Source: Novosphingobium sp. MW5 (GTDB lineage Bacteria > Pseudomonadota > Alphaproteobacteria > Sphingomonadales > Sphingomonadaceae). Taken from it: a stretch of DNA of 64,000 nt. Positions 1 through 64,000 of the stretch are shown piece by piece. A program made the position numbers and the translations under genes. The stretch lies in the NCBI GenBank assembly GCA_025938935.1, contig JAPCWB010000001.1:1116001-1180000 (forward strand), in the 5' to 3' direction. Numbering within the stretch: the first letter of the stretch is position 1; each line of letters begins with the position of its first letter. The notes under the pieces are model-generated. The model saw only the letters and a program-made list of their open reading frames with translations. It did not search any database and was not told the DNA's origin.

Positions 1-652
1 GCTTGTCGCCATCTGCGCCGAACCCTGCCGCTGCGGCTCACGGCACAGGAGGAGTAGCGCCGCAACGGCAAGTCCACCCGCGCCGAACAGCACGAAGGCC
101 AGCCGCCACGGCACCAGACCGCCGACCAGCGGCAGACCCGCAAAGGCCCCCGATGCAGCGTGCGAAAGGATAAGACCGGTGACCGCGATGGCCAGTGCCG
201 TTGGCCAGGCTCTGGCCCAGCATGAACACGCTGAGCGGCCTCCCGCGCCGTGCGGGCGGGAACAGGTCGGCAATCAGCGAAATCGCCGCCGGGCTCAGCG
301 CAGCCTCGCCAAGGCCGACGAGCAGCCGCGCGGTGAAGATCTGGCCAAAGCTCTGCGCCAGACCGCTGGCGATGGTGGCCATGCTCCACAACCCGATGCC
401 CAGTATCACAAGGTTGCGGCGCGACTTGCGGTCCGCCAGCAGGCCCATCGGCAGTCCCATGAAGGCATAGAACAGCCCGAAGGCCAGCCCCTGGAGCAGG
501 CCGATCTGTTGATCGCCGATACCCAGATCATGGCGAACGGGATCGACCACGACATTGAGCACCGCCCGGTCGATGACGGAGAACAGCCCGGCAAGGAACA
601 GCAGGGCGACGAAGCCCCATGCCTTGCGCGGGCTTGGCCAGTCGGCCGTCAA
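1..652 (-). CDS. MFS transporter, 3' end beyond window, reading frame disrupted
   Basis: Major facilitator superfamily carrier of the inner membrane. The start at 652 overlaps the kinase stop at 649 by four bases (ATGA). The N-terminal half shows TM1 with an FSVIDR stretch, an MFS motif-A-like loop (GLLADRKSRRN, about residues 71-81) and further hydrophobic helices. Near base 196 the frame changes: the first frame runs on into arginine-rich nonsense, while a neighbouring frame continues with clean hydrophobic helices (LAIAVTGLIL, LAFVLFGAGG) to the window edge. Dropping the base near 196 gives a smooth NGLAIAVTG junction, so one extra base is the simplest explanation. It is the last visible gene of the leftward unit starting at 2440. 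Substrate unknown; uptake of the island substrate or an intermediate is likely from context. Confidence 0.8.
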
Positions 653-1665
653 AGCAGGCCCGCCGCGCGGGCGCGGGTCTTGATGTAATCGCCGAGCCAG
701 TCGAGACCGCGGAACCGGAGCGTGCCGCGCCCGACCGAGCGGGAGCTGTCTGCCATGCCCGAAACCAGCCGGAACGCCTTGGCCATCAGGAACAGCTCCT
801 GGTTTTCGATCTCCGCTGCGGTGAAGGGCCGGACTGAGGCATAACCCGCCTCGAACGCCTCGCCATAGGCGGGCGAGTAGCCGTAGAACAGGTTGCCCCA
901 GGTGTAGTTCTTCACGTCCTGCATCAGGAAGTCTTCACCCAGCGCGTCGAAATCGAGCAGGGTAATGTTGCCATCGTCATCGACATGGACGTTGCTGGGG
1001 TGGAAATCGCGGTGACATACGCCCATCGGCACGCCCTCTGCCGCCAAGGCATCGAGCCGTTCGGCAAGGCGCTCGGCGATGATCGGGTAGTCGCGCAGGT
1101 CGTCTGGACGGTCATAGACGAAGTCGATCAGCGCCGGCATCCACACCGAATATTCCTTGGCCTGCGTGGTCGAGAACTTGTGCCCCGCGCCGATCCATTC
1201 GCTGCCCAGCCGGTGCATGTCGGCAAAATGCGCGCCGATGCGATAGGCGGTGTCCTCGCTCAGCCGCTCGCCGAACTTGCCGCCGGGCGCCCAGTCATAA
1301 AGCGCAATGGCGCGGTCGCCTTCGGGGGCGGCGGCCTTGAACCAAAGGCAGCCGTCTTTCTGGGGAATGGCGACCGAGGCGGGGAAGCCCTTTGAACGGA
1401 GGAAATCGAGGAAGGACAGTTCGTAGCCGACCGAATCGACATCGCGCCAGGTCTTGCGCCAGACGCGCAGGGCAAAGTGCGTGCCGGCACCGTCCTTGAC
1501 GAGGTAGACGTCGTTCATGCCGCGATAGAGCAGGAGGGCAGTGACCGGCCCGGGCAGGTCGTACCGCCGCGCGACTTCGGCGGCGATGAAGGCCGGAGCG
1601 AGCACCGAGTGCGAGATCACGGCGCTGACGGGGGGATTGTCAGGCGAAGAAGGAGCGGAGTTCAT
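649..1665 (-). CDS. APH-fold phosphotransferase / kinase family protein
   Basis: Protein of 338 residues of the aminoglycoside phosphotransferase/homoserine-kinase-II/SrkA-like fold. The catalytic loop HRDFHPSN is at about 218-225 and the metal-binding LLDFD at about 236-240; both are intact, so a functional small-molecule or protein kinase is expected. The start at 1665 lies 26 bases inside the upstream hydrolase gene and has a weak ribosome site, so a slightly later start is possible. It sits between a hydrolase and an MFS carrier and is probably translationally coupled to both. The family phosphorylates hydroxyl groups of antibiotics, choline, homoserine or similar; which one applies here cannot be read from sequence. 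A role in trapping or activating an imported compound is inference. Confidence 0.8.
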   Translation of the reverse strand: MNSAPSSPDNPPVSAVISHSVLAPAFIAAEVARRYDLPGPVTALLLYRGMNDVYLVKDGAGTHFALRVWRKTWRDVDSVGYELSFLDFLRSKGFPASVAIPQKDGCLWFKAAAPEGDRAIALYDWAPGGKFGERLSEDTAYRIGAHFADMHRLGSEWIGAGHKFSTTQAKEYSVWMPALIDFVYDRPDDLRDYPIIAERLAERLDALAAEGVPMGVCHRDFHPSNVHVDDDGNITLLDFDALGEDFLMQDVKNYTWGNLFYGYSPAYGEAFEAGYASVRPFTAAEIENQELFLMAKAFRLVSGMADSSRSVGRGTLRFRGLDWLGDYIKTRARAAGLL

Positions 1666-2440
1666 TGGCTATCCGTTCGGGGGCTACGTCGAAAATGTCG
1701 CGGTCAAGGTCGGGGAGGTCTACTACCCGGCAATTGGGCAGCAACGCCGCCGCCGCGCGCGAATAGCCGGCGATGTCCTCTTCCGGCTGGAGCAGCAGTG
1801 CGGGCTGGCTCACCTCGGGCAGGCGCGCATAGTTATATTCCCAGACGCCTTTGTAGGCCCAGGTGAAATGGTGCAGCACCTTTGCCTTGTCGGCGAAGTT
1901 CCACACCGCCTTGTCGAGCGGCACGCGCTTGTCGCGGTTGACGATAACATAGTTCCACAGGTTGGCCAGCAGGGCCTTGATGACCTCGCCATCCTCGTCA
2001 ATCTTGGGGTAATTCAGCGCATCGGCCAGCTTCTCCGCCCGGCCTTCGGGCGGGTACATCGGGATGCCGGTAAGCGCGATGCGGGTTATCAGATCGGGGC
2101 GCAACAGGGCCAGTTCGATGGTGTGAAGCGTTCCGGTATGGAAGCCATAGCAATCGAGCGGACCGGTCAATCCCAACGCATCAAGCGCTTCGGAAAAAGC
2201 GGCGGCATAGCCGGGTATGCCGGGAGGCGCTGGCGGTGCATCGGACATGCCATAGCCCGGCGTATCGAAGGCGATGACCCGGCGATCGGCGGCGCAGGCT
2301 TTGATCAGCGCTTCGTATTCGAAGGAGGAGGACGGGTTCTGATGCAGCAGGACCAGCACCGGCTTGCCGTTGTCGGCGCCGGCGGTCCGGTAGTGCATCT
2401 GGCCATAGCGGCAGTTGGTATAGGCGCGTTGGATATTCAT
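1640..2440 (-). CDS. Alpha/beta-fold hydrolase-like protein with GxHTG elbow
   Basis: Protein of 266 residues with the alpha/beta-hydrolase layout: oxyanion region LLHQNP near 31, FDTPGYGMSD near 58, then the nucleophile elbow. The elbow reads GFHTG (about 99-103), with histidine where serine, aspartate or cysteine is expected. The C-terminal part has no histidine at the usual base position (DLPDLDRDIFD instead of a GH motif). Start 2440 is chosen for its GGGGAG ribosome site; a longer frame to 2617 would run across the divergent promoter. First gene of a leftward unit with the kinase and MFS carrier. Two relatives in this window (32043-32879, 55224-56057) carry the same substitution. Either a non-classical catalyst (lyase, decarboxylase, cofactor-free oxygenase) or a non-catalytic binding protein. 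Confidence 0.8.
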   Translation of the reverse strand: MNIQRAYTNCRYGQMHYRTAGADNGKPVLVLLHQNPSSSFEYEALIKACAADRRVIAFDTPGYGMSDAPPAPPGIPGYAAAFSEALDALGLTGPLDCYGFHTGTLHTIELALLRPDLITRIALTGIPMYPPEGRAEKLADALNYPKIDEDGEVIKALLANLWNYVIVNRDKRVPLDKAVWNFADKAKVLHHFTWAYKGVWEYNYARLPEVSQPALLLQPEEDIAGYSRAAAALLPNCRVVDLPDLDRDIFDVAPERIANELRSFFA

Positions 2441-2507
2441 CGAGCTCCCCGTCTTGAGGCTGAACATGCAAGCGACTCGCAAGGCGGCGTTGGCTGCCCG
2501 TCCGCCT

Positions 2508-2522
2508 ATCCACCAATCGGAC
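2508..2522. promoter_or_regulatory. Candidate IclR operator (divergent promoter)
   Basis: ATCCACCAATCGGAC matches 11 of 15 positions of the perfect palindrome upstream of the iclR-type gene. It lies almost midway in the 151-base gap, 68 bases from the start at 2440 and 70 from the start at 2592, so one site could control both directions. Confidence 0.5.
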
Positions 2523-2591
2523 AAACGCCGCGCCGGGCAAGGCGCTGCCGGTCTTTCTCTATCCACTCCCGCCATAGGCGTGGAGACAGCT

Positions 2592-3927
2592 ATGGAAAAA
2601 TTGGCGACGGGCACCAAGGCGGGCTTCGCGGTCGGGCAGATTGCCGGGCAGCTGTTCCGCGATGTCCCTTCGCTGCTTCTGCTGTTCTACCTGACCACGG
2701 TCATGGGCATTGCCCCGGCGGTGGCCGGAGCGGCGATCTTCGTTCCCAAGGTCGTTTTCGGCGCACTCTTTGACCTCGCCGTCGGCGTGGGGTCAGACCG
2801 GATTGCTGCGCGCTTTCCTCGCCGCCGCTGGCTGCTGGTCGGTGGGCTGCTGGCACCAGTCGCGATGATCGCGGTCTTCGCCGTGCCACATGGCTCCCAG
2901 TCGTTGCAGGTCGGCTGGGTGTTCCTGACTTTCAGTGTCTACATGGCGACATTCAGCATGTTTTCGGTGCCCTATCTGGCCCAGTTCACCGAGATGTCGT
3001 CGGATCCCGCCGAGCGCACCGAGCTTATGGCCTGGAAACACGGCTTTACCGGCGCTGGCGTGCTGCTCAGCTCTGCCGCCGCCCCTGCTCTCGTTGGCTA
3101 TCTTGGCGGAGACCGCGCGGCCTATCTTTCCACGGCAGCTCTGGTCGGATTGATCTGCCTTGCCTGCCTTGTTGCCGCATGGCGTTTCGCCGCGCGCATT
3201 CCCGATGTTGAGAGCATCGGCAAGCCGCTGGCGCTTAAGGATCTGCCCAAGGCCTTCACGGACCGCAGCTTCATGATCCTGTGCCTTTCCGCCGTGATCA
3301 TGACTGTGGCAGCAGGCATCTCCTATGCCTCCTTCGCCTTCTTCGTCAGATCTCGCGATGAACCGGGCCGATGCTTTCGCGCAGATGGGCATCATGTCGA
3401 CAGTTATGGCCGTGGCCGTCATGGCCGGATCGCCGATCTGGGTCGGCGTAGCGGCACGGATCGGCAAGAAAAACACTTATGTGCTGGCCGCCTGTGGGCA
3501 CGGCCTCGCGACACTGGCCTGGACGCCCATTGCCGCGCTGCCGATCTGGACGGCCTACATTCTCGCCGCGATCATGGCGATGTGCAACGCCGGCTGGGGG
3601 CTGATCGTGCTGTCGCTGCTTTCCGATGCCATTTCCGACGCCCGCGAGCGCTGGGGGGAGAACCGCGCCGGGGTCTATTCGGCGATCTGGTCGATCATCG
3701 AGAAAGCGGGCATCGCGCTCGGCGGCACCCTGATCGTCGGCGCTCTGCTTTCGGCTGGCGGATTTGACGCTGCTGCGGCGAAACAAGGCGTCGCGCAATC
3801 GGCAGAGGCGGTCAGCGGGATCTACCTGTCTTATTCATACCTGCCCGGCGTCGCCAAGCTGGTCGCGGCCCTGCTGATCTGGCGCTTTATCGAGGATTGC
3901 CGCGAAGGAAGCCGCAATGCCGATTGA
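2592..3927 (+). CDS. MFS transporter, GPH-like, reading frame disrupted
   Basis: Twelve-helix carrier resembling the glycoside-pentoside-hexuronide (MFS_2) group. It starts MEKLATGTKAGFAVGQ at 2592, preceded by GGAGAC; the frame further upstream is not coding-like. Helices are clear up to about residue 250 (ISYASFAFFV). Near base 3348 the frame shifts by one, and the protein continues in another frame from DLAMNRADAF to the stop at 3927, including GIMSTVMAVAVMAGSP and KAGIALGGTLIVGALL. The two halves together give about 445 residues, normal for the family, so the break is likely a sequence error or very recent. It overlaps the next gene by 11 bases. Substrate unknown; presumably imports an island substrate. 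Confidence 0.8.
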
Positions 3928-4933
3928 GCCTGCCGGGATCGTCCTTGCAGGATGCGGCAGGATCAGCGCCTCGCATCTGCGCGCGCTTGCCGAACTGCCG
4001 CGCGATTACCGGCTGGTCGCCACAATCGATTCCAGCCTAGCCCGCGCCGAAGCCGCCGCCGCGCCGTTCGGGGCCAAAGCCTTTGCTTCTCTGGACGAAG
4101 CTCTTGCCCAGCCCGGCGTCGACTGCGTCATCCTCTGCACGCCCAATGGCGATCATTTCGATCAGGCCATGGCCTGCCTGAAAGCGGGCAAGCACGTGCT
4201 TGTAGAAAAGCCGCTGGCGGAAACCGGCGCACAGGCGCGCGCGCTGGCGGCGGAGGCGACGCGGCGCGGGCTGGTGCTCGCGGCGGGTCATACCTTCCGC
4301 CACTGTGCCCCGGTGCGCTACCTGCAGGACCACGCGGCCAGCTTCGGACGGCTGCGCGCGGTAGAGGTCAGCGCCTGTGTGTTCTGGGATGGCCCGCAGG
4401 CTCCCCGGTGGGCGGAGCGCCCGCCGGAGGAAGGGCTGATCGTCTCGCTCTTCGCGCCCCATTCGCTCGATTTCATCCAGCTTGCCATGGGCGGCGAGGC
4501 ACCCTTGCGCGTCCACGCCGAAGGTGCGCGCCACCAGTCCGGCTGGCAGGGCGAGGACGAGGCGATAGTCGTGCTCGCCTATCCCGGCCGCCGCATGGCC
4601 AGCCTGCACATCTCGTACAACCAGCTGCCGATCCACGACCGCAAGGTTCTGTTTTTCGAAAAGGGCGTGATGGAGATCGTCCACGGCGAGACTCTGCTGT
4701 GGAACGGCGATCCAGTTGTCGTGCCGCCACCGGGCATGGTTACCGATCCGGGCAGAATGGGCGGGCGAGACCTGGCGCATTACTTCCGTGGCCAGCTTGA
4801 GGAATTCCGCAAGGCCATGCGCGGCGAGGCCCATCGCTGCCCGAGCGGAGGGGAAGCGGCAGTGCAGATCGAACTGCTTGACCGCGTTCGCGCCAGCCTG
4901 CGCACCAATTCGGCGGATGCCATCGACGGCTGA
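3917..4933 (+). CDS. Gfo/Idh/MocA family oxidoreductase
   Basis: Protein of 338 residues. N-terminal Rossmann fold with a GCGRIS nucleotide motif (about 12-17), a TPNGDH loop and the family hallmark EKP (about 97-99), whose lysine acts in hydride transfer in characterised members. A C-terminal alpha/beta domain with KGVMEIVHGE follows. Such enzymes oxidise or reduce sugars, inositols, biliverdin and similar compounds with NAD(P). It overlaps the MFS carrier gene by 11 bases and ends the rightward unit. The substrate is not evident. Biliverdin reductase also belongs to this superfamily, but nothing here specifically supports that activity. Confidence 0.85.
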   Translation: MPIEPAGIVLAGCGRISASHLRALAELPRDYRLVATIDSSLARAEAAAAPFGAKAFASLDEALAQPGVDCVILCTPNGDHFDQAMACLKAGKHVLVEKPLAETGAQARALAAEATRRGLVLAAGHTFRHCAPVRYLQDHAASFGRLRAVEVSACVFWDGPQAPRWAERPPEEGLIVSLFAPHSLDFIQLAMGGEAPLRVHAEGARHQSGWQGEDEAIVVLAYPGRRMASLHISYNQLPIHDRKVLFFEKGVMEIVHGETLLWNGDPVVVPPPGMVTDPGRMGGRDLAHYFRGQLEEFRKAMRGEAHRCPSGGEAAVQIELLDRVRASLRTNSADAIDG

Positions 4934-4986
4934 GCCCGTCTGCGCCGCTCATACCCCAGCGCCATCAATCCCGAACCCAAACGAAA

Positions 4987-5010
4987 ACGGCCGCACTTTC
5001 GTGCGGCCGT
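4987..5010 (-). terminator. Intrinsic terminator after the TonB receptor gene
   Basis: Perfect 10-base inverted repeat (ACGGCCGCAC / GTGCGGCCGT) with a 4-base loop, between convergent genes. Read on the minus strand it is followed by TTTTCGTTT, so it mainly terminates the receptor transcript. On the plus strand there is no T-run. Confidence 0.8.
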
Positions 5011-5037
5011 CTCGTAACGTCAGGGAGGGACCTGTCG

Positions 5038-7563
5038 TCAGAACTTCGCCTTCACAACCACACCAGCGGTGCGCTTGTCGGGCAGGTTGTAGAACACCGC
5101 CGCGTTGGCGCGGACACCGAAGGTGCCATTGATCGGGTCAAACTGGGTCTGGTCGATCAGGCTGGTGATGTTCGTGTTGTTGAACAGGTTGCTGACATAA
5201 CCTTCGATGGTGAACGGCCCCTTGGTCACACCGGCACGCAGGTTCACGACAGTGCGACCGGCTGACTTGGTCGTGTTGGCCTGACCGCTCCAGGTTCCCG
5301 ACTTGTAGGACATGTCGCCGCGGATGAACCAGCTGCCGTTGTCCCAGCCGTCGATGTCATGGCCGACCTGGACGCCGAGCGTTGCCGAATACTTCGACGA
5401 ATAGGGCATTTCCTTGCCCGAATAGTCGTAGATGCCGGTCAGCTGGCTCAGCGAAACGCTCTTGAACTGCTTGATGTCGCTGTCGTTGATCGCACCGGCC
5501 ATGTCGATGGTCAGGTAGTCGTTGGCGCGGAATGCGACTTCGGCTTCGATACCCTTCAGGTTGACCGAACCGGCGTTCTGCACACCGCCAGTCAGGATCG
5601 GCGAACCGCCGGCAACCGGGATCAGCAGCTGGACCGAATTGATCTGGTTACGCCACTCGGCATAGTAGGCCGCAATGGCATAGCGCAGCGCGCCGTCGAG
5701 CGCCTTGCCCTTGATGCCCAGTTCATAGTTGGTGATCTTTTCCGGCAGCACCGCCACCTTCACGCCGGCCGCTGCCGCCGCAACCTGCGTAGCCGCAGCC
5801 TGGGTGATCAGGTTGGAGTTGAACTGCGCCGGGTTCACACCCTTGGCCCAGCTGGCATAGACCATCAGATCCTCGGTCGCCTGGTAGTTGACGATCACGC
5901 GGGGCATGAAGTTCTTGTAGGTAGCGCTGGCGAGCAGTGCACGCGGTGCGTAGGTGCCGACCGGGATCAGGTCTGGGACTGTCACCGTGACGGCGCTTGC
6001 GCCATTGAAGACGTAGAGCTTGTCGGTCTGGTAACGACCTTCCGCACTGATCGAGAGCTGATCGGTGAAGTCGTAGGTAATGCCACCGAAGATGCCATAG
6101 GTCTTGTTCTGGCTCACGCCACCGGGGGCCGACGTCAATGCGGCCGTGAGCGGGGAGGTAGTACCGCGCTGGGCCGACTGGACTGTGGCGTTCAGATAGC
6201 TGAAGCCGCCGACCATGTGCAGGCTGTCCGATTCATAGGACAGGCGCCCTTCGATCGAATTGTCAGCTGTCTTGCGTTCGACGAGGAACGGGAAGTCATA
6301 GAAACCACGCGGCGAGTTGGCCGGGACCGATGCGCCCGAGCCGGCGGCGATCGCGCTGCCGTCGAACCCGTCGAGGTCGATCATCGTGTTCCACTGCTCA
6401 CGGCCCCAGCCGGCCAGGGCCGAGAAAGTGATCTGGTCGGTGATCTCAAGATCGCCGGTCAGGTGATAGTGGTGATAGTTGCGCTTCAGGCCATAACCCT
6501 GAACGCCATCCTGCGGGCGGACGAGGCGGTTTTCCGGAATGGCGAGGAAGGCCGAGGTGATCGCATCGTTCGTAACGTTGGCCGAAACCGGATTGTTCGG
6601 GTGGGCAATCGTGCCGCAGATGTAGGGGTTGGTCACTGCTACCAGCCCCGCCGCGCCCTGAACACCGCGGTTGTCACCCGTGAAGGTGCAGTTTGCGGCG
6701 TTCTTCAGGATGATCGTGCCGGCAGCGTTCTTCACGTCATAGGCTACCAGGCGGCCGTTGGCCGGGGCGCCGTCCTGATCCTTCGAGAACAGGGCGAAAG
6801 CCTTGATCTTCAGGCCAGTGAACGGCTTGAACACGGCCGTGATGCTGGCCGAGGTCGACGACTGGTCACCCAGCGTGCCGCCGCCAGCAGCGGCGTTGAC
6901 CCACGAACCCTTCTTCTTGAAGTAGTCGAACGAGCCGCGGATCATCAGGATGTCTTCGAGGATCGGCCCTTCGATTTCGGCGCGATACTTCTGGTTGTCG
7001 TGCGTGCCGTAGCTGGCCAGGCCCGAACCGTGGAATGCATTGCCAGGCTCGCGGTTCACCACGTTGACGGCACCGGCGAAGGTGTTGCGGCCGAAGTAGG
7101 CGCTCTGCGGACCCTTGAGGATTTCGATGCGCTCGGGCGTGGAAATCGAGGTGAAGGCCGAAGGCGAGGACACCGGCACGCCGTCGATAAACAGCGAAGT
7201 GGTGGTGGCCAGCGTGGTCACCGGCGTGAAGCCGCGCAGTACGACCTGCTGGAAGCCGCGGTCAGCATGGCCCGAGGAGCTGTCGTTGATGTTCAGGCCG
7301 GGCGTGTTGGCCGCAAGGTCCTGCATCGTGGTGACGCCCTTGGCATCCAGCTTTTCCGCAGTGAAGGCCTGGACGGTGACCGGGGTCTGGAGAATGTCTT
7401 CCTCGCGCTTGCGAGCGGTGACGACGATGGCGCCGCTGTCGGCTTCCTCGGCGGTGTCATCGGCAGTCTGGGCGAAGGCCGGCTGCGCTGCGGCAAGGGT
7501 GGTGGCGATGGCGACAAGCGACATCGAGGCGGCAAGGTGACGCTGGAAACGGGCAGTTTTCAT
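5038..7563 (-). CDS. TonB-dependent outer-membrane receptor
   Basis: About 841 residues. Signal peptide (MKTARFQRHLAASMSLVAIA, ending near QPAFAQ), then a TonB-box-like stretch IVVTARKREED, a plug domain (VTVQAFTAEKL ... LKGPQSAYFGRNTFAGAVNVV) and a long beta-barrel ending in the terminal phenylalanine typical of outer-membrane proteins (VVKAKF). Start 7563 is preferred because GGGGGGAATT precedes it; an ATG 12 bases upstream is the alternative. It belongs to the large family that sphingomonads use for uptake of siderophores, aromatics and other bulky organics. It stands alone with its own terminator and an operator-like element 116 bases upstream. In this island it probably brings the substrate across the outer membrane; the substrate is inference only. 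Confidence 0.93.
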   Translation of the reverse strand: MKTARFQRHLAASMSLVAIATTLAAAQPAFAQTADDTAEEADSGAIVVTARKREEDILQTPVTVQAFTAEKLDAKGVTTMQDLAANTPGLNINDSSSGHADRGFQQVVLRGFTPVTTLATTTSLFIDGVPVSSPSAFTSISTPERIEILKGPQSAYFGRNTFAGAVNVVNREPGNAFHGSGLASYGTHDNQKYRAEIEGPILEDILMIRGSFDYFKKKGSWVNAAAGGGTLGDQSSTSASITAVFKPFTGLKIKAFALFSKDQDGAPANGRLVAYDVKNAAGTIILKNAANCTFTGDNRGVQGAAGLVAVTNPYICGTIAHPNNPVSANVTNDAITSAFLAIPENRLVRPQDGVQGYGLKRNYHHYHLTGDLEITDQITFSALAGWGREQWNTMIDLDGFDGSAIAAGSGASVPANSPRGFYDFPFLVERKTADNSIEGRLSYESDSLHMVGGFSYLNATVQSAQRGTTSPLTAALTSAPGGVSQNKTYGIFGGITYDFTDQLSISAEGRYQTDKLYVFNGASAVTVTVPDLIPVGTYAPRALLASATYKNFMPRVIVNYQATEDLMVYASWAKGVNPAQFNSNLITQAAATQVAAAAAGVKVAVLPEKITNYELGIKGKALDGALRYAIAAYYAEWRNQINSVQLLIPVAGGSPILTGGVQNAGSVNLKGIEAEVAFRANDYLTIDMAGAINDSDIKQFKSVSLSQLTGIYDYSGKEMPYSSKYSATLGVQVGHDIDGWDNGSWFIRGDMSYKSGTWSGQANTTKSAGRTVVNLRAGVTKGPFTIEGYVSNLFNNTNITSLIDQTQFDPINGTFGVRANAAVFYNLPDKRTAGVVVKAKF

Positions 7564-7678
7564 AATTCCCCCCATGTGGAATGTGCCGCCCCGCCCGGTT
7601 GGCTTGGGTCCGGCACCTTTAAGGTCGAGGAGAGGCTCTCCTTCCCGCCCGTCAATTTGAACAGAACTACACCTTGTT

Positions 7679-7693
7679 ATTCGCCTGTCGGAT
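7679..7693. promoter_or_regulatory. Candidate IclR operator (TonB receptor / VOC)
   Basis: ATTCGCCTGTCGGAT matches 12 of 15 positions of the perfect site at 19480. The 275-base gap between the receptor start (7563) and the VOC gene start (7839) is otherwise non-coding; I see no other gene, terminator or repeat in it. Confidence 0.5.
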
Positions 7694-7838
7694 TCGTGAC
7701 TTCGCCTGATGCATTTAATTTCAACAGCTTAACTGGAGGCTTGGTCCGGTCCTGTCTTTCGTTCCATCACTTTGTCCGCTGCGCGGATGCCGCTGGCAAG
7801 ATTTGAGTCACGGTTCGAAAGGCGTTTAGGCAAAGGCC

Positions 7839-8783
7839 ATGATCTCGCTAGACAACGGATTCCAGGAAGCGGTGGCGATTGTCGCCAGTGCTTCGGCCAC
7901 CGCCATGCGGCTGCAAGAGTGCCTGCAATACAGCGCAGTTCATCACGCGCCTGTTTCTGAGAAGGCAATGGCGTTGCTTGGCCTGAACGGCCGCAAGGGG
8001 ACGGAAGTGCTCCTGGCCCATCCCGACTCTTCGCGCGGCGCGATTCGCCTGATCGAGGTGGAGGGTGAAGCGTTGCCGCGCGCCCGCGACGGTGCCCAGC
8101 CGTGGGATAGCGGCGGCATATTCGACATTAACATCCGCGCATTGCAGGGCATCGAACCGCTGCATCATGCGTTGTCGCTCAACGGCTTCGCCTCGCCAGC
8201 GCCCATCACGGACTGGGATTTCGGCCCGCTGTCAGTGCGCGAAGTGGTGGAAGCCGATGCCGACGGCGTGGTGATTGCGCTCATGGAACGCGTCGCTCCC
8301 CCGCTACAGGGTTATGAGGGTATCGGCGGACCGGCATCGTGGGTGTTCAACTCCACCCAGATCGTGCCGGATTTCGATGCGGGGCGGCACTTCTATGTCG
8401 ATGTGCTCGGCTGGCAGGTGGTGCAGGAATCGGAGCTCGTCCACCCGGACGGGCGCAATTGCATGGGACTTCCGCTTGGGCTGGCCCCGGGAATCCATGC
8501 TAAGGTCGGCATCTATCATCCGCAGGGCCGGATGGAGGGATCGGTGGAGATCATCGCCTTCGACTTTGCCGGGATCGATTTCTCTCAGGCCGGACCGGGC
8601 CGCGGCTGGGCCTCGCTGCGTTTCCTGGTGAGCGACATGGCCGTCATGCTGCAGCGCGCCCGCGCAGGTGGCTGCGAGGTTTCGCCGGAAGCGCGCTTCG
8701 ACTGGCAGCCGTACGGGGAGTGCCGCGCCGCTTCAATCCGCACGCCATGGGGTGCGCGGCTCGAGTTGCTGGAGCGGGTCTAG
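7839..8783 (+). CDS. VOC (glyoxalase/extradiol-dioxygenase) family protein
   Basis: Protein of 314 residues with the two-module beta-alpha-beta-beta-beta layout of the vicinal oxygen chelate superfamily. The second module is clearest (DFDAGRHFYVDVLGWQVV, about residues 180-197, and the C-terminal IRTPWGARLELLERV). Members are metal-dependent dioxygenases, isomerases, glyoxalases or binding proteins. Candidate metal ligands include the histidine in GRHFYVDV and the glutamate in ARLELLE. A second VOC protein of similar length occurs at 54347-55234. The gene is monocistronic, divergent from the TonB receptor, and its stop overlaps the convergent amidohydrolase stop in a shared CTAG. Specific reaction unknown. 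Confidence 0.75.
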   Translation: MISLDNGFQEAVAIVASASATAMRLQECLQYSAVHHAPVSEKAMALLGLNGRKGTEVLLAHPDSSRGAIRLIEVEGEALPRARDGAQPWDSGGIFDINIRALQGIEPLHHALSLNGFASPAPITDWDFGPLSVREVVEADADGVVIALMERVAPPLQGYEGIGGPASWVFNSTQIVPDFDAGRHFYVDVLGWQVVQESELVHPDGRNCMGLPLGLAPGIHAKVGIYHPQGRMEGSVEIIAFDFAGIDFSQAGPGRGWASLRFLVSDMAVMLQRARAGGCEVSPEARFDWQPYGECRAASIRTPWGARLELLERV

Positions 8784-9412
8784 CCCTTCAGGCCATTCAG
8801 GAAAGCGATCGTCTCGGCCTCGCTGACGACGTCGGCATATTTGGCGTTCATGTCGAACAGGTTGGCTTCATGCGGCGCCGGGTGACGGTCGCCGCAGGCT
8901 TCCTCGACCACGGCGGTGCGGAAGCCGTGCGACATGGCATCGATGCAGGTCGCGCGCACGCAGCCGCTGGTGGTGAGGCCGGTGAGCAGGACGGAATCGA
9001 TCCCCGCCGCAGTCAGCGTCGATGCCAGCGAGGTGCCGAAGAAGGCGCTGGGGTACTGCTTTGAGACGATCAGTTCGTCGTCATGCGGGACGAGGCCCGG
9101 GCCGAACGCGCCCATCGGGTTGCCCTTGATGAAGTTCTTGAGCGGCGCGGCCTTTTCGAAGAAGCGGCCGCCGTCGATGGCGCTGGGGTGATAGACGACG
9201 TTGGTCAGGATCACCGGCACTCCGGCGGCGCGGGCCGCTTCGCGCACTCGCAGGGCGGAGGCGATGGCATCTTCCACCCCGGCATAGAGATCGCACTCGG
9301 GATCGAAATAGCCCCGGCAGAAGTCGATCAGGATCAGCGCCGGGCGCGATCCGAATCCGACGCGGGTGTTATAGGCGCGGGCATAGTTGGCCAGCAGTTC
9401 ATCGTCGCTCAT
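8780..9412 (-). CDS. Isochorismatase-fold amidohydrolase (N-carbamoylsarcosine amidase type)
   Basis: Protein of 210 residues with the cysteine-hydrolase triad of the family: Asp at about 30 (LILIDFCRGY), Lys at about 118 (LIVSKQY) and Cys at about 151 (TTSGCVRAT). The TTSGCVRAT elbow is characteristic of N-carbamoylsarcosine amidase, ureidoacrylate and maleamate amidohydrolases, which release ammonia or carbamate from a linear amide. Start 9412 overlaps the LeuD-type stop by four bases. It is last in the leftward unit hydrolase-LeuC-LeuD-amidase. Pairing with a hydratase suggests it makes an unsaturated dicarboxylate from a half-amide. A second copy is at 60255-60941. Substrate inferred, not shown. 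Confidence 0.85.
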   Translation of the reverse strand: MSDDELLANYARAYNTRVGFGSRPALILIDFCRGYFDPECDLYAGVEDAIASALRVREAARAAGVPVILTNVVYHPSAIDGGRFFEKAAPLKNFIKGNPMGAFGPGLVPHDDELIVSKQYPSAFFGTSLASTLTAAGIDSVLLTGLTTSGCVRATCIDAMSHGFRTAVVEEACGDRHPAPHEANLFDMNAKYADVVSEAETIAFLNGLKG

Positions 9413-10038
9413 GCGCTTGCTTTCTCTTTGTAGAGCCAGGGCTGGCTGGCGGCCTGTGCGGCCTCGAAACGGTCGATGTCCGCGCCGTAGCCCTCGAGCA
9501 GGACGTCGGTTTCGTCCCATCCCATCAGCATGGCTTGGCGCCGCTCGGCAGGAAGGGAGAACGTGATCGGGGCGAGGCCTTGGGCGGTCAGCGTCATGGC
9601 TTCAAGGTCGGCGGTGAAGGCACGCCCCTCAGCCGCTGCCGCCTGGAGGCGCGCGGCGTCCTCGGCGCTCACCGTGATCGGCAGCACGCCGTTGCGCATG
9701 CAGTTTGAGTGGAAAATCTCGCCGAACGAGGTGGCGATCACCACGCGGATGCCGAAGTCGGCAATGGTCCAGACGGCCTGCTCGCGGCTCGATCCGGACC
9801 CGAAATTGTCCCCGCAGACGAGGAACTTCGCCGCGCGGAATTGCGGCTGGTTGAGAACGAAGCCGGGAAGCTCACCCCCGTCCGCGTCAAAACGCCGATC
9901 GTGGAAGGCGTGGGCGCCAAGGCCCTTCTTCTGGGTCAGCAGCAGGAACCGCGCGGGGAAGATGATATCGGTATCGATATTGTCTTCAGGCATCGCGGCG
10001 GCAGGCCCGGTGACGCGGGTGAACGGTTCGGGCTTCAT
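9409..10038 (-). CDS. leuD: LeuD-type (aconitase-family) hydratase small subunit, copy 1
   Basis: Protein of 209 residues with the swivel-domain signature of 3-isopropylmalate dehydratase small subunits: [14 protein letters not shown] near 20 and [15 protein letters not shown] near 70. Start 10038 overlaps the LeuC stop by four bases (ATGA). With the upstream large subunit it should form a 4Fe-4S hydro-lyase. The name leuD is by family. Because the unit also encodes an amidohydrolase and a hydrolase, and a second LeuCD pair exists at 44216-46179, a catabolic role on an alkyl-maleate or similar (compare 2,3-dimethylmalate dehydratase DmdAB) is more likely than leucine synthesis. That is inference from context. 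Confidence 0.85.
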
Positions 10039-11444
10039 TCGGCAAGCTCCCGCACGTCGACAATGTGGCCACTCACCGCAGCGGCGGCGGCCATGGCCGG
10101 GCTCATCAGGTGGGTGCGCCCGCCGGGGCCCTGCCGGCCCTCGAAATTGCGGTTGGAGGTGGAGGCGCAGCGTTCGCCCGGTTTCAGGCGGTCGTCGTTC
10201 ATGGCGACGCACATCGAACAACCCGCGAGCCGCCATTCGAAACCTGCGTCCAGGAACACCCGGTCAAGCCCCTCGGCCTCGGCCTGAGCCTTGGTCGCGG
10301 CAGAGCCGGGGACGACGATGGCTTTCACGCCCTCGGCCACCTTGCGTCCCTGCGCGATGGCGGCGGCGGCGCGCAGGTCTTCGATGCGGCCATTGGTGCA
10401 GGAACCGATGAAGGCGTGAGTGACCGGAGTTCCGGCGATCCGGCCGCCCGGCTCCAGCCCCATATAGGCCAGCGCCTTCTCCGCCTCACGCCGCTCCGCA
10501 CCTTCGCCAAGCGTGGCCGGATCGGGGAGGGCGGCGGTGACGGGACCGGCCTGATGCGGGCTGGTGCCCCAGCTGACCTGCGGGGCGACCTCGGCGATGT
10601 CGATGGTGACAACGCGGTTATATTGCGCGCCCTCGTCCGATCCTAAGGTCCGCCAATAAGCCAGCGCCGCGTCCCAGTCCGCGCCCGTGGGGGCCATGCG
10701 GCGGCCCTTGACGAAGGCAAAGGTCGTCTCGTCCGGCGCGACGAGGCCGATGCGGCTGCCGGCTTCGATGGTCATGTTGCACAGGGTCATGCGCTCGGCC
10801 ATCGACATGGCGCGCACCGCCTCGCCGGTGTATTCCACCGCGTGGCCGACCGCACCATTGGAGCCAATGCGGGCAATCAGCGCGAGCGAAACGTCCTTGG
10901 CCGAGACGAGCGGATGGCGCGCGCCCACCAGCTCGACCTTCATCGTTTTCGCCTTGCCCTGCCGCAGGCACTGGGTGGCCATGACGGTCGCCTGCTCGCT
11001 CGCGCCGATGCCGAATGCCAGCGCGCCGAAAGCGCCGTGGGTGGTGGTGTGGCTGTCCCCGCAGACGATGGTCGTGCCGGGCAGGGTAAAGCCCAGTTCC
11101 GGCCCGATGACATGGACGATGCCCTGATCCGGGCCATCCAGTGCGGCATAGTCGATGCCGAAGTCTGCGACGTTTTCTTCCAATTCGGCCACTTGCGCCC
11201 GGGCGAGTGGGTCGGCGATGCCGCCAGTGCGCGCTCTCGTCGGCACGGCGTGATCGGCGACAGACAAGTGCGTTTCGGGCCGACGCAGCCGCCGTCCCGC
11301 CTCACGCATGGCGACGAAGGCCTGCGGGCTCGACACCTCGTGCAGCAATTGCCGGTCAATATAGAGCAGCGCCTCGCCGCCGGGCAGATCGGCAACGACG
11401 TGGCTGTCCCACAGCTTCTCGTAGAGGGTGCGCGGGCCGGTCAT
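10035..11444 (-). CDS. leuC: LeuC-type (aconitase-family) hydratase large subunit, copy 1
   Basis: About 469 residues, the normal length for bacterial isopropylmalate dehydratase large subunits, starting [13 protein letters not shown]. The iron-sulfur cluster cysteines are in place: one in FIGSCTNGR and two in GCSMCVAMN. Substrate-channel motifs [14 protein letters not shown] and [19 protein letters not shown] are present. Start 11444 is one base after the stop of the upstream hydrolase; an upstream ATG (MVQSK) would overlap that gene. It catalyses reversible hydration/dehydration of a 2- or 3-hydroxy-dicarboxylate. The catabolic setting argues for a specialised paralogue rather than the leucine enzyme. 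Confidence 0.87.
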
Positions 11445-11445
11445 C

Positions 11446-12462
11446 TTACTTTGCACCATGCCACTTGCCATTGGGATCGGGCACGACCGCCTCGACATAG
11501 GTGGTGATCAGGCGGGCGAAGCGGTCGGGCACTTCGAGCGGCGGGTAGTGGCCCACATCGGGCATATAGACCCGCGAGATCTGCGCATTGGCGAGGTAGC
11601 GGGTGATGGCCTGGGCGGCGCTTTCAGGCAGCAGCGGATCGCCGGTACCCCGGGCCAGAAGGACTGGCGCGCGGACCTTGGCCATTTCGATCGCGGCCTG
11701 CTTCCCGTCGCCGATCCGGGCGACCAACGCGATGGGGTGCTTTTCCGGAAGGCGGCGATTGAAGTCGTAATATTCCTCGCGCGTGCGCTGCGAAATGCGC
11801 GCGGGATCGCCCGCGAAATATGCGAGGAATTCATTCCAGAATGTCAGGTTGCGGTACTTGGTCCGCACCGCCTCGGCCTGCGCGTCAAGGAAGCTTTGGG
11901 GTTGGACCAGATGGTCGGTCTTGACCGGGTCGGATGGCGTGTTCGACAGGATCAGCCGTTCGACCAGTTCGGGCCGCTTCGCGGCAAGGTACATGCCCAT
12001 GGTTCCGCCGCTGGACACACCGACGAAGGTCAGCTTCTTTACGCCGAGGCTGTCGATCAGACCTTCGGCAATCTCGACCGGCTGGACGTTGGCCGCGGCT
12101 TCGTCCGTTGTCCCTTCGGACAGGCCATAGCCCGGAATGTCATAGCGGACGATGCGGTAGCGCTTCTTCAGCAGGACAGTGATGCGGTCCCAGGTGCGGA
12201 CCGAGCTTTCCGAGCCATGCACCATGAACAGCACCGGCGCGCCGCGAGGACCTTCGTCCTTGTAATGGATTTCGACGCCCTTGATCGTCATGTAGCGGCT
12301 CTGCGCGTCCTGGTACTTCTTGCGCAGCTGAGCCACCGAAAGGCGCGGAAGCTCGCTTGCCGCCGTGGAGGCGGACGCAGGGGCAGACTGCGCCATGACG
12401 GGCACGGCGGGAAGCGATGCCGCGCCGAGCGCGAGTGCGGCCAAGACCTTGCGAAGTGCCAT
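11446..12462 (-). CDS. Exported alpha/beta hydrolase, classical triad
   Basis: Protein of 338 residues with a signal peptide ([13 protein letters not shown] to about VMAQ). The alpha/beta-hydrolase fold has an HG oxyanion motif (MVHGSESS), nucleophile elbow GVSSGG, acid in GTGDPLLP and base in DVGHYPP, so unlike the GxHTG relatives it has a full triad. Start 12462 is set by the signal peptide and an upstream GGGGAG; an earlier ATG (12510) would add a non-signal leader. First gene of the leftward unit leading to LeuC, LeuD and the amidase, with an operator-like element 79 bases upstream. Likely hydrolyses an ester, amide or C-C bond in the periplasm. Confidence 0.85.
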
Positions 12463-12540
12463 TATGTCCGAGACTCCCCGTGCAAATTCCTTATCCCGGT
12501 TATCGGCCATTTATTGGCGTTTCAAAAGGCTTGCGCTTCT

Positions 12541-12555
12541 ATCCGACAGGTGGTG
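12541..12555. promoter_or_regulatory. Candidate IclR operator (divergent promoter)
   Basis: ATCCGACAGGTGGTG: the left half is identical to the perfect palindrome at 19480 and the right half is degenerate (11 of 15 overall). It lies 79 bases from the hydrolase start (12462) and 101 from the amine oxidase start (12656). Confidence 0.4.
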
Positions 12556-12655
12556 AGCAATGGGCGGTTTGATCGACGCGGGGGGCCGTGCTGGCAAGTG
12601 ATTGCGGCCATCCCGAAGCCTTGCCGTGAACCGGGGAACGAAAGGACTGCCGCTG

Positions 12656-14095
12656 ATGATCGACAGGCGCAATTTCACGCTGGGTGCCGCCGCGCTCGGC
12701 CTTGGCGCGCTCGCCGCCCCGATCGAGGCGAAGGTTCGGCGCAAGCCTGCGAAGATGCTCGATGTGCTGGTGCTTGGCGCGGGCGGTTCGGGCCTGCAGG
12801 CGGCATGGCTGCTGGAACAGCAGGGCCTGAAGGTAAAAGTGCTCGAAGGCCGCAAGCGCGTCGGCGGGCGCATCGCTACCCTGACCGACCAGCCGGGCTA
12901 TCCCGAAATGGGCTTCAATTCGATGGCCGATGGCTATGGCCGGGGCTTCGACGCGGCCGAGCGCGCGGGCGTGGAAATGGTCGAAGTCGGCGCGCGCTAC
13001 CGCTTTGGCAAGCCGCCGATGCTCTGGCTCAACGGCAAGCCGCTGACGCGTGAGGAATGGGCCAAATTCCCCGGCAATCCGTTCCCCGATGCGCTGAAGA
13101 TGACGCTGCCGGGAGAGCTGGTGGCCGTGCTCGTGTCCAAGAACAACCCGCTCGGAGACTGGACCGCGTGGAACGATCCGGCGAACGCGAAGCTCGACAT
13201 TTCATTGCGGGAATTCATGAAGGCGCAGGGGCTTTCGGACGAGGCCATTCGGCTCGGCAACGATGTGTCGCCCTATTACGGCACGACGGCGGCGGATGTT
13301 TCGGCGCTGATGCTCGAATACAACGATGGCTTTGTGAAGGCGCAGTTCGCCGCGGGCCCCCGCTCGATGGCGGTCAAGGGCGGCAACATCAGGCTGGCCG
13401 AGGGTATGGCAAGGCTGCTCAAGGGCGATGTCCTGCTCGGCAAGGAAGTGATCGCCATCACCTCCAGCGCCAGTTCGGCAACGGTCCATTGCCGCGACGG
13501 TTCGCAGTTCACCGCGCGGAAGGTGGTCTGCTCGCTGCCGTTCTCGACCCTGCGCAAGGTCAAGATCCTTCCCGGGCTGAAGGGCGTGCAGGCAGAGGCG
13601 GTGGCGCGGCTGCCATACCAGCCGCTGTCGATGGTCTTCCTCACCGCCACATCGCCCTTCTGGGACGAGGACGGCCTTGCTCCCGGCATGTGGACCGATG
13701 GCATCGCGGGCAACGTCATGGTCCAGCGTTTCGGCTCCACGCCGGACGAGATCACCGGCTTCATCGCGCAGGCGCGCGGCGGCCTTGCGAACCAGTGGGA
13801 CGCGATGGGCAAGGAAGCTGTCTTCGCCGCCGTCACCGGCGCGATTGGGGCCATGCGCCCGGCGGCCAAGGGCAAGCTGCGCGCCGCCGAATTCTTCAGC
13901 TGGAAGAACGAAGGCTTCAATCTGGGCGACTGGGCCTATTTCGGCCCGGGCCACATCTCGAAATACGTCAATCACATGGCCAAACCTGCGGGCCGCATCC
14001 ATTTCTGCGGTGAACACACCGCCACCGGCGCGCGCGGTCTGGAAGGGGCTTTCGAGTCCGCCGAACGCGTCGCCCTCGAAGTTCTGGGAGCCTGA
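12656..14095 (+). CDS. Tat-exported flavin amine oxidase family protein, copy 1
   Basis: Protein of 479 residues. A twin-arginine-type leader (MIDRRNFTLGAAALGLGALAA) is followed by the FAD-binding Rossmann motif (VLVLGAGGSGLQAAWLL, about 37-53), the GRKRVGGRIATL loop typical of amine oxidases, and the C-terminal FAD site (CGEHTATGARGLEGAFESAERVA). This is the monoamine/polyamine/amino-acid oxidase superfamily; members oxidise C-N or desaturate C-C bonds with oxygen or another acceptor. Start 12656 is chosen because it places the RR motif at the N-terminus. First of a five-gene rightward unit. A Tat leader implies the enzyme folds with FAD before export. A paralogue with the same design is at 27210-28693. 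Confidence 0.87.
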   Translation: MIDRRNFTLGAAALGLGALAAPIEAKVRRKPAKMLDVLVLGAGGSGLQAAWLLEQQGLKVKVLEGRKRVGGRIATLTDQPGYPEMGFNSMADGYGRGFDAAERAGVEMVEVGARYRFGKPPMLWLNGKPLTREEWAKFPGNPFPDALKMTLPGELVAVLVSKNNPLGDWTAWNDPANAKLDISLREFMKAQGLSDEAIRLGNDVSPYYGTTAADVSALMLEYNDGFVKAQFAAGPRSMAVKGGNIRLAEGMARLLKGDVLLGKEVIAITSSASSATVHCRDGSQFTARKVVCSLPFSTLRKVKILPGLKGVQAEAVARLPYQPLSMVFLTATSPFWDEDGLAPGMWTDGIAGNVMVQRFGSTPDEITGFIAQARGGLANQWDAMGKEAVFAAVTGAIGAMRPAAKGKLRAAEFFSWKNEGFNLGDWAYFGPGHISKYVNHMAKPAGRIHFCGEHTATGARGLEGAFESAERVALEVLGA

Positions 14096-14097
14096 CT

Positions 14098-15012
14098 TTG
14101 GAATACGATTACATCCCGTTGCCAAAGCGCCAGCCGCTCAAGTGGCCGAACGGCGCGCGCGTTGCCCTGATCCTGACGTTCAACCTCGAGACGTGGGACC
14201 TGACCAAGGACACCGACAAGCCCTATTACGCGGGCGGTCCGGCAATCCTGCCCGATGTGCTGCCCGGCAACACGCCCGATTTCCCGAACTTCACCTGGCG
14301 CGAATATGGCCAGCGGGTGGGCATCTGGCGCCTGTTCGACCTGTTCGACCAGCTTGGCGTCAAGGCCAGCTGCACGACCAATGCCGTCACCTTTGAACGG
14401 CGCGGGGCGATGACCGATGCGGTGCTGGAACGCGGCTGGGAGCTGCTGACGCATAACTGGGAGCAGGGCGAGCTGCTCTCCTCCTTCGCGCATGACCCGG
14501 CCAAGGAGCGCGAGATTGTGCTGGCCAGCCTCAACCAGTTCGAGAAGTACACCGGGCGAAAGTCCAAGGGCTGGCTTTCCTCCTCGCTGCGCGGAACCAT
14601 GCAGACGGCGGACATCCTCGCCGAGCAGGGCTGCACTTTCTACTGCGACATCATGAATGACGATCAGCCCTACCTGCTGCGCACGCCGCACGGGCCGATC
14701 GTTTCGGTGCCCTATTCGAACGAGATCAACGACTTCACCTTCATCACGCGCAAGAACTTCACCACCGACCAGTTCCGCGATGCACTGATCGAGGAACTCG
14801 ACGTGCTCTACGAGGAAGGCGCGACCACCGGCCGGATCATGAACGTCGGTCTGCACCCGCACGTCTCGGGCCGCGCCCACCGCGTGCGGGCGCTGCGCGA
14901 GTTCATCGAACACGCGAAGTCGCTGCCCGGCGTGTGGTGGGCGACGCGCGAGGAAATCGCCGAGTGGTATCTCGCCAATCATGAGAGCCATATTCCGGGA
15001 CAGTTGAAGTGA
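14098..15012 (+). CDS. Polysaccharide-deacetylase-fold protein, imidase/PuuE-like, copy 1
   Basis: Protein of 304 residues of the NodB fold. Starts at TTG 14098, seven bases after GGGAG and two bases after the amine oxidase stop. The canonical TFDDG metal site is replaced by TFNLETW (about 27-33) and the HxxxH motif by THNWEQGE, as in the cytosolic PuuE/cyclic-imide-hydrolase branch that opens cyclic imides or allantoin rather than sugars. A late LHPHVSGRAHR motif is retained. No signal peptide, which fits an intracellular hydrolase. The next gene overlaps its stop. Two relatives are at 58472-59389 and 59386-60258. Imidase activity is an inference from motifs and from the amidase genes in the same island. 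Confidence 0.8.
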   Translation: MEYDYIPLPKRQPLKWPNGARVALILTFNLETWDLTKDTDKPYYAGGPAILPDVLPGNTPDFPNFTWREYGQRVGIWRLFDLFDQLGVKASCTTNAVTFERRGAMTDAVLERGWELLTHNWEQGELLSSFAHDPAKEREIVLASLNQFEKYTGRKSKGWLSSSLRGTMQTADILAEQGCTFYCDIMNDDQPYLLRTPHGPIVSVPYSNEINDFTFITRKNFTTDQFRDALIEELDVLYEEGATTGRIMNVGLHPHVSGRAHRVRALREFIEHAKSLPGVWWATREEIAEWYLANHESHIPGQLK

Positions 15013-16160
15013 GCCGCAGCGAAACCTTCCTGATCGTCGGCGGCGGCATTGCGGGGCTGACCACGGCCTCTGCGCTGGCGCAGCAGGGCTTCAAGGTGAC
15101 CCTGCTCGAGGCCGCGCCCGAATTCGGCGAGATCGGTGCGGGGCTGACGATCACGCCTAACGCGATGAAGGGCCTCGACTTCATCGGTGCCTGTGAACGG
15201 GTCGCCGCCGCCGGGGTGGAGCCAAGCAAGCAGCGCTTCACCCACTGGCAGGACGGGCGCACGCTTGTCTCGATCGACCGCAGTACCCAGCGTGAGAAAT
15301 ATGGCGCACCCTATGTCACCATCCACCGCGCCGACATCCATGAAGAACTGCTCGCCGTGGCGCGGGAATCGGGCGTAGAGCTACGCGCCAACAGCCCGGT
15401 CGTCGCCACCGAAGGCACTACGGCCATCCTCGCCGACGGCACCCGCATCTCCGCCGACTGCCTGATCGGGGCGGACGGGGTGAAGTCGGTTGTCCGCCAG
15501 CGTTTCGGCGGAGAGCCGCCCTATTTCACCGGCCATGTCTGCTGGCGCTGCCTGATCCCGGTGACGCCGGAGGTGCAGGACCTGTCCGACTGGCCGGGCA
15601 TCATCATCGGCCCGGGCGGCATGATCGCGCGCTACAACGTGCGCGGCTCCTCGATCCTCAACCTCGTCTTCTTCCGCCGGCAAGATGGATGGACCGACGA
15701 TGGCTGGACCATCGCTGCCGATCCGGATGAATTGCGCCGAGCCTATGCCGGCTGGTGCGACGATGCCCAGCGGCTGATCGAGGCGGCAGCCGCGCAACCG
15801 ATGTACAAGTGGGCGATCAACGCCCGCCGCCCGATCCCGACCTGGATCGTCGACGGCAACGTCACCCTCGTCGGTGACGCGGCGCATGGCATGACGCCGT
15901 TCCTCGGGCAGGGGGCAACCAGCGCCATCGAGGACGGCATCGTCCTCGCCCGCGCCATGGCGGCCTCGTCCAAGGTTGCCGAAGGGCTCACCCGCTACGA
16001 AAAGGCGCGGCACGAGCGTGCGACCTTCATCCAGCTTGAAAGCAATACCAATGCAGACCGGATGCAGGGACAGGATACCGACCTGTTCGGCATCGAGGGT
16101 ATGAAGGACGAGGAATCGCTCGGCCTGTTCCACTACGATCCCCGGACGGTAGAAGTATGA
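15009..16160 (+). CDS. FAD-dependent monooxygenase (salicylate / 6-hydroxynicotinate hydroxylase type)
   Basis: Protein of 383 residues, group A flavoprotein monooxygenase. N-terminal GGGIAG (about 10-15) for FAD, a GADGVKS motif mid-protein and the second FAD motif LVGDAAHGMTPFLGQGA. NAD(P)H-dependent members hydroxylate or oxidatively decarboxylate aromatic and N-heteroaromatic acids (NahG, NicC). GTG start 15009 overlaps the previous stop (GTGA), and the next gene overlaps by four bases, so it is in the middle of a tightly coupled unit. Most likely performs an early oxygenation of the substrate ring. Exact substrate unknown. Confidence 0.88.
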   Translation: MSRSETFLIVGGGIAGLTTASALAQQGFKVTLLEAAPEFGEIGAGLTITPNAMKGLDFIGACERVAAAGVEPSKQRFTHWQDGRTLVSIDRSTQREKYGAPYVTIHRADIHEELLAVARESGVELRANSPVVATEGTTAILADGTRISADCLIGADGVKSVVRQRFGGEPPYFTGHVCWRCLIPVTPEVQDLSDWPGIIIGPGGMIARYNVRGSSILNLVFFRRQDGWTDDGWTIAADPDELRRAYAGWCDDAQRLIEAAAAQPMYKWAINARRPIPTWIVDGNVTLVGDAAHGMTPFLGQGATSAIEDGIVLARAMAASSKVAEGLTRYEKARHERATFIQLESNTNADRMQGQDTDLFGIEGMKDEESLGLFHYDPRTVEV

Positions 16161-17662
16161 GCGGCCCGGTGCCGTTTGACGGCCACGCAATCGCGCCCGA
16201 AACCGCGGCCTTCCTCGCGGAAAGGCACCAACTGCTGATCGGCGGCGAATGGGTCGACGGCTCGGGTGAAATGGTCTCCACCGATCCCGCCACCGGCCTG
16301 CCCCTCGCCACGTTCGCTACTGGCGGCGAAGCCGAGATCGACCGCGCCGTAGCCGCGGCAAGGGCCGCTTTCGAAGGTCCGTGGCGGCGCATGACCGTGG
16401 CAGACCGCACGGCGCTGCTGTTCAGGCTCGCGCGGATCATGGAGGCCAATTCGCGCCTGCTGACCGAGCTCGACATCGTCGACAACGGCATGCCCTCGTT
16501 TATCGCGGGCCTGACCACGGCAAACTGTGTTGAGATGGTCGACTACTATTCCGGCGCGATCATGCGCATTGCGGGTGAGACGATCGCCCCGCCGCGCCAC
16601 ATCGCCGCCGAGACCGAAGCGCTGACCTATACCCTGCGCGAGCCTGTGGGCGTTGCCGGGCTGATCGTGCCGTGGAACGTGCCGCTCTCCACCGCCATCC
16701 TGAAGCTTGCCCCGGCGCTGGCGGCGGGCTGCACAGTGGTGGTGAAGCCTTCGGAAATGACGCCACTCTCGGCGCTGGCCTTGGGCCGCATGGTGCAGGA
16801 AGCGGGCTTCCCGGCGGGCGTGGTCAACGTGGTCAATGGCCTTGGCGCGGATGCCGGGGCGGCGCTGGCGGCCCATCCGGGGGTGGACAAGATCTCCTTC
16901 ACCGGCTCCACTGCCACTGGCCGCCGGATCGTTCAGGCGGCGCTGGGCAATCTCAAGAAAGTGGCGCTCGAACTGGGCGGCAAATCGCCGGTCGTGGTCA
17001 TGCCCGATGCGGACCTGTCGCTTGCCAATCCCGGTGTCGCGCTCGCGACGTTCTTCCTCCAGGGGCAGAACTGCATGGCCGGCACGCGCATCTTCGCGCA
17101 CGCCGATGTCCATGACGCCCTGCTTGAAGGCGTGGCTGCCTTTGCCGGCATGATGACGCTCGGTCACGGCCTCGATCCGGCGACGCAGCAGGGGCCGATG
17201 ATCTCGGACGCTCATGCGGCGAAGGTGATGGGCTACATTGACGGCGCGCAGGAAGCGGGCGCAACGCTCGTCGCGGGCGGCAGCAAGCTCGACCGGCCGG
17301 GCAACTTCATCCAGCCGACCATCTTTGCCAATTGCACCCGCGACATGGCGGTGATGCGCGAGGAAATATTCGGCCCGGTCATGGCGGTGCAGCGCTTCGA
17401 AACGGGCGACCTGGACGCCATCGCGGCGCTGGCCAACGATACGCCTTATGGCCTCTCCGGCTCGGTCTGGACGCGTGATCTTTCCACCGCGCACCGCCTC
17501 GTCAGCCGTATCCGCGCGGGCCACGTGTCGATCAATTGCCACGGCGGCGTGGGCACAAACATACCCTTCGGCGGCTATGGCCAGTCCGGCTGGGGACGCG
17601 AATTCGGCGAGGCGGGGCTCGATGCCTATCTCGAAACCAAGGCGGTGACCGCCAGACTCTGA
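16157..17662 (+). CDS. Aldehyde dehydrogenase (NAD(P)+), copy 1
   Basis: Protein of 501 residues, standard ALDH superfamily length. Shows the coenzyme site FTGSTATGRR, glutamate motif LELGGKSPVVV and catalytic cysteine in GQNCMAG. It ends with the usual GGYGQSGWGREFG dimer region. ATG at 16157 overlaps the monooxygenase stop. It oxidises an aldehyde to an acid, presumably one made by the amine oxidase or by ring opening in the same unit. A second ALDH of the same subfamily is at 25603-27107. Confidence 0.92.
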   Translation: MSGPVPFDGHAIAPETAAFLAERHQLLIGGEWVDGSGEMVSTDPATGLPLATFATGGEAEIDRAVAAARAAFEGPWRRMTVADRTALLFRLARIMEANSRLLTELDIVDNGMPSFIAGLTTANCVEMVDYYSGAIMRIAGETIAPPRHIAAETEALTYTLREPVGVAGLIVPWNVPLSTAILKLAPALAAGCTVVVKPSEMTPLSALALGRMVQEAGFPAGVVNVVNGLGADAGAALAAHPGVDKISFTGSTATGRRIVQAALGNLKKVALELGGKSPVVVMPDADLSLANPGVALATFFLQGQNCMAGTRIFAHADVHDALLEGVAAFAGMMTLGHGLDPATQQGPMISDAHAAKVMGYIDGAQEAGATLVAGGSKLDRPGNFIQPTIFANCTRDMAVMREEIFGPVMAVQRFETGDLDAIAALANDTPYGLSGSVWTRDLSTAHRLVSRIRAGHVSINCHGGVGTNIPFGGYGQSGWGREFGEAGLDAYLETKAVTARL

Positions 17663-17677
17663 GCAGGGGGAAATGGA

Positions 17678-18580
17678 ATGAGCGACGGACTCGATCGGCG
17701 TTCGGCAATGATGATGGCGCCGGTGGGAATGATGGGTCTTTCGCTGATGGCCGGGGCGGCCGAAGCGGCAGCCGCGTCACCTGCCTCGCGCGCCATCCCT
17801 TCAGATCCCGCCGCCCGCGCCCGGATGCGTGCCCGCATCATCGGATCGACGGCGGGCGAGACGGTCTACATCTTCTACCGGCTCAACATCTATGGCTACG
17901 ACGGCGGCCAGTTGGTGCCGTTCTTCACTATGAATCACTTGTCGGTGAACAAGTGGCAGCAGACCGCGCCCGACCGCTTCGTCACCAAGACGCATGAATG
18001 CGGCGTCTACTGCAAGTTCGACACCGACGAGGTGCTGGAAGAGTGGGAGAACCCTTTCACCCATGAGAAGCGCCGTGTCTGGCAGTTCCTCGGCGGGCCG
18101 TTCGATGTCACGATTGGCCCAGATGGTCTGGTGACCAGGAATGCCGAACTGGCCCCCAAGCCACTACGCATGGAGACCATAGGAAGCACCGTGATCGTGC
18201 CGACCGCCGCATCGATGGCGCGGCCGAGTCCGGTCGATCCGCAGAAGTTCCCCAAGCTCTACGCCGGGCCGACATCCTACTGGGAATCGCAGGCGACCTA
18301 TGCCGCGCCGGCCAAGCAGGCCTTTGACGAGAAGGTGACCTGCGCCGATGCCTTCGCCCATTTCCAGAACATGGGGTCATGGCATCCTTGGCTCGGCATG
18401 GGACAGCGTCCGGGGCGGACCTATGGCAATTCGCACGGCGTCAAGCTGCGTTCGCTCGATGGCATTCCGCTCGCCGCGCGCAAGGGGCTGGAGAAATACA
18501 CGCCCGAAATCTTTGACACAGCGAACTGGACGAAGCAGCGGATGGATATCCTCGAATACCTCGCCAATCCGCAGCTTTAG
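17678..18580 (+). CDS. Tat-exported DUF1838-like protein, copy 1
   Basis: Protein of 300 residues. The leader DRRSAMMMAPVGMMG is a twin-arginine-type signal ending near AEAAAA. The mature part begins IPSDPAARARMRARI, then an aromatic-rich domain (VYIFYRLNIYGYDGG) and WHPWLGMGQRPGRTYGNSHG near the end. Its relative at 41206-42105 begins the same way (IPTDPAAR) and shares the overall layout. I assign it to DUF1838 from the general pattern, with moderate certainty; no function is known for that family. Last gene of the five-gene unit, with a GGGGG ribosome site. Tat export together with the amine oxidase suggests the two act in the same compartment. Confidence 0.6.
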   Translation: MSDGLDRRSAMMMAPVGMMGLSLMAGAAEAAAASPASRAIPSDPAARARMRARIIGSTAGETVYIFYRLNIYGYDGGQLVPFFTMNHLSVNKWQQTAPDRFVTKTHECGVYCKFDTDEVLEEWENPFTHEKRRVWQFLGGPFDVTIGPDGLVTRNAELAPKPLRMETIGSTVIVPTAASMARPSPVDPQKFPKLYAGPTSYWESQATYAAPAKQAFDEKVTCADAFAHFQNMGSWHPWLGMGQRPGRTYGNSHGVKLRSLDGIPLAARKGLEKYTPEIFDTANWTKQRMDILEYLANPQL

Positions 18581-18610
18581 AGCGGTGCGGATTTACCGCA
18601 CACCGCTCTA
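18578..18610. terminator. Hairpin shared by two convergent genes
   Basis: TAGAGCGGTG (18578-18587) pairs perfectly with CACCGCTCTA (18601-18610), with CGG/CCG extending the stem inside. The stop codons of both convergent genes (TAG at 18578-18580 on plus; TAG at 18608-18610 on minus) form the base of the stem. No strong T-run, so terminator activity is likely but not certain. Confidence 0.6.
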
Positions 18611-19402
18611 GGCGCTGCCTGCGGGGCCGCCGTTCGACAGGTCGTGGCTGATCGCGGCCGCAGTCGCCTTGAGCTCGTCGAGGTACTGCTCCAGCGCGTC
18701 GGTCAGCTTCATTGCGGCGATGAAGAACACCATGGTCATGGCGGCTTCGAAGTGACCGTTGCGGAAGATCGGCACGGCAATCGAGCTGGTCTTGCCCGGC
18801 GTCAGGTTGAAGTGGTTGCGGCCCTGCACGGCATAACCCTGGGCGCGGATCCGCTCGACATCGAGGCTGACTTCGGCGGTGGCAAGGTAGTTGAGATCGA
18901 TGTCCTGCGACACACGCATGAAGCGCAGGATCATCTCGCGCTCGTCATCGGGGGCATAGGCCATGGAAACCTTGCCCGATGCGCTGTCGAGGATCGGCAG
19001 GGTGAAGCCGGGGTAATAGTGCTCGAAGGTGAGCGACGAATTGGCGTGGGTCGAATCGCGCAGCATCATCTGGCGGCCAACGCGGATGGCGACCGAGACC
19101 GGCCAGCCGACCTTCTTGGTCAACGCGATGATGTGCGGGCGGGCGAGGCGTACCAGTTCATCGTCATGCTGGAAACCCGTGGCGAGCGTCTGGACGAGGG
19201 CCGTGGCGCGGTAGCGTTTGCGCGCCGGTTCCTGCTCGATCAGCCCTTCGTAAAGCAGGGTCTGCACGATGCGGCAGGCGGTGGGATAGGGGACTTCCGC
19301 CGACTTGGCGATTTCCATCATCGACAGCGAGCCGTGGCGGTTGATCGCCTTGAGCGCGGCAATCGAACGGGTGATCGAACGAATCGGAACGCCTTTTTCC
19401 AC
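18608..19402 (-). CDS. IclR family transcriptional regulator
   Basis: Protein of 264 residues. N-terminal winged helix-turn-helix (SITRSIAALKAINRHGSLSM ... VPYPTACRIVQTLLYEGLI, about residues 9-55) and C-terminal IclR effector domain (from about 80, with VSVAIRVGRQMML and PIFRNGHFEAAMTMVF). The arrangement is close to MhpR, which controls aromatic catabolism in response to pathway compounds. GTG start at 19402 follows GGGGAG by six bases. It is the only DNA-binding regulator in the window, and a perfect palindrome lies 78 bases upstream, suggesting autoregulation. Related elements precede most operons here, so it is the natural candidate for island-wide control; activator or repressor cannot be told. 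Confidence 0.92.
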   Translation of the reverse strand: MEKGVPIRSITRSIAALKAINRHGSLSMMEIAKSAEVPYPTACRIVQTLLYEGLIEQEPARKRYRATALVQTLATGFQHDDELVRLARPHIIALTKKVGWPVSVAIRVGRQMMLRDSTHANSSLTFEHYYPGFTLPILDSASGKVSMAYAPDDEREMILRFMRVSQDIDLNYLATAEVSLDVERIRAQGYAVQGRNHFNLTPGKTSSIAVPIFRNGHFEAAMTMVFFIAAMKLTDALEQYLDELKATAAAISHDLSNGGPAGSA

Positions 19403-19478
19403 GGTGCACTCCCCATGTGTCGGTTCAATGACACGAGAGTGCCTAGGGAAGCGGCATTTTCCGATTTCTTCAAGTGAA

Positions 19479-19495
19479 TATCCGACAGTCGGATA
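19479..19495. promoter_or_regulatory. Perfect palindromic operator upstream of iclR-type gene
   Basis: TATCCGACAGTCGGATA is an exact 8+1+8 inverted repeat. It lies between the regulator start (19402) and the stop of the alcohol dehydrogenase gene (19503). This is the reference copy for the other candidate sites listed. Confidence 0.75.
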
Positions 19496-19502
19496 AACAC
19501 TC

Positions 19503-20618
19503 TCACCAGCCGGGGACGACTACCTGCCTGACGGCCTTTCCTTCCGCCAATTTGTCCATGAGTTCGTTGATCTCTTCCAGCGGACTGACCGAGGTGAGCA
19601 GCTTTTCCACCGGCAGCCTTCCGGCTCGCCACAGCGCGATATAGCGCGGGATGTCGCGCGACGGGATCGACGAGCCCATGTAGCTGCCCATCAGCGTCTT
19701 GCCGTCCGCCACCAGCGACAGGGCATTGATTGCAAGGTCTTCGGCCGGGTTGGGCAGGCCGACCGTAACGATCCGCCCGCCGCGCCTTGCCGCCTTGTAG
19801 GCCGTGGCAAGCACCGCGGCTTTGCCGACGGTTTCGATTACCACGTCGGTGCCGAATAGGCTGGCCTCTTCACCCGGAGCCACCGCCGCCGCCGCGCCCA
19901 GTTCGAGCGCCAGCGCGCGCTTCTCGGGCATGGGATCGACCGCATAGACCGGTTGTGCGCCCGAGGCGATGGCGCCCATCAGGGCTGCGAGGCCCACGCC
20001 GCCGAGGCCATAGACCAGCACGGACTCACCCGGCCTTACCGCCGCTGTGTTCATTACCGCGCCCACGCCGGTCAGCACCGCGCAACCGAACAGCGCGGCG
20101 GTTTCGGGCGGAATATCGGAATCGATCTTCACCAGCGAGCGCCGGTCAACCACGGCCTGGGTCGCGAATGCCGACACGCCGAGGTGGTGGTGGACATGCT
20201 CGCCCTTGCAGGAGAGCCGGGATCCGCCGCGCAGCAATTCGCCCTTGCCATTGGCCGCCGCCGCCGTCGCGCAGAGGTAGCCCTCGCCAGACAGGCAGGC
20301 CGTGCACTGGCCGCAGCTCGGCAGGAAGACCAGCACAACGCGGTCGCCCACGGCAAGGCCCGGCTCTTCCGGATCGCCGAGCGCGAGCACGGTGGCCGCG
20401 GCTTCATGCCCCAGTGCCATCGGCATGGGGCGGGGGCGATCACCGTTGATCACCGAAAGGTCGGAGTGGCACACGCCGGCGGCGTCGATGCGGACCAGCA
20501 CTTCGCCCGGTTTTGGGGCGGCCAGTTCCAGTTCGCGCACTTCCAGCGGCTTGCTATCGACATAGGGCGCGGCATTGCCGCCGCTCTGCTTCAGGACGGC
20601 AGCGGCAATGCGCGTCAT
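19503..20618 (-). CDS. Zinc-dependent alcohol dehydrogenase (MDR family)
   Basis: Protein of 371 residues. Catalytic zinc site GVCHSDL and GHEAA, structural zinc with four cysteines (SCGQCTACLSGEGYLC) and the nucleotide site GLGGVGLAA. This matches class III-like/aryl alcohol dehydrogenases. Start 20618 overlaps the lyase stop by four bases (ATGA); an upstream ATG at 20651 lies inside that gene. Last gene of the HyuA-HyuB-lyase-ADH unit. It interconverts an alcohol and aldehyde using NAD(P), probably feeding an aldehyde dehydrogenase encoded nearby. Confidence 0.9.
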   Translation of the reverse strand: MTRIAAAVLKQSGGNAAPYVDSKPLEVRELELAAPKPGEVLVRIDAAGVCHSDLSVINGDRPRPMPMALGHEAAATVLALGDPEEPGLAVGDRVVLVFLPSCGQCTACLSGEGYLCATAAAANGKGELLRGGSRLSCKGEHVHHHLGVSAFATQAVVDRRSLVKIDSDIPPETAALFGCAVLTGVGAVMNTAAVRPGESVLVYGLGGVGLAALMGAIASGAQPVYAVDPMPEKRALALELGAAAAVAPGEEASLFGTDVVIETVGKAAVLATAYKAARRGGRIVTVGLPNPAEDLAINALSLVADGKTLMGSYMGSSIPSRDIPRYIALWRAGRLPVEKLLTSVSPLEEINELMDKLAEGKAVRQVVVPGW

Positions 20619-21475
20619 GGAACCTGCGCCCACTTCTTGTCGAAGGCCCATACGTCTTCAAAACCAATCAGCGAGCAGAACTCGTTGAAATCGAACAGGC
20701 CGTCGGGCTGGCCGACGCCGTGATCCTTCAGGTCGCGCAGCACCTTTTCCATCGCGGCGCTGGCGGCAAGGCTGGTGAGGCTGGGATAGATGGCATAGGC
20801 AAAGCCGATGTCGGCCAGCACCTGTGCCTGCGGAACCGGGGTGGCGCCGTGGTTCGAACAGTTCACCATGATCGGCAGGTCGAACGCCTCGCACACGGTC
20901 CGCATTTCCTCCTCGCTGGTCAGCGCCTCGGGGAATAGCACGTCCGCGCCCGCCTTGGCATAGGCTTCGAGCCGGCGCAGCACGCCGTCCATTCCTTCCA
21001 TCTGCCGCGCGTCGGTGCGGGCGAGGACGAGGAAGTCCTTGCTATCGCGGCTATCCACCGCAACGCGCACCTTTTCCGCCATGTCCGCGGCGGCAATCAC
21101 CCGCTTGCCGGGAGTGTGGCCGCACTTCTTGGGAAATTCCTGATCCTCAAGCTGGATCGCCGTGACCCCCGCCGCCTCATAGCCGCGCACCGTGTGGTGG
21201 ACGTTGAGCAGCCCGCCATAGCCGGTATCGCCATCGGCGATCACGGCCGCGTCGCTGGTCTGCACCAGCGTCGCCATGCGGTTCAGCATCTCGGTATAGG
21301 TCGCGATGCCGGCGTCGGGCAGGCCATAGGCCGATGCCGTCAGCCAGTATCCCGTGCCGTAAACCAGGTCGAAGCCCACCTTGTTGGCGATGACCGCGGC
21401 AATCATATCCTGAATGCCGGGGACGATGAAGAATTCGCCCGAGGCAAGCTTTTCCCTGAAGATCGGATTGGCCAT
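20615..21475 (-). CDS. Isocitrate lyase / PEP mutase family lyase
   Basis: Protein of 286 residues, the length of 2-methylisocitrate and 2,3-dimethylmalate lyases. It has the Mg-binding DGDTGYGG (about 81-88), the acidic QLEDQEFP strand and the catalytic KKCGH (Cys about 118), which marks a true C-C lyase rather than a phosphonate mutase. The expected reaction is retro-aldol cleavage of a substituted malate or isocitrate to a 2-oxoacid (pyruvate, glyoxylate) plus a carboxylate (propionate, succinate). Start 21475 lies just downstream of HyuB. Together with the LeuCD pairs it fits a dimethylmaleate-like route known from nicotinate fermentation. Exact substrate unproven. Confidence 0.87.
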   Translation of the reverse strand: MANPIFREKLASGEFFIVPGIQDMIAAVIANKVGFDLVYGTGYWLTASAYGLPDAGIATYTEMLNRMATLVQTSDAAVIADGDTGYGGLLNVHHTVRGYEAAGVTAIQLEDQEFPKKCGHTPGKRVIAAADMAEKVRVAVDSRDSKDFLVLARTDARQMEGMDGVLRRLEAYAKAGADVLFPEALTSEEEMRTVCEAFDLPIMVNCSNHGATPVPQAQVLADIGFAYAIYPSLTSLAASAAMEKVLRDLKDHGVGQPDGLFDFNEFCSLIGFEDVWAFDKKWAQVP

Positions 21476-21481
21476 CGCGCC

Positions 21482-23356
21482 TTACTCGGCCGCCTCCGCG
21501 TAGTGGTGCCACTTGGGTGCCTGCGGCGCCGGAAGGCCGGTTTCGGCGAGGCAGTTGGCGCGCAGGGTTTCGATGTCCGGGCCATAGTTGAACACGGAGA
21601 CTTCGCCCCGAGCCTCGCGCATTTCGGCGCGCAAGGCTTCGGTGGCCGCGGGATCGACTTCGCCATTCACCAGCACCACGCCATAGCGGCGCGCGCCCTT
21701 TTCGGTGACGAGGCCCTGCTTTAGTTCCTTGGCCAGCAGCGCGGGATCACGGTCAAGCGGGTCGCCCCAGCCGCCGCCGCCCCAGGTGATGAAGTGGAGC
21801 TGGTCGCCAGCCTCGACCTTGTAGTCCTCGCACTTGTTGGGCAGCACGATCTCCGTGCCGTCGGCCTTGACCAGCACCTTGCGCGCACGCGCGCCCGGCT
21901 CGCCGCCGTTGACGCCCCAGGGCGGCACGAACCAGCGGTCGTCGTGAATGGCGATCACCCCGGGTTCGAGGAAGCGGTAGACCATGTCGATCCCGTTGCC
22001 ACCGCGGTGCAGGCCCGCGCCGCCGCTGTCGGGCACGGTTTCATAGCGCTCGATCACCAGCGGGAAGTAGCGTTCAAGGAACTCGTTCGGCACGTTGGTG
22101 AAGCCCGGCCACAGCGAGTGGCCGTCCGGCCCGTCGCCCATCGGACGGCCCGGGATGCCGCCAAAGCCGATCTGGAACAGCTGGAACCAGTTCCCTTGCT
22201 TGTCGGTCCCCGCATAGAACAGGTGCGGCGAAGAGCTGAAACCGGCGGCGTTGAGGAATTCCGGTGTCTTCTGGCCGAGCAGCCCGCCAAGGATGTCGAA
22301 CAGGCGGCCGAGCACATGGGTGCGGCCTGAAAGTGCGGCCGGGAACTTCGGCTTGAGCAGCGATCCTTCCGGAATGCGCACGTCGATCAGGTCATAATAG
22401 CCATCGTTGAACAGGATCTGCGGATCGAAGACCATGATCATGTAGATGCCGAAGAACATGCGCATCATGTTCTCGTTGAGGAACATGTTGATCGAGGCTT
22501 GGCTCTGCGGATCGGTGCCGTCGAAATCGAGCACGACGCGCCCGTTCTCGCGCCACATGGTGCACTTGATCTTGTAGGGGCCAAAGCCAAGGCCGTCGTC
22601 GCAGACATAGTCTTCGAAGCTGACGTGCTCTTCGCTGACCGAGGTTTCGATCAGCTGCTTCATCGCGCGGTAATTGCGGTCAAGCAGCATGTCGGTGGCC
22701 GAGGCGTAGACATCGTCGCCAAAGCGTTCGCACATCTCGATCACGCGGCGCGCAGCGACGCGGCACGAGGCGATGAGGGCGTTAAGGTCGGCCTTGCACC
22801 AGTCGGGCGTGCGGACCTGGTGCATGACCAGCTTGACCAGGTCCTCGTTGTATTCGCCCTTCTTCCAGATCTTGACCGGCGGAATGCGCACGCCTTCCTG
22901 GAAGATCGAGGTGGCGTCGATCGGCATGGAGCCTGGCACCTTGCCGCCGATGTCGCTCTGGTGGCCAAACATCGAGGTATAGGCAACGAGGCGGCCTTCG
23001 CGGAACACGGGGAGCAAGACCAGCCAGTCATTGCAGTGGCTGATCGCCCCGCCGACCGAATAGGGATCGGACAGGAAGATCATGTCGCCATCTTCGACCG
23101 TGCCGTCATAGCCTTCGAGGAAGGGGCCGATGTAGCTGCCGAACTGGCCGACGATCATTTTGCCCTTGCTGTCGGCGATCAGCGGGAAGGCGTCCCCCTG
23201 TTCGCGGATGCCCGGCGACATGGCGGTGCGCACCAGCGTGGCGTCCATTTCGATGCGCGCGTTGCGCAGGGCGTTTTCGATGACTTCCAGCGTGACCGGA
23301 TCGACCGGGACCTTCTTGAAGGGCTCGCTGTTCGACTGGATAATGCGTGCAGGCAT
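21482..23356 (-). CDS. Hydantoinase B / oxoprolinase family protein (HyuB)
   Basis: Protein of 624 residues, typical for HyuB. Near the start are VDPVTLEVIENALRNARIEM and IREQGDAFPLI, followed by HCNDWLVLLPVF and, toward the end, PDSGGAGLHRGGNGI and WGGGGWGDPL, all family hallmarks. With HyuA it forms an ATP-dependent enzyme that opens cyclic amides (5-oxoproline, N-methylhydantoin, caprolactam) or carboxylates ketones (acetone/acetophenone carboxylases). GAGGAG seven bases before ATG 23356. Next to an ICL-type lyase and an alcohol dehydrogenase, lactam or imide opening is the more attractive reading, but carboxylation cannot be excluded. Confidence 0.9.
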   Translation of the reverse strand: MPARIIQSNSEPFKKVPVDPVTLEVIENALRNARIEMDATLVRTAMSPGIREQGDAFPLIADSKGKMIVGQFGSYIGPFLEGYDGTVEDGDMIFLSDPYSVGGAISHCNDWLVLLPVFREGRLVAYTSMFGHQSDIGGKVPGSMPIDATSIFQEGVRIPPVKIWKKGEYNEDLVKLVMHQVRTPDWCKADLNALIASCRVAARRVIEMCERFGDDVYASATDMLLDRNYRAMKQLIETSVSEEHVSFEDYVCDDGLGFGPYKIKCTMWRENGRVVLDFDGTDPQSQASINMFLNENMMRMFFGIYMIMVFDPQILFNDGYYDLIDVRIPEGSLLKPKFPAALSGRTHVLGRLFDILGGLLGQKTPEFLNAAGFSSSPHLFYAGTDKQGNWFQLFQIGFGGIPGRPMGDGPDGHSLWPGFTNVPNEFLERYFPLVIERYETVPDSGGAGLHRGGNGIDMVYRFLEPGVIAIHDDRWFVPPWGVNGGEPGARARKVLVKADGTEIVLPNKCEDYKVEAGDQLHFITWGGGGWGDPLDRDPALLAKELKQGLVTEKGARRYGVVLVNGEVDPAATEALRAEMREARGEVSVFNYGPDIETLRANCLAETGLPAPQAPKWHHYAEAAE

Positions 23357-23367
23357 GTTGCAGCTCC

Positions 23368-25416
23368 TCAGCGCAGGTTGATCAGGATGTTGCCGGAAGC
23401 ATCGACAATGCCGATGCAGTCCGCTTCGATAAGCGTGGTCGAGTCCATTTCGACAACGATGGCGGGGCCTTCGATACGGTCATTGGCGCGCAGTTTGGCG
23501 CGGTCATAGATCACCGCCGGCCGCATGGCGCCGTCGACCCACAATTCGTGGTCGCGGATCTTCGCCTCGACCGGATCGCCAGTGCCCTCGGGCAGCTTGG
23601 GCGAGGGCAGATCGAGCACCGGGCCCTGCGCGATGGCGCGCAGGTTCACCAGCTCGTGCGGGCTGTCCATGTTGAAGGTGAACAGACGCAGGTGCTCCTC
23701 GTCGAAGCGGGAAATCACGGCTTCGAGCCCCCCGCTGGCGAGGTCTTCCGGCGTCACCACCAGCGGCACTTCGAAGGCCTGGCCTTCATAGCGCACGTCG
23801 ATTTCGAACACACTGGTGATATCGGCAGAGGCAACGCCCTCGGCCATCAGTTCGGCGCGGGTCTGGCCGTCCATTTCGCTGAGCACGGCCTGGACCTCGG
23901 CAAGGCTTGTGGCGGCAAAGCGGCGCGAAAAGCTCCGCGCGGTTTCGGTGCGCATCCGCGTCGTCACGTCCCCCAGCGCGCAGAGCACGCCCGGCGAGAC
24001 CGGCGAGATCGCGGGCCACGAACCCATCAGGCGAGCCACCGCATTGACGTGCAGCGGGCCGGCGCCGCCAAAGCCCATCAGGGCGAAGTGGCGCGGGTCA
24101 TAGCCCTGCTGGACCGAGATCATGCGCAGCGCGCCGAACATGTTCTCGTTGACGATGTCGATGATGCCGCGCGCGGCTTCCATCAGGCCGATGCCCAGCT
24201 TGTCGGCAATGGTCTGCACCGCGCGCTTGGCGCCTTCGCGGTCAAGCCTGAATGTGCCGCCAAGCAGGTTTTCGGGCAGGTAGCCCAGCACCACGTTGGC
24301 GTCGGTAACGGTCGGCTCGGTGCCGCCCTTTTGGTAGGCAACCGGCCCCGGGACCGCGCCGGCCGACTGCGGCCCGACGCGCAGCGCGCCGGTGAGTTCG
24401 GGAACATAGGCGATAGAACCGCCGCCGGCGCCCACTGTCTTCACATCAAGCGCCGAGGCGCGGACAGCGAGGCTGCCCACTTCAGTCGTGCGCACGCGGC
24501 GGGCCTGCAGGTTTTCGATCAGCGCCACGTCAGTCGAGGTGCCGCCCACGTCGAGCGTCAGGATGTTGGGAATGCCGGCATTGCGGCCAACCCAGATCGC
24601 GCCGGTCACACCGCCCGCCGGACCAGACATCAGCAGCGAGACGGGATGTTCCTCGGACTTTTCGGAAGACATCAGGCCGCCGTCAGAGCGCAGCAGCGAG
24701 ATATTGCCGCTCATCCCGCCGGAGCGCAGCGCGGCGCGCAGGTTGCTGATATATTTGCGCATCACCGGGCGCACCGCGGCGTTGGCCACGGTGGTCAGGG
24801 TGCGTTCGTATTCCTGCATTTCGGGCAGGACGACATGGCTGAGCGAAACCGGCACGTCGGGCATGATCTCTGCCGCCAGCTCGCCGATGCGGGCTTCGTG
24901 CGCGCCGTTGAGATAGGCGTTGACCAGCGAGACGGTGAGCGCCTGCACGCCCTGCGCCTTCAGGCTGCCCAGCGCGCTGCGGATCTCCGCCTCGTCGATG
25001 GGACGCACTTCGTTGCCGCGGGCATCCATGCGGCCCTTGACCTCGACCGTGTCTTCCAGCCGGGCGAGCGGTTCGGGCTTGGGCCAGACGATCCAGCCGC
25101 CAAGCCCGCCGGGGACGAAGCTGCGCGCGATCTGCATGACCTGGCGGTAGCCCTCGGTGGTGACGAGGCCGACGCGGGCGCCCTTGCCTTCCAGCACCGC
25201 ATTGGTCGCCACGGTTGTGCCGTGGAGGAAGAATTCGATGTCGGCCGGAGTGATCCCGGCCGTGGCGCAGATCGCGTCGACGCCGTTCAGTACGCCTTCG
25301 GAGCTGTCATGCGGGGTAGACGGAGTCTTGTGCCGCCAGAACGAACCGCTGCCCGGATCGAGCAACAGAAGGTCGGTGAAAGTGCCACCAACGTCGACAC
25401 CCAGTCTGTAGGTCAT
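23368..25416 (-). CDS. Hydantoinase A / oxoprolinase family protein (HyuA)
   Basis: Protein of 682 residues. N-terminal ATPase motif DVGGTFTDLLLLD (about 8-20), HGTTVATNAVLEGKGARVGL, the second nucleotide motif LDVGGTSTDVAL mid-protein and GFGGAGPLHVNA near 470. It supplies the ATP-driven activation of the amide carbonyl (or ketone) in partnership with HyuB, 11 bases downstream. First gene of the leftward four-gene unit; start preceded by GGGGA, with an operator-like element 84 bases further upstream. Confidence 0.92.
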   Translation of the reverse strand: MTYRLGVDVGGTFTDLLLLDPGSGSFWRHKTPSTPHDSSEGVLNGVDAICATAGITPADIEFFLHGTTVATNAVLEGKGARVGLVTTEGYRQVMQIARSFVPGGLGGWIVWPKPEPLARLEDTVEVKGRMDARGNEVRPIDEAEIRSALGSLKAQGVQALTVSLVNAYLNGAHEARIGELAAEIMPDVPVSLSHVVLPEMQEYERTLTTVANAAVRPVMRKYISNLRAALRSGGMSGNISLLRSDGGLMSSEKSEEHPVSLLMSGPAGGVTGAIWVGRNAGIPNILTLDVGGTSTDVALIENLQARRVRTTEVGSLAVRASALDVKTVGAGGGSIAYVPELTGALRVGPQSAGAVPGPVAYQKGGTEPTVTDANVVLGYLPENLLGGTFRLDREGAKRAVQTIADKLGIGLMEAARGIIDIVNENMFGALRMISVQQGYDPRHFALMGFGGAGPLHVNAVARLMGSWPAISPVSPGVLCALGDVTTRMRTETARSFSRRFAATSLAEVQAVLSEMDGQTRAELMAEGVASADITSVFEIDVRYEGQAFEVPLVVTPEDLASGGLEAVISRFDEEHLRLFTFNMDSPHELVNLRAIAQGPVLDLPSPKLPEGTGDPVEAKIRDHELWVDGAMRPAVIYDRAKLRANDRIEGPAIVVEMDSTTLIEADCIGIVDASGNILINLR

Positions 25417-25499
25417 GCTATCCCCAATCGGCTGCGCGGCTTGAGTCCCGCCTTTTCAATCTCCATGGCCTAGCGCGGCGGGTTCCCTCCGCGATGGAT

Positions 25500-25514
25500 T
25501 TCGGACAGACTTAT
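25500..25514. promoter_or_regulatory. Weak candidate IclR operator (divergent promoter)
   Basis: TTCGGACAGACTTAT; its reverse complement matches 9 of 15 positions of the reference palindrome and shares GTCTGTC with the site at 48833. It is centred between HyuA (start 25416) and the aldehyde dehydrogenase (start 25603), 84 and 89 bases away. Confidence 0.3.
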
Positions 25515-25602
25515 CCGGCTGGCGAATTTTCGGGGGCCGCGTTCCCCATGGCGGCGCGCTGGCGATAGTCCTTGGCGCCTACCGATTACGGGGAGAATTG
25601 CG

Positions 25603-27107
25603 GTGACTTTTGATCTTGCTTCGCTTTGCCAGGGCAACCGCGAATTCCTGGCCCGCCGCGCGGCGGGCAAGGGCCTGCTGATTGGCGGCGAATGGACCGA
25701 GGCGGCAGGCGGGGCGACCTTTGCCACGCTCGATCCGGCCACCGGCACGGAAACCGGGCGCATTGCCGCTGCCGGGGCTGACGACGTTGCCGCCGCAGTT
25801 GCCGCCGCGCGCGCGGCGCTTCCCGGCTGGCGCGCGACTCTTCCCGTCGAACGCGCCAAGGTGCTCTGGGCCATCGCCGACATCCTTGAGAGGGAAATCG
25901 ATGCGCTGGCCGAGCTGGAAACGCTCGATCAGGGCAAGCCGCTGTTCATTGGCCGCTGGGCCGAGATTCCCGGCGCGATCAACCAGTTCCGCTTCTTCGC
26001 CGGGCAGGCCATGGCGATTGAGGGCAATACCATCGAAAGCTCGATCGGCTACCAGCCGCCCGGCAAGCAGATGCGCAGCTGGACCGTGCGCGAGCCGGTG
26101 GGCGTGGTTGCCGCCATTGTGCCGTGGAATTCGCCGCTGGTGCTCACCGCGATGAAGCTCGCTCCGGCCATTGCCGCGGGCTGCACCGTGGTGCTGAAGC
26201 CGGCCGAGGATACCCTCTCACCGCGCTGCGGCTGGGCGAACTGCTGCAGGAGGCCGGGCTGCCGGCGGGCGTCGTCAATGTCATCACCGGCATGGGAGCG
26301 GAGACCGGCGCGGCGCTTGCCAGTCATCCCGGCGTGGACAAGATTGCCTTCACCGGCTCGACCGCGACGGGGCGGGCGGTGCTTGATGCCGCCAAGACCA
26401 ATTTCAAGCGGGTGACGCTGGAGCTCGGCGGCAAGAGCCCGTCAATCGTCCTGCCCGATGCCGATCTTTCGCTGGCAATTCCGGGGGTTGCCAATGCCAT
26501 CTTTTTCAACGCCGGGCAGGTCTGCATCGCCGGATCGCGGCTCTATGTGCACCGTTCGATCCATGACGAGGTGGTCGAGGGCGTGGCGGCCTATGCCAAG
26601 GGCATGAAGCTGGGCCACGGCCTGGCACCCGATTCGCAGATGGGCCCGCTGGTCTCGCAGCGGCAGGCCGAGCGCGTCGAGGGCTTTCTGCAACGGGCAC
26701 GCAACGAGGGTGCAACGATGCTGACAGGCGGCGAAAGGTTCGGCGATGCCGGAACCTTTGTTTCCCCAACCGTCGTCACCGATGTGAAGCCTCACTTCGA
26801 GATCGTGCAGGAGGAAGTCTTCGGCCCCGTCGTGGTCGCGCAGGCCTATGATGACATCGAAGAAGTCGTCGCGGCTGCCAATGACAGCCAGTATGGCCTC
26901 GCCGCCTCGGTCTGGACCGAAAGCCTGTCCAGCGCCCACCGCATGGCGAGCGATATTCGCGCGGGGACGGTGTGGATCAACTGCCACGCCATGTACGATG
27001 CCTCGCTTCCCATCGGCGGCGTGCGCCAGTCGGGCTGGGGCCGGGACAGCGGCAAGCAGGCGCTGGACAATTACCTCGAGTGGAAGACGGTCTGCGCGGT
27101 TGTCTGA
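25603..27107 (+). CDS. Aldehyde dehydrogenase, copy 2, reading frame disrupted
   Basis: ALDH superfamily protein of about 500 residues when the two frames are joined. GTG start 25603 after GGGGAG. The first frame is coherent to LKPAEDT; the second resumes at PLTALRLGELLQEAGLPAGV and carries FTGSTATGRA, LELGGKSPSIV and catalytic cysteine in GQVCIAG, then ends at 27107. Adding one C to the CCC run at 26213-26215 restores a single frame exactly, so this is probably a sequencing error. The gene stands alone between HyuA (divergent) and the second amine oxidase. Function as for copy 1: aldehyde to acid. Confidence 0.87.
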
Positions 27108-27119
27108 GGCCGAACGGCT

Positions 27120-27134
27120 ATCCGCAGGGCGGTA
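27120..27134. promoter_or_regulatory. Candidate IclR operator upstream of amine oxidase 2
   Basis: ATCCGCAGGGCGGTA, an imperfect palindrome with the ATCCG and CGG anchors (9 of 15), 76 bases before the start at 27210 and just after the preceding stop codon. Confidence 0.35.
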
Positions 27135-27209
27135 ACTTGCCTTGCCGTGCCTCGTAATGCGGTGCGTCTTGGTCAGGTTCCGCCCATTGATACAGGGAGA
27201 ACGCCGCTC

Positions 27210-28693
27210 ATGCTGAACCGCCGCAAATTTGTCGCATCCGGCCTTGCCGCAGGCGTTGCTGCGGGCGGTCTCCCGCGTATGGCCATGGCGGCCGAGCGGG
27301 CCGACGTGGTGATCATCGGAGCGGGTCTTTCGGGCCTCCACGCCGCCACGCTGCTTAAGGAGCAGGGCTACAAGGTCATTGTGCTCGATGCCAACAACCG
27401 CATCGGCGGGCGGGTGCATACGGTCGATACGGTGGACGGGCCGATCGATGTCGGCGCCAGCCAGATCGGGCGCGGCTATGCCCGCGTTCTCGATACCTGT
27501 CAGAAGCTGGGGCTGAAGCTGATCCCGGAAGACCGCGACCTGCTCACTTTCGGCACCTATTACCGGGGCGGCTGGGTCGACAACAAGACCTGGAATCGAA
27601 CCCGCTCAACCTGACGGTCGGCGACGAGCGCAAGATTGCGCCGATGATGATGGGCTCCACGCTGGTGTCGAAATACAATCCGCTTGCCGAAGTGGATGAA
27701 TGGCTCGACCCCAAATATGCCGAATACGACATTTCCCTGCGCGAACTGATGCGCCGCAAGGGACACAGCCAGGCCGCGATCGACCTCGCGCAGTATTCCG
27801 CGCCCGGCATCTCGATCGACGGCACATCCGTCCTGCGCATGTGGCAGGAGGATACGCGCGGCAAGATCGACCGCAAACTGGCCTCCACCGCCGCGCCGGG
27901 GCACAAAGACCACCCGTTCGGCGAGGCGAATGACCGCAACCTGATCGATGGCCTTGCCATGATCAACAATATCGAGGGCGGCTGCCAGAAGCTGCCGCTC
28001 GCCATGGCGGCCAAGCTTGGTGGTATCGTCAGGCTGAACAAGCGCGCTGCGAGCATTACCATGACCAATCGCGCCGGTACGGTAACCTGCGCCGACGGCA
28101 CCGCCTATTCCGGGCGCTTTATCATCTCGGCAATCCCCTTCACCATGCTGCGCGATGTGAAGATCACCGGGCCGGGCGGGGTGTACCAGCGCAAGGCCAT
28201 CGCCTCGATGCCCTATGCCAATACGGCGCGGCTCTACATGACGGTCGAAAAGCCGTTCTGGAAGGATGATGGCCTGCCGCCCTCTTTCTCCAGCGACGGG
28301 CCGATCGGCATGTTCTGGGGGATCGACAATCACACGGGCGAGGGACGGCACCGCGCAATGGTGGTCATGGTGGGCCAAGTGGCCGCCGCCATGTCCTCAC
28401 GCGACCGGCCAGAGGCGGAAAAGTTCATCCTTGATGAACTGGCGCGGCTGCGGCCCGCGTCTAAGGGGTTGATCCGGCTCGACACCTACAAGGACTGGGC
28501 GCGCGATCCGCTGCAGCGCGGCTGTGGTTTCAGCCTCGCGCCGGGGCATGTGAACGCCTATGCCCGGCGGATGAACGATCCCCGGGCCGTGCTGCACTTT
28601 GCCGGGGAACATACCCGGCGGCTCGATATCGGCATGGAATCGGCGATGGAAAGCGGCGAGCGCGCGGCAATCGAAATCGTGGGGCGCGGATGA
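27210..28693 (+). CDS. Tat-exported flavin amine oxidase family protein, copy 2, frame disrupted
   Basis: Joined length about 495 residues. Tat-type leader MLNRRKFVASGLAAGVAAGG, FAD motif VVIIGAGLSGLHAATLL, the NRIGGRVHTV loop, and a C-terminal FAD region (FAGEHTRRLDIGMESAMESG) just before the stop at 28693. The frame breaks near 27592: one added G in the run at 27592-27593 gives W-E-S-N-P-L-N and restores the protein. Same design as the protein at 12656-14095 but clearly diverged, so the pair may handle two different amine or ring substrates. First gene of a three-gene rightward unit. Confidence 0.85.
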
Positions 28694-29706
28694 AGCGCGC
28701 GGCGCTCCTTGTCGGCCTCATGATCGGAGCAGTTCCGGCCTCGGCTCAGGTCGCTCCGCCCGATTACGGCCGGGCAGCCAACTGGTCCGCTGCCGCCTCA
28801 GCTTTGCCCGCCGGGGCGAGCAAGCCGGCCAAGGCTCCCAAGGTCGATGTCTTCTACATCCACCCCACTACCTTCCGCAGCCCTGACGGCGCGATCAACG
28901 CCGACCCGGCGGATGCCAAGGCAAACCTGTGGGTGGACGAAAGCGCGGTGGCCCGCCAGGCCAGCGTCTTCACCGGTTGCTGCCGCGTCTATGCTCCGCG
29001 CTACCGGGCGGCGACTTACAATTCCTTCGCCGATCCGGCGAAACAGAAGGCGGCCTTTGCGCTTGCCTATACCGATATCGAGCGCGCCTTTGACCACTTC
29101 CTGAAGGTTCGCGGCAAGGGCCGCCCTTTCATCGTCGCCGGGCATAGCCAGGGCGCCTTCCATGCAGCGACCCTGCTCGAAAAGCGGATCGAGGGCACGC
29201 CGCTGCAGAAGCAGATGGTGGCGGCCTATATCGTCGGCATCAACCTGTCAGAAGGCGATTTCGGACGGCGATTCCAGCACGTCCGCCCCTGTGAAACGCC
29301 CAGCCAGACCGGCTGCGTGCTGCAATGGGAGGCAATACTTGCCGGCAGCGATGTGACCACCGCCGCCACGCGGGCGCAATCCACCTTCGTCGGCAAGTAC
29401 GGCGATCTTCCCGGCAAGCAGACCGTCTGCATCAACCCGCTGACCTTTGACGCGCGCAGGCCGACCGCGCCGGCCTCGGCGGCTCTGGGCGCGGTGCCGG
29501 GCGTTCCGGGGGCGGGTGCCATTCGGCCCCTTCTGGCGGGCAAGGTTGCAGCGCGCTGCGAACAGGGCCTGCTGGTGGTGGAGGTCGATCCGTCGCTTGA
29601 GATGAAGCCGCTGCCCGGCGGGTCGATGCATTACCATGATTTCGGCCTGTTCTGGGCCGACATTCGCGCCGATGCCCTGCGCCGGTCGAAGGCTCTTCGC
29701 CGGTGA
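28690..29706 (+). CDS. DUF3089 family exported hydrolase
   Basis: Protein of 338 residues with a signal peptide (MKRAALLVGLMIGAVPASAQ). Lipase-like alpha/beta-hydrolase core: VFYIHPTTF, then AYTDIERAFDHFL and nucleophile elbow AGHSQGAFHA (Ser about 157), with an H-D/E region near the end (GGSMHYHDFGLFW). This pattern is that of DUF3089, putative secreted lipases or esterases. Overlaps the amine oxidase stop by four bases, and its own stop is overlapped by the next gene. Probably cleaves an ester or amide in the periplasm. Confidence 0.8.
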   Translation: MKRAALLVGLMIGAVPASAQVAPPDYGRAANWSAAASALPAGASKPAKAPKVDVFYIHPTTFRSPDGAINADPADAKANLWVDESAVARQASVFTGCCRVYAPRYRAATYNSFADPAKQKAAFALAYTDIERAFDHFLKVRGKGRPFIVAGHSQGAFHAATLLEKRIEGTPLQKQMVAAYIVGINLSEGDFGRRFQHVRPCETPSQTGCVLQWEAILAGSDVTTAATRAQSTFVGKYGDLPGKQTVCINPLTFDARRPTAPASAALGAVPGVPGAGAIRPLLAGKVAARCEQGLLVVEVDPSLEMKPLPGGSMHYHDFGLFWADIRADALRRSKALRR

Positions 29707-30677
29707 AGCGCTGGCAGCGCTGGACCGGCGGCGTACTGCTGGCAGGGGCACTGGGCTGCGGTGCGTTCGTCCTAGCCGCGCGCAGCGGTTGGCTGCGGCC
29801 CGACGATGCAGATCTGCGGGCGCGCTATGGCCTGCCGAACTCGCAATTCGTGAGCGTGGGCGGGCAGGCATTGCACCTCGTCGATGAAGGCTCCGGCCCG
29901 CCGGTCATCCTTGTCCACGGCTCCTATGGCAGCCTGCGCATGTGGCGCGAGTGGGTTGACGCCCTCAAAGGCCGCCACCGGGTGATCCGCTTCGATCGGC
30001 CCGGCATGGGCCTGAGCGGACCTAGCCCGGACGCGCGCTATGACGGCAATGCAGAGGCTGAACTGATCGGCAAACTGGCCGACCACCTCGGTCTGAAGCG
30101 CTTCTCCATCGTCGGCACGTCGAGCAGCGGCGAAGGCGTTGCCCATTATGCCGCGATTCATCCCGAGCGTGTCGATGCGGTCATCCTCGCCAATATTGCC
30201 GCAGGGCCGCTGGTCATGCGCCCGCAGCAGCGTTCGGCCATGTTCAAGGCCGCCGCTTTCGTCGATCCGTGGTTCAAGGGCTGGCACACGCCGGCGCTGT
30301 GGCGCGGCGTGCTGGAAATGAACTATGCCGACAAGGCGCGCGTAACGCCCGAACTGGTGCGCGAATGGACCGATCTCAACAACCGCACCCAGGGCTGGCC
30401 GCGCAAGCCGTGGCCGGGCGGCAAGCCCTTTGCCGGGACGCCGGCGGACCTGAAAGCGATCACCGCGCCAACCTTGCTGCTGTGGTCGGACGGCGATCCC
30501 GAAACACCGGTCGAGGATGACGGCCAGCGCGCGCTCGCCTTGCTCGCCGCCAAGGACAAGGCGCTGGTCACCGTGCCGAACTGCGGCCACATGATGCCGC
30601 AGGAATGCGGAGAGCGCAGCGCCGGTCCAGCGAAAGCTTTCCTCGACCGCGTGCACTTCGCCGCGGACAAGCGCTGA
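29703..30677 (+). CDS. Membrane-anchored alpha/beta hydrolase, classical triad
   Basis: Protein of 324 residues with an N-terminal hydrophobic segment (about residues 8-26) that may be an anchor or signal. HG oxyanion motif (LVHGSYGS), FDRPGMGLSG, elbow GTSSSGEG, acid in WSDGDPETP and base in PNCGHMMPQE, so a complete triad. GTG start 29703 overlaps the preceding stop. Closest in this window to the hydrolase at 36175-37143 (same leader style). Last gene of its unit; the stop is one base from the convergent MFS stop. Confidence 0.82.
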   Translation: MKRWQRWTGGVLLAGALGCGAFVLAARSGWLRPDDADLRARYGLPNSQFVSVGGQALHLVDEGSGPPVILVHGSYGSLRMWREWVDALKGRHRVIRFDRPGMGLSGPSPDARYDGNAEAELIGKLADHLGLKRFSIVGTSSSGEGVAHYAAIHPERVDAVILANIAAGPLVMRPQQRSAMFKAAAFVDPWFKGWHTPALWRGVLEMNYADKARVTPELVREWTDLNNRTQGWPRKPWPGGKPFAGTPADLKAITAPTLLLWSDGDPETPVEDDGQRALALLAAKDKALVTVPNCGHMMPQECGERSAGPAKAFLDRVHFAADKR

Positions 30678-30678
30678 G

Positions 30679-32046
30679 TCAGACCCTTTCGCTCGCGTCC
30701 TTCTCAGCCGCTTCGCGCGCGGCGTTGAGTTTTGCCTCGTCGAGATCGTAGCGCCAGATGAAGGCGGCGTTGATCGCGTATATCGCCGCTGGAAGCACCG
30801 CGAAACCCAACTTCAATGCCAGCACGGCGCTTGGCGGCTGCTCGACGATCTTGCCGCCAAATGTCGGCACATAGTGGAACGCCTTGAGGAACAGGCCGAG
30901 CACGGCCACGCCCAGAGCGAAGCTCACCTTCTCGATCACCGCGACGGTGGAGGACAGCAGCCCTTCGCGTCCTTCGCCGGTGATGAACCGGTCATAGGCC
31001 TGGGTATCTCCCAGCATCGAGATCGACATGAGGATGATGCCGCCCGAACCGGCACCGCTCAGCAGGCCGCGCGCGACAATCCCCAGCGTGGAAATGTCGC
31101 GCGTCGCGGTCAGCCAGGACAGCGCGCCAAGAGAAAACAGCACTACGCCGAACAGGTAGGTCGTCCGCTTGCCCTGCGCCCGGCTGAGCCGCACCCAGAG
31201 CGGCAGGCTGAGCGCCTGAACGACGTTCTGCGTGACGGCGAGAATGATCTGCCCGCGATAGCCGACGCCCAGCACGTTGAGCAGGTATAGCACCCCGCAA
31301 GAGGCGATCGAGGCGAAGGCGAGGAACTGGAACACCTTGGCCCCCAGCAGCAGCATGTAGGGCCGGTTGCTGACAATGGCGCGCAGTTGCCCCAGCGTGG
31401 GCATATGCTGGCCCGCACGCGGCGCGGCCCCTTGTGTGACCGGCACGGCCAGCGCGGTTGCCGTCATGGCCCCGCCGATGATCAGCGCCATGACCAGGCC
31501 CATGGTGGCATAGCCTTCCGCCCCGCCGCCGCCCCGCTGGATCAGCGCCGCCGTTCCGGCCATCGACAGCAGCTGACCGGCGGAAACGAACAGCGTACGC
31601 CAGGACAGCAGCCGCGTGCGTTCGTGGAACCCGTCGGTCAGCTCTGCGGGCAGCGCCATGTAGGGCACGTTGAACAGCGAATACGCGAGGCTGTAGAGCA
31701 GCAGCGCCGCGATCATGTAGATCGTGATCGCCCCCTGGCTGAGCTCTGGCGGGGAGAAGATCATCAGGAAGCTTGCCGCCGAAAGCACGCCGCCGGCCAG
31801 CAGCCACGGCTTGCGGCGGCCCCAGCGCGAGCGCGTCCGGTCGCTCATCGCGCCGACGCCGAGGTCGATCAGCGCGTCGAACAGCTTGGACACCATCAGC
31901 AGGAAGCCCGCGATCTCTGGCGACTGGCCCAGCACGGTCGACATGAAGGCCGGGTAATAGGCCGTGACCGCATTGAGCATGATCGACACGCCCACCGTGC
32001 CGATGCTGAAACCAAGGCAGGTCTTGAGGCTGAGGCGTTCGGTCAT
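30679..32046 (-). CDS. MFS transporter, GPH (glycoside-pentoside-hexuronide:cation) type
   Basis: Protein of 455 residues, about twelve hydrophobic helices. Shows the GPH signature after helix 2 (DALIDLGVGAMSDRTRSRWGRRKPW), a DRTR-x-WGRR loop that distinguishes this cation-symport group. Overlaps the odd hydrolase stop by four bases (ATGA at 32043-32046). Likely imports or exports an island substrate or intermediate; GPH carriers are not restricted to sugars in sphingomonads. No frame problem here. Confidence 0.9.
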   Translation of the reverse strand: MTERLSLKTCLGFSIGTVGVSIMLNAVTAYYPAFMSTVLGQSPEIAGFLLMVSKLFDALIDLGVGAMSDRTRSRWGRRKPWLLAGGVLSAASFLMIFSPPELSQGAITIYMIAALLLYSLAYSLFNVPYMALPAELTDGFHERTRLLSWRTLFVSAGQLLSMAGTAALIQRGGGGAEGYATMGLVMALIIGGAMTATALAVPVTQGAAPRAGQHMPTLGQLRAIVSNRPYMLLLGAKVFQFLAFASIASCGVLYLLNVLGVGYRGQIILAVTQNVVQALSLPLWVRLSRAQGKRTTYLFGVVLFSLGALSWLTATRDISTLGIVARGLLSGAGSGGIILMSISMLGDTQAYDRFITGEGREGLLSSTVAVIEKVSFALGVAVLGLFLKAFHYVPTFGGKIVEQPPSAVLALKLGFAVLPAAIYAINAAFIWRYDLDEAKLNAAREAAEKDASERV

Positions 32047-32879
32047 GTCGTTTCCTTGAGGAAGGAGGCAATGGTCTGCGCCTTGGGGGCATCGCCAGCC
32101 GGAACCGTGGCGGCGCGGCCATCGGGCAAGAGGTCCAGCGCGGTGGCGACCGAGGCGTTGAGCAGGGCGAGCTCGTTTTCGGGCTTCAGCAGGAGGACCG
32201 GCGCGGCAATAGCGGGCATCCGCTCGAAGGCGCGGTAACGGAAGGCGGCAAGGTAGGGCAGCGGATAGGTATCGAGCGCTTTCAGCACGTCGAGCGTGAT
32301 CCGGTGGAGCACTTCCGGCGGCGGCATCACGCCGCCCAGCCGCGTCTCCGGCCCCTTCTTGAAGTGGGGGAAGTAGAGCGCCTGGTCGCGGCAGAAATTG
32401 AACGCCCAGATCAGGTGGCGGCCATATTCGTCCGGCTCTACGGTAGGAGCATAGTTGGCGATCACCTCCTCGCGGAAGTCGTCCGGATATTCGGTAATCC
32501 CGTCGAGGATCAGGCTGCCCGTCGTCTCAGGGAAAGCGGCGGCAAATTCGCAGGCGATGCGCGCGCCGGTGTGAGTACCGTAAAGGTTCACCCGCCCGTG
32601 GCCGAGCGCCTCGCAGAGGCGGCGCATAGATCCGGCGAAATAGGGGATGTCAGGGGCATCTTCGGCAGGTGTGGGGGAATCGCCGTTGCCCAGCGTATCG
32701 GGCGCGATGATCTCGCCCGCGTAACCCGCCTCGCGCAGGGCGAGCATTAGCCCCTGCATGAACCACGAGGACGCGGGCGAGGCGTGGAACAGCAGCAGCG
32801 GCAGGCCCGCCCCGCTCGCGGGCAGGCGGCGCAGGTGCAGTTGCCCCTCGGCAAGGCGCACAAAGGCTCGTTCGATCAT
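32043..32879 (-). CDS. Alpha/beta-fold hydrolase-like protein with GxHTG elbow, copy 2
   Basis: Protein of 278 residues. Alpha/beta-hydrolase fold with FHASPASS oxyanion region and APDTLGNGDS. The nucleophile elbow is GTHTG (about 101-105) with histidine at the nucleophile position. No histidine near the C-terminus (VPAGDAPKAQT) where the base should be. Start 32879 is chosen because the longer frame runs through the divergent promoter; ribosome signal modest. Most like the protein at 55224-56057 (shared FC-x-x-Q-x-L-x-x-P and GG-x-x-PPPE segments). Coupled to an MFS carrier gene. Confidence 0.8.
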   Translation of the reverse strand: MIERAFVRLAEGQLHLRRLPASGAGLPLLLFHASPASSWFMQGLMLALREAGYAGEIIAPDTLGNGDSPTPAEDAPDIPYFAGSMRRLCEALGHGRVNLYGTHTGARIACEFAAAFPETTGSLILDGITEYPDDFREEVIANYAPTVEPDEYGRHLIWAFNFCRDQALYFPHFKKGPETRLGGVMPPPEVLHRITLDVLKALDTYPLPYLAAFRYRAFERMPAIAAPVLLLKPENELALLNASVATALDLLPDGRAATVPAGDAPKAQTIASFLKETT

Positions 32880-32951
32880 GCGGCGTTTTCTCCCACGCTC
32901 AGGGGTGAGGCTATCGGAAGGGCGCGCAGGCGATGGTCTCCCGCGCCGCCT

Positions 32952-32966
32952 GTCCATCAGGCGGAT
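32952..32966. promoter_or_regulatory. Candidate IclR operator (divergent promoter)
   Basis: GTCCATCAGGCGGAT matches 11 of 15 positions of the reference palindrome; 73 bases from the hydrolase start (32879) and 53 from the M24 gene start (33019). Confidence 0.45.
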
Positions 32967-33018
32967 AGCTGCGCGGCGCTCGCGGCCAGCGGCGTGAAGG
33001 CGGCGTGATAGTGCGGCC

Positions 33019-34317
33019 ATGGCAGTCACCGGCTTCCCCGACGACGAATCGCTCCACGCAGCCCTGATGCGCGAAGGGCCGATGAATCTGCCGCGCGCCA
33101 TCGCCGTGATGGAGCAGCACGGGCTTGACGGGCTGGTGCTGGGCAGGCCGGAGAACGTGTTCCACGCGCTCGGTCACTGGCCGGTGATTGCGCGCACCCG
33201 GACGGGTCAGCCGCCCAGCGTGTTTGCCGTGCTCACGCGTGAGCGCCCTGGAGAGTGGGGCTTGGTCAGCAGCCGGTTCCTCTATTATTACACCTGGGCC
33301 GATGGCCGCAGCCGCGGCGATGTCCAGCCGTGGCTCTATGGCGAGCTTGGCGATGGCGGCGACCTGACCTCCATCGCGCCGTTTCCGATGTGCAGCGATG
33401 CGGGGGAAGTGCCGCTCAGCCCGCTCGAACAGCACCGCGCTGGCGAGCTTGCACGGGTGGCACCGCCGCGGGCCAGCCTTCGCGATGCCGGGGCGGCGCT
33501 CGTCGCGGCGCTGCGCGGGATGGGGCTGTGGACCAGCGGCCGCGTCGGGTTCGACGATCCGGTGATCGCCCGCGTCATGGCGCACCACGATCACCCCGGA
33601 CACGCCGTTCCAGCCGACAACATCGTGCGCGAGATCCGGCTGGTGAAATCGCCGCTGGAGCAGGCCTTGATGGCCCGCGCGGCAGAGGCGAATGTCGGCG
33701 CCATGCTGGCCACAGCGCAGGCTGCGAGGGCCGGGGCGCGGCACTGCGATTTGCAGCAACTATTCCGCATCGAAGCCGCCAAGCGCGGCAACACCTCTGT
33801 CTTCCTCAACGTCGACCGTGCCTCGACGCAAGGATCGCTGGCGAAAATTGCCGACGGGCAGACCCTGTTCCTCGACGCAGTGAGCCATTTCCAGAACTAT
33901 CACGGCGATTTCGCCCGCACGCTTTTCGTTGGCGATCCACCCAAGTGCGCCCGCCGCGCAGCTGAGGCTTCGGGCATGGCCTGGCACGCCGTGCGCGAAC
34001 ACCTGCGCCCGGGTCTACGCTACTCCGAGATCATTGCCATCGGCCAGAAGGCCGTGCGCGGTGCGGGCTATCACACCAACATCGGCTTTGGCCCCCACTC
34101 GGTTGGCCTCGCCCATACCGACGAGCCGGGCGAGGACCACGGCGGCTTCTGGCGCAAGCCGGACCTGGTGCTGGAAGAAGGCATGGTGGTGTCGATCGAC
34201 TGCCCGGTGCTCGATACCGGCATCGGCGGTTCGGCGCATTGCGAGGACCTCATGCTGATTACCAGCGACGGGGCGCGCTGCATCCATTCGGAACATGAAA
34301 CGGTGATCGTGATATGA
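33019..34317 (+). CDS. M24 family metallopeptidase (Xaa-Pro aminopeptidase / creatinase-like)
   Basis: Protein of 432 residues. N-terminal creatinase-type domain (to about 190), then the pita-bread catalytic domain. All five metal-ligand positions can be seen: FLDAVSHFQNYHGDFART (two Asp), GPHSVGLAHTDEP (His), LEEGMVVSIDCP (Glu) and AHCEDLMLIT (Glu). Members are proline aminopeptidases, creatinases, or lyases and hydrolases of small C-N compounds. The ribosome signal before 33019 is weak, so an inner start (33067) is possible. First gene of the M24-LLM-LLM-hydrolase unit. In this setting C-N bond hydrolysis of a pathway intermediate is plausible. Confidence 0.85.
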   Translation: MAVTGFPDDESLHAALMREGPMNLPRAIAVMEQHGLDGLVLGRPENVFHALGHWPVIARTRTGQPPSVFAVLTRERPGEWGLVSSRFLYYYTWADGRSRGDVQPWLYGELGDGGDLTSIAPFPMCSDAGEVPLSPLEQHRAGELARVAPPRASLRDAGAALVAALRGMGLWTSGRVGFDDPVIARVMAHHDHPGHAVPADNIVREIRLVKSPLEQALMARAAEANVGAMLATAQAARAGARHCDLQQLFRIEAAKRGNTSVFLNVDRASTQGSLAKIADGQTLFLDAVSHFQNYHGDFARTLFVGDPPKCARRAAEASGMAWHAVREHLRPGLRYSEIIAIGQKAVRGAGYHTNIGFGPHSVGLAHTDEPGEDHGGFWRKPDLVLEEGMVVSIDCPVLDTGIGGSAHCEDLMLITSDGARCIHSEHETVIVI

Positions 34318-35000
34318 CCCAGACACTTCGTACCGCCACGGTTGCCGACCGGCGGATGAACGACGCGGCCTATGCTGCCGAGGTGCTCGATGCGGCCGAA
34401 GCGGCGGGTCTCGATTTCCTCGTGCTCGGGCGCGAGGGCGAACTGCCCTTCGATCCGCTGGTACTCGCCGCCCGGGCCGCGCCTCGGGTGACAAATATGG
34501 GCATTGTCGCCTGCGTGCCTATGAGCCTGTCGCACCCATTCCACGTGGCCCGCGCGCTTTCGGCGATCGACTTCCTGAGCGGCGGCAAGTCCGGCTGGGC
34601 TCCCGTTGCGGCAGGCGCGCCTGCCGGCATGGCCGAGGACATGGTCCGCGCGGCGCAGGCGCTGTGGGATGGCTGGGGAGCCGATTGCCTCGTGATCGAC
34701 AAGGCCAGTGGGCATTACCTCGACTCGGCCAAGGTCAAGGTGCCGAATTACGAGGGACCGTTCTTCAAGGTCGCCGGACCGGTCAACGCCATGCGCCCGC
34801 CGCAGGGCCATCCGCTGCTGGTGCGGCTGCCGGGGGCGATTCCGGGCATCGCGGAGGTCGATGTCGAGATCGGCGCGGGGGCCGGGCATATCGACCTCAG
34901 CGATCCGCTGGCCGAACTTTCAACGCTCGCAAAGGCCGAAACGCGCGGGGAGGCAGCCACCCTGCGCGCCCGCGTCGGGCTTTCGGAGGTACTGGCATGA
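34314..35000 (+). CDS. Short LLM-class flavin monooxygenase-like protein
   Basis: Protein of 228 residues resembling the N-terminal half of NtaA/SnaA/DszA-type bacterial-luciferase-like monooxygenases (ALSAIDFLSGGKSGWAPV; AQALWDGWGADCLVIDKASG; PNYEGPFFKVAGPVNAMRPPQGHPLLV). It stops soon after the HPLLV segment, so the C-terminal half of the barrel is missing compared with the usual 430 or so residues. No frame evidence for a lost tail: the next gene starts at its stop. Overlaps both neighbours by four bases. May pair with the adjacent LLM protein, which lacks exactly the segment retained here. Confidence 0.7.
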   Translation: MTQTLRTATVADRRMNDAAYAAEVLDAAEAAGLDFLVLGREGELPFDPLVLAARAAPRVTNMGIVACVPMSLSHPFHVARALSAIDFLSGGKSGWAPVAAGAPAGMAEDMVRAAQALWDGWGADCLVIDKASGHYLDSAKVKVPNYEGPFFKVAGPVNAMRPPQGHPLLVRLPGAIPGIAEVDVEIGAGAGHIDLSDPLAELSTLAKAETRGEAATLRARVGLSEVLA

Positions 35001-36178
35001 CCGCGCAGATCCACCTTTGGGCCTTCCTGCAAGGCATCGGCCATTATCCCAGCGGTTGGCGGCATGACGGTGCCGATCCGGCGGGCGTCTTTACCATGGA
35101 CTATTACCGCAAGGTCGGCCTGCTGGCCGAGCGCGGGATGATCGATGCCATCGTTTACGGTGACCAGCTGCAATCGCGCGGCGCTGGCGGGCGCACGCCC
35201 GAACGGCTCGCCATGCCGACGCTCGATCCGGTCAGCCTGCTGGCGGCGATCGGCTCGGTCACGCAGCACATCGGGCTCGTTGCGACAGTGTCGACGACTT
35301 ACAACGACGTGCCCGAGCTGGTCGAACGCTTCGGCACGCTCAATCGCATTACCGGCGGGCGTGCGGGCTGGAACATCGTCACCACCGCGCATCCCTCGAC
35401 CGCACCCAACTTCGGGCAGGAGGAGCTGCCGGAAAAGGGCCTGCGCTATGCCCATGCCAAGGATGTCGTCAGCCAGTGCTGCGAGGCATGGGACGCGGCG
35501 AGCCGCCCGGTACTCGTCCAGGCGGGCCAGTCCGGCGACGGACGCGATTTCGCGGCCCGCACGGCCGAGGCGATCTTCTGCCCGGCAGCGACCATCGAGG
35601 CCGGAATCGCCTTCCGATCCGACCTGCGCCAGCGCATCGCCGAGGTTGGCCGCGATCCCGATGGGGTGCGGATCATGCCGGGACTGTCCTTCATCCTCGC
35701 CGAAAGCGAGGCGGCGGCGATTTCCAAGGATGAGGCCCTGCTGGCGCTCGCGGACGAGGCGCTGTGCATCGAATATCTCTCTGAATCGCTGTGCTTTGAC
35801 CTGACACCCTTCGATCCTGCCGGCTCGATTCCGGAAGCTGAAATCCTCGCCGGGACCCTGCTGCCCCGGGAGGACATTGCCCGCGTTCTTGCCGGGCCGG
35901 TGAGCGAAGGGCTCAGCCTTGGCGCTTTTGCCGCGCGCTATGTGCGAACGCCGCGCGGGCACCACGTTTTCCGCGGTACGCCGCAGAAGATGGCGGACAT
36001 GATGATTGAATGGATCGACGCAGGGGCCTGCGATGGCTTCACCCTGCAACCGGCCTATATGCCGGGCGAACTCGCGCTGTTCGTCGATCAGGTCGTGCCG
36101 ATCCTGCAGGAACGCGGGCGGCTGCGGACAAGCTATCCGGGAACGAGCCTGCGCGCGACACTGGGCCTGCCCGAATGA
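34997..36178 (+). CDS. LLM-class flavin-dependent monooxygenase (NtaA/SnaA/DszA family)
   Basis: Protein of 393 residues. Family start (IHLWAFLQGIGHYPSGWRH), VYGDQL, GRAGWNIVTTAHPS, RPVLVQAGQSGDG and C-terminal DGFTL. Members use reduced FMN and oxygen to attack C-N, C-S or ring carbons (nitrilotriacetate, pristinamycin, dibenzothiophene sulfone). Odd point: after CCEAWDA the sequence jumps directly to SRPVLVQAG; relatives have about 45 more residues there (the DW...RY...GPL...SPQG part), and the preceding short LLM protein carries them. Needs a flavin reductase, which I do not see in the window. Confidence 0.82.
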   Translation: MTAQIHLWAFLQGIGHYPSGWRHDGADPAGVFTMDYYRKVGLLAERGMIDAIVYGDQLQSRGAGGRTPERLAMPTLDPVSLLAAIGSVTQHIGLVATVSTTYNDVPELVERFGTLNRITGGRAGWNIVTTAHPSTAPNFGQEELPEKGLRYAHAKDVVSQCCEAWDAASRPVLVQAGQSGDGRDFAARTAEAIFCPAATIEAGIAFRSDLRQRIAEVGRDPDGVRIMPGLSFILAESEAAAISKDEALLALADEALCIEYLSESLCFDLTPFDPAGSIPEAEILAGTLLPREDIARVLAGPVSEGLSLGAFAARYVRTPRGHHVFRGTPQKMADMMIEWIDAGACDGFTLQPAYMPGELALFVDQVVPILQERGRLRTSYPGTSLRATLGLPE

Positions 36179-37143
36179 AAGTGCTCGTCCGGATCGTCCT
36201 TGCCCTGTTGCTGGTCGCGGCGGGCAGCGTCATCGCGCTGCGGGCCGGGTGGGGGAGACGGACCGGGCAGAGGCGACGAAGCGCTGGGCCGGACCGCCCT
36301 CCAAATTCGTGACGGTCGATGGCGTGCCGATCCATGTGGTTGAGGAAGGGCAGGGGCCGGTCGTGGTCCTGCTCCACGGCTCGATCGTCGACCTTGCCGA
36401 ATGGGACGATGTCGCGGCGCGCCTCAAGGGGTCCTACCGCGTCGTCCGCTTCAGCTGGCCGCCCTATGGCCTGTCAGGCCCCGATCCCAAGGGCGAGTAC
36501 ACCACCGCCCGCGCCGCCGACCTGATGGACGGACTGATGAAGGCTTTGGGCCATGACAAGTTCGCCGTTGTCGCCACGTCGAATGGCAGCAACGTCGCGC
36601 TCGAATTCAACCGGCGCTATCCGGGCCATGCGACCGCCATGGCCTTTTCCATGCTGCCGCTCGAACGGCCCAGCCAGACGCGCAAGGTGGACTGGCGGCT
36701 TCAGGCCATGCTCTCCTTTCACAAGAACCTTGTCCCAGGCTGGCGGCACAAGCAGTTCTGGCAACTGGTGCTGGAGGACACGACCCCGCCCACGTTCGAT
36801 CCGCGCCCCGAAATTGCCGAGCGCATCCGCGACATGAACAACCTGCCCGGCGCGCTTGACCGGCAGGCACAGTACATCGCGTCCAACACCAAGCTGTTCA
36901 ACACGACCGATGTGGGCGCGGTGGCGGAATCGGTGCGGGTGCCGGTGCTGCTGCAATGGTGCAGCTATGACACGGTGATCTCTCAGGGCCCCGCAGCTTC
37001 AATAAAGCGGTTCACCAACACCACGGTCGAACTGATCGAATACCCTCAGCTCGGCCACTTCCCGATGTGGGAGAATCCCGACCTGTTTACTCGCGATCTC
37101 AAGGCTTTCCTTGACCGCCAGCAAGCCCCGGATCAGCAGGTTA
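36175..37143 (+). CDS. Membrane-anchored/exported alpha/beta hydrolase, frame disrupted twice
   Basis: Begins MKVLVRIVLALLLVAAGS at 36175 (start overlaps the LLM stop). Adding one G to the run at 36251-36255 joins this leader to GETDRAEATKRW and the main frame. The body has LLHGSIVD, FSWPPYGLSG, nucleophile elbow ATSNGSN, acid in CSYDTVI and base in PQLGHFPMW, a complete triad. At the 3' end the frame as given reads far into the opposite-strand gene; one added C in 37126-37129 brings in a TAG stop at 37141-37143 after LDRQQAPGSAG. About 320 residues once corrected. Closest relative in the window is 29703-30677. Confidence 0.75.
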
Positions 37144-38281
37144 GGCAGCTTCGCATTGTCCCATTCGGGGCTGGCCGGCGGGTTCGGCCCCATGCGCAGG
37201 ACAATGAGCCGGTTTCTCGGCGAGATATGGACCGTCTGGTTGTTGTTGCCATCGAACAGGAACATGTCCGGATCGAGGTAGGGCTCCGAATGGAGCACCT
37301 GCGGCCCAGGCGCGCCGGGTGCGCCAAAGCCGCGGCGCTGGCGGTAAGGCTCGCCGATCCAGATGCCGAGGCCGAAGTTCGGGTTCTGCGGCGTGCCTTT
37401 GCGCATCTGGGCGACATATCCCTTGGGTAGCAGCCGCTTGCCGTTCCACATGCCGTCATCAAGCAGCAACACGGCGAAGCGTAGCCAGGTCTCCGCCGGC
37501 AGGTACTTGCAGCACCCGGCATGGGCGAGTCCCCCCTTGCTGCCGACCCAGATCTCGCCGCCCTGCGCGCCGAGCGGTTTCAGCACCTCTCGGCTAAGGA
37601 ATTCGCCATAGCGCTGCCCTGTCGCGCGCTCGATGACCAGTGCGATCATATCGCTGGGGGCATTGGCATAGGCGTAACGTTTGCCCGGCTCCGCCACCAT
37701 CGGATAGTCGTTGATGATGCAGGCGCCGTGGTCGGTGCTGAGATAGCAGCGGTTCAGCGGATGGTCGGGATCGGTGCTGAAGCCCTGGTCCAGCATGCCC
37801 GAACGCATGTCGAGCAGGTGGCGCACGAGGATGCGGCCCTTGGGCTTGCCCTTCAGCTCTGTAATGATCTCTTCCAGCGGCTGGTCGAGCGACTTGATCT
37901 TGCCCAGCGCAATGGCCCGTCCGACCGCGATCGCGGTCAGCGGCTTGGACAGCGATTTCGACACCAGCGGCGTTTCGGCGGTCACGCCCGGGCCGTACCA
38001 GGCATCGGCAACCTTGCCCTTGTGCCAAACCATATAGGCCGTCGAGCGATTGCCCGCCGCATAGGCGCGAGCCTCGGCAAGCGCCGCCGGGGAGATTCCC
38101 GCATTACCGGTGGGCATTGGGCGATGGGTCTTGACCCCGGGCAGCGCCTCCATCGGCGCATACGGATAATTTCCCGGGTCTTTCAGGTACGTGGCAAAGC
38201 GCTGGCGATATTCGCTTTCCGCATCGGGCGCGTCATTGGCCAGGCAAATCAGGGCCAGGGAGCGAGAATCAGGCGGCGCAT
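37099..38281 (-). CDS. Exported serine hydrolase (beta-lactamase/PBP4-like), frame disrupted twice
   Basis: Class C beta-lactamase-related hydrolase. Catalytic motif SKSL (Ser-x-x-Lys) in TPLVSKSLSKPLTA, Tyr motif YAYANAPSD and a late HSEPYLDPDMFLFDG region. Adding one C (minus strand) at 38258-38260 links the main frame to a proper signal peptide start at 38281, MRRLILAPLALICLAND. At the 3' end, one added base in 37126-37129 gives a TGA stop at 37099-37101 after RGLAGGQGKP instead of reading through the neighbour. Family members hydrolyse esters, lactams or D-amino peptides. Single-gene leftward unit, divergent from the FAD monooxygenase. Confidence 0.75.
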
Positions 38282-38287
38282 GGCGTT

Positions 38288-38302
38288 CTCCGTCAGTCGG
38301 AC
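38288..38302. promoter_or_regulatory. Candidate IclR operator, site 1 of pair
   Basis: CTCCGTCAGTCGGAC matches 12 of 15 positions of the reference palindrome. It lies directly before the corrected start of the serine hydrolase (38281) and its CTCC is also that gene's GGAG ribosome site on the minus strand, so part of the match may be coincidence. Confidence 0.35.
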
Positions 38303-38359
38303 AATTGGCCCCAAGTCCTGCCGTATGCCCTTCAATTTCCGCCCCCTGCCAGCCTCAAT

Positions 38360-38374
38360 CACCGCAAGGCGGAT
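38360..38374. promoter_or_regulatory. Candidate IclR operator, site 2 of pair
   Basis: CACCGCAAGGCGGAT with a CCGC/GCGG inverted core, 9 of 15 positions of the reference palindrome, 78 bases before the FAD monooxygenase start at 38452. Same distance class as most other sites. Confidence 0.4.
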
Positions 38375-38417
38375 AATTCTTCCTTCTTCGGCCCCCCGGC
38401 TAGAGGCGGGTTCATAG

Positions 38418-38440
38418 CCACCCAGGTAAGTATTGGGTGG
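38418..38440 (+). promoter_or_regulatory. Hairpin overlapping the ribosome binding site
   Basis: CCACCCA (38418-38424) pairs with TGGGTGG (38434-38440) around a nine-base loop. The GGAG ribosome site (38439-38442) of the gene starting at 38452 begins inside the stem, so the fold would partly hide it. Confidence 0.4.
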
Positions 38441-38451
38441 AGTTCGCCTGA

Positions 38452-39654
38452 ATGTCAGTTGATCGGTGCCAGGTTGCAATCGTCGGGGCAGGTCCCGTCG
38501 GGACCGTGATTGCAACGCTGCTTGCCCAGGCCGGGTACGATGTTGTCGTGCTCGAAGCGGGCGAAAATTGTGCGCAGGACCTTCGCGCATCCACGTTCCA
38601 TTCGCCTACCCTCGAAATGCTCGACCAGATCGGCATCACGCCGATGCTCCTCGAACGCGGCCTGAAGGCGCCGATCTACCATTGGCGCGACCGCAAGTCC
38701 GGCGAGGTGATCGAGTTCGACATGTCGGAACTCGATGACGTTACCCGCTACCCCTTCCGCATCCAGTGCGAGCAGTACCACCTTTCCCGCGCGCTGGCCG
38801 ATGGCCTGGCGAAGCACGGCAATGCGCAGGTCCGCTTCAGCAACCGCCTGCTCACCTTCCAGCAGGATGACAGCGGGGTCGACCTGTGGGTCGAAACCAT
38901 GACCGGGATCGACAAGCTGCGCTGCGATTACCTGATAGCGGCGGATGGCGCGAATTCGATCGTGCGCAAGTGGCTGGGCATCGAATTCGACGGGTTCACC
39001 TATCCCGAGCGGTTCCTTTGCCTGTCGACCGAATACGAGCTGGCCGATCACCTGCCGAACCTCGCCTACGTCAACTATGTCTCCGATCCGCAGGAGTGGC
39101 TGGTGCTGCTGCGCGTGCCTTCGGTATGGCGCGTGCTGGTGCCGACCGATGCCTCGCAGGGCGATGACGAGCTGCGTTCGGACCGCATCAAGAACGGCAT
39201 CTTCGACCGCCTCGTCGGCGATGGCGCTTCGGTCGTCACCCAGCATCGCACCCTGTACCGCGTTCACCAGCGCGTCGCGAAGTCCTTTGTCGAGGGCCGC
39301 GTGATCTTGGCGGGCGATGCCGCGCATCTCAACAATCCGCTTGGCGGCTTCGGCATGAACTCGGGCGTCCATGATGCCTTCAACCTGTTCGAAAAGCTGG
39401 AACCGGCGCTCAAGGCGGGCAAGCCCAACGGCTCGCTCCAGCTCTACGATCGCCAGCGCCGCACCGTGACGCACGCCTTTACCCAGGCGCAGACGATTGA
39501 GAACATGGCCCTGATCAGTGGCGGGGCCGATGACGCACACAAGAAGCGGCGCGACGCCATGCTGGCGATCAAGGCCGACGACGAAAAACGGCGGGGATAC
39601 ATGCTCAAGCAGGCGATGTTCGAAAGCCTGGCGCAAGCCGCGGCTATTCAGTGA
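38452..39654 (+). CDS. FAD-dependent monooxygenase, group A, copy 2
   Basis: Protein of 400 residues. GAGPVG (about 11-16) binds FAD; a mid DYLIAADGANSIVRKWLG motif and ILAGDAAHLNNPLGGFGMNSG complete the flavin site. Related to the PheA/TfdB/MhpA group that hydroxylates phenolic or heteroaromatic rings with NAD(P)H. First gene of a three-gene rightward unit with the maleate-isomerase-like protein and a membrane protein, ended by a strong terminator. Distinct in sequence from the monooxygenase at 15009, so probably oxygenates a different ring or step. Confidence 0.88.
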   Translation: MSVDRCQVAIVGAGPVGTVIATLLAQAGYDVVVLEAGENCAQDLRASTFHSPTLEMLDQIGITPMLLERGLKAPIYHWRDRKSGEVIEFDMSELDDVTRYPFRIQCEQYHLSRALADGLAKHGNAQVRFSNRLLTFQQDDSGVDLWVETMTGIDKLRCDYLIAADGANSIVRKWLGIEFDGFTYPERFLCLSTEYELADHLPNLAYVNYVSDPQEWLVLLRVPSVWRVLVPTDASQGDDELRSDRIKNGIFDRLVGDGASVVTQHRTLYRVHQRVAKSFVEGRVILAGDAAHLNNPLGGFGMNSGVHDAFNLFEKLEPALKAGKPNGSLQLYDRQRRTVTHAFTQAQTIENMALISGGADDAHKKRRDAMLAIKADDEKRRGYMLKQAMFESLAQAAAIQ

Positions 39655-39681
39655 TCGCCCGAAAGGGAAGGAATCTCGCAA

Positions 39682-40428
39682 ATGGGTGACGTACTCGGCT
39701 ATCGCCGACTGCTCGGGGTTATTGCCCCTTCGACCAACACGACCGTCCAGCCGGACATGGAACGGATGCGCCCCGAGGGCGTGACCAACCACTTCTCGCG
39801 CATCTTCGTCGAAGACCCGGTGGCGCTGAACAACGAGGATTTCATCGCCGGGACCACGGCGATCGCGGAAAACACCATGGACGCGGTGCGTTCGGTGATG
39901 ACCTGCCGGCCGGATTACCTGATCCTCGGCATGTCGGCGATCACCTTTTACGGCGGTGTTCAGGGCTCGCTCGATTTCAAGAAACAGGTCGAGGACGTCG
40001 CCGGTATCGGCGCATCCACGGGCGCTGAATCGATTGCCGCGGCACTTCACGCCTATGGCAACGTCAAGACGGTCAGCTTCGTCTCGCCCTATTACCCCGT
40101 GGCCAATGCCGAAGTGCGCCGCTTCCTTGAGGAATCGGGCTTCTCGGTGGTCCGCGACGTGCCGCTGGAATGCAAGCGCTGGACCGACATTGCCAAGGTC
40201 ACGCCGCAGCGCCTGCGCGAAGTGATCGACCATCTCGACGGACCGGAAGTGGACGCCATCGTCGAGGTCGGCACCAACCTCTCGATGGTCAGCCTGGCCG
40301 CGGAGAAGGAAGCGACGCTCGGCAAGCCGGTGATCGCAATCAACACGGCAACCTACTGGCACGGCCTGCGCGCCTGCGGGATCGACGACCGGGTGCAGGG
40401 GCTTGGCCGCCTGCTCTCGGAATTCTGA
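39682..40428 (+). CDS. Maleate isomerase / Asp-Glu racemase superfamily protein lacking the usual cysteines
   Basis: Protein of 248 residues. N-terminal APSTNTTVQPDM (about 15-26) is the carboxylate-binding start of maleate cis-trans isomerases (NicE-type) and arylmalonate decarboxylases. In that family two cysteines do the chemistry, the second in a CTNL motif. Here the corresponding places read LGMSAITFYGG (about 82-92) and VGTNLS (about 196-201), both without cysteine. The remaining cysteines (about 75, 164, 233) are elsewhere. So the fold and dicarboxylate pocket are kept but the classical isomerase mechanism should not operate; a decarboxylase, lyase or altered isomerase is possible. GGAAGGAA ribosome site. 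Confidence 0.8.
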   Translation: MGDVLGYRRLLGVIAPSTNTTVQPDMERMRPEGVTNHFSRIFVEDPVALNNEDFIAGTTAIAENTMDAVRSVMTCRPDYLILGMSAITFYGGVQGSLDFKKQVEDVAGIGASTGAESIAAALHAYGNVKTVSFVSPYYPVANAEVRRFLEESGFSVVRDVPLECKRWTDIAKVTPQRLREVIDHLDGPEVDAIVEVGTNLSMVSLAAEKEATLGKPVIAINTATYWHGLRACGIDDRVQGLGRLLSEF

Positions 40429-40455
40429 CAACAACGAACAACTTAGGGGGAAGCA

Positions 40456-41130
40456 ATGGAAGAAGTGCTCATCCTGCGCTGGGTACACATCATCAGCATG
40501 GTCTATTGGCTGGGCGGTGAATGGGGTGTGTTCCAGACCAGCTATAACGTGATCAACCGCTCGCTATCGATGGACGAGCGGCGCCGTCACATGGAAACCG
40601 CCTATCGCATCGACGTGCTGGCGCGCACTGGCATCATCCTGCTGCTGCCACTAGGCCTGCACATGGGCAACATCTATGGCCTGCAACCCTATGGCGGCTC
40701 GTTCCTGACCTTCATGTGGCTGTTCGTCGCCGGCTGGCTGGCGCTGTGCTGGGGCGCTTTCATCAAACGTGAGACCGATACCGGCATCATGCTGACCAAG
40801 CTTGACGAGAAGATCCGCTGGGTGCTGATCCCGACAATCTTCGTCGTCGGCATATCCTCGCTGCTGGGCCACGGCCCGTTCGAGGCGGGCGAAGGCATGC
40901 GCTGGTATTCGCTGAAGTTCACGCTTTATGGTTTCACCCTGTGCATCGGTCTTGGCCTGCGCTGGATCATGCGCCAGTGGACCGCGCGCTTCCGCGTGCT
41001 CGCGCAAGGCCCGAACCCGGCGGTGGAAGCGGCGCTGGAGCGGGAGTTCCTTTACGGCCGCCTGATGGCCTATGTGTACTGGATCACGATTTCGGGCATC
41101 TGCTTCCTGGGCACGGTCAAGCCGCTCTGA
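40456..41130 (+). CDS. Multi-pass membrane protein, CopD/HemJ-like, copy 1
   Basis: Protein of 224 residues with about five hydrophobic helices. The first helix carries RWVHIISMVYWLGGEW, a His-x7-WLGG pattern reminiscent of CopD/HemJ/DUF2269 membrane proteins, some of which bind heme or copper. Later helices contain further conserved-looking aromatics. A relative with the same LLHLLVPIYWLGGD start is at 56061-56724. Last gene of its unit. A role as membrane electron acceptor for one of the flavoenzymes is a guess from position; a transporter subunit is also possible. Confidence 0.65.
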   Translation: MEEVLILRWVHIISMVYWLGGEWGVFQTSYNVINRSLSMDERRRHMETAYRIDVLARTGIILLLPLGLHMGNIYGLQPYGGSFLTFMWLFVAGWLALCWGAFIKRETDTGIMLTKLDEKIRWVLIPTIFVVGISSLLGHGPFEAGEGMRWYSLKFTLYGFTLCIGLGLRWIMRQWTARFRVLAQGPNPAVEAALEREFLYGRLMAYVYWITISGICFLGTVKPL

Positions 41131-41157
41131 GCCGGAAACACCAATCGCAAAAAGGAA

Positions 41158-41187
41158 AGGGCGGCCAAACTGGCCGCCCTTTTTTTA
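41158..41187 (+). terminator. Rho-independent terminator
   Basis: AGGGCGGCCA (41158-41167) pairs exactly with TGGCCGCCCT (41171-41180) across a 3-base loop, followed by an unbroken T-run. A textbook terminator for the 38452-41130 unit, which may also serve the convergent transcript ending at 41206. Confidence 0.93.
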
Positions 41188-41205
41188 TCTTAATATCAGC
41201 CGGTA

Positions 41206-42105
41206 TCAGTTCCGGTACTCTTCCTGTTTCAGCGTCAAAAGCTTGCGCGGATCGCGGGCACCGTCGGGGTTGACGCGGGCGAGCATGGCCACCCAGTCTG
41301 CCGGCATGTTGGCATAGTTCGTTTCCTTGCGCCCGACGCTGCGCAGGCACTGGGTGCCCATGCCGGCGGGCATCTTCCACCACCGCGCATAGTCGGAAAG
41401 ATCGGTGCCGTAACCGGTCGCGCTGGCGCAGTGCACGCGCGGGTTCAGCGCTTCCCTGGCCGGGCTGGTGATCATAGTCATGTCGTTGAGGCGCCGTGGC
41501 GGCAATCCCGGCGTTTCGGTGTCCGCAGCCGTGTGTGTCTGGAAACTGATCTGGTCACCCATGTGGTAGAACAGTTCTGGCACGTGTTCGGCGGTGAAAG
41601 TGGTGTTGCCGATCTTGCCGTCGAAGATCAGGTCATTTGCCGCACTGTAGCGCACCACAGTCGGGCCGACCGGCACGAAGGGAACGTCGATCATTTCGCC
41701 GGTCAGCGGGTTGCGCAGCTGCACGGACCACTCGCTGCTCCCGGGCGCCGTGCGGAAGCCCAGTTCGTAGGAGGTCAGTTCCATGCTGCCATCGACCAGC
41801 GGATTGATCTTCATTACCGCGCCGAACACCAGTTCGCACAGCGGGGTCAGCTTCGCGCCCTGCTGGGCGTAGTTGCGGCCGCGAAACCACCAGTAGACAT
41901 AGCCCGGATCGGTGCGCAGCCGCATGCGGCGGATCAGAGCAATCCGCGCCGCGGGATCGGTGGGGATGCCTTGCTCGCGGATCAGGCCCGAAGCTGCCGG
42001 GGCGGCCGCCAGCGACGGCATCGCTGCGCTTGCACCAACAGCGACGGAACCCATCATGAGGGCGCGGCGGCCCAGCAGGAACATCTCGTCATTGCCGTCC
42101 GTCAT
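41206..42105 (-). CDS. Tat-exported DUF1838-like protein, copy 2
   Basis: Protein of 299 residues. LGRRALMMGSVAVGASAA gives a Tat-type leader ending near PSLAAA. The mature region starts GIPTDPAARIALIRRMRL and continues VYWWFRGRNYAQ, an aromatic-rich strand resembling DUF1838. Shares its start and architecture with 17678-18580. GGGAG ribosome site before ATG 42105. Last gene of the long leftward unit beginning at 48778. Function unknown; pairing of each copy with a flavin oxidase unit (amine oxidase there, FAD-linked oxidase here) is suggestive. Confidence 0.6.
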   Translation of the reverse strand: MTDGNDEMFLLGRRALMMGSVAVGASAAMPSLAAAPAASGLIREQGIPTDPAARIALIRRMRLRTDPGYVYWWFRGRNYAQQGAKLTPLCELVFGAVMKINPLVDGSMELTSYELGFRTAPGSSEWSVQLRNPLTGEMIDVPFVPVGPTVVRYSAANDLIFDGKIGNTTFTAEHVPELFYHMGDQISFQTHTAADTETPGLPPRRLNDMTMITSPAREALNPRVHCASATGYGTDLSDYARWWKMPAGMGTQCLRSVGRKETNYANMPADWVAMLARVNPDGARDPRKLLTLKQEEYRN

Positions 42106-42123
42106 CGCATTTCTCCCTCGTGG

Positions 42124-43302
42124 TCAGGTGGATTGCACGGCCCCGCTCTTCAGCAGGGCCTCGATCCTGTCCGGCGCATAGCCCAGCGCCTCCAGCACCG
42201 GGCGGCTGTCTGCCCCCGGCTGGGGCAGGGATACCTCGCCGCCGGGCCGCTTGCCGTCCATTTCCAGCGGGATTGTCGGCAGGCGGGTATGTTTGCCGGT
42301 GTCGAGCGTGACCGGCTCCAGCCCGCCGGCGGCGAGCTGCGGATCGTCGAACATGTCTTCCGGGCGGCCGATCGGGGCAAAGGGGAGGCCGGTGCCTTCC
42401 AGCTTGGCCACGACCTCGTCGCGGGTCATCGCGCCGATCATCGCGCGGATCTGCGGCATGATCCGGTCCCGCGCCAGCACCCGCTGGTTGTTGGCACGCA
42501 GGCTTTCGTCCGCCCACAGGTCGTCGAGCGCGAAAAGCTCGCAGAACTTCTTCCACAGCGCATCGGTGACAACACCGATGAACACCGGCTCGTCCTGTGT
42601 TTCGAACACGTCATAGATTGCCCAGGCCGAAATCCGCGCGGGCATCGGCGCGGCGGCTTTGCCGGTCACGGCGAACTGGGCCATGTGCTGGCCAACAAGG
42701 TAGATCGTCGTTTCGAACAGGCTGGCGATGACCTTCTGGCCCTTGCCGGTGCGATGGCGCTCCTCGATCGCGGCAAGGATGCCGATCACGCCGAACATGC
42801 CGCCCGTCACGTCGATCACGCTGGCCCCGGCGCGCAGGGGGCGGCCGGGCGGGCCGGTCATATAGGCAAGTCCGCCCATCATCTGTGCCACTTCATCCAG
42901 CGCGGTGCGATCCTCGTAAGGGCCGGGGAGGAAGCCCTTTTCGGAGCAATAGACAAGGCGCGGGTTCAAGGCGCTGAGCGCCTCCCAGCCGAGCCCCAGC
43001 CGGTCGAGCGCGCCGGGGCGGAAGTTCTCCACCAGCACGTCGGCTCCGGCGGCAAGGTCCTTGGCCACTGCCAGCCCCTCGGGCGACTTGAGGTCGAGGC
43101 AGATCGACTGCTTGCCCCGGTTGTACATCGGGAAATAGCCCGCGCCAGACCCCAGCAGCCGCCGCGTGGCATCGCCGCCGATGGGTTCGACGCGGATCAC
43201 CTCTGCACCCAGCCCGGCCAGGATGTGGCCCACTGTTGGCCCCATGACCATGTGGGTGAATTCGACCACCCGGAGACCGGCGAGCGGGGTTGGCGCGGTC
43301 AT
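42124..43302 (-). CDS. CaiB/BaiF family (class III) CoA-transferase
   Basis: Protein of 392 residues. Start LAGLRVVEFTHMVMGPTVG, LGAEVIRVEP, LDLKSPEGLAVAKDL and VENFRPGALDRLGLG are diagnostic for the family; the catalytic Asp is in RTALDEVAQMMGG (about 136). It transfers CoA from a donor such as succinyl-CoA to a carboxylic acid. Start overlaps the stop of the lyase gene. Next to an HMG-CoA-lyase homologue and LeuCD, the expected acceptor is a substituted malate (compare citramalate CoA-transferase in itaconate and citramalate catabolism). That substrate is inference. Confidence 0.9.
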   Translation of the reverse strand: MTAPTPLAGLRVVEFTHMVMGPTVGHILAGLGAEVIRVEPIGGDATRRLLGSGAGYFPMYNRGKQSICLDLKSPEGLAVAKDLAAGADVLVENFRPGALDRLGLGWEALSALNPRLVYCSEKGFLPGPYEDRTALDEVAQMMGGLAYMTGPPGRPLRAGASVIDVTGGMFGVIGILAAIEERHRTGKGQKVIASLFETTIYLVGQHMAQFAVTGKAAAPMPARISAWAIYDVFETQDEPVFIGVVTDALWKKFCELFALDDLWADESLRANNQRVLARDRIMPQIRAMIGAMTRDEVVAKLEGTGLPFAPIGRPEDMFDDPQLAAGGLEPVTLDTGKHTRLPTIPLEMDGKRPGGEVSLPQPGADSRPVLEALGYAPDRIEALLKSGAVQST

Positions 43303-44219
43303 CGGGCGATCCTTTCGGGGTAGTCTAGCATCGGACCGGCCAGCGGGGTGAAGCCGTAAAGCGGCTCACCCGGCAGCGCCTCTTCAAGGATGCTGCGAAC
43401 CGCCAGCAGCTTGTCGAGATCGATGCCGGTCTTCACGCCCATGGAATTGAGCATCAGAACGAGGTCTTCGGTCACCAGATTGCCCGAAGCCCCTGGCGCA
43501 TAGGGACAGCCGCCGAGGCCGCCGAGCGAGGCATCGATCGTGGTGATGCCTTCTTCCAGCCCCGCCAGCGCATTGGCGAGGCCAAGCCCGCGCGTGTTGT
43601 GGAGGTGCAGCGTGGTGAGCATATCGCCGCCGACCGCCGCCTTCACCGAGCGCACCATGCGCTTGACCTGCGCCGGATCGGCATAGCCGGTGGTGTCTGA
43701 CAGGCTGAGCTCTTTCGCGCCCGCCTTCACGGCCGCTTCGGCCAGACGGATTACGCGCTCTTCCGGCACCCCGCCTTCGATCGTGCAGCCGAATGCGGTG
43801 GCGAGGCCAACAGCGAAGTGGAGGCCAGCCTCATCGGCGATCCGTGCGGCCTCGGCGATTTCGGCGAGCATCGCGGGATGGTCCTTGCGCACGTTGCGCA
43901 GCGAATGGGTCTCGCTCATCGAAAAAGGGATCGACATGCCGTGGACCCCCGCCTCAGCTGCGCGGGCGGCGCCCTTCGCGTTGGGGACCAGCGCGACAAC
44001 GGTCAGGCTCGGGATGGTCCGCGCGAATTCCACCAGTGCGGCGGTATCGGCCATCTGCGGCAGCAGGCTGGGCGGCACGAAGCTGCCCACCTCGATCTCG
44101 CGCACCCCGGCTGCGGCCTCGGCGGCGATCCACGCCTTCTTGGCCTCGAGCGGCATGACCCGGTCGATCGATTGCAGGCCATCGCGCGGGCCGACTTCGG
44201 AGACGAGCACTTCGGTCAT
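43299..44219 (-). CDS. HMG-CoA lyase family aldolase
   Basis: Protein of 306 residues, TIM barrel. VGPRDGLQ near the N-terminus, LHLHNTRGLGLAN (metal histidines) and GGLGGCPYAPGASGN with the catalytic cysteine are the complete HMG-CoA lyase signature. It cleaves a 3-hydroxy-3-substituted acyl-CoA into acetyl- or propionyl-CoA plus a ketoacid. Start 44219 overlaps the LeuD stop by four bases. In this unit it would cleave the CoA ester made by the CaiB transferase, as in (R)-citramalyl-CoA or HMG-CoA degradation. The exact acyl group is unknown. Confidence 0.92.
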   Translation of the reverse strand: MTEVLVSEVGPRDGLQSIDRVMPLEAKKAWIAAEAAAGVREIEVGSFVPPSLLPQMADTAALVEFARTIPSLTVVALVPNAKGAARAAEAGVHGMSIPFSMSETHSLRNVRKDHPAMLAEIAEAARIADEAGLHFAVGLATAFGCTIEGGVPEERVIRLAEAAVKAGAKELSLSDTTGYADPAQVKRMVRSVKAAVGGDMLTTLHLHNTRGLGLANALAGLEEGITTIDASLGGLGGCPYAPGASGNLVTEDLVLMLNSMGVKTGIDLDKLLAVRSILEEALPGEPLYGFTPLAGPMLDYPERIAR

Positions 44220-44812
44220 GACAGGTATACCCATGGGCGCGCCTGCCGGTCCCGCTGGGTCCGGGCATCGATATCGGCGCGCGATTTCAAGGTGAGGTCG
44301 ATAGCATCGAGCCCTTCGAGCAGCATGGTCTTCGCTTCCTCGCCGATCTGGAAGGCAATCTCTGTTGCGCCACGGACAATGACCTGTCTTGCAAGATCGA
44401 TCGTCACTTCAGCTCCAGCCATATGGGCGAGGGCATGATTATTGGCGACGATCGGCAAAATGCCGTTGCGGATGCAATTCTGGTAGAAAATGGGGGCGAA
44501 GCTCTCGGCTACGATTGCGCGAATGCCCCATTCGGCCAGCGCCCAAACGGCGTGTTCACGGCTCGAACCGCAACCGAAGTTGCAGCCTGCCGCCAGAATT
44601 TCAGCGTTCGCATATTCCGGTCGGTTGAGCACGAAGTCCGGATTAGGTGTCCGTGCGGCTGCGTGGGTGTAGCGCCATGGTGCGAATAGCCCGTCGGCAA
44701 GGCCAGTGCGGCCAGTGCTTTTCATCTCGCGGCTGGGAATGATGGTGTCGGTATCGACATTATCGACACTCAGCGGGGCGACGACGCTGGTCAGGGTAGT
44801 GAATGGCTTCAT
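44216..44812 (-). CDS. leuD: LeuD-type (aconitase-family) hydratase small subunit, copy 2
   Basis: Protein of 198 residues. DNVDTDTIIPSREM and AGCNFGCGSSREHAVWAL match 3-isopropylmalate dehydratase small subunits closely. Coupled by four-base overlaps to LeuC upstream and to the HMG-CoA-lyase-type gene downstream. This linkage to a CoA-dependent aldolase and CoA-transferase argues that the hydratase makes a substituted malate for CoA activation. The name leuD is by family only; the enzyme is probably not for leucine synthesis. Confidence 0.87.
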   Translation of the reverse strand: MKPFTTLTSVVAPLSVDNVDTDTIIPSREMKSTGRTGLADGLFAPWRYTHAAARTPNPDFVLNRPEYANAEILAAGCNFGCGSSREHAVWALAEWGIRAIVAESFAPIFYQNCIRNGILPIVANNHALAHMAGAEVTIDLARQVIVRGATEIAFQIGEEAKTMLLEGLDAIDLTLKSRADIDARTQRDRQARPWVYLS

Positions 44813-46179
44813 GCCGCCAGTTCCCGCGCATCGGCAATCGCCCCTGCCAGCGCCGAGGCGACAACGGTTTCAGGACTTGCGATGTGGGTGCGGATGCCGG
44901 GCCCTTGCCGCCCTTCGAAATTGCGGTTGGTGCTGGAAATCGTCCGGCTGCCCGGATCGAAGCCTTCGCCGCCGGCATAGAAGCACAGCGAGCAGCCGCT
45001 CTCGCGCCATTCGAAGCCTGCGGCCTGAAATAGGTGGTGCATCCCCTCGGCCTCGGCCGCGCGCTTCACGGCCGAGCTGCCGGGGACGACCAGCGCCTTG
45101 CGGATCGACGGCGCGATGCGGCGGCCATTTAGCAACACGGCGGCTCGGCGCAGGTCGGACAGGCGGCTGTTGGTGCACGAACCGAGGAACGCCGCATCGA
45201 TGGGTACGCCCTTGATCGGCTGTCCTGCGGAGAGGCCGATGTAGTCGTGCGCGCGGGCCGGTCCTTGCGGCACAAGGCCGTCCACTGGGATTGCCTGCTC
45301 AGGGCTGGTGCCCCAGGTGACCATGGGCGCGATGCTGGCTGCATCGATCGAGACCTCCGCATCGAAGCGTGCTTCATCGTCGGACTTCAGGCCCTGCCAA
45401 TAGGGCCCGTCAATGCTCGCGGGCGCATAACGCCGCCCCGCCAGCCATGCGAACGTCGCTTCATCCGGGGCGATGATCGCGCTCATCGCCGCAAACTCGG
45501 TCGCCATGTTGCACAAGGTCATGCGCGCCTCGATATCGAGCCCGCGTACCGCGCTTCCGGCGAATTCCAGCGCCCGCCCGGCCCCGCCGCCGGCGCCGTA
45601 GGCGGCGATCAGGTGCAGCGCCATGTCCTTCGCAGTCACGCCTGCGCCCAACGCTCCGTCCCAGCGCACTCGCATCGTGCCGGGATGGCTCAGCCGCAGG
45701 ACGCCGGTTGCCATGGCGTGCTCCGCCTCGCTCGATCCGATGCCCCAGGCCAGAGCGCCGAGCGCGCCTTGGGTGCAGGTGTGGCTGTCAGGCGCGACCA
45801 GCGTGACGCCGGGCAGGACAATGCCCAGCTCTGGTGAGATGACATGGGTGATGCCCTGATCGGGATCGTTGACGTCGAACAGGGTGATCCCGGCTGCCCG
45901 CGCGGCTTCGCGGGTTTCGGTAATGAAGGCCTGCCCGCCCGTCATCAGCGTCTGGTCTCCGCGCCCCGGGCGGGTGTCGACGATATGGTCCATCACCGCG
46001 AAAACCCGGGCGGGATCACGCACCGGACGGCCCGCCGCGGCCATGGATTTGAGCGCCGATGCGCCGGTCCGCTCGTGCAGGAACACCCGGTCTATCGCAA
46101 TCAGGCTGGCTCCGCCGGGCGTTTCGGCCACGCGGTGGGCCTGCCAGATCTTGTCGAACAGGGTCTGCGGCGCGGTCAT
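44809..46179 (-). CDS. leuC: LeuC-type (aconitase-family) hydratase large subunit, copy 2
   Basis: Protein of 456 residues. TLFDKIWQAHRV start, APDSHTCTQGALGALAWG, FLGSCTNSR and GCSLCFYAGG supply the 4Fe-4S cysteines, and [17 protein letters not shown] the C-terminal signature. Slightly shorter and clearly diverged from copy 1, so the two pairs likely act on different hydroxy-dicarboxylates. ATG 46179 overlaps the MDR reductase stop. Confidence 0.88.
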   Translation of the reverse strand: MTAPQTLFDKIWQAHRVAETPGGASLIAIDRVFLHERTGASALKSMAAAGRPVRDPARVFAVMDHIVDTRPGRGDQTLMTGGQAFITETREAARAAGITLFDVNDPDQGITHVISPELGIVLPGVTLVAPDSHTCTQGALGALAWGIGSSEAEHAMATGVLRLSHPGTMRVRWDGALGAGVTAKDMALHLIAAYGAGGGAGRALEFAGSAVRGLDIEARMTLCNMATEFAAMSAIIAPDEATFAWLAGRRYAPASIDGPYWQGLKSDDEARFDAEVSIDAASIAPMVTWGTSPEQAIPVDGLVPQGPARAHDYIGLSAGQPIKGVPIDAAFLGSCTNSRLSDLRRAAVLLNGRRIAPSIRKALVVPGSSAVKRAAEAEGMHHLFQAAGFEWRESGCSLCFYAGGEGFDPGSRTISSTNRNFEGRQGPGIRTHIASPETVVASALAGAIADARELAA

Positions 46180-47189
46180 TCTGGCGCGATCCGGGCGAGG
46201 ACCTTGCCCATCGAGCGGCCCGAAAGCAGGTGTTCAACCGCGTCGAAAATGCTCTCAAGCCCTTCGAACTGGCGCTGGTCGAGGCAGACGCGGATTTCGC
46301 CCTCGCGGAACATGTCGAACAGCCGCGCGCGGGCGTCGGGCCAGTGCGCGGTGAGCAGGCCGTTCATGAAACCGCGCACCGATGCGCTCTTGTAATAGAT
46401 GGCGTGGGCGATGCGCGGGGCGGTGACCATTTCGGGCTTGCCATCGAGGTCCGACGCCGCCCCGGCGACGACGAGCCGGCCATGGTTGGCGATATTTGCC
46501 AGAAACGCATCATGGATCGCGCCGCTGACGGTGTCGAAGGCGAGATCAACACCCTTGGGATATTCATTCGCCAGCACCTGCGCGACGTCTTCCGAGCGGT
46601 AGTCGATCACCCGCGCAGCGCCGAGAGAGCGGACGAATTCGCACTTTTCCGGCCCTCCGGCGATGCCGATGACATGGCAGCCGCGCGAGGCCGCCAGCTG
46701 CACGAGGAGGTGGCCGAGACCACCCGCTGCCGCCGAAACTGCCACTGTTTCACCGGGCTTGATCTCTCCGATCTGCTCCATCGCCACCAGCGCGGAAACG
46801 CCGGTGGATGCGAGGACCAGCCACTCGGGCCGGGCATCGGGCACCTTGACGAAGTTCGCCGCTGGCCCCGTGTTCTGCTCGCGGTAGCCGCCGGTAAAAC
46901 GTGTAGTGACCACAGCATCGCCAACGGCCAGCCCATCAACGCCTTCGCCCACTTCCTCGACCATGCCCAGCGCCTCGACCCCGGTGAAGGTCGGCAGGCC
47001 GATCTTCACATAGTCCACCGCATCGCGGGCGATCTGGGTGTCGAAGATCGCATTGATCCCGCACCAGAGGTTGCGCACGCGCACTTCGCCCGCGCCGGGA
47101 GGCGTGACGGGCAGGTGCACGATATCGGTCGCCGCGCGGAAGCTCTCGGCGTGCCGTTCCATCCTCAGCGCGCGGGCTGTCTCTCTCAT
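46176..47189 (-). CDS. MDR family NAD(P)-dependent oxidoreductase (enoyl/quinone reductase type)
   Basis: Protein of 337 residues, medium-chain dehydrogenase/reductase without zinc ligands. GVEALGMVEEVGEGV, nucleotide site SAAAGGLGHLLVQLA, and the C-terminal LLSGRSMGKVLARI. Close in layout to ZADH2/prostaglandin-reductase-type enzymes that reduce a conjugated C=C. Overlaps the FAD oxidase stop by four bases. Likely saturates an unsaturated ketone or acid before hydration and cleavage. Confidence 0.85.
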   Translation of the reverse strand: MRETARALRMERHAESFRAATDIVHLPVTPPGAGEVRVRNLWCGINAIFDTQIARDAVDYVKIGLPTFTGVEALGMVEEVGEGVDGLAVGDAVVTTRFTGGYREQNTGPAANFVKVPDARPEWLVLASTGVSALVAMEQIGEIKPGETVAVSAAAGGLGHLLVQLAASRGCHVIGIAGGPEKCEFVRSLGAARVIDYRSEDVAQVLANEYPKGVDLAFDTVSGAIHDAFLANIANHGRLVVAGAASDLDGKPEMVTAPRIAHAIYYKSASVRGFMNGLLTAHWPDARARLFDMFREGEIRVCLDQRQFEGLESIFDAVEHLLSGRSMGKVLARIAPE

Positions 47190-48778
47190 TGCGGGAAGCC
47201 GAGCCCGCCCGGGTTGAACAGGCCCTTGGGATCGACCACCTTCTTCACTGCGTCGACCACATCAAGAAAGGCCTCATCCCGGCTGCCCCGCCAGTCATAG
47301 GCGCGGCCGATCTGGAAGTGGGCCGTGCCGAATTCCTTGCAGATCGCCTTGATATGCTCGCGCGCTTCGGTGACCAGCGCCGTCGCCTCGGGCGCGGGGC
47401 CAAGCTGCTTCAGGCGGGCAAGATGCGACGGTTCGACCATCGATGCGTGGACCGGGCGGTAACCCTCGGGCCAGAAGAACACCGGCTCGATCGTCAGGGC
47501 ATTGGTCGAAAGCGACGTGAACAGGAAGCCGGTGAAAATGCCGAGCGCCTCGAAGCGCGGCTCCATTTCGCGGAAATAGTCCTCGATCCGGCTGAGCATC
47601 TTCGGCGCATTGGACAGCGAGACGTGGCCGTGGACCGGCGCCCAGCTTTCGCCTTCCGGTCCCAGCATCGAATTGGGCGGCGGAAAGGGCATGGCGCGGA
47701 TCACCTTGGCGATGGTGTTCGGCGTTTCCTTGCCGCCGAACTTTGCCGCGATGGCGCGCACGGCGGCCATGTCATCCGCGACGCCCGCCTTGCTGCGGCC
47801 TTCGCAGGTGATGTGCATCGAGTAGTCGCCCTCATCGATGAAGTCCCGGCCGCCCAGTGCCACCTTGGCCGCGGCGAGCAGGCCTTTGCCCAGGTTCTTT
47901 TCCTTGGCGATCACCTTGCCCAGCGTCTTGACGTCCTGCGTCATCGACATGCGCTTCATGCGAACGCGGGCAAGGCCGGGATCAAAGCCGCAGGCCTCTG
48001 CTGCGAGGCTGCCGCGGGCGATCTCGGCAAGGGCGGAAAGCATGACCTCGCCGCTATCGAAGGAAAAGCTGGCGCAGTCTTCGTACTCGGGCGTGCGGAT
48101 CAGGCGCATGGTCACTTCGGCCTTGATGCCAAGCGTGCCGCTATCCCCGCAGAACAGCGCGGCCAGGTCCGGCCCGTAGTGGCGGTAGAACGGCGTATCG
48201 CCATCCGGTCCGCGCGCGCCGGTGCGAAGCACGCGGCCATCGGCGAGTACCATGGTCATCGCGATCATCGACTCGCTCGAGGTGCCATAGTGGCCCGATC
48301 CGAACATGGCGTTGAGCTGCGAAAGCCCGCCACCGATGGTCGAGGCGATGCCCGACATCGGCCCCCAGAACGGCGTGCGCAGGCCATGCGGCTTCAGCGC
48401 TTCGTTGAGGTCCAGCCATGAACAACCGGCCTGCACCGTCACCGTCATATCATCCGGGCTGATCGCCAGAACCTTGTTCATGCGCGTCGTGTCGATCGAG
48501 ACAGTGTTCGGCGCGGCGGGAACGTAGGAGCTGGTATAGCCCATGCCCGCACCGCGCGGCGCGATAGGCAGGCCCTCGGCATGGGCGAGCGCCACCACGG
48601 TGGCGAGCTGTTCGGTCGTCTCGGGCGCGACGATCAGCGCGGCGACATGATCGCTGGCGGACCAGATGTCCTCGCTGAACAGGCGCAGGCTGGCCTCGTC
48701 ATCGCGCAGGTTGTCGGAACCGACCAGCTGGGCAAAGCGGGCGCGCAGATCGGGCGAGCAAAGAGAGAGTTCTGTCAT
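47186..48778 (-). CDS. FAD-linked oxidase (VAO/GlcD-type flavoprotein)
   Basis: Protein of 530 residues. PCMH FAD domain (PETTEQLATVVALAHAEGLPIAPRGAGMGYTS; IGGGLSQ; GDSGTLGIKAEVTMRLI) and C-terminal oxidase domain ending DPKGLFNPGGLGFPQ. Family members oxidise hydroxyacids (D-lactate, glycolate), cresols or vanillyl alcohol and pass electrons to oxygen or a membrane/cytochrome acceptor. First gene of the seven-gene leftward unit, with an operator-like element 55 bases upstream. Probably starts this branch by oxidising a hydroxy or methyl group. Confidence 0.88.
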   Translation of the reverse strand: MTELSLCSPDLRARFAQLVGSDNLRDDEASLRLFSEDIWSASDHVAALIVAPETTEQLATVVALAHAEGLPIAPRGAGMGYTSSYVPAAPNTVSIDTTRMNKVLAISPDDMTVTVQAGCSWLDLNEALKPHGLRTPFWGPMSGIASTIGGGLSQLNAMFGSGHYGTSSESMIAMTMVLADGRVLRTGARGPDGDTPFYRHYGPDLAALFCGDSGTLGIKAEVTMRLIRTPEYEDCASFSFDSGEVMLSALAEIARGSLAAEACGFDPGLARVRMKRMSMTQDVKTLGKVIAKEKNLGKGLLAAAKVALGGRDFIDEGDYSMHITCEGRSKAGVADDMAAVRAIAAKFGGKETPNTIAKVIRAMPFPPPNSMLGPEGESWAPVHGHVSLSNAPKMLSRIEDYFREMEPRFEALGIFTGFLFTSLSTNALTIEPVFFWPEGYRPVHASMVEPSHLARLKQLGPAPEATALVTEAREHIKAICKEFGTAHFQIGRAYDWRGSRDEAFLDVVDAVKKVVDPKGLFNPGGLGFPQ

Positions 48779-48830
48779 GGTCCTAGCGGCTTGAAACTTC
48801 CGGCGGGAAATGACCGCAATTCGCCCGCGA

Positions 48831-50219
48831 TTATCTGTCTGTCGGATGAAGTGCCTGTTCGGCTGCCGTCATCCCGGCGACCCGGCCGAGGGTGACGGCG
48901 GTGCAAAGGCCCATGGCGGGCAGGTATCCCCACGAGCTTGGCCCCGAAACACTGCGCGCAGCGCCGCCGCCCGCGAAGAGGTTGGGCAGGGCAGTCCCAT
49001 CGGGCCGCAAGACGCGGGCCTGACCGTCAATCTCAAGGCCGCCCTGGGTGTGATAGATCGCGCCGACCACCTTAAGCGCCCGCAGCGATCCGTGCGGCGG
49101 CAGTTCTTCGCCCCAAACCCGCCCGGTGCTGTCCGCCCCGCCGCGGTTGCGCGCGGTATATGCGTCGGCAAGGCTCGCTGCTAGCGCGTCCGCAGGGACG
49201 CCGATCAGCGCGGCGAGCGCTTCGGGGCTTTCGGCCCGCTTCGCCGCGTTGAGGTCATTCAGCGCCTTCATGTCGGGCGTATAGGCGGTCGCCGACTCGA
49301 TCCGCGCGTCGTAGATCGTCCAGACCGTGCCGCCGTCCTGCGCCATGACCGGGTGGACCATGCCGGCAATATCCTCGGTCTCGTCGGTAAAGCGGCGACC
49401 AGAGGAATTCACCAGGATACCGCCCTCAACCAGCACCTGCGGTGAAACGCTGATCCCTTGCGGGTCGGTGAGCATGGCATAGCCCTGGTACGAGCCCATG
49501 TCGCCAAAGGCAGCGCCGAGCGCTTCGCCGACTTTCACGCCGATGCCCTGGCTGCCTTCGTGGCCATTGTTACGCGCCGCTGCCATCTCGGGGATGTAGC
49601 GGGCGAGCATTTCGCGGTTGGCGGCAAAGCCCCCGCAGGCAAGGATGAGCGTGTCGCAGCCCACCCGCTCGGTCACGCCGCCGGGCCGCTCGATCACCAC
49701 GCCGAGCACGCGGCCGTTCTCGTCAGCCACCACTTCGGCCAGTTCGGCTTGTAGCAGCACGTCCACCCCTGCTTCGCCAAGGCGGCGGTGGAGCAGGCCG
49801 ATCATGTCCTCGCCGCCGTGTCCCGGCCAGCCGTGCATCCGGTAGGTGCGGTTGCCATAGGCGGGGCGGAAGCCGGTATCGAGCTCAAGCGGGAAGTCGT
49901 GCGCCTCGGCCAGCCAGTCGACCGCGGGGCCGGATTGCTCGGCCAGGGCGCGCGCCACTACCGGGTTCGCCAGCCCGCGCGATTTGGCCATGATGTCTTC
50001 GAAAAAGTCCTCGGCGCTGTCCGCGATGCCTGCGGCGGCCTGTGCCTTGGACCCGGCCGCGCAGACCAGCCCCAGCGTCATGCCGGTGGATCCCAGCGGG
50101 CGGGCATCGGCCTCGATCAGCAGGACTTCGGCCCCGGCATCACGCGCGGCTAGGGCGGCGACGCATCCACATGCGCCGCCGCCCACGACCAATACGGGTA
50201 CGGTGAATTCGAAGTCCAT
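48831..50219 (-). CDS. FAD-dependent oxidoreductase (fumarate reductase / ketosteroid dehydrogenase type)
   Basis: Protein of 462 residues. VLVVGGGACGCVAALAA (about 9-25) binds FAD; LILACGGFAANREMLARYIPE, GILVNSSGRRFTDET and the C-terminal GGLEID...LFAGGGAARSVSG are typical of the FAD_binding_2 family (flavocytochrome c fumarate reductase, KstD). Reactions are desaturation or reduction of a C=C next to a carbonyl or carboxylate. Its start overlaps the small upstream gene by three bases. The C-terminal codons contain an operator-like element for the next unit. Confidence 0.85.
   Translation of the reverse strand: MDFEFTVPVLVVGGGACGCVAALAARDAGAEVLLIEADARPLGSTGMTLGLVCAAGSKAQAAAGIADSAEDFFEDIMAKSRGLANPVVARALAEQSGPAVDWLAEAHDFPLELDTGFRPAYGNRTYRMHGWPGHGGEDMIGLLHRRLGEAGVDVLLQAELAEVVADENGRVLGVVIERPGGVTERVGCDTLILACGGFAANREMLARYIPEMAAARNNGHEGSQGIGVKVGEALGAAFGDMGSYQGYAMLTDPQGISVSPQVLVEGGILVNSSGRRFTDETEDIAGMVHPVMAQDGGTVWTIYDARIESATAYTPDMKALNDLNAAKRAESPEALAALIGVPADALAASLADAYTARNRGGADSTGRVWGEELPPHGSLRALKVVGAIYHTQGGLEIDGQARVLRPDGTALPNLFAGGGAARSVSGPSSWGYLPAMGLCTAVTLGRVAGMTAAEQALHPTDR
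48833..48847. promoter_or_regulatory. Candidate IclR operator inside a 3' coding end
   Basis: ATCTGTCTGTCGGAT (reverse complement ATCCGACAGACAGAT, 13 of 15 matches). It overlaps the last codons of the FAD oxidoreductase gene and sits 55 bases before the start of the FAD-linked oxidase at 48778, giving the downstream unit its own control point. Confidence 0.5.
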
Positions 50220-50578
50220 CAGGTGACGGCCAGTTCCTCGACTAGTTCGCCCGAGGTGGCTTCCTCAGGCATCACCGCGGCTTCGTTTTCCTGTTGTACG
50301 ATGCGCAGGATGCGGGCGATGTATTCCTGGTTCCACATCGCGCGCGCCGTCATGGCATCGGCATCGGGGCGGAAGGCATTGATCTCCCCCTCCTCGATGA
50401 TCCCTTTGGCGGCGAGCAGCCGCTCCAGCGTGTCGATGCGCTGGCGGGCGACGGCGAGTTCCTGCGCAATGGCCATGGTGATGGCCAGGCTGCGCTCGAC
50501 TTCGCGGTTTTCCAGAAACCAGGGGCGCTTGCCGGCGGGCTTGGCCCCGGCTTCGTTGAGTGCGTCGTTAAAGCTCAT
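50219..50578 (-). CDS. Small conserved-context protein, unknown function
   Basis: Protein of 119 residues, not recognised. It starts MSFNDALNEAGAKPAGKRPW at 50578 (overlapping the methyltransferase stop) and overlaps the FAD oxidoreductase start. A helical stretch AITMAIAQELAVARQRIDTLERLL (about 33-56) could form a coiled coil, followed by an acidic KGIIEEGEINAF. No signal peptide or cysteines. Four-base couplings on both sides suggest it works with the methyltransferase and the flavoprotein, perhaps as a small subunit or scaffold. Confidence 0.6.
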   Translation of the reverse strand: MSFNDALNEAGAKPAGKRPWFLENREVERSLAITMAIAQELAVARQRIDTLERLLAAKGIIEEGEINAFRPDADAMTARAMWNQEYIARILRIVQQENEAAVMPEEATSGELVEELAVT

Positions 50579-51797
50579 GGCAGCACGGCTCCAATCACAT
50601 GCCAGGCGGCCTTGCGGCCATAGTCTTCGGTTTCGTCTTCCTGCGCATCGGGGAAGATGTCGCGGTCCACCACGCCATAGACGTCGCCATGGACCAGCCA
50701 GTCCTTCTCGAACCCGGCATCGATCATGGCCTGATCGAGGTCCATTTCGTGCATCCGGCTCCAGAACGGCTCGTTGTTGTAGAACGCGTCCCAATCGCGC
50801 ATCGCCTGTTCGAAAAAGGGCATGTCGGCGGTGTACTGCGGTTGCTCGACGTGGATGACGACCCCGCCCGGGCGCACTAGGCGGCGCGTCTCGGCGAAGA
50901 TCTTCTTCATCGCGCTGGATGACAGTTCGTGGAGGAACATCGTCGTCTGGATCCAGTCAAAGCTGGCATCCGGATACATCGACATGTCCTCGCCCGTGCC
51001 CTGGACGAAGCTGACATTGTCCACGCCCAGCGATTTTGCCCGGCCAAGGCCATAGCGCAGCACCGGCGCGCCGAGATCGAGGATCGTGACCTCCGCATCG
51101 GGAAAGGCGCGGGCGATCGGCAGGGTGGAATGGCCCACCGTGCCGCCCAGATCGAGGATCTTCTTCGGCTTGAAATCGGGCAGGTTGCGTTTGACCCAGT
51201 TGACCACGGCCTTGCCGCCGCCATCCGAATAGGAACCGAGCAGGCCGCTGGTGGTGACGAAGCCGGCGTGGTCGTAGTTCGCGCCGTTCGTGACATCGCC
51301 TGCGACATATTCGGTGCAATAGCCGCCCGGCATGCAGTGATGGTCGATCGCCGCGACATAGCGCGGGATAGTGAGCGAGGGGTCGAGCTTAAGGCGGGGA
51401 TCGCCCTCGGTCAGTTCGCGCGCCTTTTCGTTCAGTTCCTCGCGCTGCCGGATCACGGTGAAGCGTCCGGCCTGCTGGCGCTGTTCCATGGTCATGCGGC
51501 GCAGTGCCGACCAGGTCTGGAAGGCGGGGTCTTCGAGCATCGCCTTGCGCGCTTCGTTGCGGCTGGCGATCTTGCGGCCATGGGCGGCCTCGAACTTCGG
51601 TTCGACCCGCGATGTGTAGGCGGCGCGCACCCCGGCACCACGCGCGCGGCAAGGTGACGGTTCATCTGGGCGAGGTAGTTGATCCGCTCGATCTCGTCGT
51701 GGCTGGTCTCGGGAAACAGCGCGTGGCGGCCGATGGCGCGGTAGTCTGGGGGGCCGTCATAGCCGGCTGCCGGGTTATTTTTCCGAACGGCGGTCAC
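50575..51797 (-). CDS. SAM-dependent methyltransferase (class I), frame disrupted
   Basis: About 407 residues once joined. GTG start at 51797 after AAGGAG; the first frame reads TAVRKNNPAAGYDGPPDY to ARVVPG, then the frame breaks at a G-run (plus-strand CCCC, 51630-51633). One added base gives PGVRAAYTSRVEPKFEA and the rest of the protein. The C-terminal half has the SAM motif ILDLGGTVGHSTLPIA, acidic VTILDLG and DWIQTTMFLHEL, as in O-/C-methyltransferases. First gene of a three-gene unit. A methyltransferase in a degradation island is unusual; demethylation partners, regeneration or tailoring are possible roles. Confidence 0.78.
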
Positions 51798-51814
51798 TGT
51801 GATGCTCCTTGATT

Positions 51815-51831
51815 GTTTGCCAGGCGGCAAA
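51815..51831. promoter_or_regulatory. Inverted repeat in divergent promoter, weak IclR-site similarity
   Basis: TTTGCC AGGC GGCAAA (51816-51831) is an exact inverted repeat; the CAGGCGG core is shared with the candidate site at 32952. It lies 18 bases from the methyltransferase start (51797) and about 39 from the HapK-like gene start (51870). Confidence 0.3.
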
Positions 51832-51869
51832 TTCTAGTCCGGTTTCGGCAACCTATCGGGGGAGTTACC

Positions 51870-52178
51870 ATGCGGGTCATCGCTCTGTTCAATCTGAAAC
51901 CGGAAGTATCGCCAGACGAATACCTTGCCTTCGCGAAGGAGCTTGACCTGCCGACGGTGAACGCTCTCCCTTCCATCGATTCCTTCCGCGTTTTCCGCAG
52001 TACCGGCCTGCTGTTCAGCGATGCTGCGCCACCTTATTCCTACGTCGAAATCATCGATATCAACGACATGGATCAATTTGGTCGCGACGCCTCGAGCGAG
52101 ACGATGCAGGCGATTGCCGCCAAGTTCCAGACCATGGCCGACGTGATCTTCATCGCAACGGAAGAAATCACCGCATGA
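51870..52178 (+). CDS. Small dimeric alpha-beta barrel protein, HapK/RedY-like
   Basis: Protein of 102 residues beginning MRVIALFNLKPEVSPDEYLAF and ending VIFIATEEITA. Length and motifs (NLKP near the start, DLPTVNALPSIDSF, PYSYVEIIDINDM, SETMQAIAAKF) fit the RedY-like HapK group, small ferredoxin-like-fold proteins linked to prodiginine pathways in some bacteria and otherwise uncharacterised. ATG 51870 after GGGGGAG; an earlier frame start at 51813 lacks support. First gene of the long rightward unit. May be an isomerase, monooxygenase-like or binding protein; function open. Confidence 0.65.
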   Translation: MRVIALFNLKPEVSPDEYLAFAKELDLPTVNALPSIDSFRVFRSTGLLFSDAAPPYSYVEIIDINDMDQFGRDASSETMQAIAAKFQTMADVIFIATEEITA

Positions 52179-52996
52179 GGCTGGCGGGCAAGGTTGCCGT
52201 CGTCACCGGCGCGGGCCGCGAAGCGGGGCTGGGCGCGGCGATTGCGCGGCGGCTGGCGGCGGAGGGTGCCACGGTCGTCATTTCCGACATTGGCGGTTCG
52301 CGGGACGCGGCGACGCCGGATGACATGATCGGCGGCACGGCGGAAATGCAGGCCATCGCCGCCTCGCTGCCCCACGGCGGCTCGACCTTTGTCTGCGATG
52401 TGCGCGATCCGGATCAGGTGAAGGCATTGGCCGAACACGCGGTGGCCACGCACGGCTCGCTCGACATCTGGGTGAACAATGCCGGCATCGGCTATATCAT
52501 GAAGCCGCTAGAGGAGGTCTCTCCCGATGACTGGCGCGTGGTGATCGATGTCAACCTGACCGGCGCTTGGTTCGGCCTTCAGGCTGCGGCTGCAGTGATG
52601 GTCAAGCAGGGCAAAGGCGGGCGCATCGTCAACATTGCCAGCCAGGCGGCGAAGAGCGGCTTTCCCCACGCCCAGGCCTATACGGCATCAAAGCACGGGC
52701 TCGTCGGCCTCACCCGCTCGGCGGCGATCGAGCTGGGCGGGCACGGCATCACCGTGAATAACGTCTGCCCGAACCATGTCACAACCGGGCTTGGCGCCTG
52801 GCAGAACGAACACTTCGCCGCGCTGCAGGGCAAGACCGTGGAGCAATACCTTGCCGACATGGCCGCGCGCATACCGCTGGGACGTCCCGGTTTACCGGGT
52901 GATACGGCGGCGGCAGTGGCCTTCCTGTGTTCGGACGATGCGGCCTATATCACGGGTGAGAGCATGAACGTGTCAGGCGGGGAAGAGCCGCATTGA
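52175..52996 (+). CDS. SDR family oxidoreductase
   Basis: Protein of 273 residues. TGAGREAGLGAAIA (about 11-24) is the NAD(P) site, NNAG present, catalytic serine in IASQAAKSG and YTASK as the Tyr-Lys pair. Classical short-chain dehydrogenase, probably oxidising a hydroxyl or reducing a ketone. Overlaps the HapK-like stop and the following TTG start. Confidence 0.92.
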   Translation: MRLAGKVAVVTGAGREAGLGAAIARRLAAEGATVVISDIGGSRDAATPDDMIGGTAEMQAIAASLPHGGSTFVCDVRDPDQVKALAEHAVATHGSLDIWVNNAGIGYIMKPLEEVSPDDWRVVIDVNLTGAWFGLQAAAAVMVKQGKGGRIVNIASQAAKSGFPHAQAYTASKHGLVGLTRSAAIELGGHGITVNNVCPNHVTTGLGAWQNEHFAALQGKTVEQYLADMAARIPLGRPGLPGDTAAAVAFLCSDDAAYITGESMNVSGGEEPH

Positions 52997-54350
52997 CCGA
53001 CGCTTCCGCCGTCCTGATCGATCACGCGCTGGCGCTGCGCTGGGAAGCTATCCCGGACCAGTCGCGTGCGGCGGCAAAGGCCTTCCTGCTCGATAGCCTC
53101 GCCGTCGGGGCTGCGGGGCGAAACGCCGCCCATGCCGATGGCGTGCTGGCCATGGTGCGCGGCTGGGGGGATGGCGGGGCGGCAGGCGTGCTCGGCCGCC
53201 CGGACCTGAAGCTGCCCGCGCCCTCCGCCGCCTTCGTCAATGCCTTCCAGATCCACGGACAGGAACATGACTGCGTCCATGAGGCGGCGGTCCTGCACCC
53301 GATGGCAACGGTGCTGTCCGCCCTGCTGGCGGAAATGGCGCGAGGCGAGGCGGTAACCGGCGAGCAATTGCTTGCCGCCATCGTTGCCGGGGTGGAAGTG
53401 GCGGTCACGCTCGGCCTTGCCGCGCCGGGAGCGCTGACCTTTTCCGCCCCGCCACCGCGGGGATTTTCGGCTGCGTCGCAGCCATCGCCAGCCTGCGCAG
53501 CCTTCCGCGAGAGCAAGCGCTCGATGCTTTCGGCCATGCGCTGGCCTTTGCCTCGGGCACAATGCAGGCACATCTTGAAGGCAAGCCCGCGCTGCCGGTG
53601 CAGGTTGCCAATGCGGCGCGGGGGAGCCTCGTCGCCGTCGATCTCGCGCGGGCCGGAATGCCCGGTGTTCGCGGGACCGTGGAGGGCCCATTCGGCTATC
53701 TCGCCCTGCTCGAGGGCGAAACCGCACTCGCCCCGGCGCTTGCCCGGCTCGGCAAGGGCCACCGGATCGAGGAGGTAAGCTGGAAGCCGTTCCCCACCGG
53801 CCGCGCCGGGCATGGCGGCATCGGCGCGGTGCAGCGGTTGATGGCGAAGGGGCTGACTTCGGCCAATCTCGAAGCGCTTGAATACCGAGCCCCGCCGCTG
53901 ATCCACCGGCTGGTCGGACGGCCCGCGCACGAAGGGATGGCCCCGGGCTATGCCCGTCTTTGTCTGCAGTATCTGGCGGCCGTGACGCTGATGCGCGGGA
54001 CGGTTTCGCTCGGCGATTTCGGCGCTGATTCGCTGAACGATCCCGCGCTGCTGGCTCTCTCGGCCAAGGTGACGGTGGTGAACGATGGCAATGCCGATCA
54101 GGCAGCCTTCGTCCCCGCTATTGCCCGCGCGCGGCTGACGGGCGGAGGCGAACTGGTGGACACTGTGCCCGCATTGCTCGGCTCGCCGCAGCGGCCGCTG
54201 AGCCGCGAAGAACAATTGGCCAAGGCGCGGGGCTGTCTGGAATTTGCCGGGCTGGGGCCATGCCTAGACCCGCTCGTTGCGGCCATTGATGGCATCGATG
54301 CGGTAGGCGATGCCTTGTCCGCCCTCCAAGCCAGCGGAGTTATCGCATGA
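52993..54350 (+). CDS. MmgE/PrpD family protein, frame disrupted
   Basis: About 450 residues after joining. TTG start 52993 overlaps the SDR stop. N-terminal LLDSLAVGAAGRNAAHADG, HGQEHDCVHEAAVLHP and LAAIVAGVEVAVTLG; then the frame breaks in the T-run at 53440-53443. One added T gives TFFRPATAGIFGCVAAIASL and the rest, including FPTGRAGHGGIGA. The family includes 2-methylcitrate dehydratase, cis-aconitate decarboxylase and iminodisuccinate epimerase, acting on branched tricarboxylates without metal. In this island it could dehydrate or epimerise a substituted polycarboxylate. Confidence 0.82.
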
Positions 54351-55234
54351 CCCTGCTGCGCTGCGCCACTCTTGTGGTCGAGGACGTTTCCGCCACCTGC
54401 GAGCGCTATGCCGAGTGGCTGGGCTATGCCGTGATCGAAAGCGGCGAAGTGCCCGCCGATCTCGCCGCCGCATGGCAGGCCCCGGCCAGCGCCGGGCGGG
54501 CCTATGCAGTGATGCAGCCGGAATCGGGTGAGGCAGTGTTCCTGCGCTTCGCCGAAGGCGATCCCGTTGCGGGATACCTTCCCATCCGCACCTATGGCTG
54601 GGCCGCGACCGAGATTTGCGTCACCGATGTCGAGGCGGTCCACCAGCGGATGATCGCCAGCCCGTTCGAGGTGATCGGCCCGCCGCGCGTGCTCGATGGC
54701 TATGCCACGATCAAGCCCATGCAGGTGCGCGGGCCCGATGCGGAAATCGTCTACCTGACGGAATTCGCCGGCAGCGATCCCGCGCTCGCCCTGCCGCAGC
54801 CAAAAACGCTGGTCGACCGGCCCTTCATCATCGTTCACGCCAGCAAGGACATAGCCGAGGGCCTGGCCTGGCTGCGCGATGTCGTCGGGCTGGAGGCGAT
54901 CGAGCCGGTCTCGATCCGCTATACCATGATCGAAAAGTCCTTCGGCCTTTCGCCCGAGGACAAGACCGCGATCACCACCGCGCAGTGGCCGGGCGGCGAG
55001 ACCTTCCTCGAATTTGACCAATATCCTGCCGCCGCCACCGAGCGGCCATGCCATAAGGGGGCGCTGCCGCCGGGCGTGGCGGTCGTCACGATGCTGCACC
55101 CTGACATCGCGCGTCTGGACGGGCATTGGCTCTCCGCCCCCGTTCGTCGCGAGGGGGCCATATATCAGGGCCGGATGAGCGGCTTGTTGCAGACCCCGGA
55201 AGGCGCGCTGCTGGAGGTGATCGATGCCACATGA
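54347..55234 (+). CDS. VOC family protein, copy 2
   Basis: Protein of 295 residues with two VOC modules: ATLVVEDVSATCERYAEWLGY (about 7-27) and FIIVHASKDIAEGLAWLRDVVGLE (about 160-183), the second ending SGLLQTPEGALLEVID. Similar in length and plan to the protein at 7839-8783. Metal-dependent dioxygenase, lyase or isomerase possible. Overlaps the MmgE/PrpD stop by four bases, and the next start lies 11 bases inside it. Confidence 0.8.
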   Translation: MTLLRCATLVVEDVSATCERYAEWLGYAVIESGEVPADLAAAWQAPASAGRAYAVMQPESGEAVFLRFAEGDPVAGYLPIRTYGWAATEICVTDVEAVHQRMIASPFEVIGPPRVLDGYATIKPMQVRGPDAEIVYLTEFAGSDPALALPQPKTLVDRPFIIVHASKDIAEGLAWLRDVVGLEAIEPVSIRYTMIEKSFGLSPEDKTAITTAQWPGGETFLEFDQYPAAATERPCHKGALPPGVAVVTMLHPDIARLDGHWLSAPVRREGAIYQGRMSGLLQTPEGALLEVIDAT

Positions 55235-56057
55235 ACCCGTGATCCGCCGCCGCTTTGCCGATCTATCACACGGGCAGGTCCATTACCGCGAGGCGGGCGA
55301 GGGCGATGTGCTGCTGCTGCTCCATGGCTCCCCCGGCAGTTCGCGCCAGCTGGTGCGGCTGATTGCTCGCTTCTCCCCCACCATGCGCGTGATTGCGCCC
55401 GATACGCCGGGCAATGGCGATAGCGAGCCGCTGCCGCTCGACGCGCCAACGATTGCCGATCTCGCCGCCGTCACGCTAGAATTCATGGATCGGGCGGGCA
55501 TCGCCTCGGCCCATGTCTATGGCAGCCATACCGGATCGGCGATCGGCGCGGAACTGGCCTTGCTGGCACCCGATCGCGTGCGCTCCCCGGTTTATGACGG
55601 CGTCGGGCATTGGGAAGGCGAAGTGCTGGCGGACTTCCTCGCCAACTACGCCCATCCCTTCACGCCAGACACGCAGGGCGACTACTTGAAACGCGCGCTC
55701 GACTTTTGCCAGAACCAGTACCTGTTCTACCCGTGGTACCGTCGCACGGAGGAGGCCCGCCGGACCGGAGGCCTGCCGCCGCCCGAGGATTTCCACGGGC
55801 TGTTCACCGAAGTGATGAAGGCCGCGACGACCTTCCACCGCAATTACCGTGCGGCCTTCCAATGGGACGCGCGTGGGCGCTTGCCGCTGGTGAACCGCCC
55901 GGCGCTGTTCATGGCGAGCGAGAGCGATCCGCTGTTCGAGGATACCGCCGCGCTCGCAGGTGAGAGCCGCTTCGCCGCCCTGCCGCCGCTTTCCAATCCG
56001 GCCTTTGCCGATGCGCGGCAGGCTGCCATGAACTCCTTCTTCGCCACAGGGGGCTGA
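55224..56057 (+). CDS. Alpha/beta-fold hydrolase-like protein with GxHTG elbow, copy 3
   Basis: Protein of 277 residues. LLHGSPGSS oxyanion loop, APDTPGNGDS, and nucleophile elbow GSHTG (about 100-104) with histidine where serine should be. The C-terminal end (LPPLSNPAFADARQAAM) has no base histidine. It conserves DFCQNQYLFYPW and GGLPPPEDFHGLFTEVMKA with the protein at 32043-32879, showing these are positions the family keeps. GGAGG before ATG 55224. Third member of the unusual group in this window. Confidence 0.82.
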   Translation: MPHEPVIRRRFADLSHGQVHYREAGEGDVLLLLHGSPGSSRQLVRLIARFSPTMRVIAPDTPGNGDSEPLPLDAPTIADLAAVTLEFMDRAGIASAHVYGSHTGSAIGAELALLAPDRVRSPVYDGVGHWEGEVLADFLANYAHPFTPDTQGDYLKRALDFCQNQYLFYPWYRRTEEARRTGGLPPPEDFHGLFTEVMKAATTFHRNYRAAFQWDARGRLPLVNRPALFMASESDPLFEDTAALAGESRFAALPPLSNPAFADARQAAMNSFFATGG

Positions 56058-56060
56058 GCG

Positions 56061-56724
56061 ATGGACCTTTCGCAAGCATTGTTGACGCTGCTGCACCTGC
56101 TGGTGCCGATCTACTGGCTGGGCGGCGATCTTGGCACCTTCCTTTCGGGGCAGGTCCTGCGCAATCCAGCCTATTCGGCGGAGCAGCGGCTGATGGCGCT
56201 CAAGATCCTGCTCAATTGCGACATGGGCCCGCGCACCGCGCTGATCCTCGGCCTTTCCCACCGGCTTCGCGCTCGCCGTCACGAAAGGCTGGCTGGCCAC
56301 CCCGGCATGGGCCGTGCTGCTGGTCTGGCTGGCAGGGCTTGTCTGGCTGGCGATTGCCTGGGCGATCCACCTGAAGCACGGTCCGGCCGCCGAACCCTAT
56401 CGCAAGGTCGATGCGGCGGTCCGTTATGCCGCGCTGACGGCGCTGCTGGCCTGCGGCCTTGCCGGACTGGCCGGTGCCCTGGCGCTGTCGAAGTTCATCG
56501 CGATCAAGCTGCTGCTGCTCGCTGCGGGCATCGGCCTGGGCCTGCTGATCCGCCGCCAGCTCGCACCGTTATTCCCTGCCGTGGGCGCCTTGCGCGCGCA
56601 AGGGGCGAGCGAGGCAACCAATGCCGCCATCGCGGACGTGCTGTCGCGCACCACCAAAAGCGTCATGTGCATCTGGGTGATCGTGCTGCTCGCCAGCTTC
56701 ACCGGCATAGCCCTACCGATCTGA
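56061..56724 (+). CDS. Multi-pass membrane protein, CopD/HemJ-like, copy 2, frame disrupted
   Basis: About 220 residues after joining. Starts MDLSQALLTLLHLLVPIYWLGGDLG, matching the RWVHIISMVYWLGGEWG start of 40456-41130. The frame breaks at the T-run 56254-56256; removing one T gives ILGLPTGFALAVTKGW and restores five hydrophobic helices to the stop at 56724. A His-x7-WLGG motif in helix 1 may ligate heme or copper. Lies between the odd hydrolase and an orphan protein. Confidence 0.65.
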
Positions 56725-56742
56725 TCTTCTGGAGTATCCGAC

Positions 56743-57468
56743 TTGCAAAAGCACCGCACCGTCACTGGACGCATCCTCTACACCTCGCGCAAGCCGGGCC
56801 GTGAAGGGGAGGAGCGCGGACGCGAGTTCTTCACCTGGACGCACCATTCGGACGGCAAGAAGACCCTGCGCGCGCGCTGCGAGATCGACGAGCCCGATCC
56901 CACCGTCCATCGCGACATCGTCTATTCGCTCGACGAGAATGACGTGCCGATGGACCTTTTCGTGCGGCTGACCGTGGGCGACAAGTTCATGGGCTCGGGC
57001 TGGATCCGCAACGCCGGCGAATACATCGAGTGCGAGAGCTATGGACCATCGATTGGCCGCGTATCGCAGAAGTTGCCGGTGATTGGCGAGTTCGACGGGT
57101 TCGGTACCCATCCCATTGTGGCGGACGCCTATAACGCGCGGCGCATTGACCGCTCCAAAGGCCCGCATTCGCGCAAGTTCCGCTGCTTCCTGCCTTCTCC
57201 GGACCATCGCGGGGCAACGCCGCCGTTCCTGGCCGAATCGTTGATGCAGCTCGGCTACATTGGTGAGGAAACGGTGACCGTAGCCGCCGGGACGTTCGAT
57301 TGCTGGAAGTTCGAATGGACCGATCCGCACGGCGGCATGGTCAACGCCAATGGCGCGCACCCGCCTTATGAAATGTGGGTGACCGCCGATGACGACGCCC
57401 TGTTCGTGCAGGGCGGCGTCGGCGGTTACATGCAGACTTGGTATGAGTTGGTCGAACTGACGCGCTAG
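56743..57468 (+). CDS. Conserved-looking protein of unknown function
   Basis: Protein of 241 residues, not recognised. TTG start 56743 with GGAG eight bases before. The sequence is beta-rich and soluble (ILYTSRKPGREGEERGREFF; GSGWIRNAGEYIECESYG; TVAAGTFDCWKFEWTDPHG; YEMWVTADDDALFVQ), which suggests a lipocalin or similar beta-barrel binding fold. No signal peptide. Last gene of the seven-gene rightward unit; its TAG stop overlaps that of the convergent reductase in a CTAG. A ligand-binding or cyclase-like role is only a guess. Confidence 0.55.
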   Translation: MQKHRTVTGRILYTSRKPGREGEERGREFFTWTHHSDGKKTLRARCEIDEPDPTVHRDIVYSLDENDVPMDLFVRLTVGDKFMGSGWIRNAGEYIECESYGPSIGRVSQKLPVIGEFDGFGTHPIVADAYNARRIDRSKGPHSRKFRCFLPSPDHRGATPPFLAESLMQLGYIGEETVTVAAGTFDCWKFEWTDPHGGMVNANGAHPPYEMWVTADDDALFVQGGVGGYMQTWYELVELTR

Positions 57469-58475
57469 GGCTTGATCAGCACCTTGCCGACATGCCCGCC
57501 TGATTTCAGGTAGGCATAGGCATCGCGTGCTTCATCGAACCCGAAGGTGCGGTCGATCACTGGCTGAATATCGTTCGCGGCGATGCAATCTACCAGCCCC
57601 GCAAGCATGGCGCGGCTGCCTTCGGTGATGCCCTTGATCACCAGGTTCTTGCCGATGATGCCGCCGTAATTCGGCAGTGGTCCTTCGGCGGAACCGACCG
57701 CGATCAGCACGATTCGGCCATTGGCGGCGGCGGCGTTGATCGACAGGGGGAGCGTGCCTTGTCCGCCGGTTTCGGCGATGATGTCTGCCCCGCGCCCGCC
57801 GGTCTGGCGGAGCAGTTCGCCGGCCCAGTCCGGGTGCTCGGCATAGTTGACGGTGAAGTCCGCGCCCAGCTTGCGGGCCAGTTCCAGCTTCTCGTCGCTC
57901 GAAGAGGTGATCGCCACCTGCGCGCCGTGCGCCTTGGCGATCTGCAGCGTCCAGATCGCGACGCCGCCGGTGCCGAGCGCGAGGACGAGATCGCCCGGCT
58001 TGACCTGACCGACTGCAACCACGGCGTTCCATGCCGTCACCGCCGCCGAAGCGAGGGGGGCGGCCTGTTCGTCGGACAGGCTCTCAGGCACGCGCACCAG
58101 CGCAGAAGCGGGAACCTTGACGTATTCGGCAAGCCAGCCGTCATGGGTGATGCCAACGTCGTGGCCGAAGGCGCTCATTGCAAAGGCGCCGTCGATCCAC
58201 GTGGCGAAATGCGCGAAGACGGCGCGGTCGCCCACGGCGATGCCGGTTGCCCCTTCTCCCAGCGCGACGACTTCCCCAACGCCTTCGGAGAGCGGCACGC
58301 GCTCGGACGCCTTTTTCGCGCCATAGCGGCCTTCGATCACCTGCACGTCGCGGTTGTTGAGGCCGATCAGGCGCACTTTCAGCACGGCTTCACCTGGGCC
58401 AGCGACAGGATCAGGGCGAGTCACTTCCGTCAGGGCGGAGATGCCGTCCTGCGCGCCGATTTCATATGCTTTCAC
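57465..58475 (-). CDS. MDR family zinc-independent alcohol/quinone oxidoreductase
   Basis: Protein of 336 residues. GTG start 58475 after AGGAG, overlapping the deacetylase-fold stop (GTGA). GLNNRDVQVIEGRYG, LSEGVGEVVALGEGA, nucleotide site GTGGVAIWTLQIAKAHGA and C-terminal SGGHVGKVLIKP match the NAD(P)H:quinone/enoyl reductase group. Last gene of the MFS-amidase-imidase-imidase-reductase unit. May reduce a conjugated double bond of a maleimide- or enone-like compound. Confidence 0.87.
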   Translation of the reverse strand: MKAYEIGAQDGISALTEVTRPDPVAGPGEAVLKVRLIGLNNRDVQVIEGRYGAKKASERVPLSEGVGEVVALGEGATGIAVGDRAVFAHFATWIDGAFAMSAFGHDVGITHDGWLAEYVKVPASALVRVPESLSDEQAAPLASAAVTAWNAVVAVGQVKPGDLVLALGTGGVAIWTLQIAKAHGAQVAITSSSDEKLELARKLGADFTVNYAEHPDWAGELLRQTGGRGADIIAETGGQGTLPLSINAAAANGRIVLIAVGSAEGPLPNYGGIIGKNLVIKGITEGSRAMLAGLVDCIAANDIQPVIDRTFGFDEARDAYAYLKSGGHVGKVLIKP

Positions 58476-59389
58476 GTGGTGCTCCTGAATGCGTCGATGA
58501 TGTCCGCGCCGCGCGCGAACCATGTGCCCTGCCGTGCTGCCAGTTCGGCGAGCAGGCGCTCGAAGGTGTCCATCCGGTAAGGCAGGCCGGTGATGTAGGG
58601 CGTCAGGTGAAGCGGCAGCATCCGCCCGCCGGCGCACTGCGCTGCTTCGTTCGACAGCCAGTCATGCGCGTCGAGCACCTGCTCGGCATAGCTGTCGATG
58701 GTCTGCTGCTGGACATTGAGGATCTGCCGGTCGGACAGTTCGTGATTGAGCGGCAGGTTGATCAGGCCGTTGGTGAAGGCCCATGGCAGTTCGTCGTTCG
58801 CCCAGTCGCAGCAATATTCGACACCGGCGTCCTTCAGCAGGTCCGCCGTGGCGAAGCTCTGCGAGCGGGCGATGGAGAGCCAGCCGCGCGGGCGGGTGCC
58901 GGTGGCGGCTTCGAGATGGCTGAGCGAAGCCTCGATCAGCGCCGCCTCATCCTCGCGCGGGAGGGTGGAGGCGATGGTGCCGTTCATGTCGGTCGAATGG
59001 GCGATGATCTCGTGCCCGGCCGCGGCGATGTCCCGCACCAGCACGGGATAGCGCTCGGCAATGGCAGCGTTGACCGCGAAGCTGGCCTTTATCCCGGCCT
59101 TCGCAAAGGCATCGAGCAGGCGGTAGACGCCCACCCGGTTGCCATAATCACGCGCGGTGTAGTGGCGGTAATCGGGATAGGCTGTCTGCATGTGCCCCGG
59201 TGCGCGGAAGGGCTTGTCGGCCGGGGTGATCGGAAACCATTCGACGCTGACGCAGAACCAGACGGCGAGGGACTTGCCCTCCGGCCAATGGATCGGCGCA
59301 CGGCGGTGCAGCGGGGCGTAGGGGTAGAGTTCGTGGTCGTACCCTTCACGGCGGCGCGGGTATTCGAGATAGGCGGGGTCGAGGCTCAT
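58472..59389 (-). CDS. Polysaccharide-deacetylase-fold protein, imidase/PuuE-like, copy 2
   Basis: Protein of 305 residues. NodB fold with WFCVSVEWFPI where sugar deacetylases have TFDDG, AHSTDMNG as the histidine motif, GWLSIARSQSFAT and a late LPLHLTPYITG. The start overlaps the next upstream gene by four bases. No signal peptide. Resembles copy 3 (adjacent) and copy 1 (14098) but each differs in the metal-site residues, so three related ring substrates or successive steps are possible. Confidence 0.8.
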   Translation of the reverse strand: MSLDPAYLEYPRRREGYDHELYPYAPLHRRAPIHWPEGKSLAVWFCVSVEWFPITPADKPFRAPGHMQTAYPDYRHYTARDYGNRVGVYRLLDAFAKAGIKASFAVNAAIAERYPVLVRDIAAAGHEIIAHSTDMNGTIASTLPREDEAALIEASLSHLEAATGTRPRGWLSIARSQSFATADLLKDAGVEYCCDWANDELPWAFTNGLINLPLNHELSDRQILNVQQQTIDSYAEQVLDAHDWLSNEAAQCAGGRMLPLHLTPYITGLPYRMDTFERLLAELAARQGTWFARGADIIDAFRSTT

Positions 59390-60258
59390 TGCGCGGCCCT
59401 CCAAGCGTCGGCAATCTCGCCGGAAGTCGTGGCCCAGGCCCGGCCATCGGCGGCGATGTGGCGCAGCACTTCCTCGAAAGCGCCGATGCGGTGCGGCTGG
59501 CCGATCAAGTAGGAGTGCAGCGGAATGCACATCACCGTGCCGCTGGCCTCGTCCGCCAGTCGCTCGAACTGGCGGATCAGCGTGCGGGCATATTCGCGCG
59601 GGCTCATGTTGTAGATGAAGAAGCCGTAGTGATCGTTGACTTCGAGGCTGTAGGGCATCGAGATGAGGTCGCCGCTCGCGGTCTTCACCCGGAACGGCTG
59701 GTCATCGTGATAGAGGTCGCAGGTGTAATCGAGGCCGTACTCTGCGATCAGGTCGAGCGTGCGCGGCGTGTGCGTGAGCGCGGGCGCGAGCCAGCCCCGG
59801 ATCGTCTGCCCGGTCGCCTCGCGCACGGTGCGGATCGAATCCTCGATGATCGCGCGTTCCTGCGCTTCGTCCATGCCGTAGGAATAGCGGGTATTGTAAA
59901 TGCCGTGGCTGAAGAACTCCCAGCCGCGCGCATTGGCGTCGGCGACGACTTCCGGGTGATGCTGGCACAGCGCGACGGACAGCGAGACCGAGCCGGGAAA
60001 GCCGTGCCGGGTCATAACATCGGCCATGCGCCAGTGGCTCACCCGGTTGGCATGGTCGCGGTGCGAATAGCCGACTACGTCCGGGTGCGGCATGGCCCAG
60101 GCCTTGCGGTGCGGGTTCAGCGGCGGGTCGATTTCGTAATATTCGAGGTTGGGCGAAACCCAGACCGCCACCTTCTTGCCCCCCGGCCACGCGAATGGCT
60201 TGCGCCCTCTATAGGGAACGTAGTCGTAGAGGCCGGGATCGGCCGCACCTTCGATCAC
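59386..60258 (-). CDS. Polysaccharide-deacetylase-fold protein, imidase/PuuE-like, copy 3
   Basis: Protein of 290 residues. GTG start 60258 seven bases after GGAGG, overlapping the amidohydrolase stop. WVSPNLEYYEI replaces TFDDG; FFSHGIYNTRY is the histidine motif; GWLAPALTHTPRTLDL and MPYSLEVNDHYGFF follow, and PLHSYLIGQPHRIG closes the metal site. This NLEY/SHG pattern matches allantoinase-PuuE/cyclic imide hydrolase relatives well. The immediately upstream isochorismatase-fold amidase would be the natural half-amidase partner. Confidence 0.82.
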   Translation of the reverse strand: MIEGAADPGLYDYVPYRGRKPFAWPGGKKVAVWVSPNLEYYEIDPPLNPHRKAWAMPHPDVVGYSHRDHANRVSHWRMADVMTRHGFPGSVSLSVALCQHHPEVVADANARGWEFFSHGIYNTRYSYGMDEAQERAIIEDSIRTVREATGQTIRGWLAPALTHTPRTLDLIAEYGLDYTCDLYHDDQPFRVKTASGDLISMPYSLEVNDHYGFFIYNMSPREYARTLIRQFERLADEASGTVMCIPLHSYLIGQPHRIGAFEEVLRHIAADGRAWATTSGEIADAWRAAQ

Positions 60259-60941
60259 GGGCGCGCCTCCAGCCAGTCGATCACGGTCTGCACCGGCTCG
60301 ACATCGGCATATTTGAGCTGCAGGTCGGTCAGGTTGGCGAAGTGATAGGACTCGTGCTTGTCGGCGCAGGTCTCGATCGGGACGATGGTGCGATAACCGC
60401 GCGAGAGGCTGTCCACCGCCGTCGCGCGCACGCAGCCCGAGGTGCTGCCGCCGGTCACGACCACGGTATCGACCTTGTGCCACACCAGCAGGCTTTGCAG
60501 CGGCGTTTCGAAAAAGGCCGAGGGCATCCGCTTGGTGTAGATCATGTCCGCCGGGTCGATTTCGCAGCGCTCGTCAATTGCGTGACGGTCGCTGTCGTAC
60601 TTGATGTTCTGCAGCGAATCCGGCGTGTTGGTCCGCGTGCCCCAGACGCCCGCATCGCTCGCGTCCTCGGCATAGGCAACGTGGGTCCAGATCACCGGCA
60701 TGCCCTTTGCCCGGGCCAGCGCCGAGATCGTGTTGGTATATTCGATCTGGCGCGGATCGGTTTCGTAGGCCGTCTTGTAGCGGTCGATCCGGGTATAGGC
60801 GTTCTGGAAATCGACGTTCACGATCGCCAGCTTTTCGCCAAAGCCGAACTTGGTGCGGGCCGGGTTGGCCATCACTTCCTCGAACAGCTGGCGCGCGGTC
60901 TTGCCGTCGCTGACCATGCGTGTGCCGATGATGTCGCTCAT
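60255..60941 (-). CDS. Isochorismatase-fold amidohydrolase, copy 2
   Basis: Protein of 228 residues. Triad Asp about 44 (AIVNVDFQNAY), Lys about 137 (IYTKRMPSAFF) and Cys about 170 (GSTSGCVRATAV). Same N-carbamoylsarcosine/maleamate-amidase branch as 8780-9412, with an N-terminal extension. Coupled by four-base overlaps to an MFS carrier and an imidase-like gene. Predicted to hydrolyse the half-amide product of imide ring opening. Confidence 0.87.
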   Translation of the reverse strand: MSDIIGTRMVSDGKTARQLFEEVMANPARTKFGFGEKLAIVNVDFQNAYTRIDRYKTAYETDPRQIEYTNTISALARAKGMPVIWTHVAYAEDASDAGVWGTRTNTPDSLQNIKYDSDRHAIDERCEIDPADMIYTKRMPSAFFETPLQSLLVWHKVDTVVVTGGSTSGCVRATAVDSLSRGYRTIVPIETCADKHESYHFANLTDLQLKYADVEPVQTVIDWLEARP

Positions 60942-62197
60942 GCTGCGTCCTCCTCGAAACGGGGATAGCGGCCCAGCAACAGGAACAGCGCGGCCGCGAG
61001 GGGGAGGGCGATGGCGGAGGTCAGCAAGGCCGGTCCGTAACCGTGCGTTACGTCCTTGATCCGCCCGAAGACGAGCGGCGCCACGCCCGATCCCAGCGCG
61101 AAGAACACGTAGAGGATGGCATAGAGCCCCGAATAGGCCTTCAGCCCGAAATAGCGCGAGGTGAGATAGGCCAGCACGTCGTATTCGATGCCCAGGGCAA
61201 AGCCGATCATCAGGATGGCAAAGGCGGCCGTGCCGACGTCGTAATTGCCCTGGGACAGCAGCCAGCAGGCAAGGCTCGGCAGGCCAAGGATGACAAAGGC
61301 GACTGCCGGGGCCCAGAACCGGTCGAGCAGCAGGCCGCCAATAATTCGTCCTCCGATGGCGGAAAGGCCGATCAGCGGGGTGAGCGACAGCGCAGTTGCG
61401 GCATCGAAGCCGCGATCCTTCAAGATGCCCTCAAGGTTTGGCACCGGCCCGCCCAGCGCGAAGGACACGATCAGCATGGCCAGAGCGATGATCCAGAACC
61501 GCGCACCTTTCAGCGCTTCTCCACGCGTCAGGCCAGTGCGCTTCTCGGCCTGGGTCATGTGCTGGCGCGCCGCGCCCGAAGGTTCGCGGAACCATGCAAT
61601 GGCGAGCGGCAAGGCCAGCACCAGCGGGATCGCGCCAATTGCGGCATAGCCCGCGCGCCAGCCCCAGTTGCCGATTACCCAGGCGAGATAGGGCTTGCAC
61701 AGGATGCCAAACAGGCCCGTGCCGGACATGGCCAGACCCAGTGCAATCCCGCGCCGCTTGTCGAACCATGAATTGACCGTGCGGGTGAAAGTGATGGGCA
61801 AGGTGCCCGATCCGACCAGCGCGATCACGCCCCAGGTCAGGTAGAACTGCACCAGCGAGCCTTGCAGTAGCGCCATCGACATGAATGACAGGCCGAACAG
61901 CACGATTGATGCCAGAGCCACCGGCCGGGTGCCGTATTTCTCCGACAAAGCGCCCGCGAGCGGCGCGCCGACTACAACCGCGAAGGTGGTGATCATCAGG
62001 CCCGCCATGACCTCGGCCACCGACCAGCCGAAGCTTGAGATCAGATGCGGGGCGAAGACGCCCATGGTGTAGAAGGGCAGCGGCGAAAGCCCGCAGCCGA
62101 TGCCGATCAGGGCAGCGGTAACGACCTTCCAGCCGCGCCGGAATTCGCCTGGTTCCGCCCGGGCTATTTCTATCGAATCCGCCGATGTCGTCGCCAT
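60938..62197 (-). CDS. MFS transporter (monocarboxylate/oxalate-formate type)
   Basis: Protein of 419 residues with twelve predicted helices. Start MATTSADSIEIARAEPGEF at 62197; an earlier frame start runs through the promoter. GLMITTFAVVVGAPLAGALSEKYGTRPV and SWFDKRRGIALGLAMSGTG are typical of the monocarboxylate/oxalate:formate-antiporter group. First gene of the leftward unit, with a palindrome 74 bases upstream. Likely carries an organic acid. Confidence 0.9.
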   Translation of the reverse strand: MATTSADSIEIARAEPGEFRRGWKVVTAALIGIGCGLSPLPFYTMGVFAPHLISSFGWSVAEVMAGLMITTFAVVVGAPLAGALSEKYGTRPVALASIVLFGLSFMSMALLQGSLVQFYLTWGVIALVGSGTLPITFTRTVNSWFDKRRGIALGLAMSGTGLFGILCKPYLAWVIGNWGWRAGYAAIGAIPLVLALPLAIAWFREPSGAARQHMTQAEKRTGLTRGEALKGARFWIIALAMLIVSFALGGPVPNLEGILKDRGFDAATALSLTPLIGLSAIGGRIIGGLLLDRFWAPAVAFVILGLPSLACWLLSQGNYDVGTAAFAILMIGFALGIEYDVLAYLTSRYFGLKAYSGLYAILYVFFALGSGVAPLVFGRIKDVTHGYGPALLTSAIALPLAAALFLLLGRYPRFEEDAA

Positions 62198-62270
62198 GGC
62201 CAATCTTCCCTTTGCCTCGCGTCCAGCAAGGGGGTGCGCAGCCCTGCGCCTCAATCGCTGCGGGAGGGGC

Positions 62271-62285
62271 ATCCGCACAGCGGAT
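62271..62285. promoter_or_regulatory. Candidate IclR operator (divergent promoter)
   Basis: ATCCGCACAGCGGAT, perfect 6+3+6 inverted repeat with the same ATCCG/CGGAT ends as the reference site. It is 74 bases from the MFS start (62197) and 80 from the esterase start (62365). Confidence 0.5.
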
Positions 62286-62364
62286 AAACCTTTGGCCAGC
62301 AGCCTGCAGTTGCCGGCATCGCGCGCAAGTTGCGTGGTCTGTCCGCGTCGCAGGAGGTTACTTG

Positions 62365-63591
62365 GTGTCCATGTCGCATCCCTGCAGCCTGCGTTCAGTA
62401 TCGTTGACGGCTCTGCGCTGGGTCGTGGCTTTGGCCGCCATGACTGCCAGTCCCGCTGTTCTCGCTCAAACGGGTGCCCCATCGGCGGGTTGTGCCGTTC
62501 CCCCGGCCTTCGGTGCGCCGCCTTATAATTCTGCGGAATTGCAGAGTGATTCGCGGATCACCTTTCGGCTCTGCGCTCCGGATTCGCGCGAAGTCATTCT
62601 GGTCAGCCAGGATATGGCCGGAGTCGTTCCGACAGGCTACCCGGCCGGACAACCGTCCGGACTGGCCATGGTGCGTGCAGCCAATGGCTTGTGGAGCGTC
62701 ACGACGCCCAGCGCCCTCCCGGCGGGGGTTTACCGTTATGCTTTCCGCATAGATGGCGTGCGCACATCCGATCCGCTCGCCACGCGCCATGCAGAAGACC
62801 GGCGTGGCGTGTCATCGCTAATCGAGGTTCCGGGACAACCTGCCGCCTTGCACGAATGGCAGTCTGGCATTCCTCATGGCACCGTGAGCAAGGTCAATTA
62901 CTGGTCGAAAGCCACGGAGGACCTGCGCCGCGCCCATGTCTACACGCCGCCCGGATATATGCGGGGCAAGGGCCGTTACCCGGTGCTTTACCTGCTCCAC
63001 GGTGCGGGGGGCAGCGACGATAGCTGGATCAGTTCGGGACGGGTGGACTTCATCCTCGACAACCTGATCGCTGCCGGAAAGGTCCGGCCGATGATTGTCG
63101 TCATGCCGCAGGGCCATACGCCGTACCGCCCAGGCGTGAGCGTGTTCAGCAACCGGGAGTTTTCCGACGACCTGCTGGGCAATCTTGTCCCATGGGTCGA
63201 TGCCAATTTTCGCACCATTCCCGGCGCGCGCAACCGGGCGATGGCGGGTGAATCGATGGGAGGGCAGCACACGCTGCATGTCGGGCTGATCCATCCGGAA
63301 GTGTTTGGCTCGATCGGCGTGTTCTCGATCGGCCTTGGCACCGGGGGCGCTGCCGAGGCCAAGGCTTTTGGCGACACCCATTCTGCCGCCTTGGCCCGGT
63401 CGGCGAAAGAACTGCGATTGATGTATATGGCCGTGGGACGCGATGACGTCGTCTATGACACCGTGGCCCCAGCGCGCGCGATGCTTGATCGGTTCGGCAT
63501 CCGGCACGTCTACCGCGAGACGGACGGTGGGCACACCTGGATCAACTGGCGCAATTACCTTGCCGACTTTACGCCAAGGCTTTTCAAGTGA
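62365..63591 (+). CDS. Exported esterase (D-family / feruloyl-esterase-like)
   Basis: Protein of 408 residues. GTG 62365 lies seven bases after AGGAGG; ATG 62371 is the alternative start. Signal peptide LRWVVALAAMTASPAVLAQ. N-terminal E-set/CBM48-like module (ITFRLCAPDSREVILVSQD ... GVYRYAFRIDG, about 65-160), then an alpha/beta esterase domain with YLLHGAGGSDDSW, nucleophile AGESMGG and base DGGHTWINWR. Members cleave feruloyl or siderophore esters and carbohydrate acyl groups in the periplasm. Could remove an ester substituent from the substrate before uptake. The stop overlaps the next start (TGATG). Confidence 0.87.
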   Translation: MSMSHPCSLRSVSLTALRWVVALAAMTASPAVLAQTGAPSAGCAVPPAFGAPPYNSAELQSDSRITFRLCAPDSREVILVSQDMAGVVPTGYPAGQPSGLAMVRAANGLWSVTTPSALPAGVYRYAFRIDGVRTSDPLATRHAEDRRGVSSLIEVPGQPAALHEWQSGIPHGTVSKVNYWSKATEDLRRAHVYTPPGYMRGKGRYPVLYLLHGAGGSDDSWISSGRVDFILDNLIAAGKVRPMIVVMPQGHTPYRPGVSVFSNREFSDDLLGNLVPWVDANFRTIPGARNRAMAGESMGGQHTLHVGLIHPEVFGSIGVFSIGLGTGGAAEAKAFGDTHSAALARSAKELRLMYMAVGRDDVVYDTVAPARAMLDRFGIRHVYRETDGGHTWINWRNYLADFTPRLFK

Positions 63592-64000
63592 TGCAGGACA
63601 ATACCTCGCAAGCATGGCGCATCCGGATCGGCTCACTGCTGGTGCCGCTCGCCCATGCGGCGGGGATGAACGTCGTCACCATGCTGGGACTGCGCTTCCT
63701 GACCGACAGCTTGGCCATTTCAGCCGGGGCGGCGGGGACGATCTTTGCGCTGGTCAAGGTCTATGACGGCCTGCTCGATCCCGCAGTAGGGGCATGGAGC
63801 GACCGGTTCCGCAGCAACTGGGGCCGGCGGCTGCCATTCCTCTTTGCCGGTGGTCTGGCCATGCCGCTGGGCCTCGCTCTGCTGTTCGGCGCGCCCTCGT
63901 TCTCCTCGCTTTTGCTGGCAGAGCTGTTTGTGGCTCTGGCGCTGGCGGTTCACGCCACCGGTTTCACCCTGCTGACCATTCCCGGCTTTGCCATGGTGGT
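63591..64000 (+). CDS. MFS transporter, GPH type, 3' end beyond window
   Basis: Starts MQDNTSQAWRIRIGSLLVPL at 63591, overlapping the esterase stop by one base, and runs open to the window edge (about 136 residues seen). LVKVYDGLLDPAVGAWSDRF and RSNWGRRLPFLFAGG are the GPH-family loop after helix 2, as in 30679-32046. Probably imports the product of the adjacent exported esterase. Confidence 0.85.
   Translation, partial: MQDNTSQAWRIRIGSLLVPLAHAAGMNVVTMLGLRFLTDSLAISAGAAGTIFALVKVYDGLLDPAVGAWSDRFRSNWGRRLPFLFAGGLAMPLGLALLFGAPSFSSLLLAELFVALALAVHATGFTLLTIPGFAMV

Follow-up and report, generated by a model that had tools for sequence, protein, structure and literature searches.

A cysteine-free clade of the maleate isomerase/arylmalonate decarboxylase fold, encoded beside an FAD monooxygenase in Novosphingobium

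The family surrounding maleate isomerase and arylmalonate decarboxylase (AMDase) is known for its cysteine chemistry. In PMC12661438 and PMC10156859, a pair of cysteines acting as acid and base is described as conserved in, or common to, the Asp/Glu racemase superfamily, with mutants that are nearly or wholly inactive, and replacement of the second cysteine of OpaE is reported to leave at most 0.3% of the activity (PMC12661438). At the positions of this usual pair, a 248-aa protein of Novosphingobium sp. MW5, encoded in a stretch of 64,000 nucleotides (contig JAPCWB010000001.1, hereafter the window), has Met84 and Gly197, and the clade to which it belongs represents a departure within a known fold.

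The closest described structures are those of the maleate cis-trans isomerases from N. farcinica (2xec/2xed) and P. putida (4fq5/4fq7). The AlphaFold model of the 248-aa protein (pLDDT 95.4), for which structures were also compared by Foldseek, resembles them over the whole fold (Z 31.4-32.5, rmsd 1.7-1.8, 23-24% identity), with the match to 2xed (Z 32.5, rmsd 1.7, 234 residues) bearing out the maleate-isomerase fold proposed by an earlier sequence-only reading. The PSxN motif and a tyrosine at position 137 are shared, whereas the catalytic cysteines are replaced by Met84 and Gly197, and Asn163 by Trp167. AMDase (3ixl) follows with Z 29.6, and among the 50 matches listed, the two-domain pseudo-symmetric fold of the superfamily is seen in the aspartate, glutamate, hydantoin, and allantoin racemases at Z 13.6-19.6, the last value belonging to allantoin racemase. 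A hypothetical protein of R. opacus (OPAG_01669, PDB 4ix1) has the same fold (Z 27.4) and likewise lacks both cysteines (Gly/Gly), but lies outside the clade of the 248-aa protein on a long branch. The allantoin racemases HpxA/AllR differ in having two catalytic cysteines (PMC12661438) and in sharing only 13% identity with the 248-aa protein.

Family profiles place the protein near several known enzymes. Pfam Amdase (PF17645) is its best family at 63.3 bits against a gathering score of 25.9, and the AMDase oxyanion-hole positions are represented by S85/A86/Y137; however, Cys188 and Gly74 of AMDase are absent (G197 and M84), and the score of 57.6 bits falls far under the cut-off of 225 for the NCBIfam AMDase equivalog NF052327. 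The EutA equivalog TIGR02990 is matched over its full length with 66.4 bits, yet its 318-bit cut-off is missed, and the score for Pfam Asp_Glu_race (14 bits) is below the gathering score of 31. Family-based annotation would probably label the cysteine-less members as maleate isomerase or arylmalonate decarboxylase.

The gene and its immediate neighbours are as follows.
36999..38153, minus strand: beta-lactamase-family serine hydrolase, divergent from the FAD monooxygenase and found in 24 of 80 close loci
38452..39654, plus strand: FAD_binding_3 monooxygenase, on the same strand as the 248-aa protein gene and 27 nt upstream of it
39682..40428, plus strand: AMDase/maleate-isomerase-fold protein without catalytic cysteines; key residues M84, S85, Y137, W167, and G197-T198-N199
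40456..41130, plus strand: membrane protein of 224 aa with no Pfam match at 1e-5

The open reading frame, the translation of which contains APSTNTTVQPDM, LGMSAITFYGG, and VGTNLS, begins 27 nt past the end of the monooxygenase gene and is preceded by a purine-rich stretch. The nearest solved structures of the monooxygenase are PnpA (6ain) and HspB (7da9), and it has one match in its own genome (E<=1e-15). An antisense open frame of 677 aa (38455-40488, minus strand) overlaps both genes and was favoured over the forward frame by a crude picker based on codon-position GC; it has no Pfam match, unlike the forward frames at 38452-40428, which have Pfam matches and conserved relatives. Scans of 38000-41400 gave about as many sites as shuffled sequence for both promoters (1 against 1.0) and terminators (3 against 2.7).

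Catalytic positions were mapped with a profile of 55 sequences (the 248-aa protein and 54 of the 80 relatives retained out of 404; alignment A1) aligned to solved chains, some of the residue numbers for maleate isomerase and AMDase being counted along the alignment. M84 falls on the first catalytic cysteine of 2xec (maleate isomerase from N. farcinica) and, in AMDase (3ixl), on position 74; the counterparts of G197 are Cys194 in maleate isomerase and position 188 in AMDase. The earlier claim that both cysteines are lost thus stands, although of the residues M-S first read in LGMSAITFYGG only M84 occupies the cysteine position, S85 being the next residue. S85, A86, and Y137 align with AMDase positions 75, 76, and 126, which form its oxyanion hole. 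Counted along the alignment, W167 occupies the position of maleate isomerase Asn163, the residue that holds the second carboxylate. The carboxylate-binding motif was previously called intact; this is so for the N-terminal PSTN, but not for the Asn163 position.

These replacements are far from chance, since they are almost totally conserved in 82 close rows (80 loci, the 248-aa protein, and its own-genome copy; 80 distinct sequences): M84 in 82/82, W167 in 82/82, and G197 in 81/81 with one gap (L051). A substitute thiol was sought in C75 and C164 and rejected: C75 is kept in 67/82 close rows (51/55 in alignment A1) and C164 in 68/82, and the alignment places neither on a catalytic position. In the model, C75 terminates the helix ahead of strand 79-82, and C164 lies three residues before W167. 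No cysteine column is invariant in the 82 close rows and, beyond these two, none reaches 40/82. A pseudogene reading was rejected on residue conservation and on dN/dS, which is 0.10-0.26 in six of seven pairs with the 248-aa protein gene (the pair with L006 is saturated and that with L031, at dS 2.8, nearly so).

The wider clade was delimited by two trees. In the first, built from 93 rows after removal of columns 84 and 197, a single branch (SH-aLRT 100) separates precisely the 75 rows labelled as having neither cysteine from all the others; domain hits shorter than 190 residues and the duplicate own-genome copy had been left out, and the close family was represented by 20 rows (19 loci and the 248-aa protein). 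In the second, likewise made with both catalytic columns removed, but with another aligner and from 50 rows including 27 hand-picked rows of the 75 and the PDB sequences 4ix1 and 2xec, the 27 form one clade with support 100/100, apart from cysteine-bearing relatives. Both trees and the fetched loci bear out the earlier suggestion of a clade with a common GTN motif. The second tree places 4ix1 (unsure, given its long branches) and L101/L110 outside the main clade although they lack the cysteines. As judged from sequence, the loss is old in the main clade and seems to have occurred elsewhere too; the earlier statement that the family needs these cysteines is fair for the family at large, except for these further lineages. 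In L101 and L110, which make up a second lineage without the cysteines, the catalytic positions are occupied by S and D.

Across the first tree, position 197 is Gly in 75/75 cysteine-less rows and Cys in all 18 others. Position 23 is Gln in 69/75 (Glu in 6) against Glu in 17/18 (one gap), position 195 is Gln in 70/75 against Ile, Leu, Val, or Thr in 18/18, and position 220 has Ile in place of Ser. The 248-aa protein has E195, found in three of the 82 close rows, two of which are the protein itself and its own-genome copy. A catalytic methionine was rejected, position 84 reading M in 62, I in 6, N in 3, L in 2, and others in the remainder of the 75 rows. H227 occurs in just 52/75 rows, so no general base is assigned. 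Position 167 is Trp throughout the close rows and Pro in 42/75 of the wider cysteine-less rows. Class-wide and family-wide searches brought up sister groups having the motif GMSAETFWDG and Pro at 167, as well as deeper groups represented by L171-L173, L180, and L181.

As regards distribution, PF17645 members occur in 71/398 genomes of the phylum, and the second cysteine is kept in 28 of the 30 PF17645 loci fetched, in motifs such as SCTN, SCTA, and SCGG, so that GTN is equivalent to CTN after a change of cysteine to glycine. In the class-wide search, 116/385 genomes matched at E<=1e-12, a count that takes in cysteine-bearing relatives, and 50/385 matched at E<=1e-33, a match at E 1.5e-32 being already cysteine-bearing; the cysteine-less motif was read solely in fetched loci. 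In the family, 22/199 genomes match, 19 of them at E<=1e-80, the own genome included. On these sequence comparisons, the cysteine-free clade is an old and widespread branch of the maleate isomerase/AMDase family, and the depth of its conservation suggests that the scaffold has a second mode of working. Tandem cysteine-less copies occur in L163 and L162, L167-L170 are among the loci with a cysteine-bearing paralogue near the cysteine-less one, and genomes G606, G721, and G882 hold seven matching copies each. A search of open-licence papers, and hence a weak negative, found no published description of the clade or its gene set.

Gene coupling was followed in three test sets: 80 close loci (L001-L080), 12 Sphingomonadaceae loci (L150-L161, hand-chosen from the 18 other genomes that the family-wide search matched strongly), and 20 other loci (L162-L181, hand-chosen for tandem copies and deep groups, with L178 being the same DNA as L038). 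The control comprised 20 of the 30 PF17645 loci, mostly from other taxa and including one (L195) from another cysteine-less lineage. The FAD monooxygenase is present in 51/80, 12/12, and 6/20 loci of the three sets, the PuuE-like amidohydrolase in 21/80, 7/12, and 6/20, the lyase homologue in 19/80, 8/12, and 3/20, the amidase in 9/80, 5/12, and 3/20, LeuC in 23/80, 2/12, and 1/20, and LeuD in 24/80, 2/12, and 1/20, each against 0/20 in the control; as the control loci are set apart by taxonomy and not by cysteine state alone, the contrast is suggestive, not clean. Control loci matched an aldehyde dehydrogenase in 4/20 and the 248-aa protein in 2/20. Where the monooxygenase is present (69 test loci), the two open frames are no more than 500 bases apart in 61 loci, on the same strand in 55, and arranged with the monooxygenase directly upstream in 53. 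No monooxygenase lies inside the fetched flanks, some of which are short at contig ends, in 29/80 of the close loci and 14/20 of L162-L181. Of the flanking genes originally pointed out, the monooxygenase has thus proved a conserved neighbour, whereas the membrane protein is found mainly in the closest relatives (13/80 loci, 12 of these 13 within L001-L030).

Homologues of the recurrent partners, an aldehyde dehydrogenase among them, are scattered over the window, their identities resting on homology mostly below equivalog cut-offs. Percentages refer to proteins of the relatives L033 (Niveispirillum irakense) and L070.
8783..9520, minus strand: isochorismatase-domain protein (amidase), 42% to the L070 protein
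9409..10038, minus strand: LeuD-type small subunit, start inferred inside ORF 9409-10236
10035..11498, minus strand: LeuC-type aconitase-family large subunit, 65% to the L033 protein
14098..15009, plus strand: PuuE/allantoinase-like amidohydrolase, 76% to the L033 protein, itself with no Pfam match at 1e-3
18611..19402, minus strand: IclR-type regulator, 72% to the L033 protein
20618..21475, minus strand: PEP-mutase/isocitrate-lyase family protein, alkylmalate or methylisocitrate lyase-like, 67% to the L033 protein
21485..25416, minus strand: Hydantoinase_B and Hydantoinase_A type pair
42124..43302, minus strand: class III (CaiB-type) CoA-transferase
43299..44234, minus strand: HMG-CoA-lyase-like enzyme, 262.6 bits against the PRK05692 cut-off of 246
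44216..44812, minus strand: second LeuD-type small subunit
44809..46179, minus strand: second LeuC-type large subunit, 48% to the same L033 protein
58502..60228, minus strand: two tandem PuuE-like paralogues, 31% to the L033 protein
60291..60854, minus strand: second isochorismatase-like protein (amidase), 40% to the L070 protein

In Niveispirillum irakense, thirteen window proteins have their best (one-way) matches within 17 kb at 41-76% identity, namely LeuC, the PuuE-like protein, the IclR regulator, the lyase, an MFS protein, an alpha/beta hydrolase, an M24 protein, two luciferase-like proteins, a beta-lactamase-like protein, an FAD-linked oxidase, the monooxygenase, and the 248-aa protein. 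Its PuuE-like protein matches PuuE (NCBIfam 143 bits, cut-off 425; PDB 3cl6, E 6.6e-34), and its lyase matches petal death protein, 2,3-dimethylmalate lyase, and methylisocitrate lyases. The L070 amidase has its best solved match in 3ot4/3uao (E 2.9e-64), a maleamate amidohydrolase. The distance from the 248-aa protein gene to the PuuE-like, lyase, and amidase genes of the window is about 18-30 kb, which puts them outside its operon. The window PuuE-like protein is 79-91% identical to its matches in L150, L151, L153, L161, and L166, whereas the 248-aa protein is 41-52% identical there (the better of two homologues being counted in L150 and L166), which argues that the PuuE-like enzyme is a fixed step beside variable partners. 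The 65% and 48% identities of the large subunits of the two LeuC/LeuD-type pairs to one L033 protein suggest two different unsaturated diacid substrates.

In purine breakdown, allantoin racemase works between the FAD enzyme HpxO and a PuuE-type allantoinase, and PuuE-type enzymes open cyclic amides. The gene setting of the 248-aa protein is analogous to that pathway, and by this analogy together with the operon order, the protein would act between the monooxygenase step and a ring-opening amidohydrolase step. With about even confidence, we read it as a working, thiol-free enzyme that most likely serves one catabolic route with the FAD monooxygenase and the PuuE-like amidohydrolase, probably as an isomerase or tautomerase. 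An enolate-like state would be stabilised by S85, the backbone amides near A86, Y137, and T198-N199, which would hold one carboxylate or amide oxyanion of the product released by the monooxygenase, with protons transferred via solvent or the acidic C-H/N-H of the substrate in place of thiols; such transfer would suit tautomerisation or isomerisation, or else a decarboxylation in which re-protonation is not controlled. The PuuE-like amidohydrolase may then open the resulting ring compound and the isochorismatase-like amidase de-amidate it; after hydration by LeuCD-type enzymes, the last step would be cleavage by the lyase, or by the CoA-transferase and HMG-CoA-lyase-like enzyme. The gene set suggests ring oxidation, isomerisation, ring opening, de-amidation, hydration, and cleavage, the order being guesswork, and we infer an N-heterocycle or a cyclic imide as the substrate class. 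It is possible, albeit doubtful, that the clade performs a reaction new to the superfamily, for instance isomerising or ring-opening the monooxygenase product to a substituted cyclic imide or lactam, as part of a widespread, undescribed catabolism of natural pyrrole- or pyridine-type compounds via alkylmaleates to pyruvate and short acids. The conserved partner genes make the pathway testable by growth and knock-out.

Published routes were also compared. In open-licence papers, no fitting pathway was found for citrazinate/cis-aconitamide, alkylmaleamate, or maleimide/imidase routes, and what was found on dimethylmaleate concerned other clusters. The nicotine-type HspB-NicX-NicF-NicE pathway was considered as well; no ring-cleaving dioxygenase was seen among the window genes scanned, a part of all its genes.

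A cysteine-independent decarboxylase or C-C lyase, in which the oxyanion hole stabilises the enediolate left after loss of CO2 or a C-C fragment and solvent protonates it, is a rather unlikely alternative: Amdase is the best Pfam family, the AMDase oxyanion-hole positions map to S85, A86, and Y137, and W167, at the place of the Asn that binds the second carboxylate, suits a substrate held through a single carboxylate, but none of the annotated cluster genes points to a malonate-type step. Moreover, Cys188 is described as the only proton donor of AMDase (PMC4996985), and this residue is Gly in the 248-aa protein. The Trp found at the Asn163 position in 82/82 close rows, and the Pro in 42/75 wider rows, also weaken the earlier idea of a new reaction on a dicarboxylate. 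They weigh further on an ordinary maleate or citraconate isomerase with other residues as nucleophile and acid, which we consider highly improbable even though maleate isomerases are the nearest solved folds and LeuCD-type enzymes act on cis-dicarboxylates. Catalysis by the known enzyme passes through a covalent succinylcysteine intermediate (title of 2xed), the 248-aa protein has neither catalytic cysteine and carries Trp at the Asn163 position, and LeuCD-type hydratases would take the cis form directly, making isomerisation to trans unneeded.

A non-catalytic binding or chaperone-like protein that holds a reactive product of the monooxygenase would agree with the absence of both cysteines and with the tight coupling to the monooxygenase gene. 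This possibility, also raised by the sequence-only reading, is now improbable: the oxyanion-hole and PSTN residues are near invariant across the deep clade, dN/dS indicates purifying selection, partner genes are conserved, and the monooxygenase is missing from the fetched flanks of many homologues, while the seven copies in each of three genomes suggest substrate-specific enzymes. The thiol-free isomerase or tautomerase remains the preferred reading.

Several further genes in and around the cluster may be mentioned. An aldehyde dehydrogenase (recognised by eye) and a flavin amine oxidase (Pfam, second part) adjoin at 25603-27107 and 27147-28693 on the plus strand, each split over two frames by decay or base-calling errors. 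For another flavin amine oxidase, at 12602-14092, no solved structure matches at E<=1e-25. A methyltransferase (L025 8892-10103, by Pfam; window 50578-51630, minus strand), the N-terminal part of which has no Pfam match, recurs in 17/80 loci, in some Gammaproteobacteria directly after the homologue of the 248-aa protein, and is often followed in related clusters by a protein of about 116 aa without a Pfam match (e.g. L031 3187-3534). Last, a small HapK/RedY-like protein is encoded at 51813-52175 of the window (plus strand, Pfam 49 bits); such proteins occur in prodiginine-type pyrrole pathways, and its presence is a possible hint at a pyrrole substrate.
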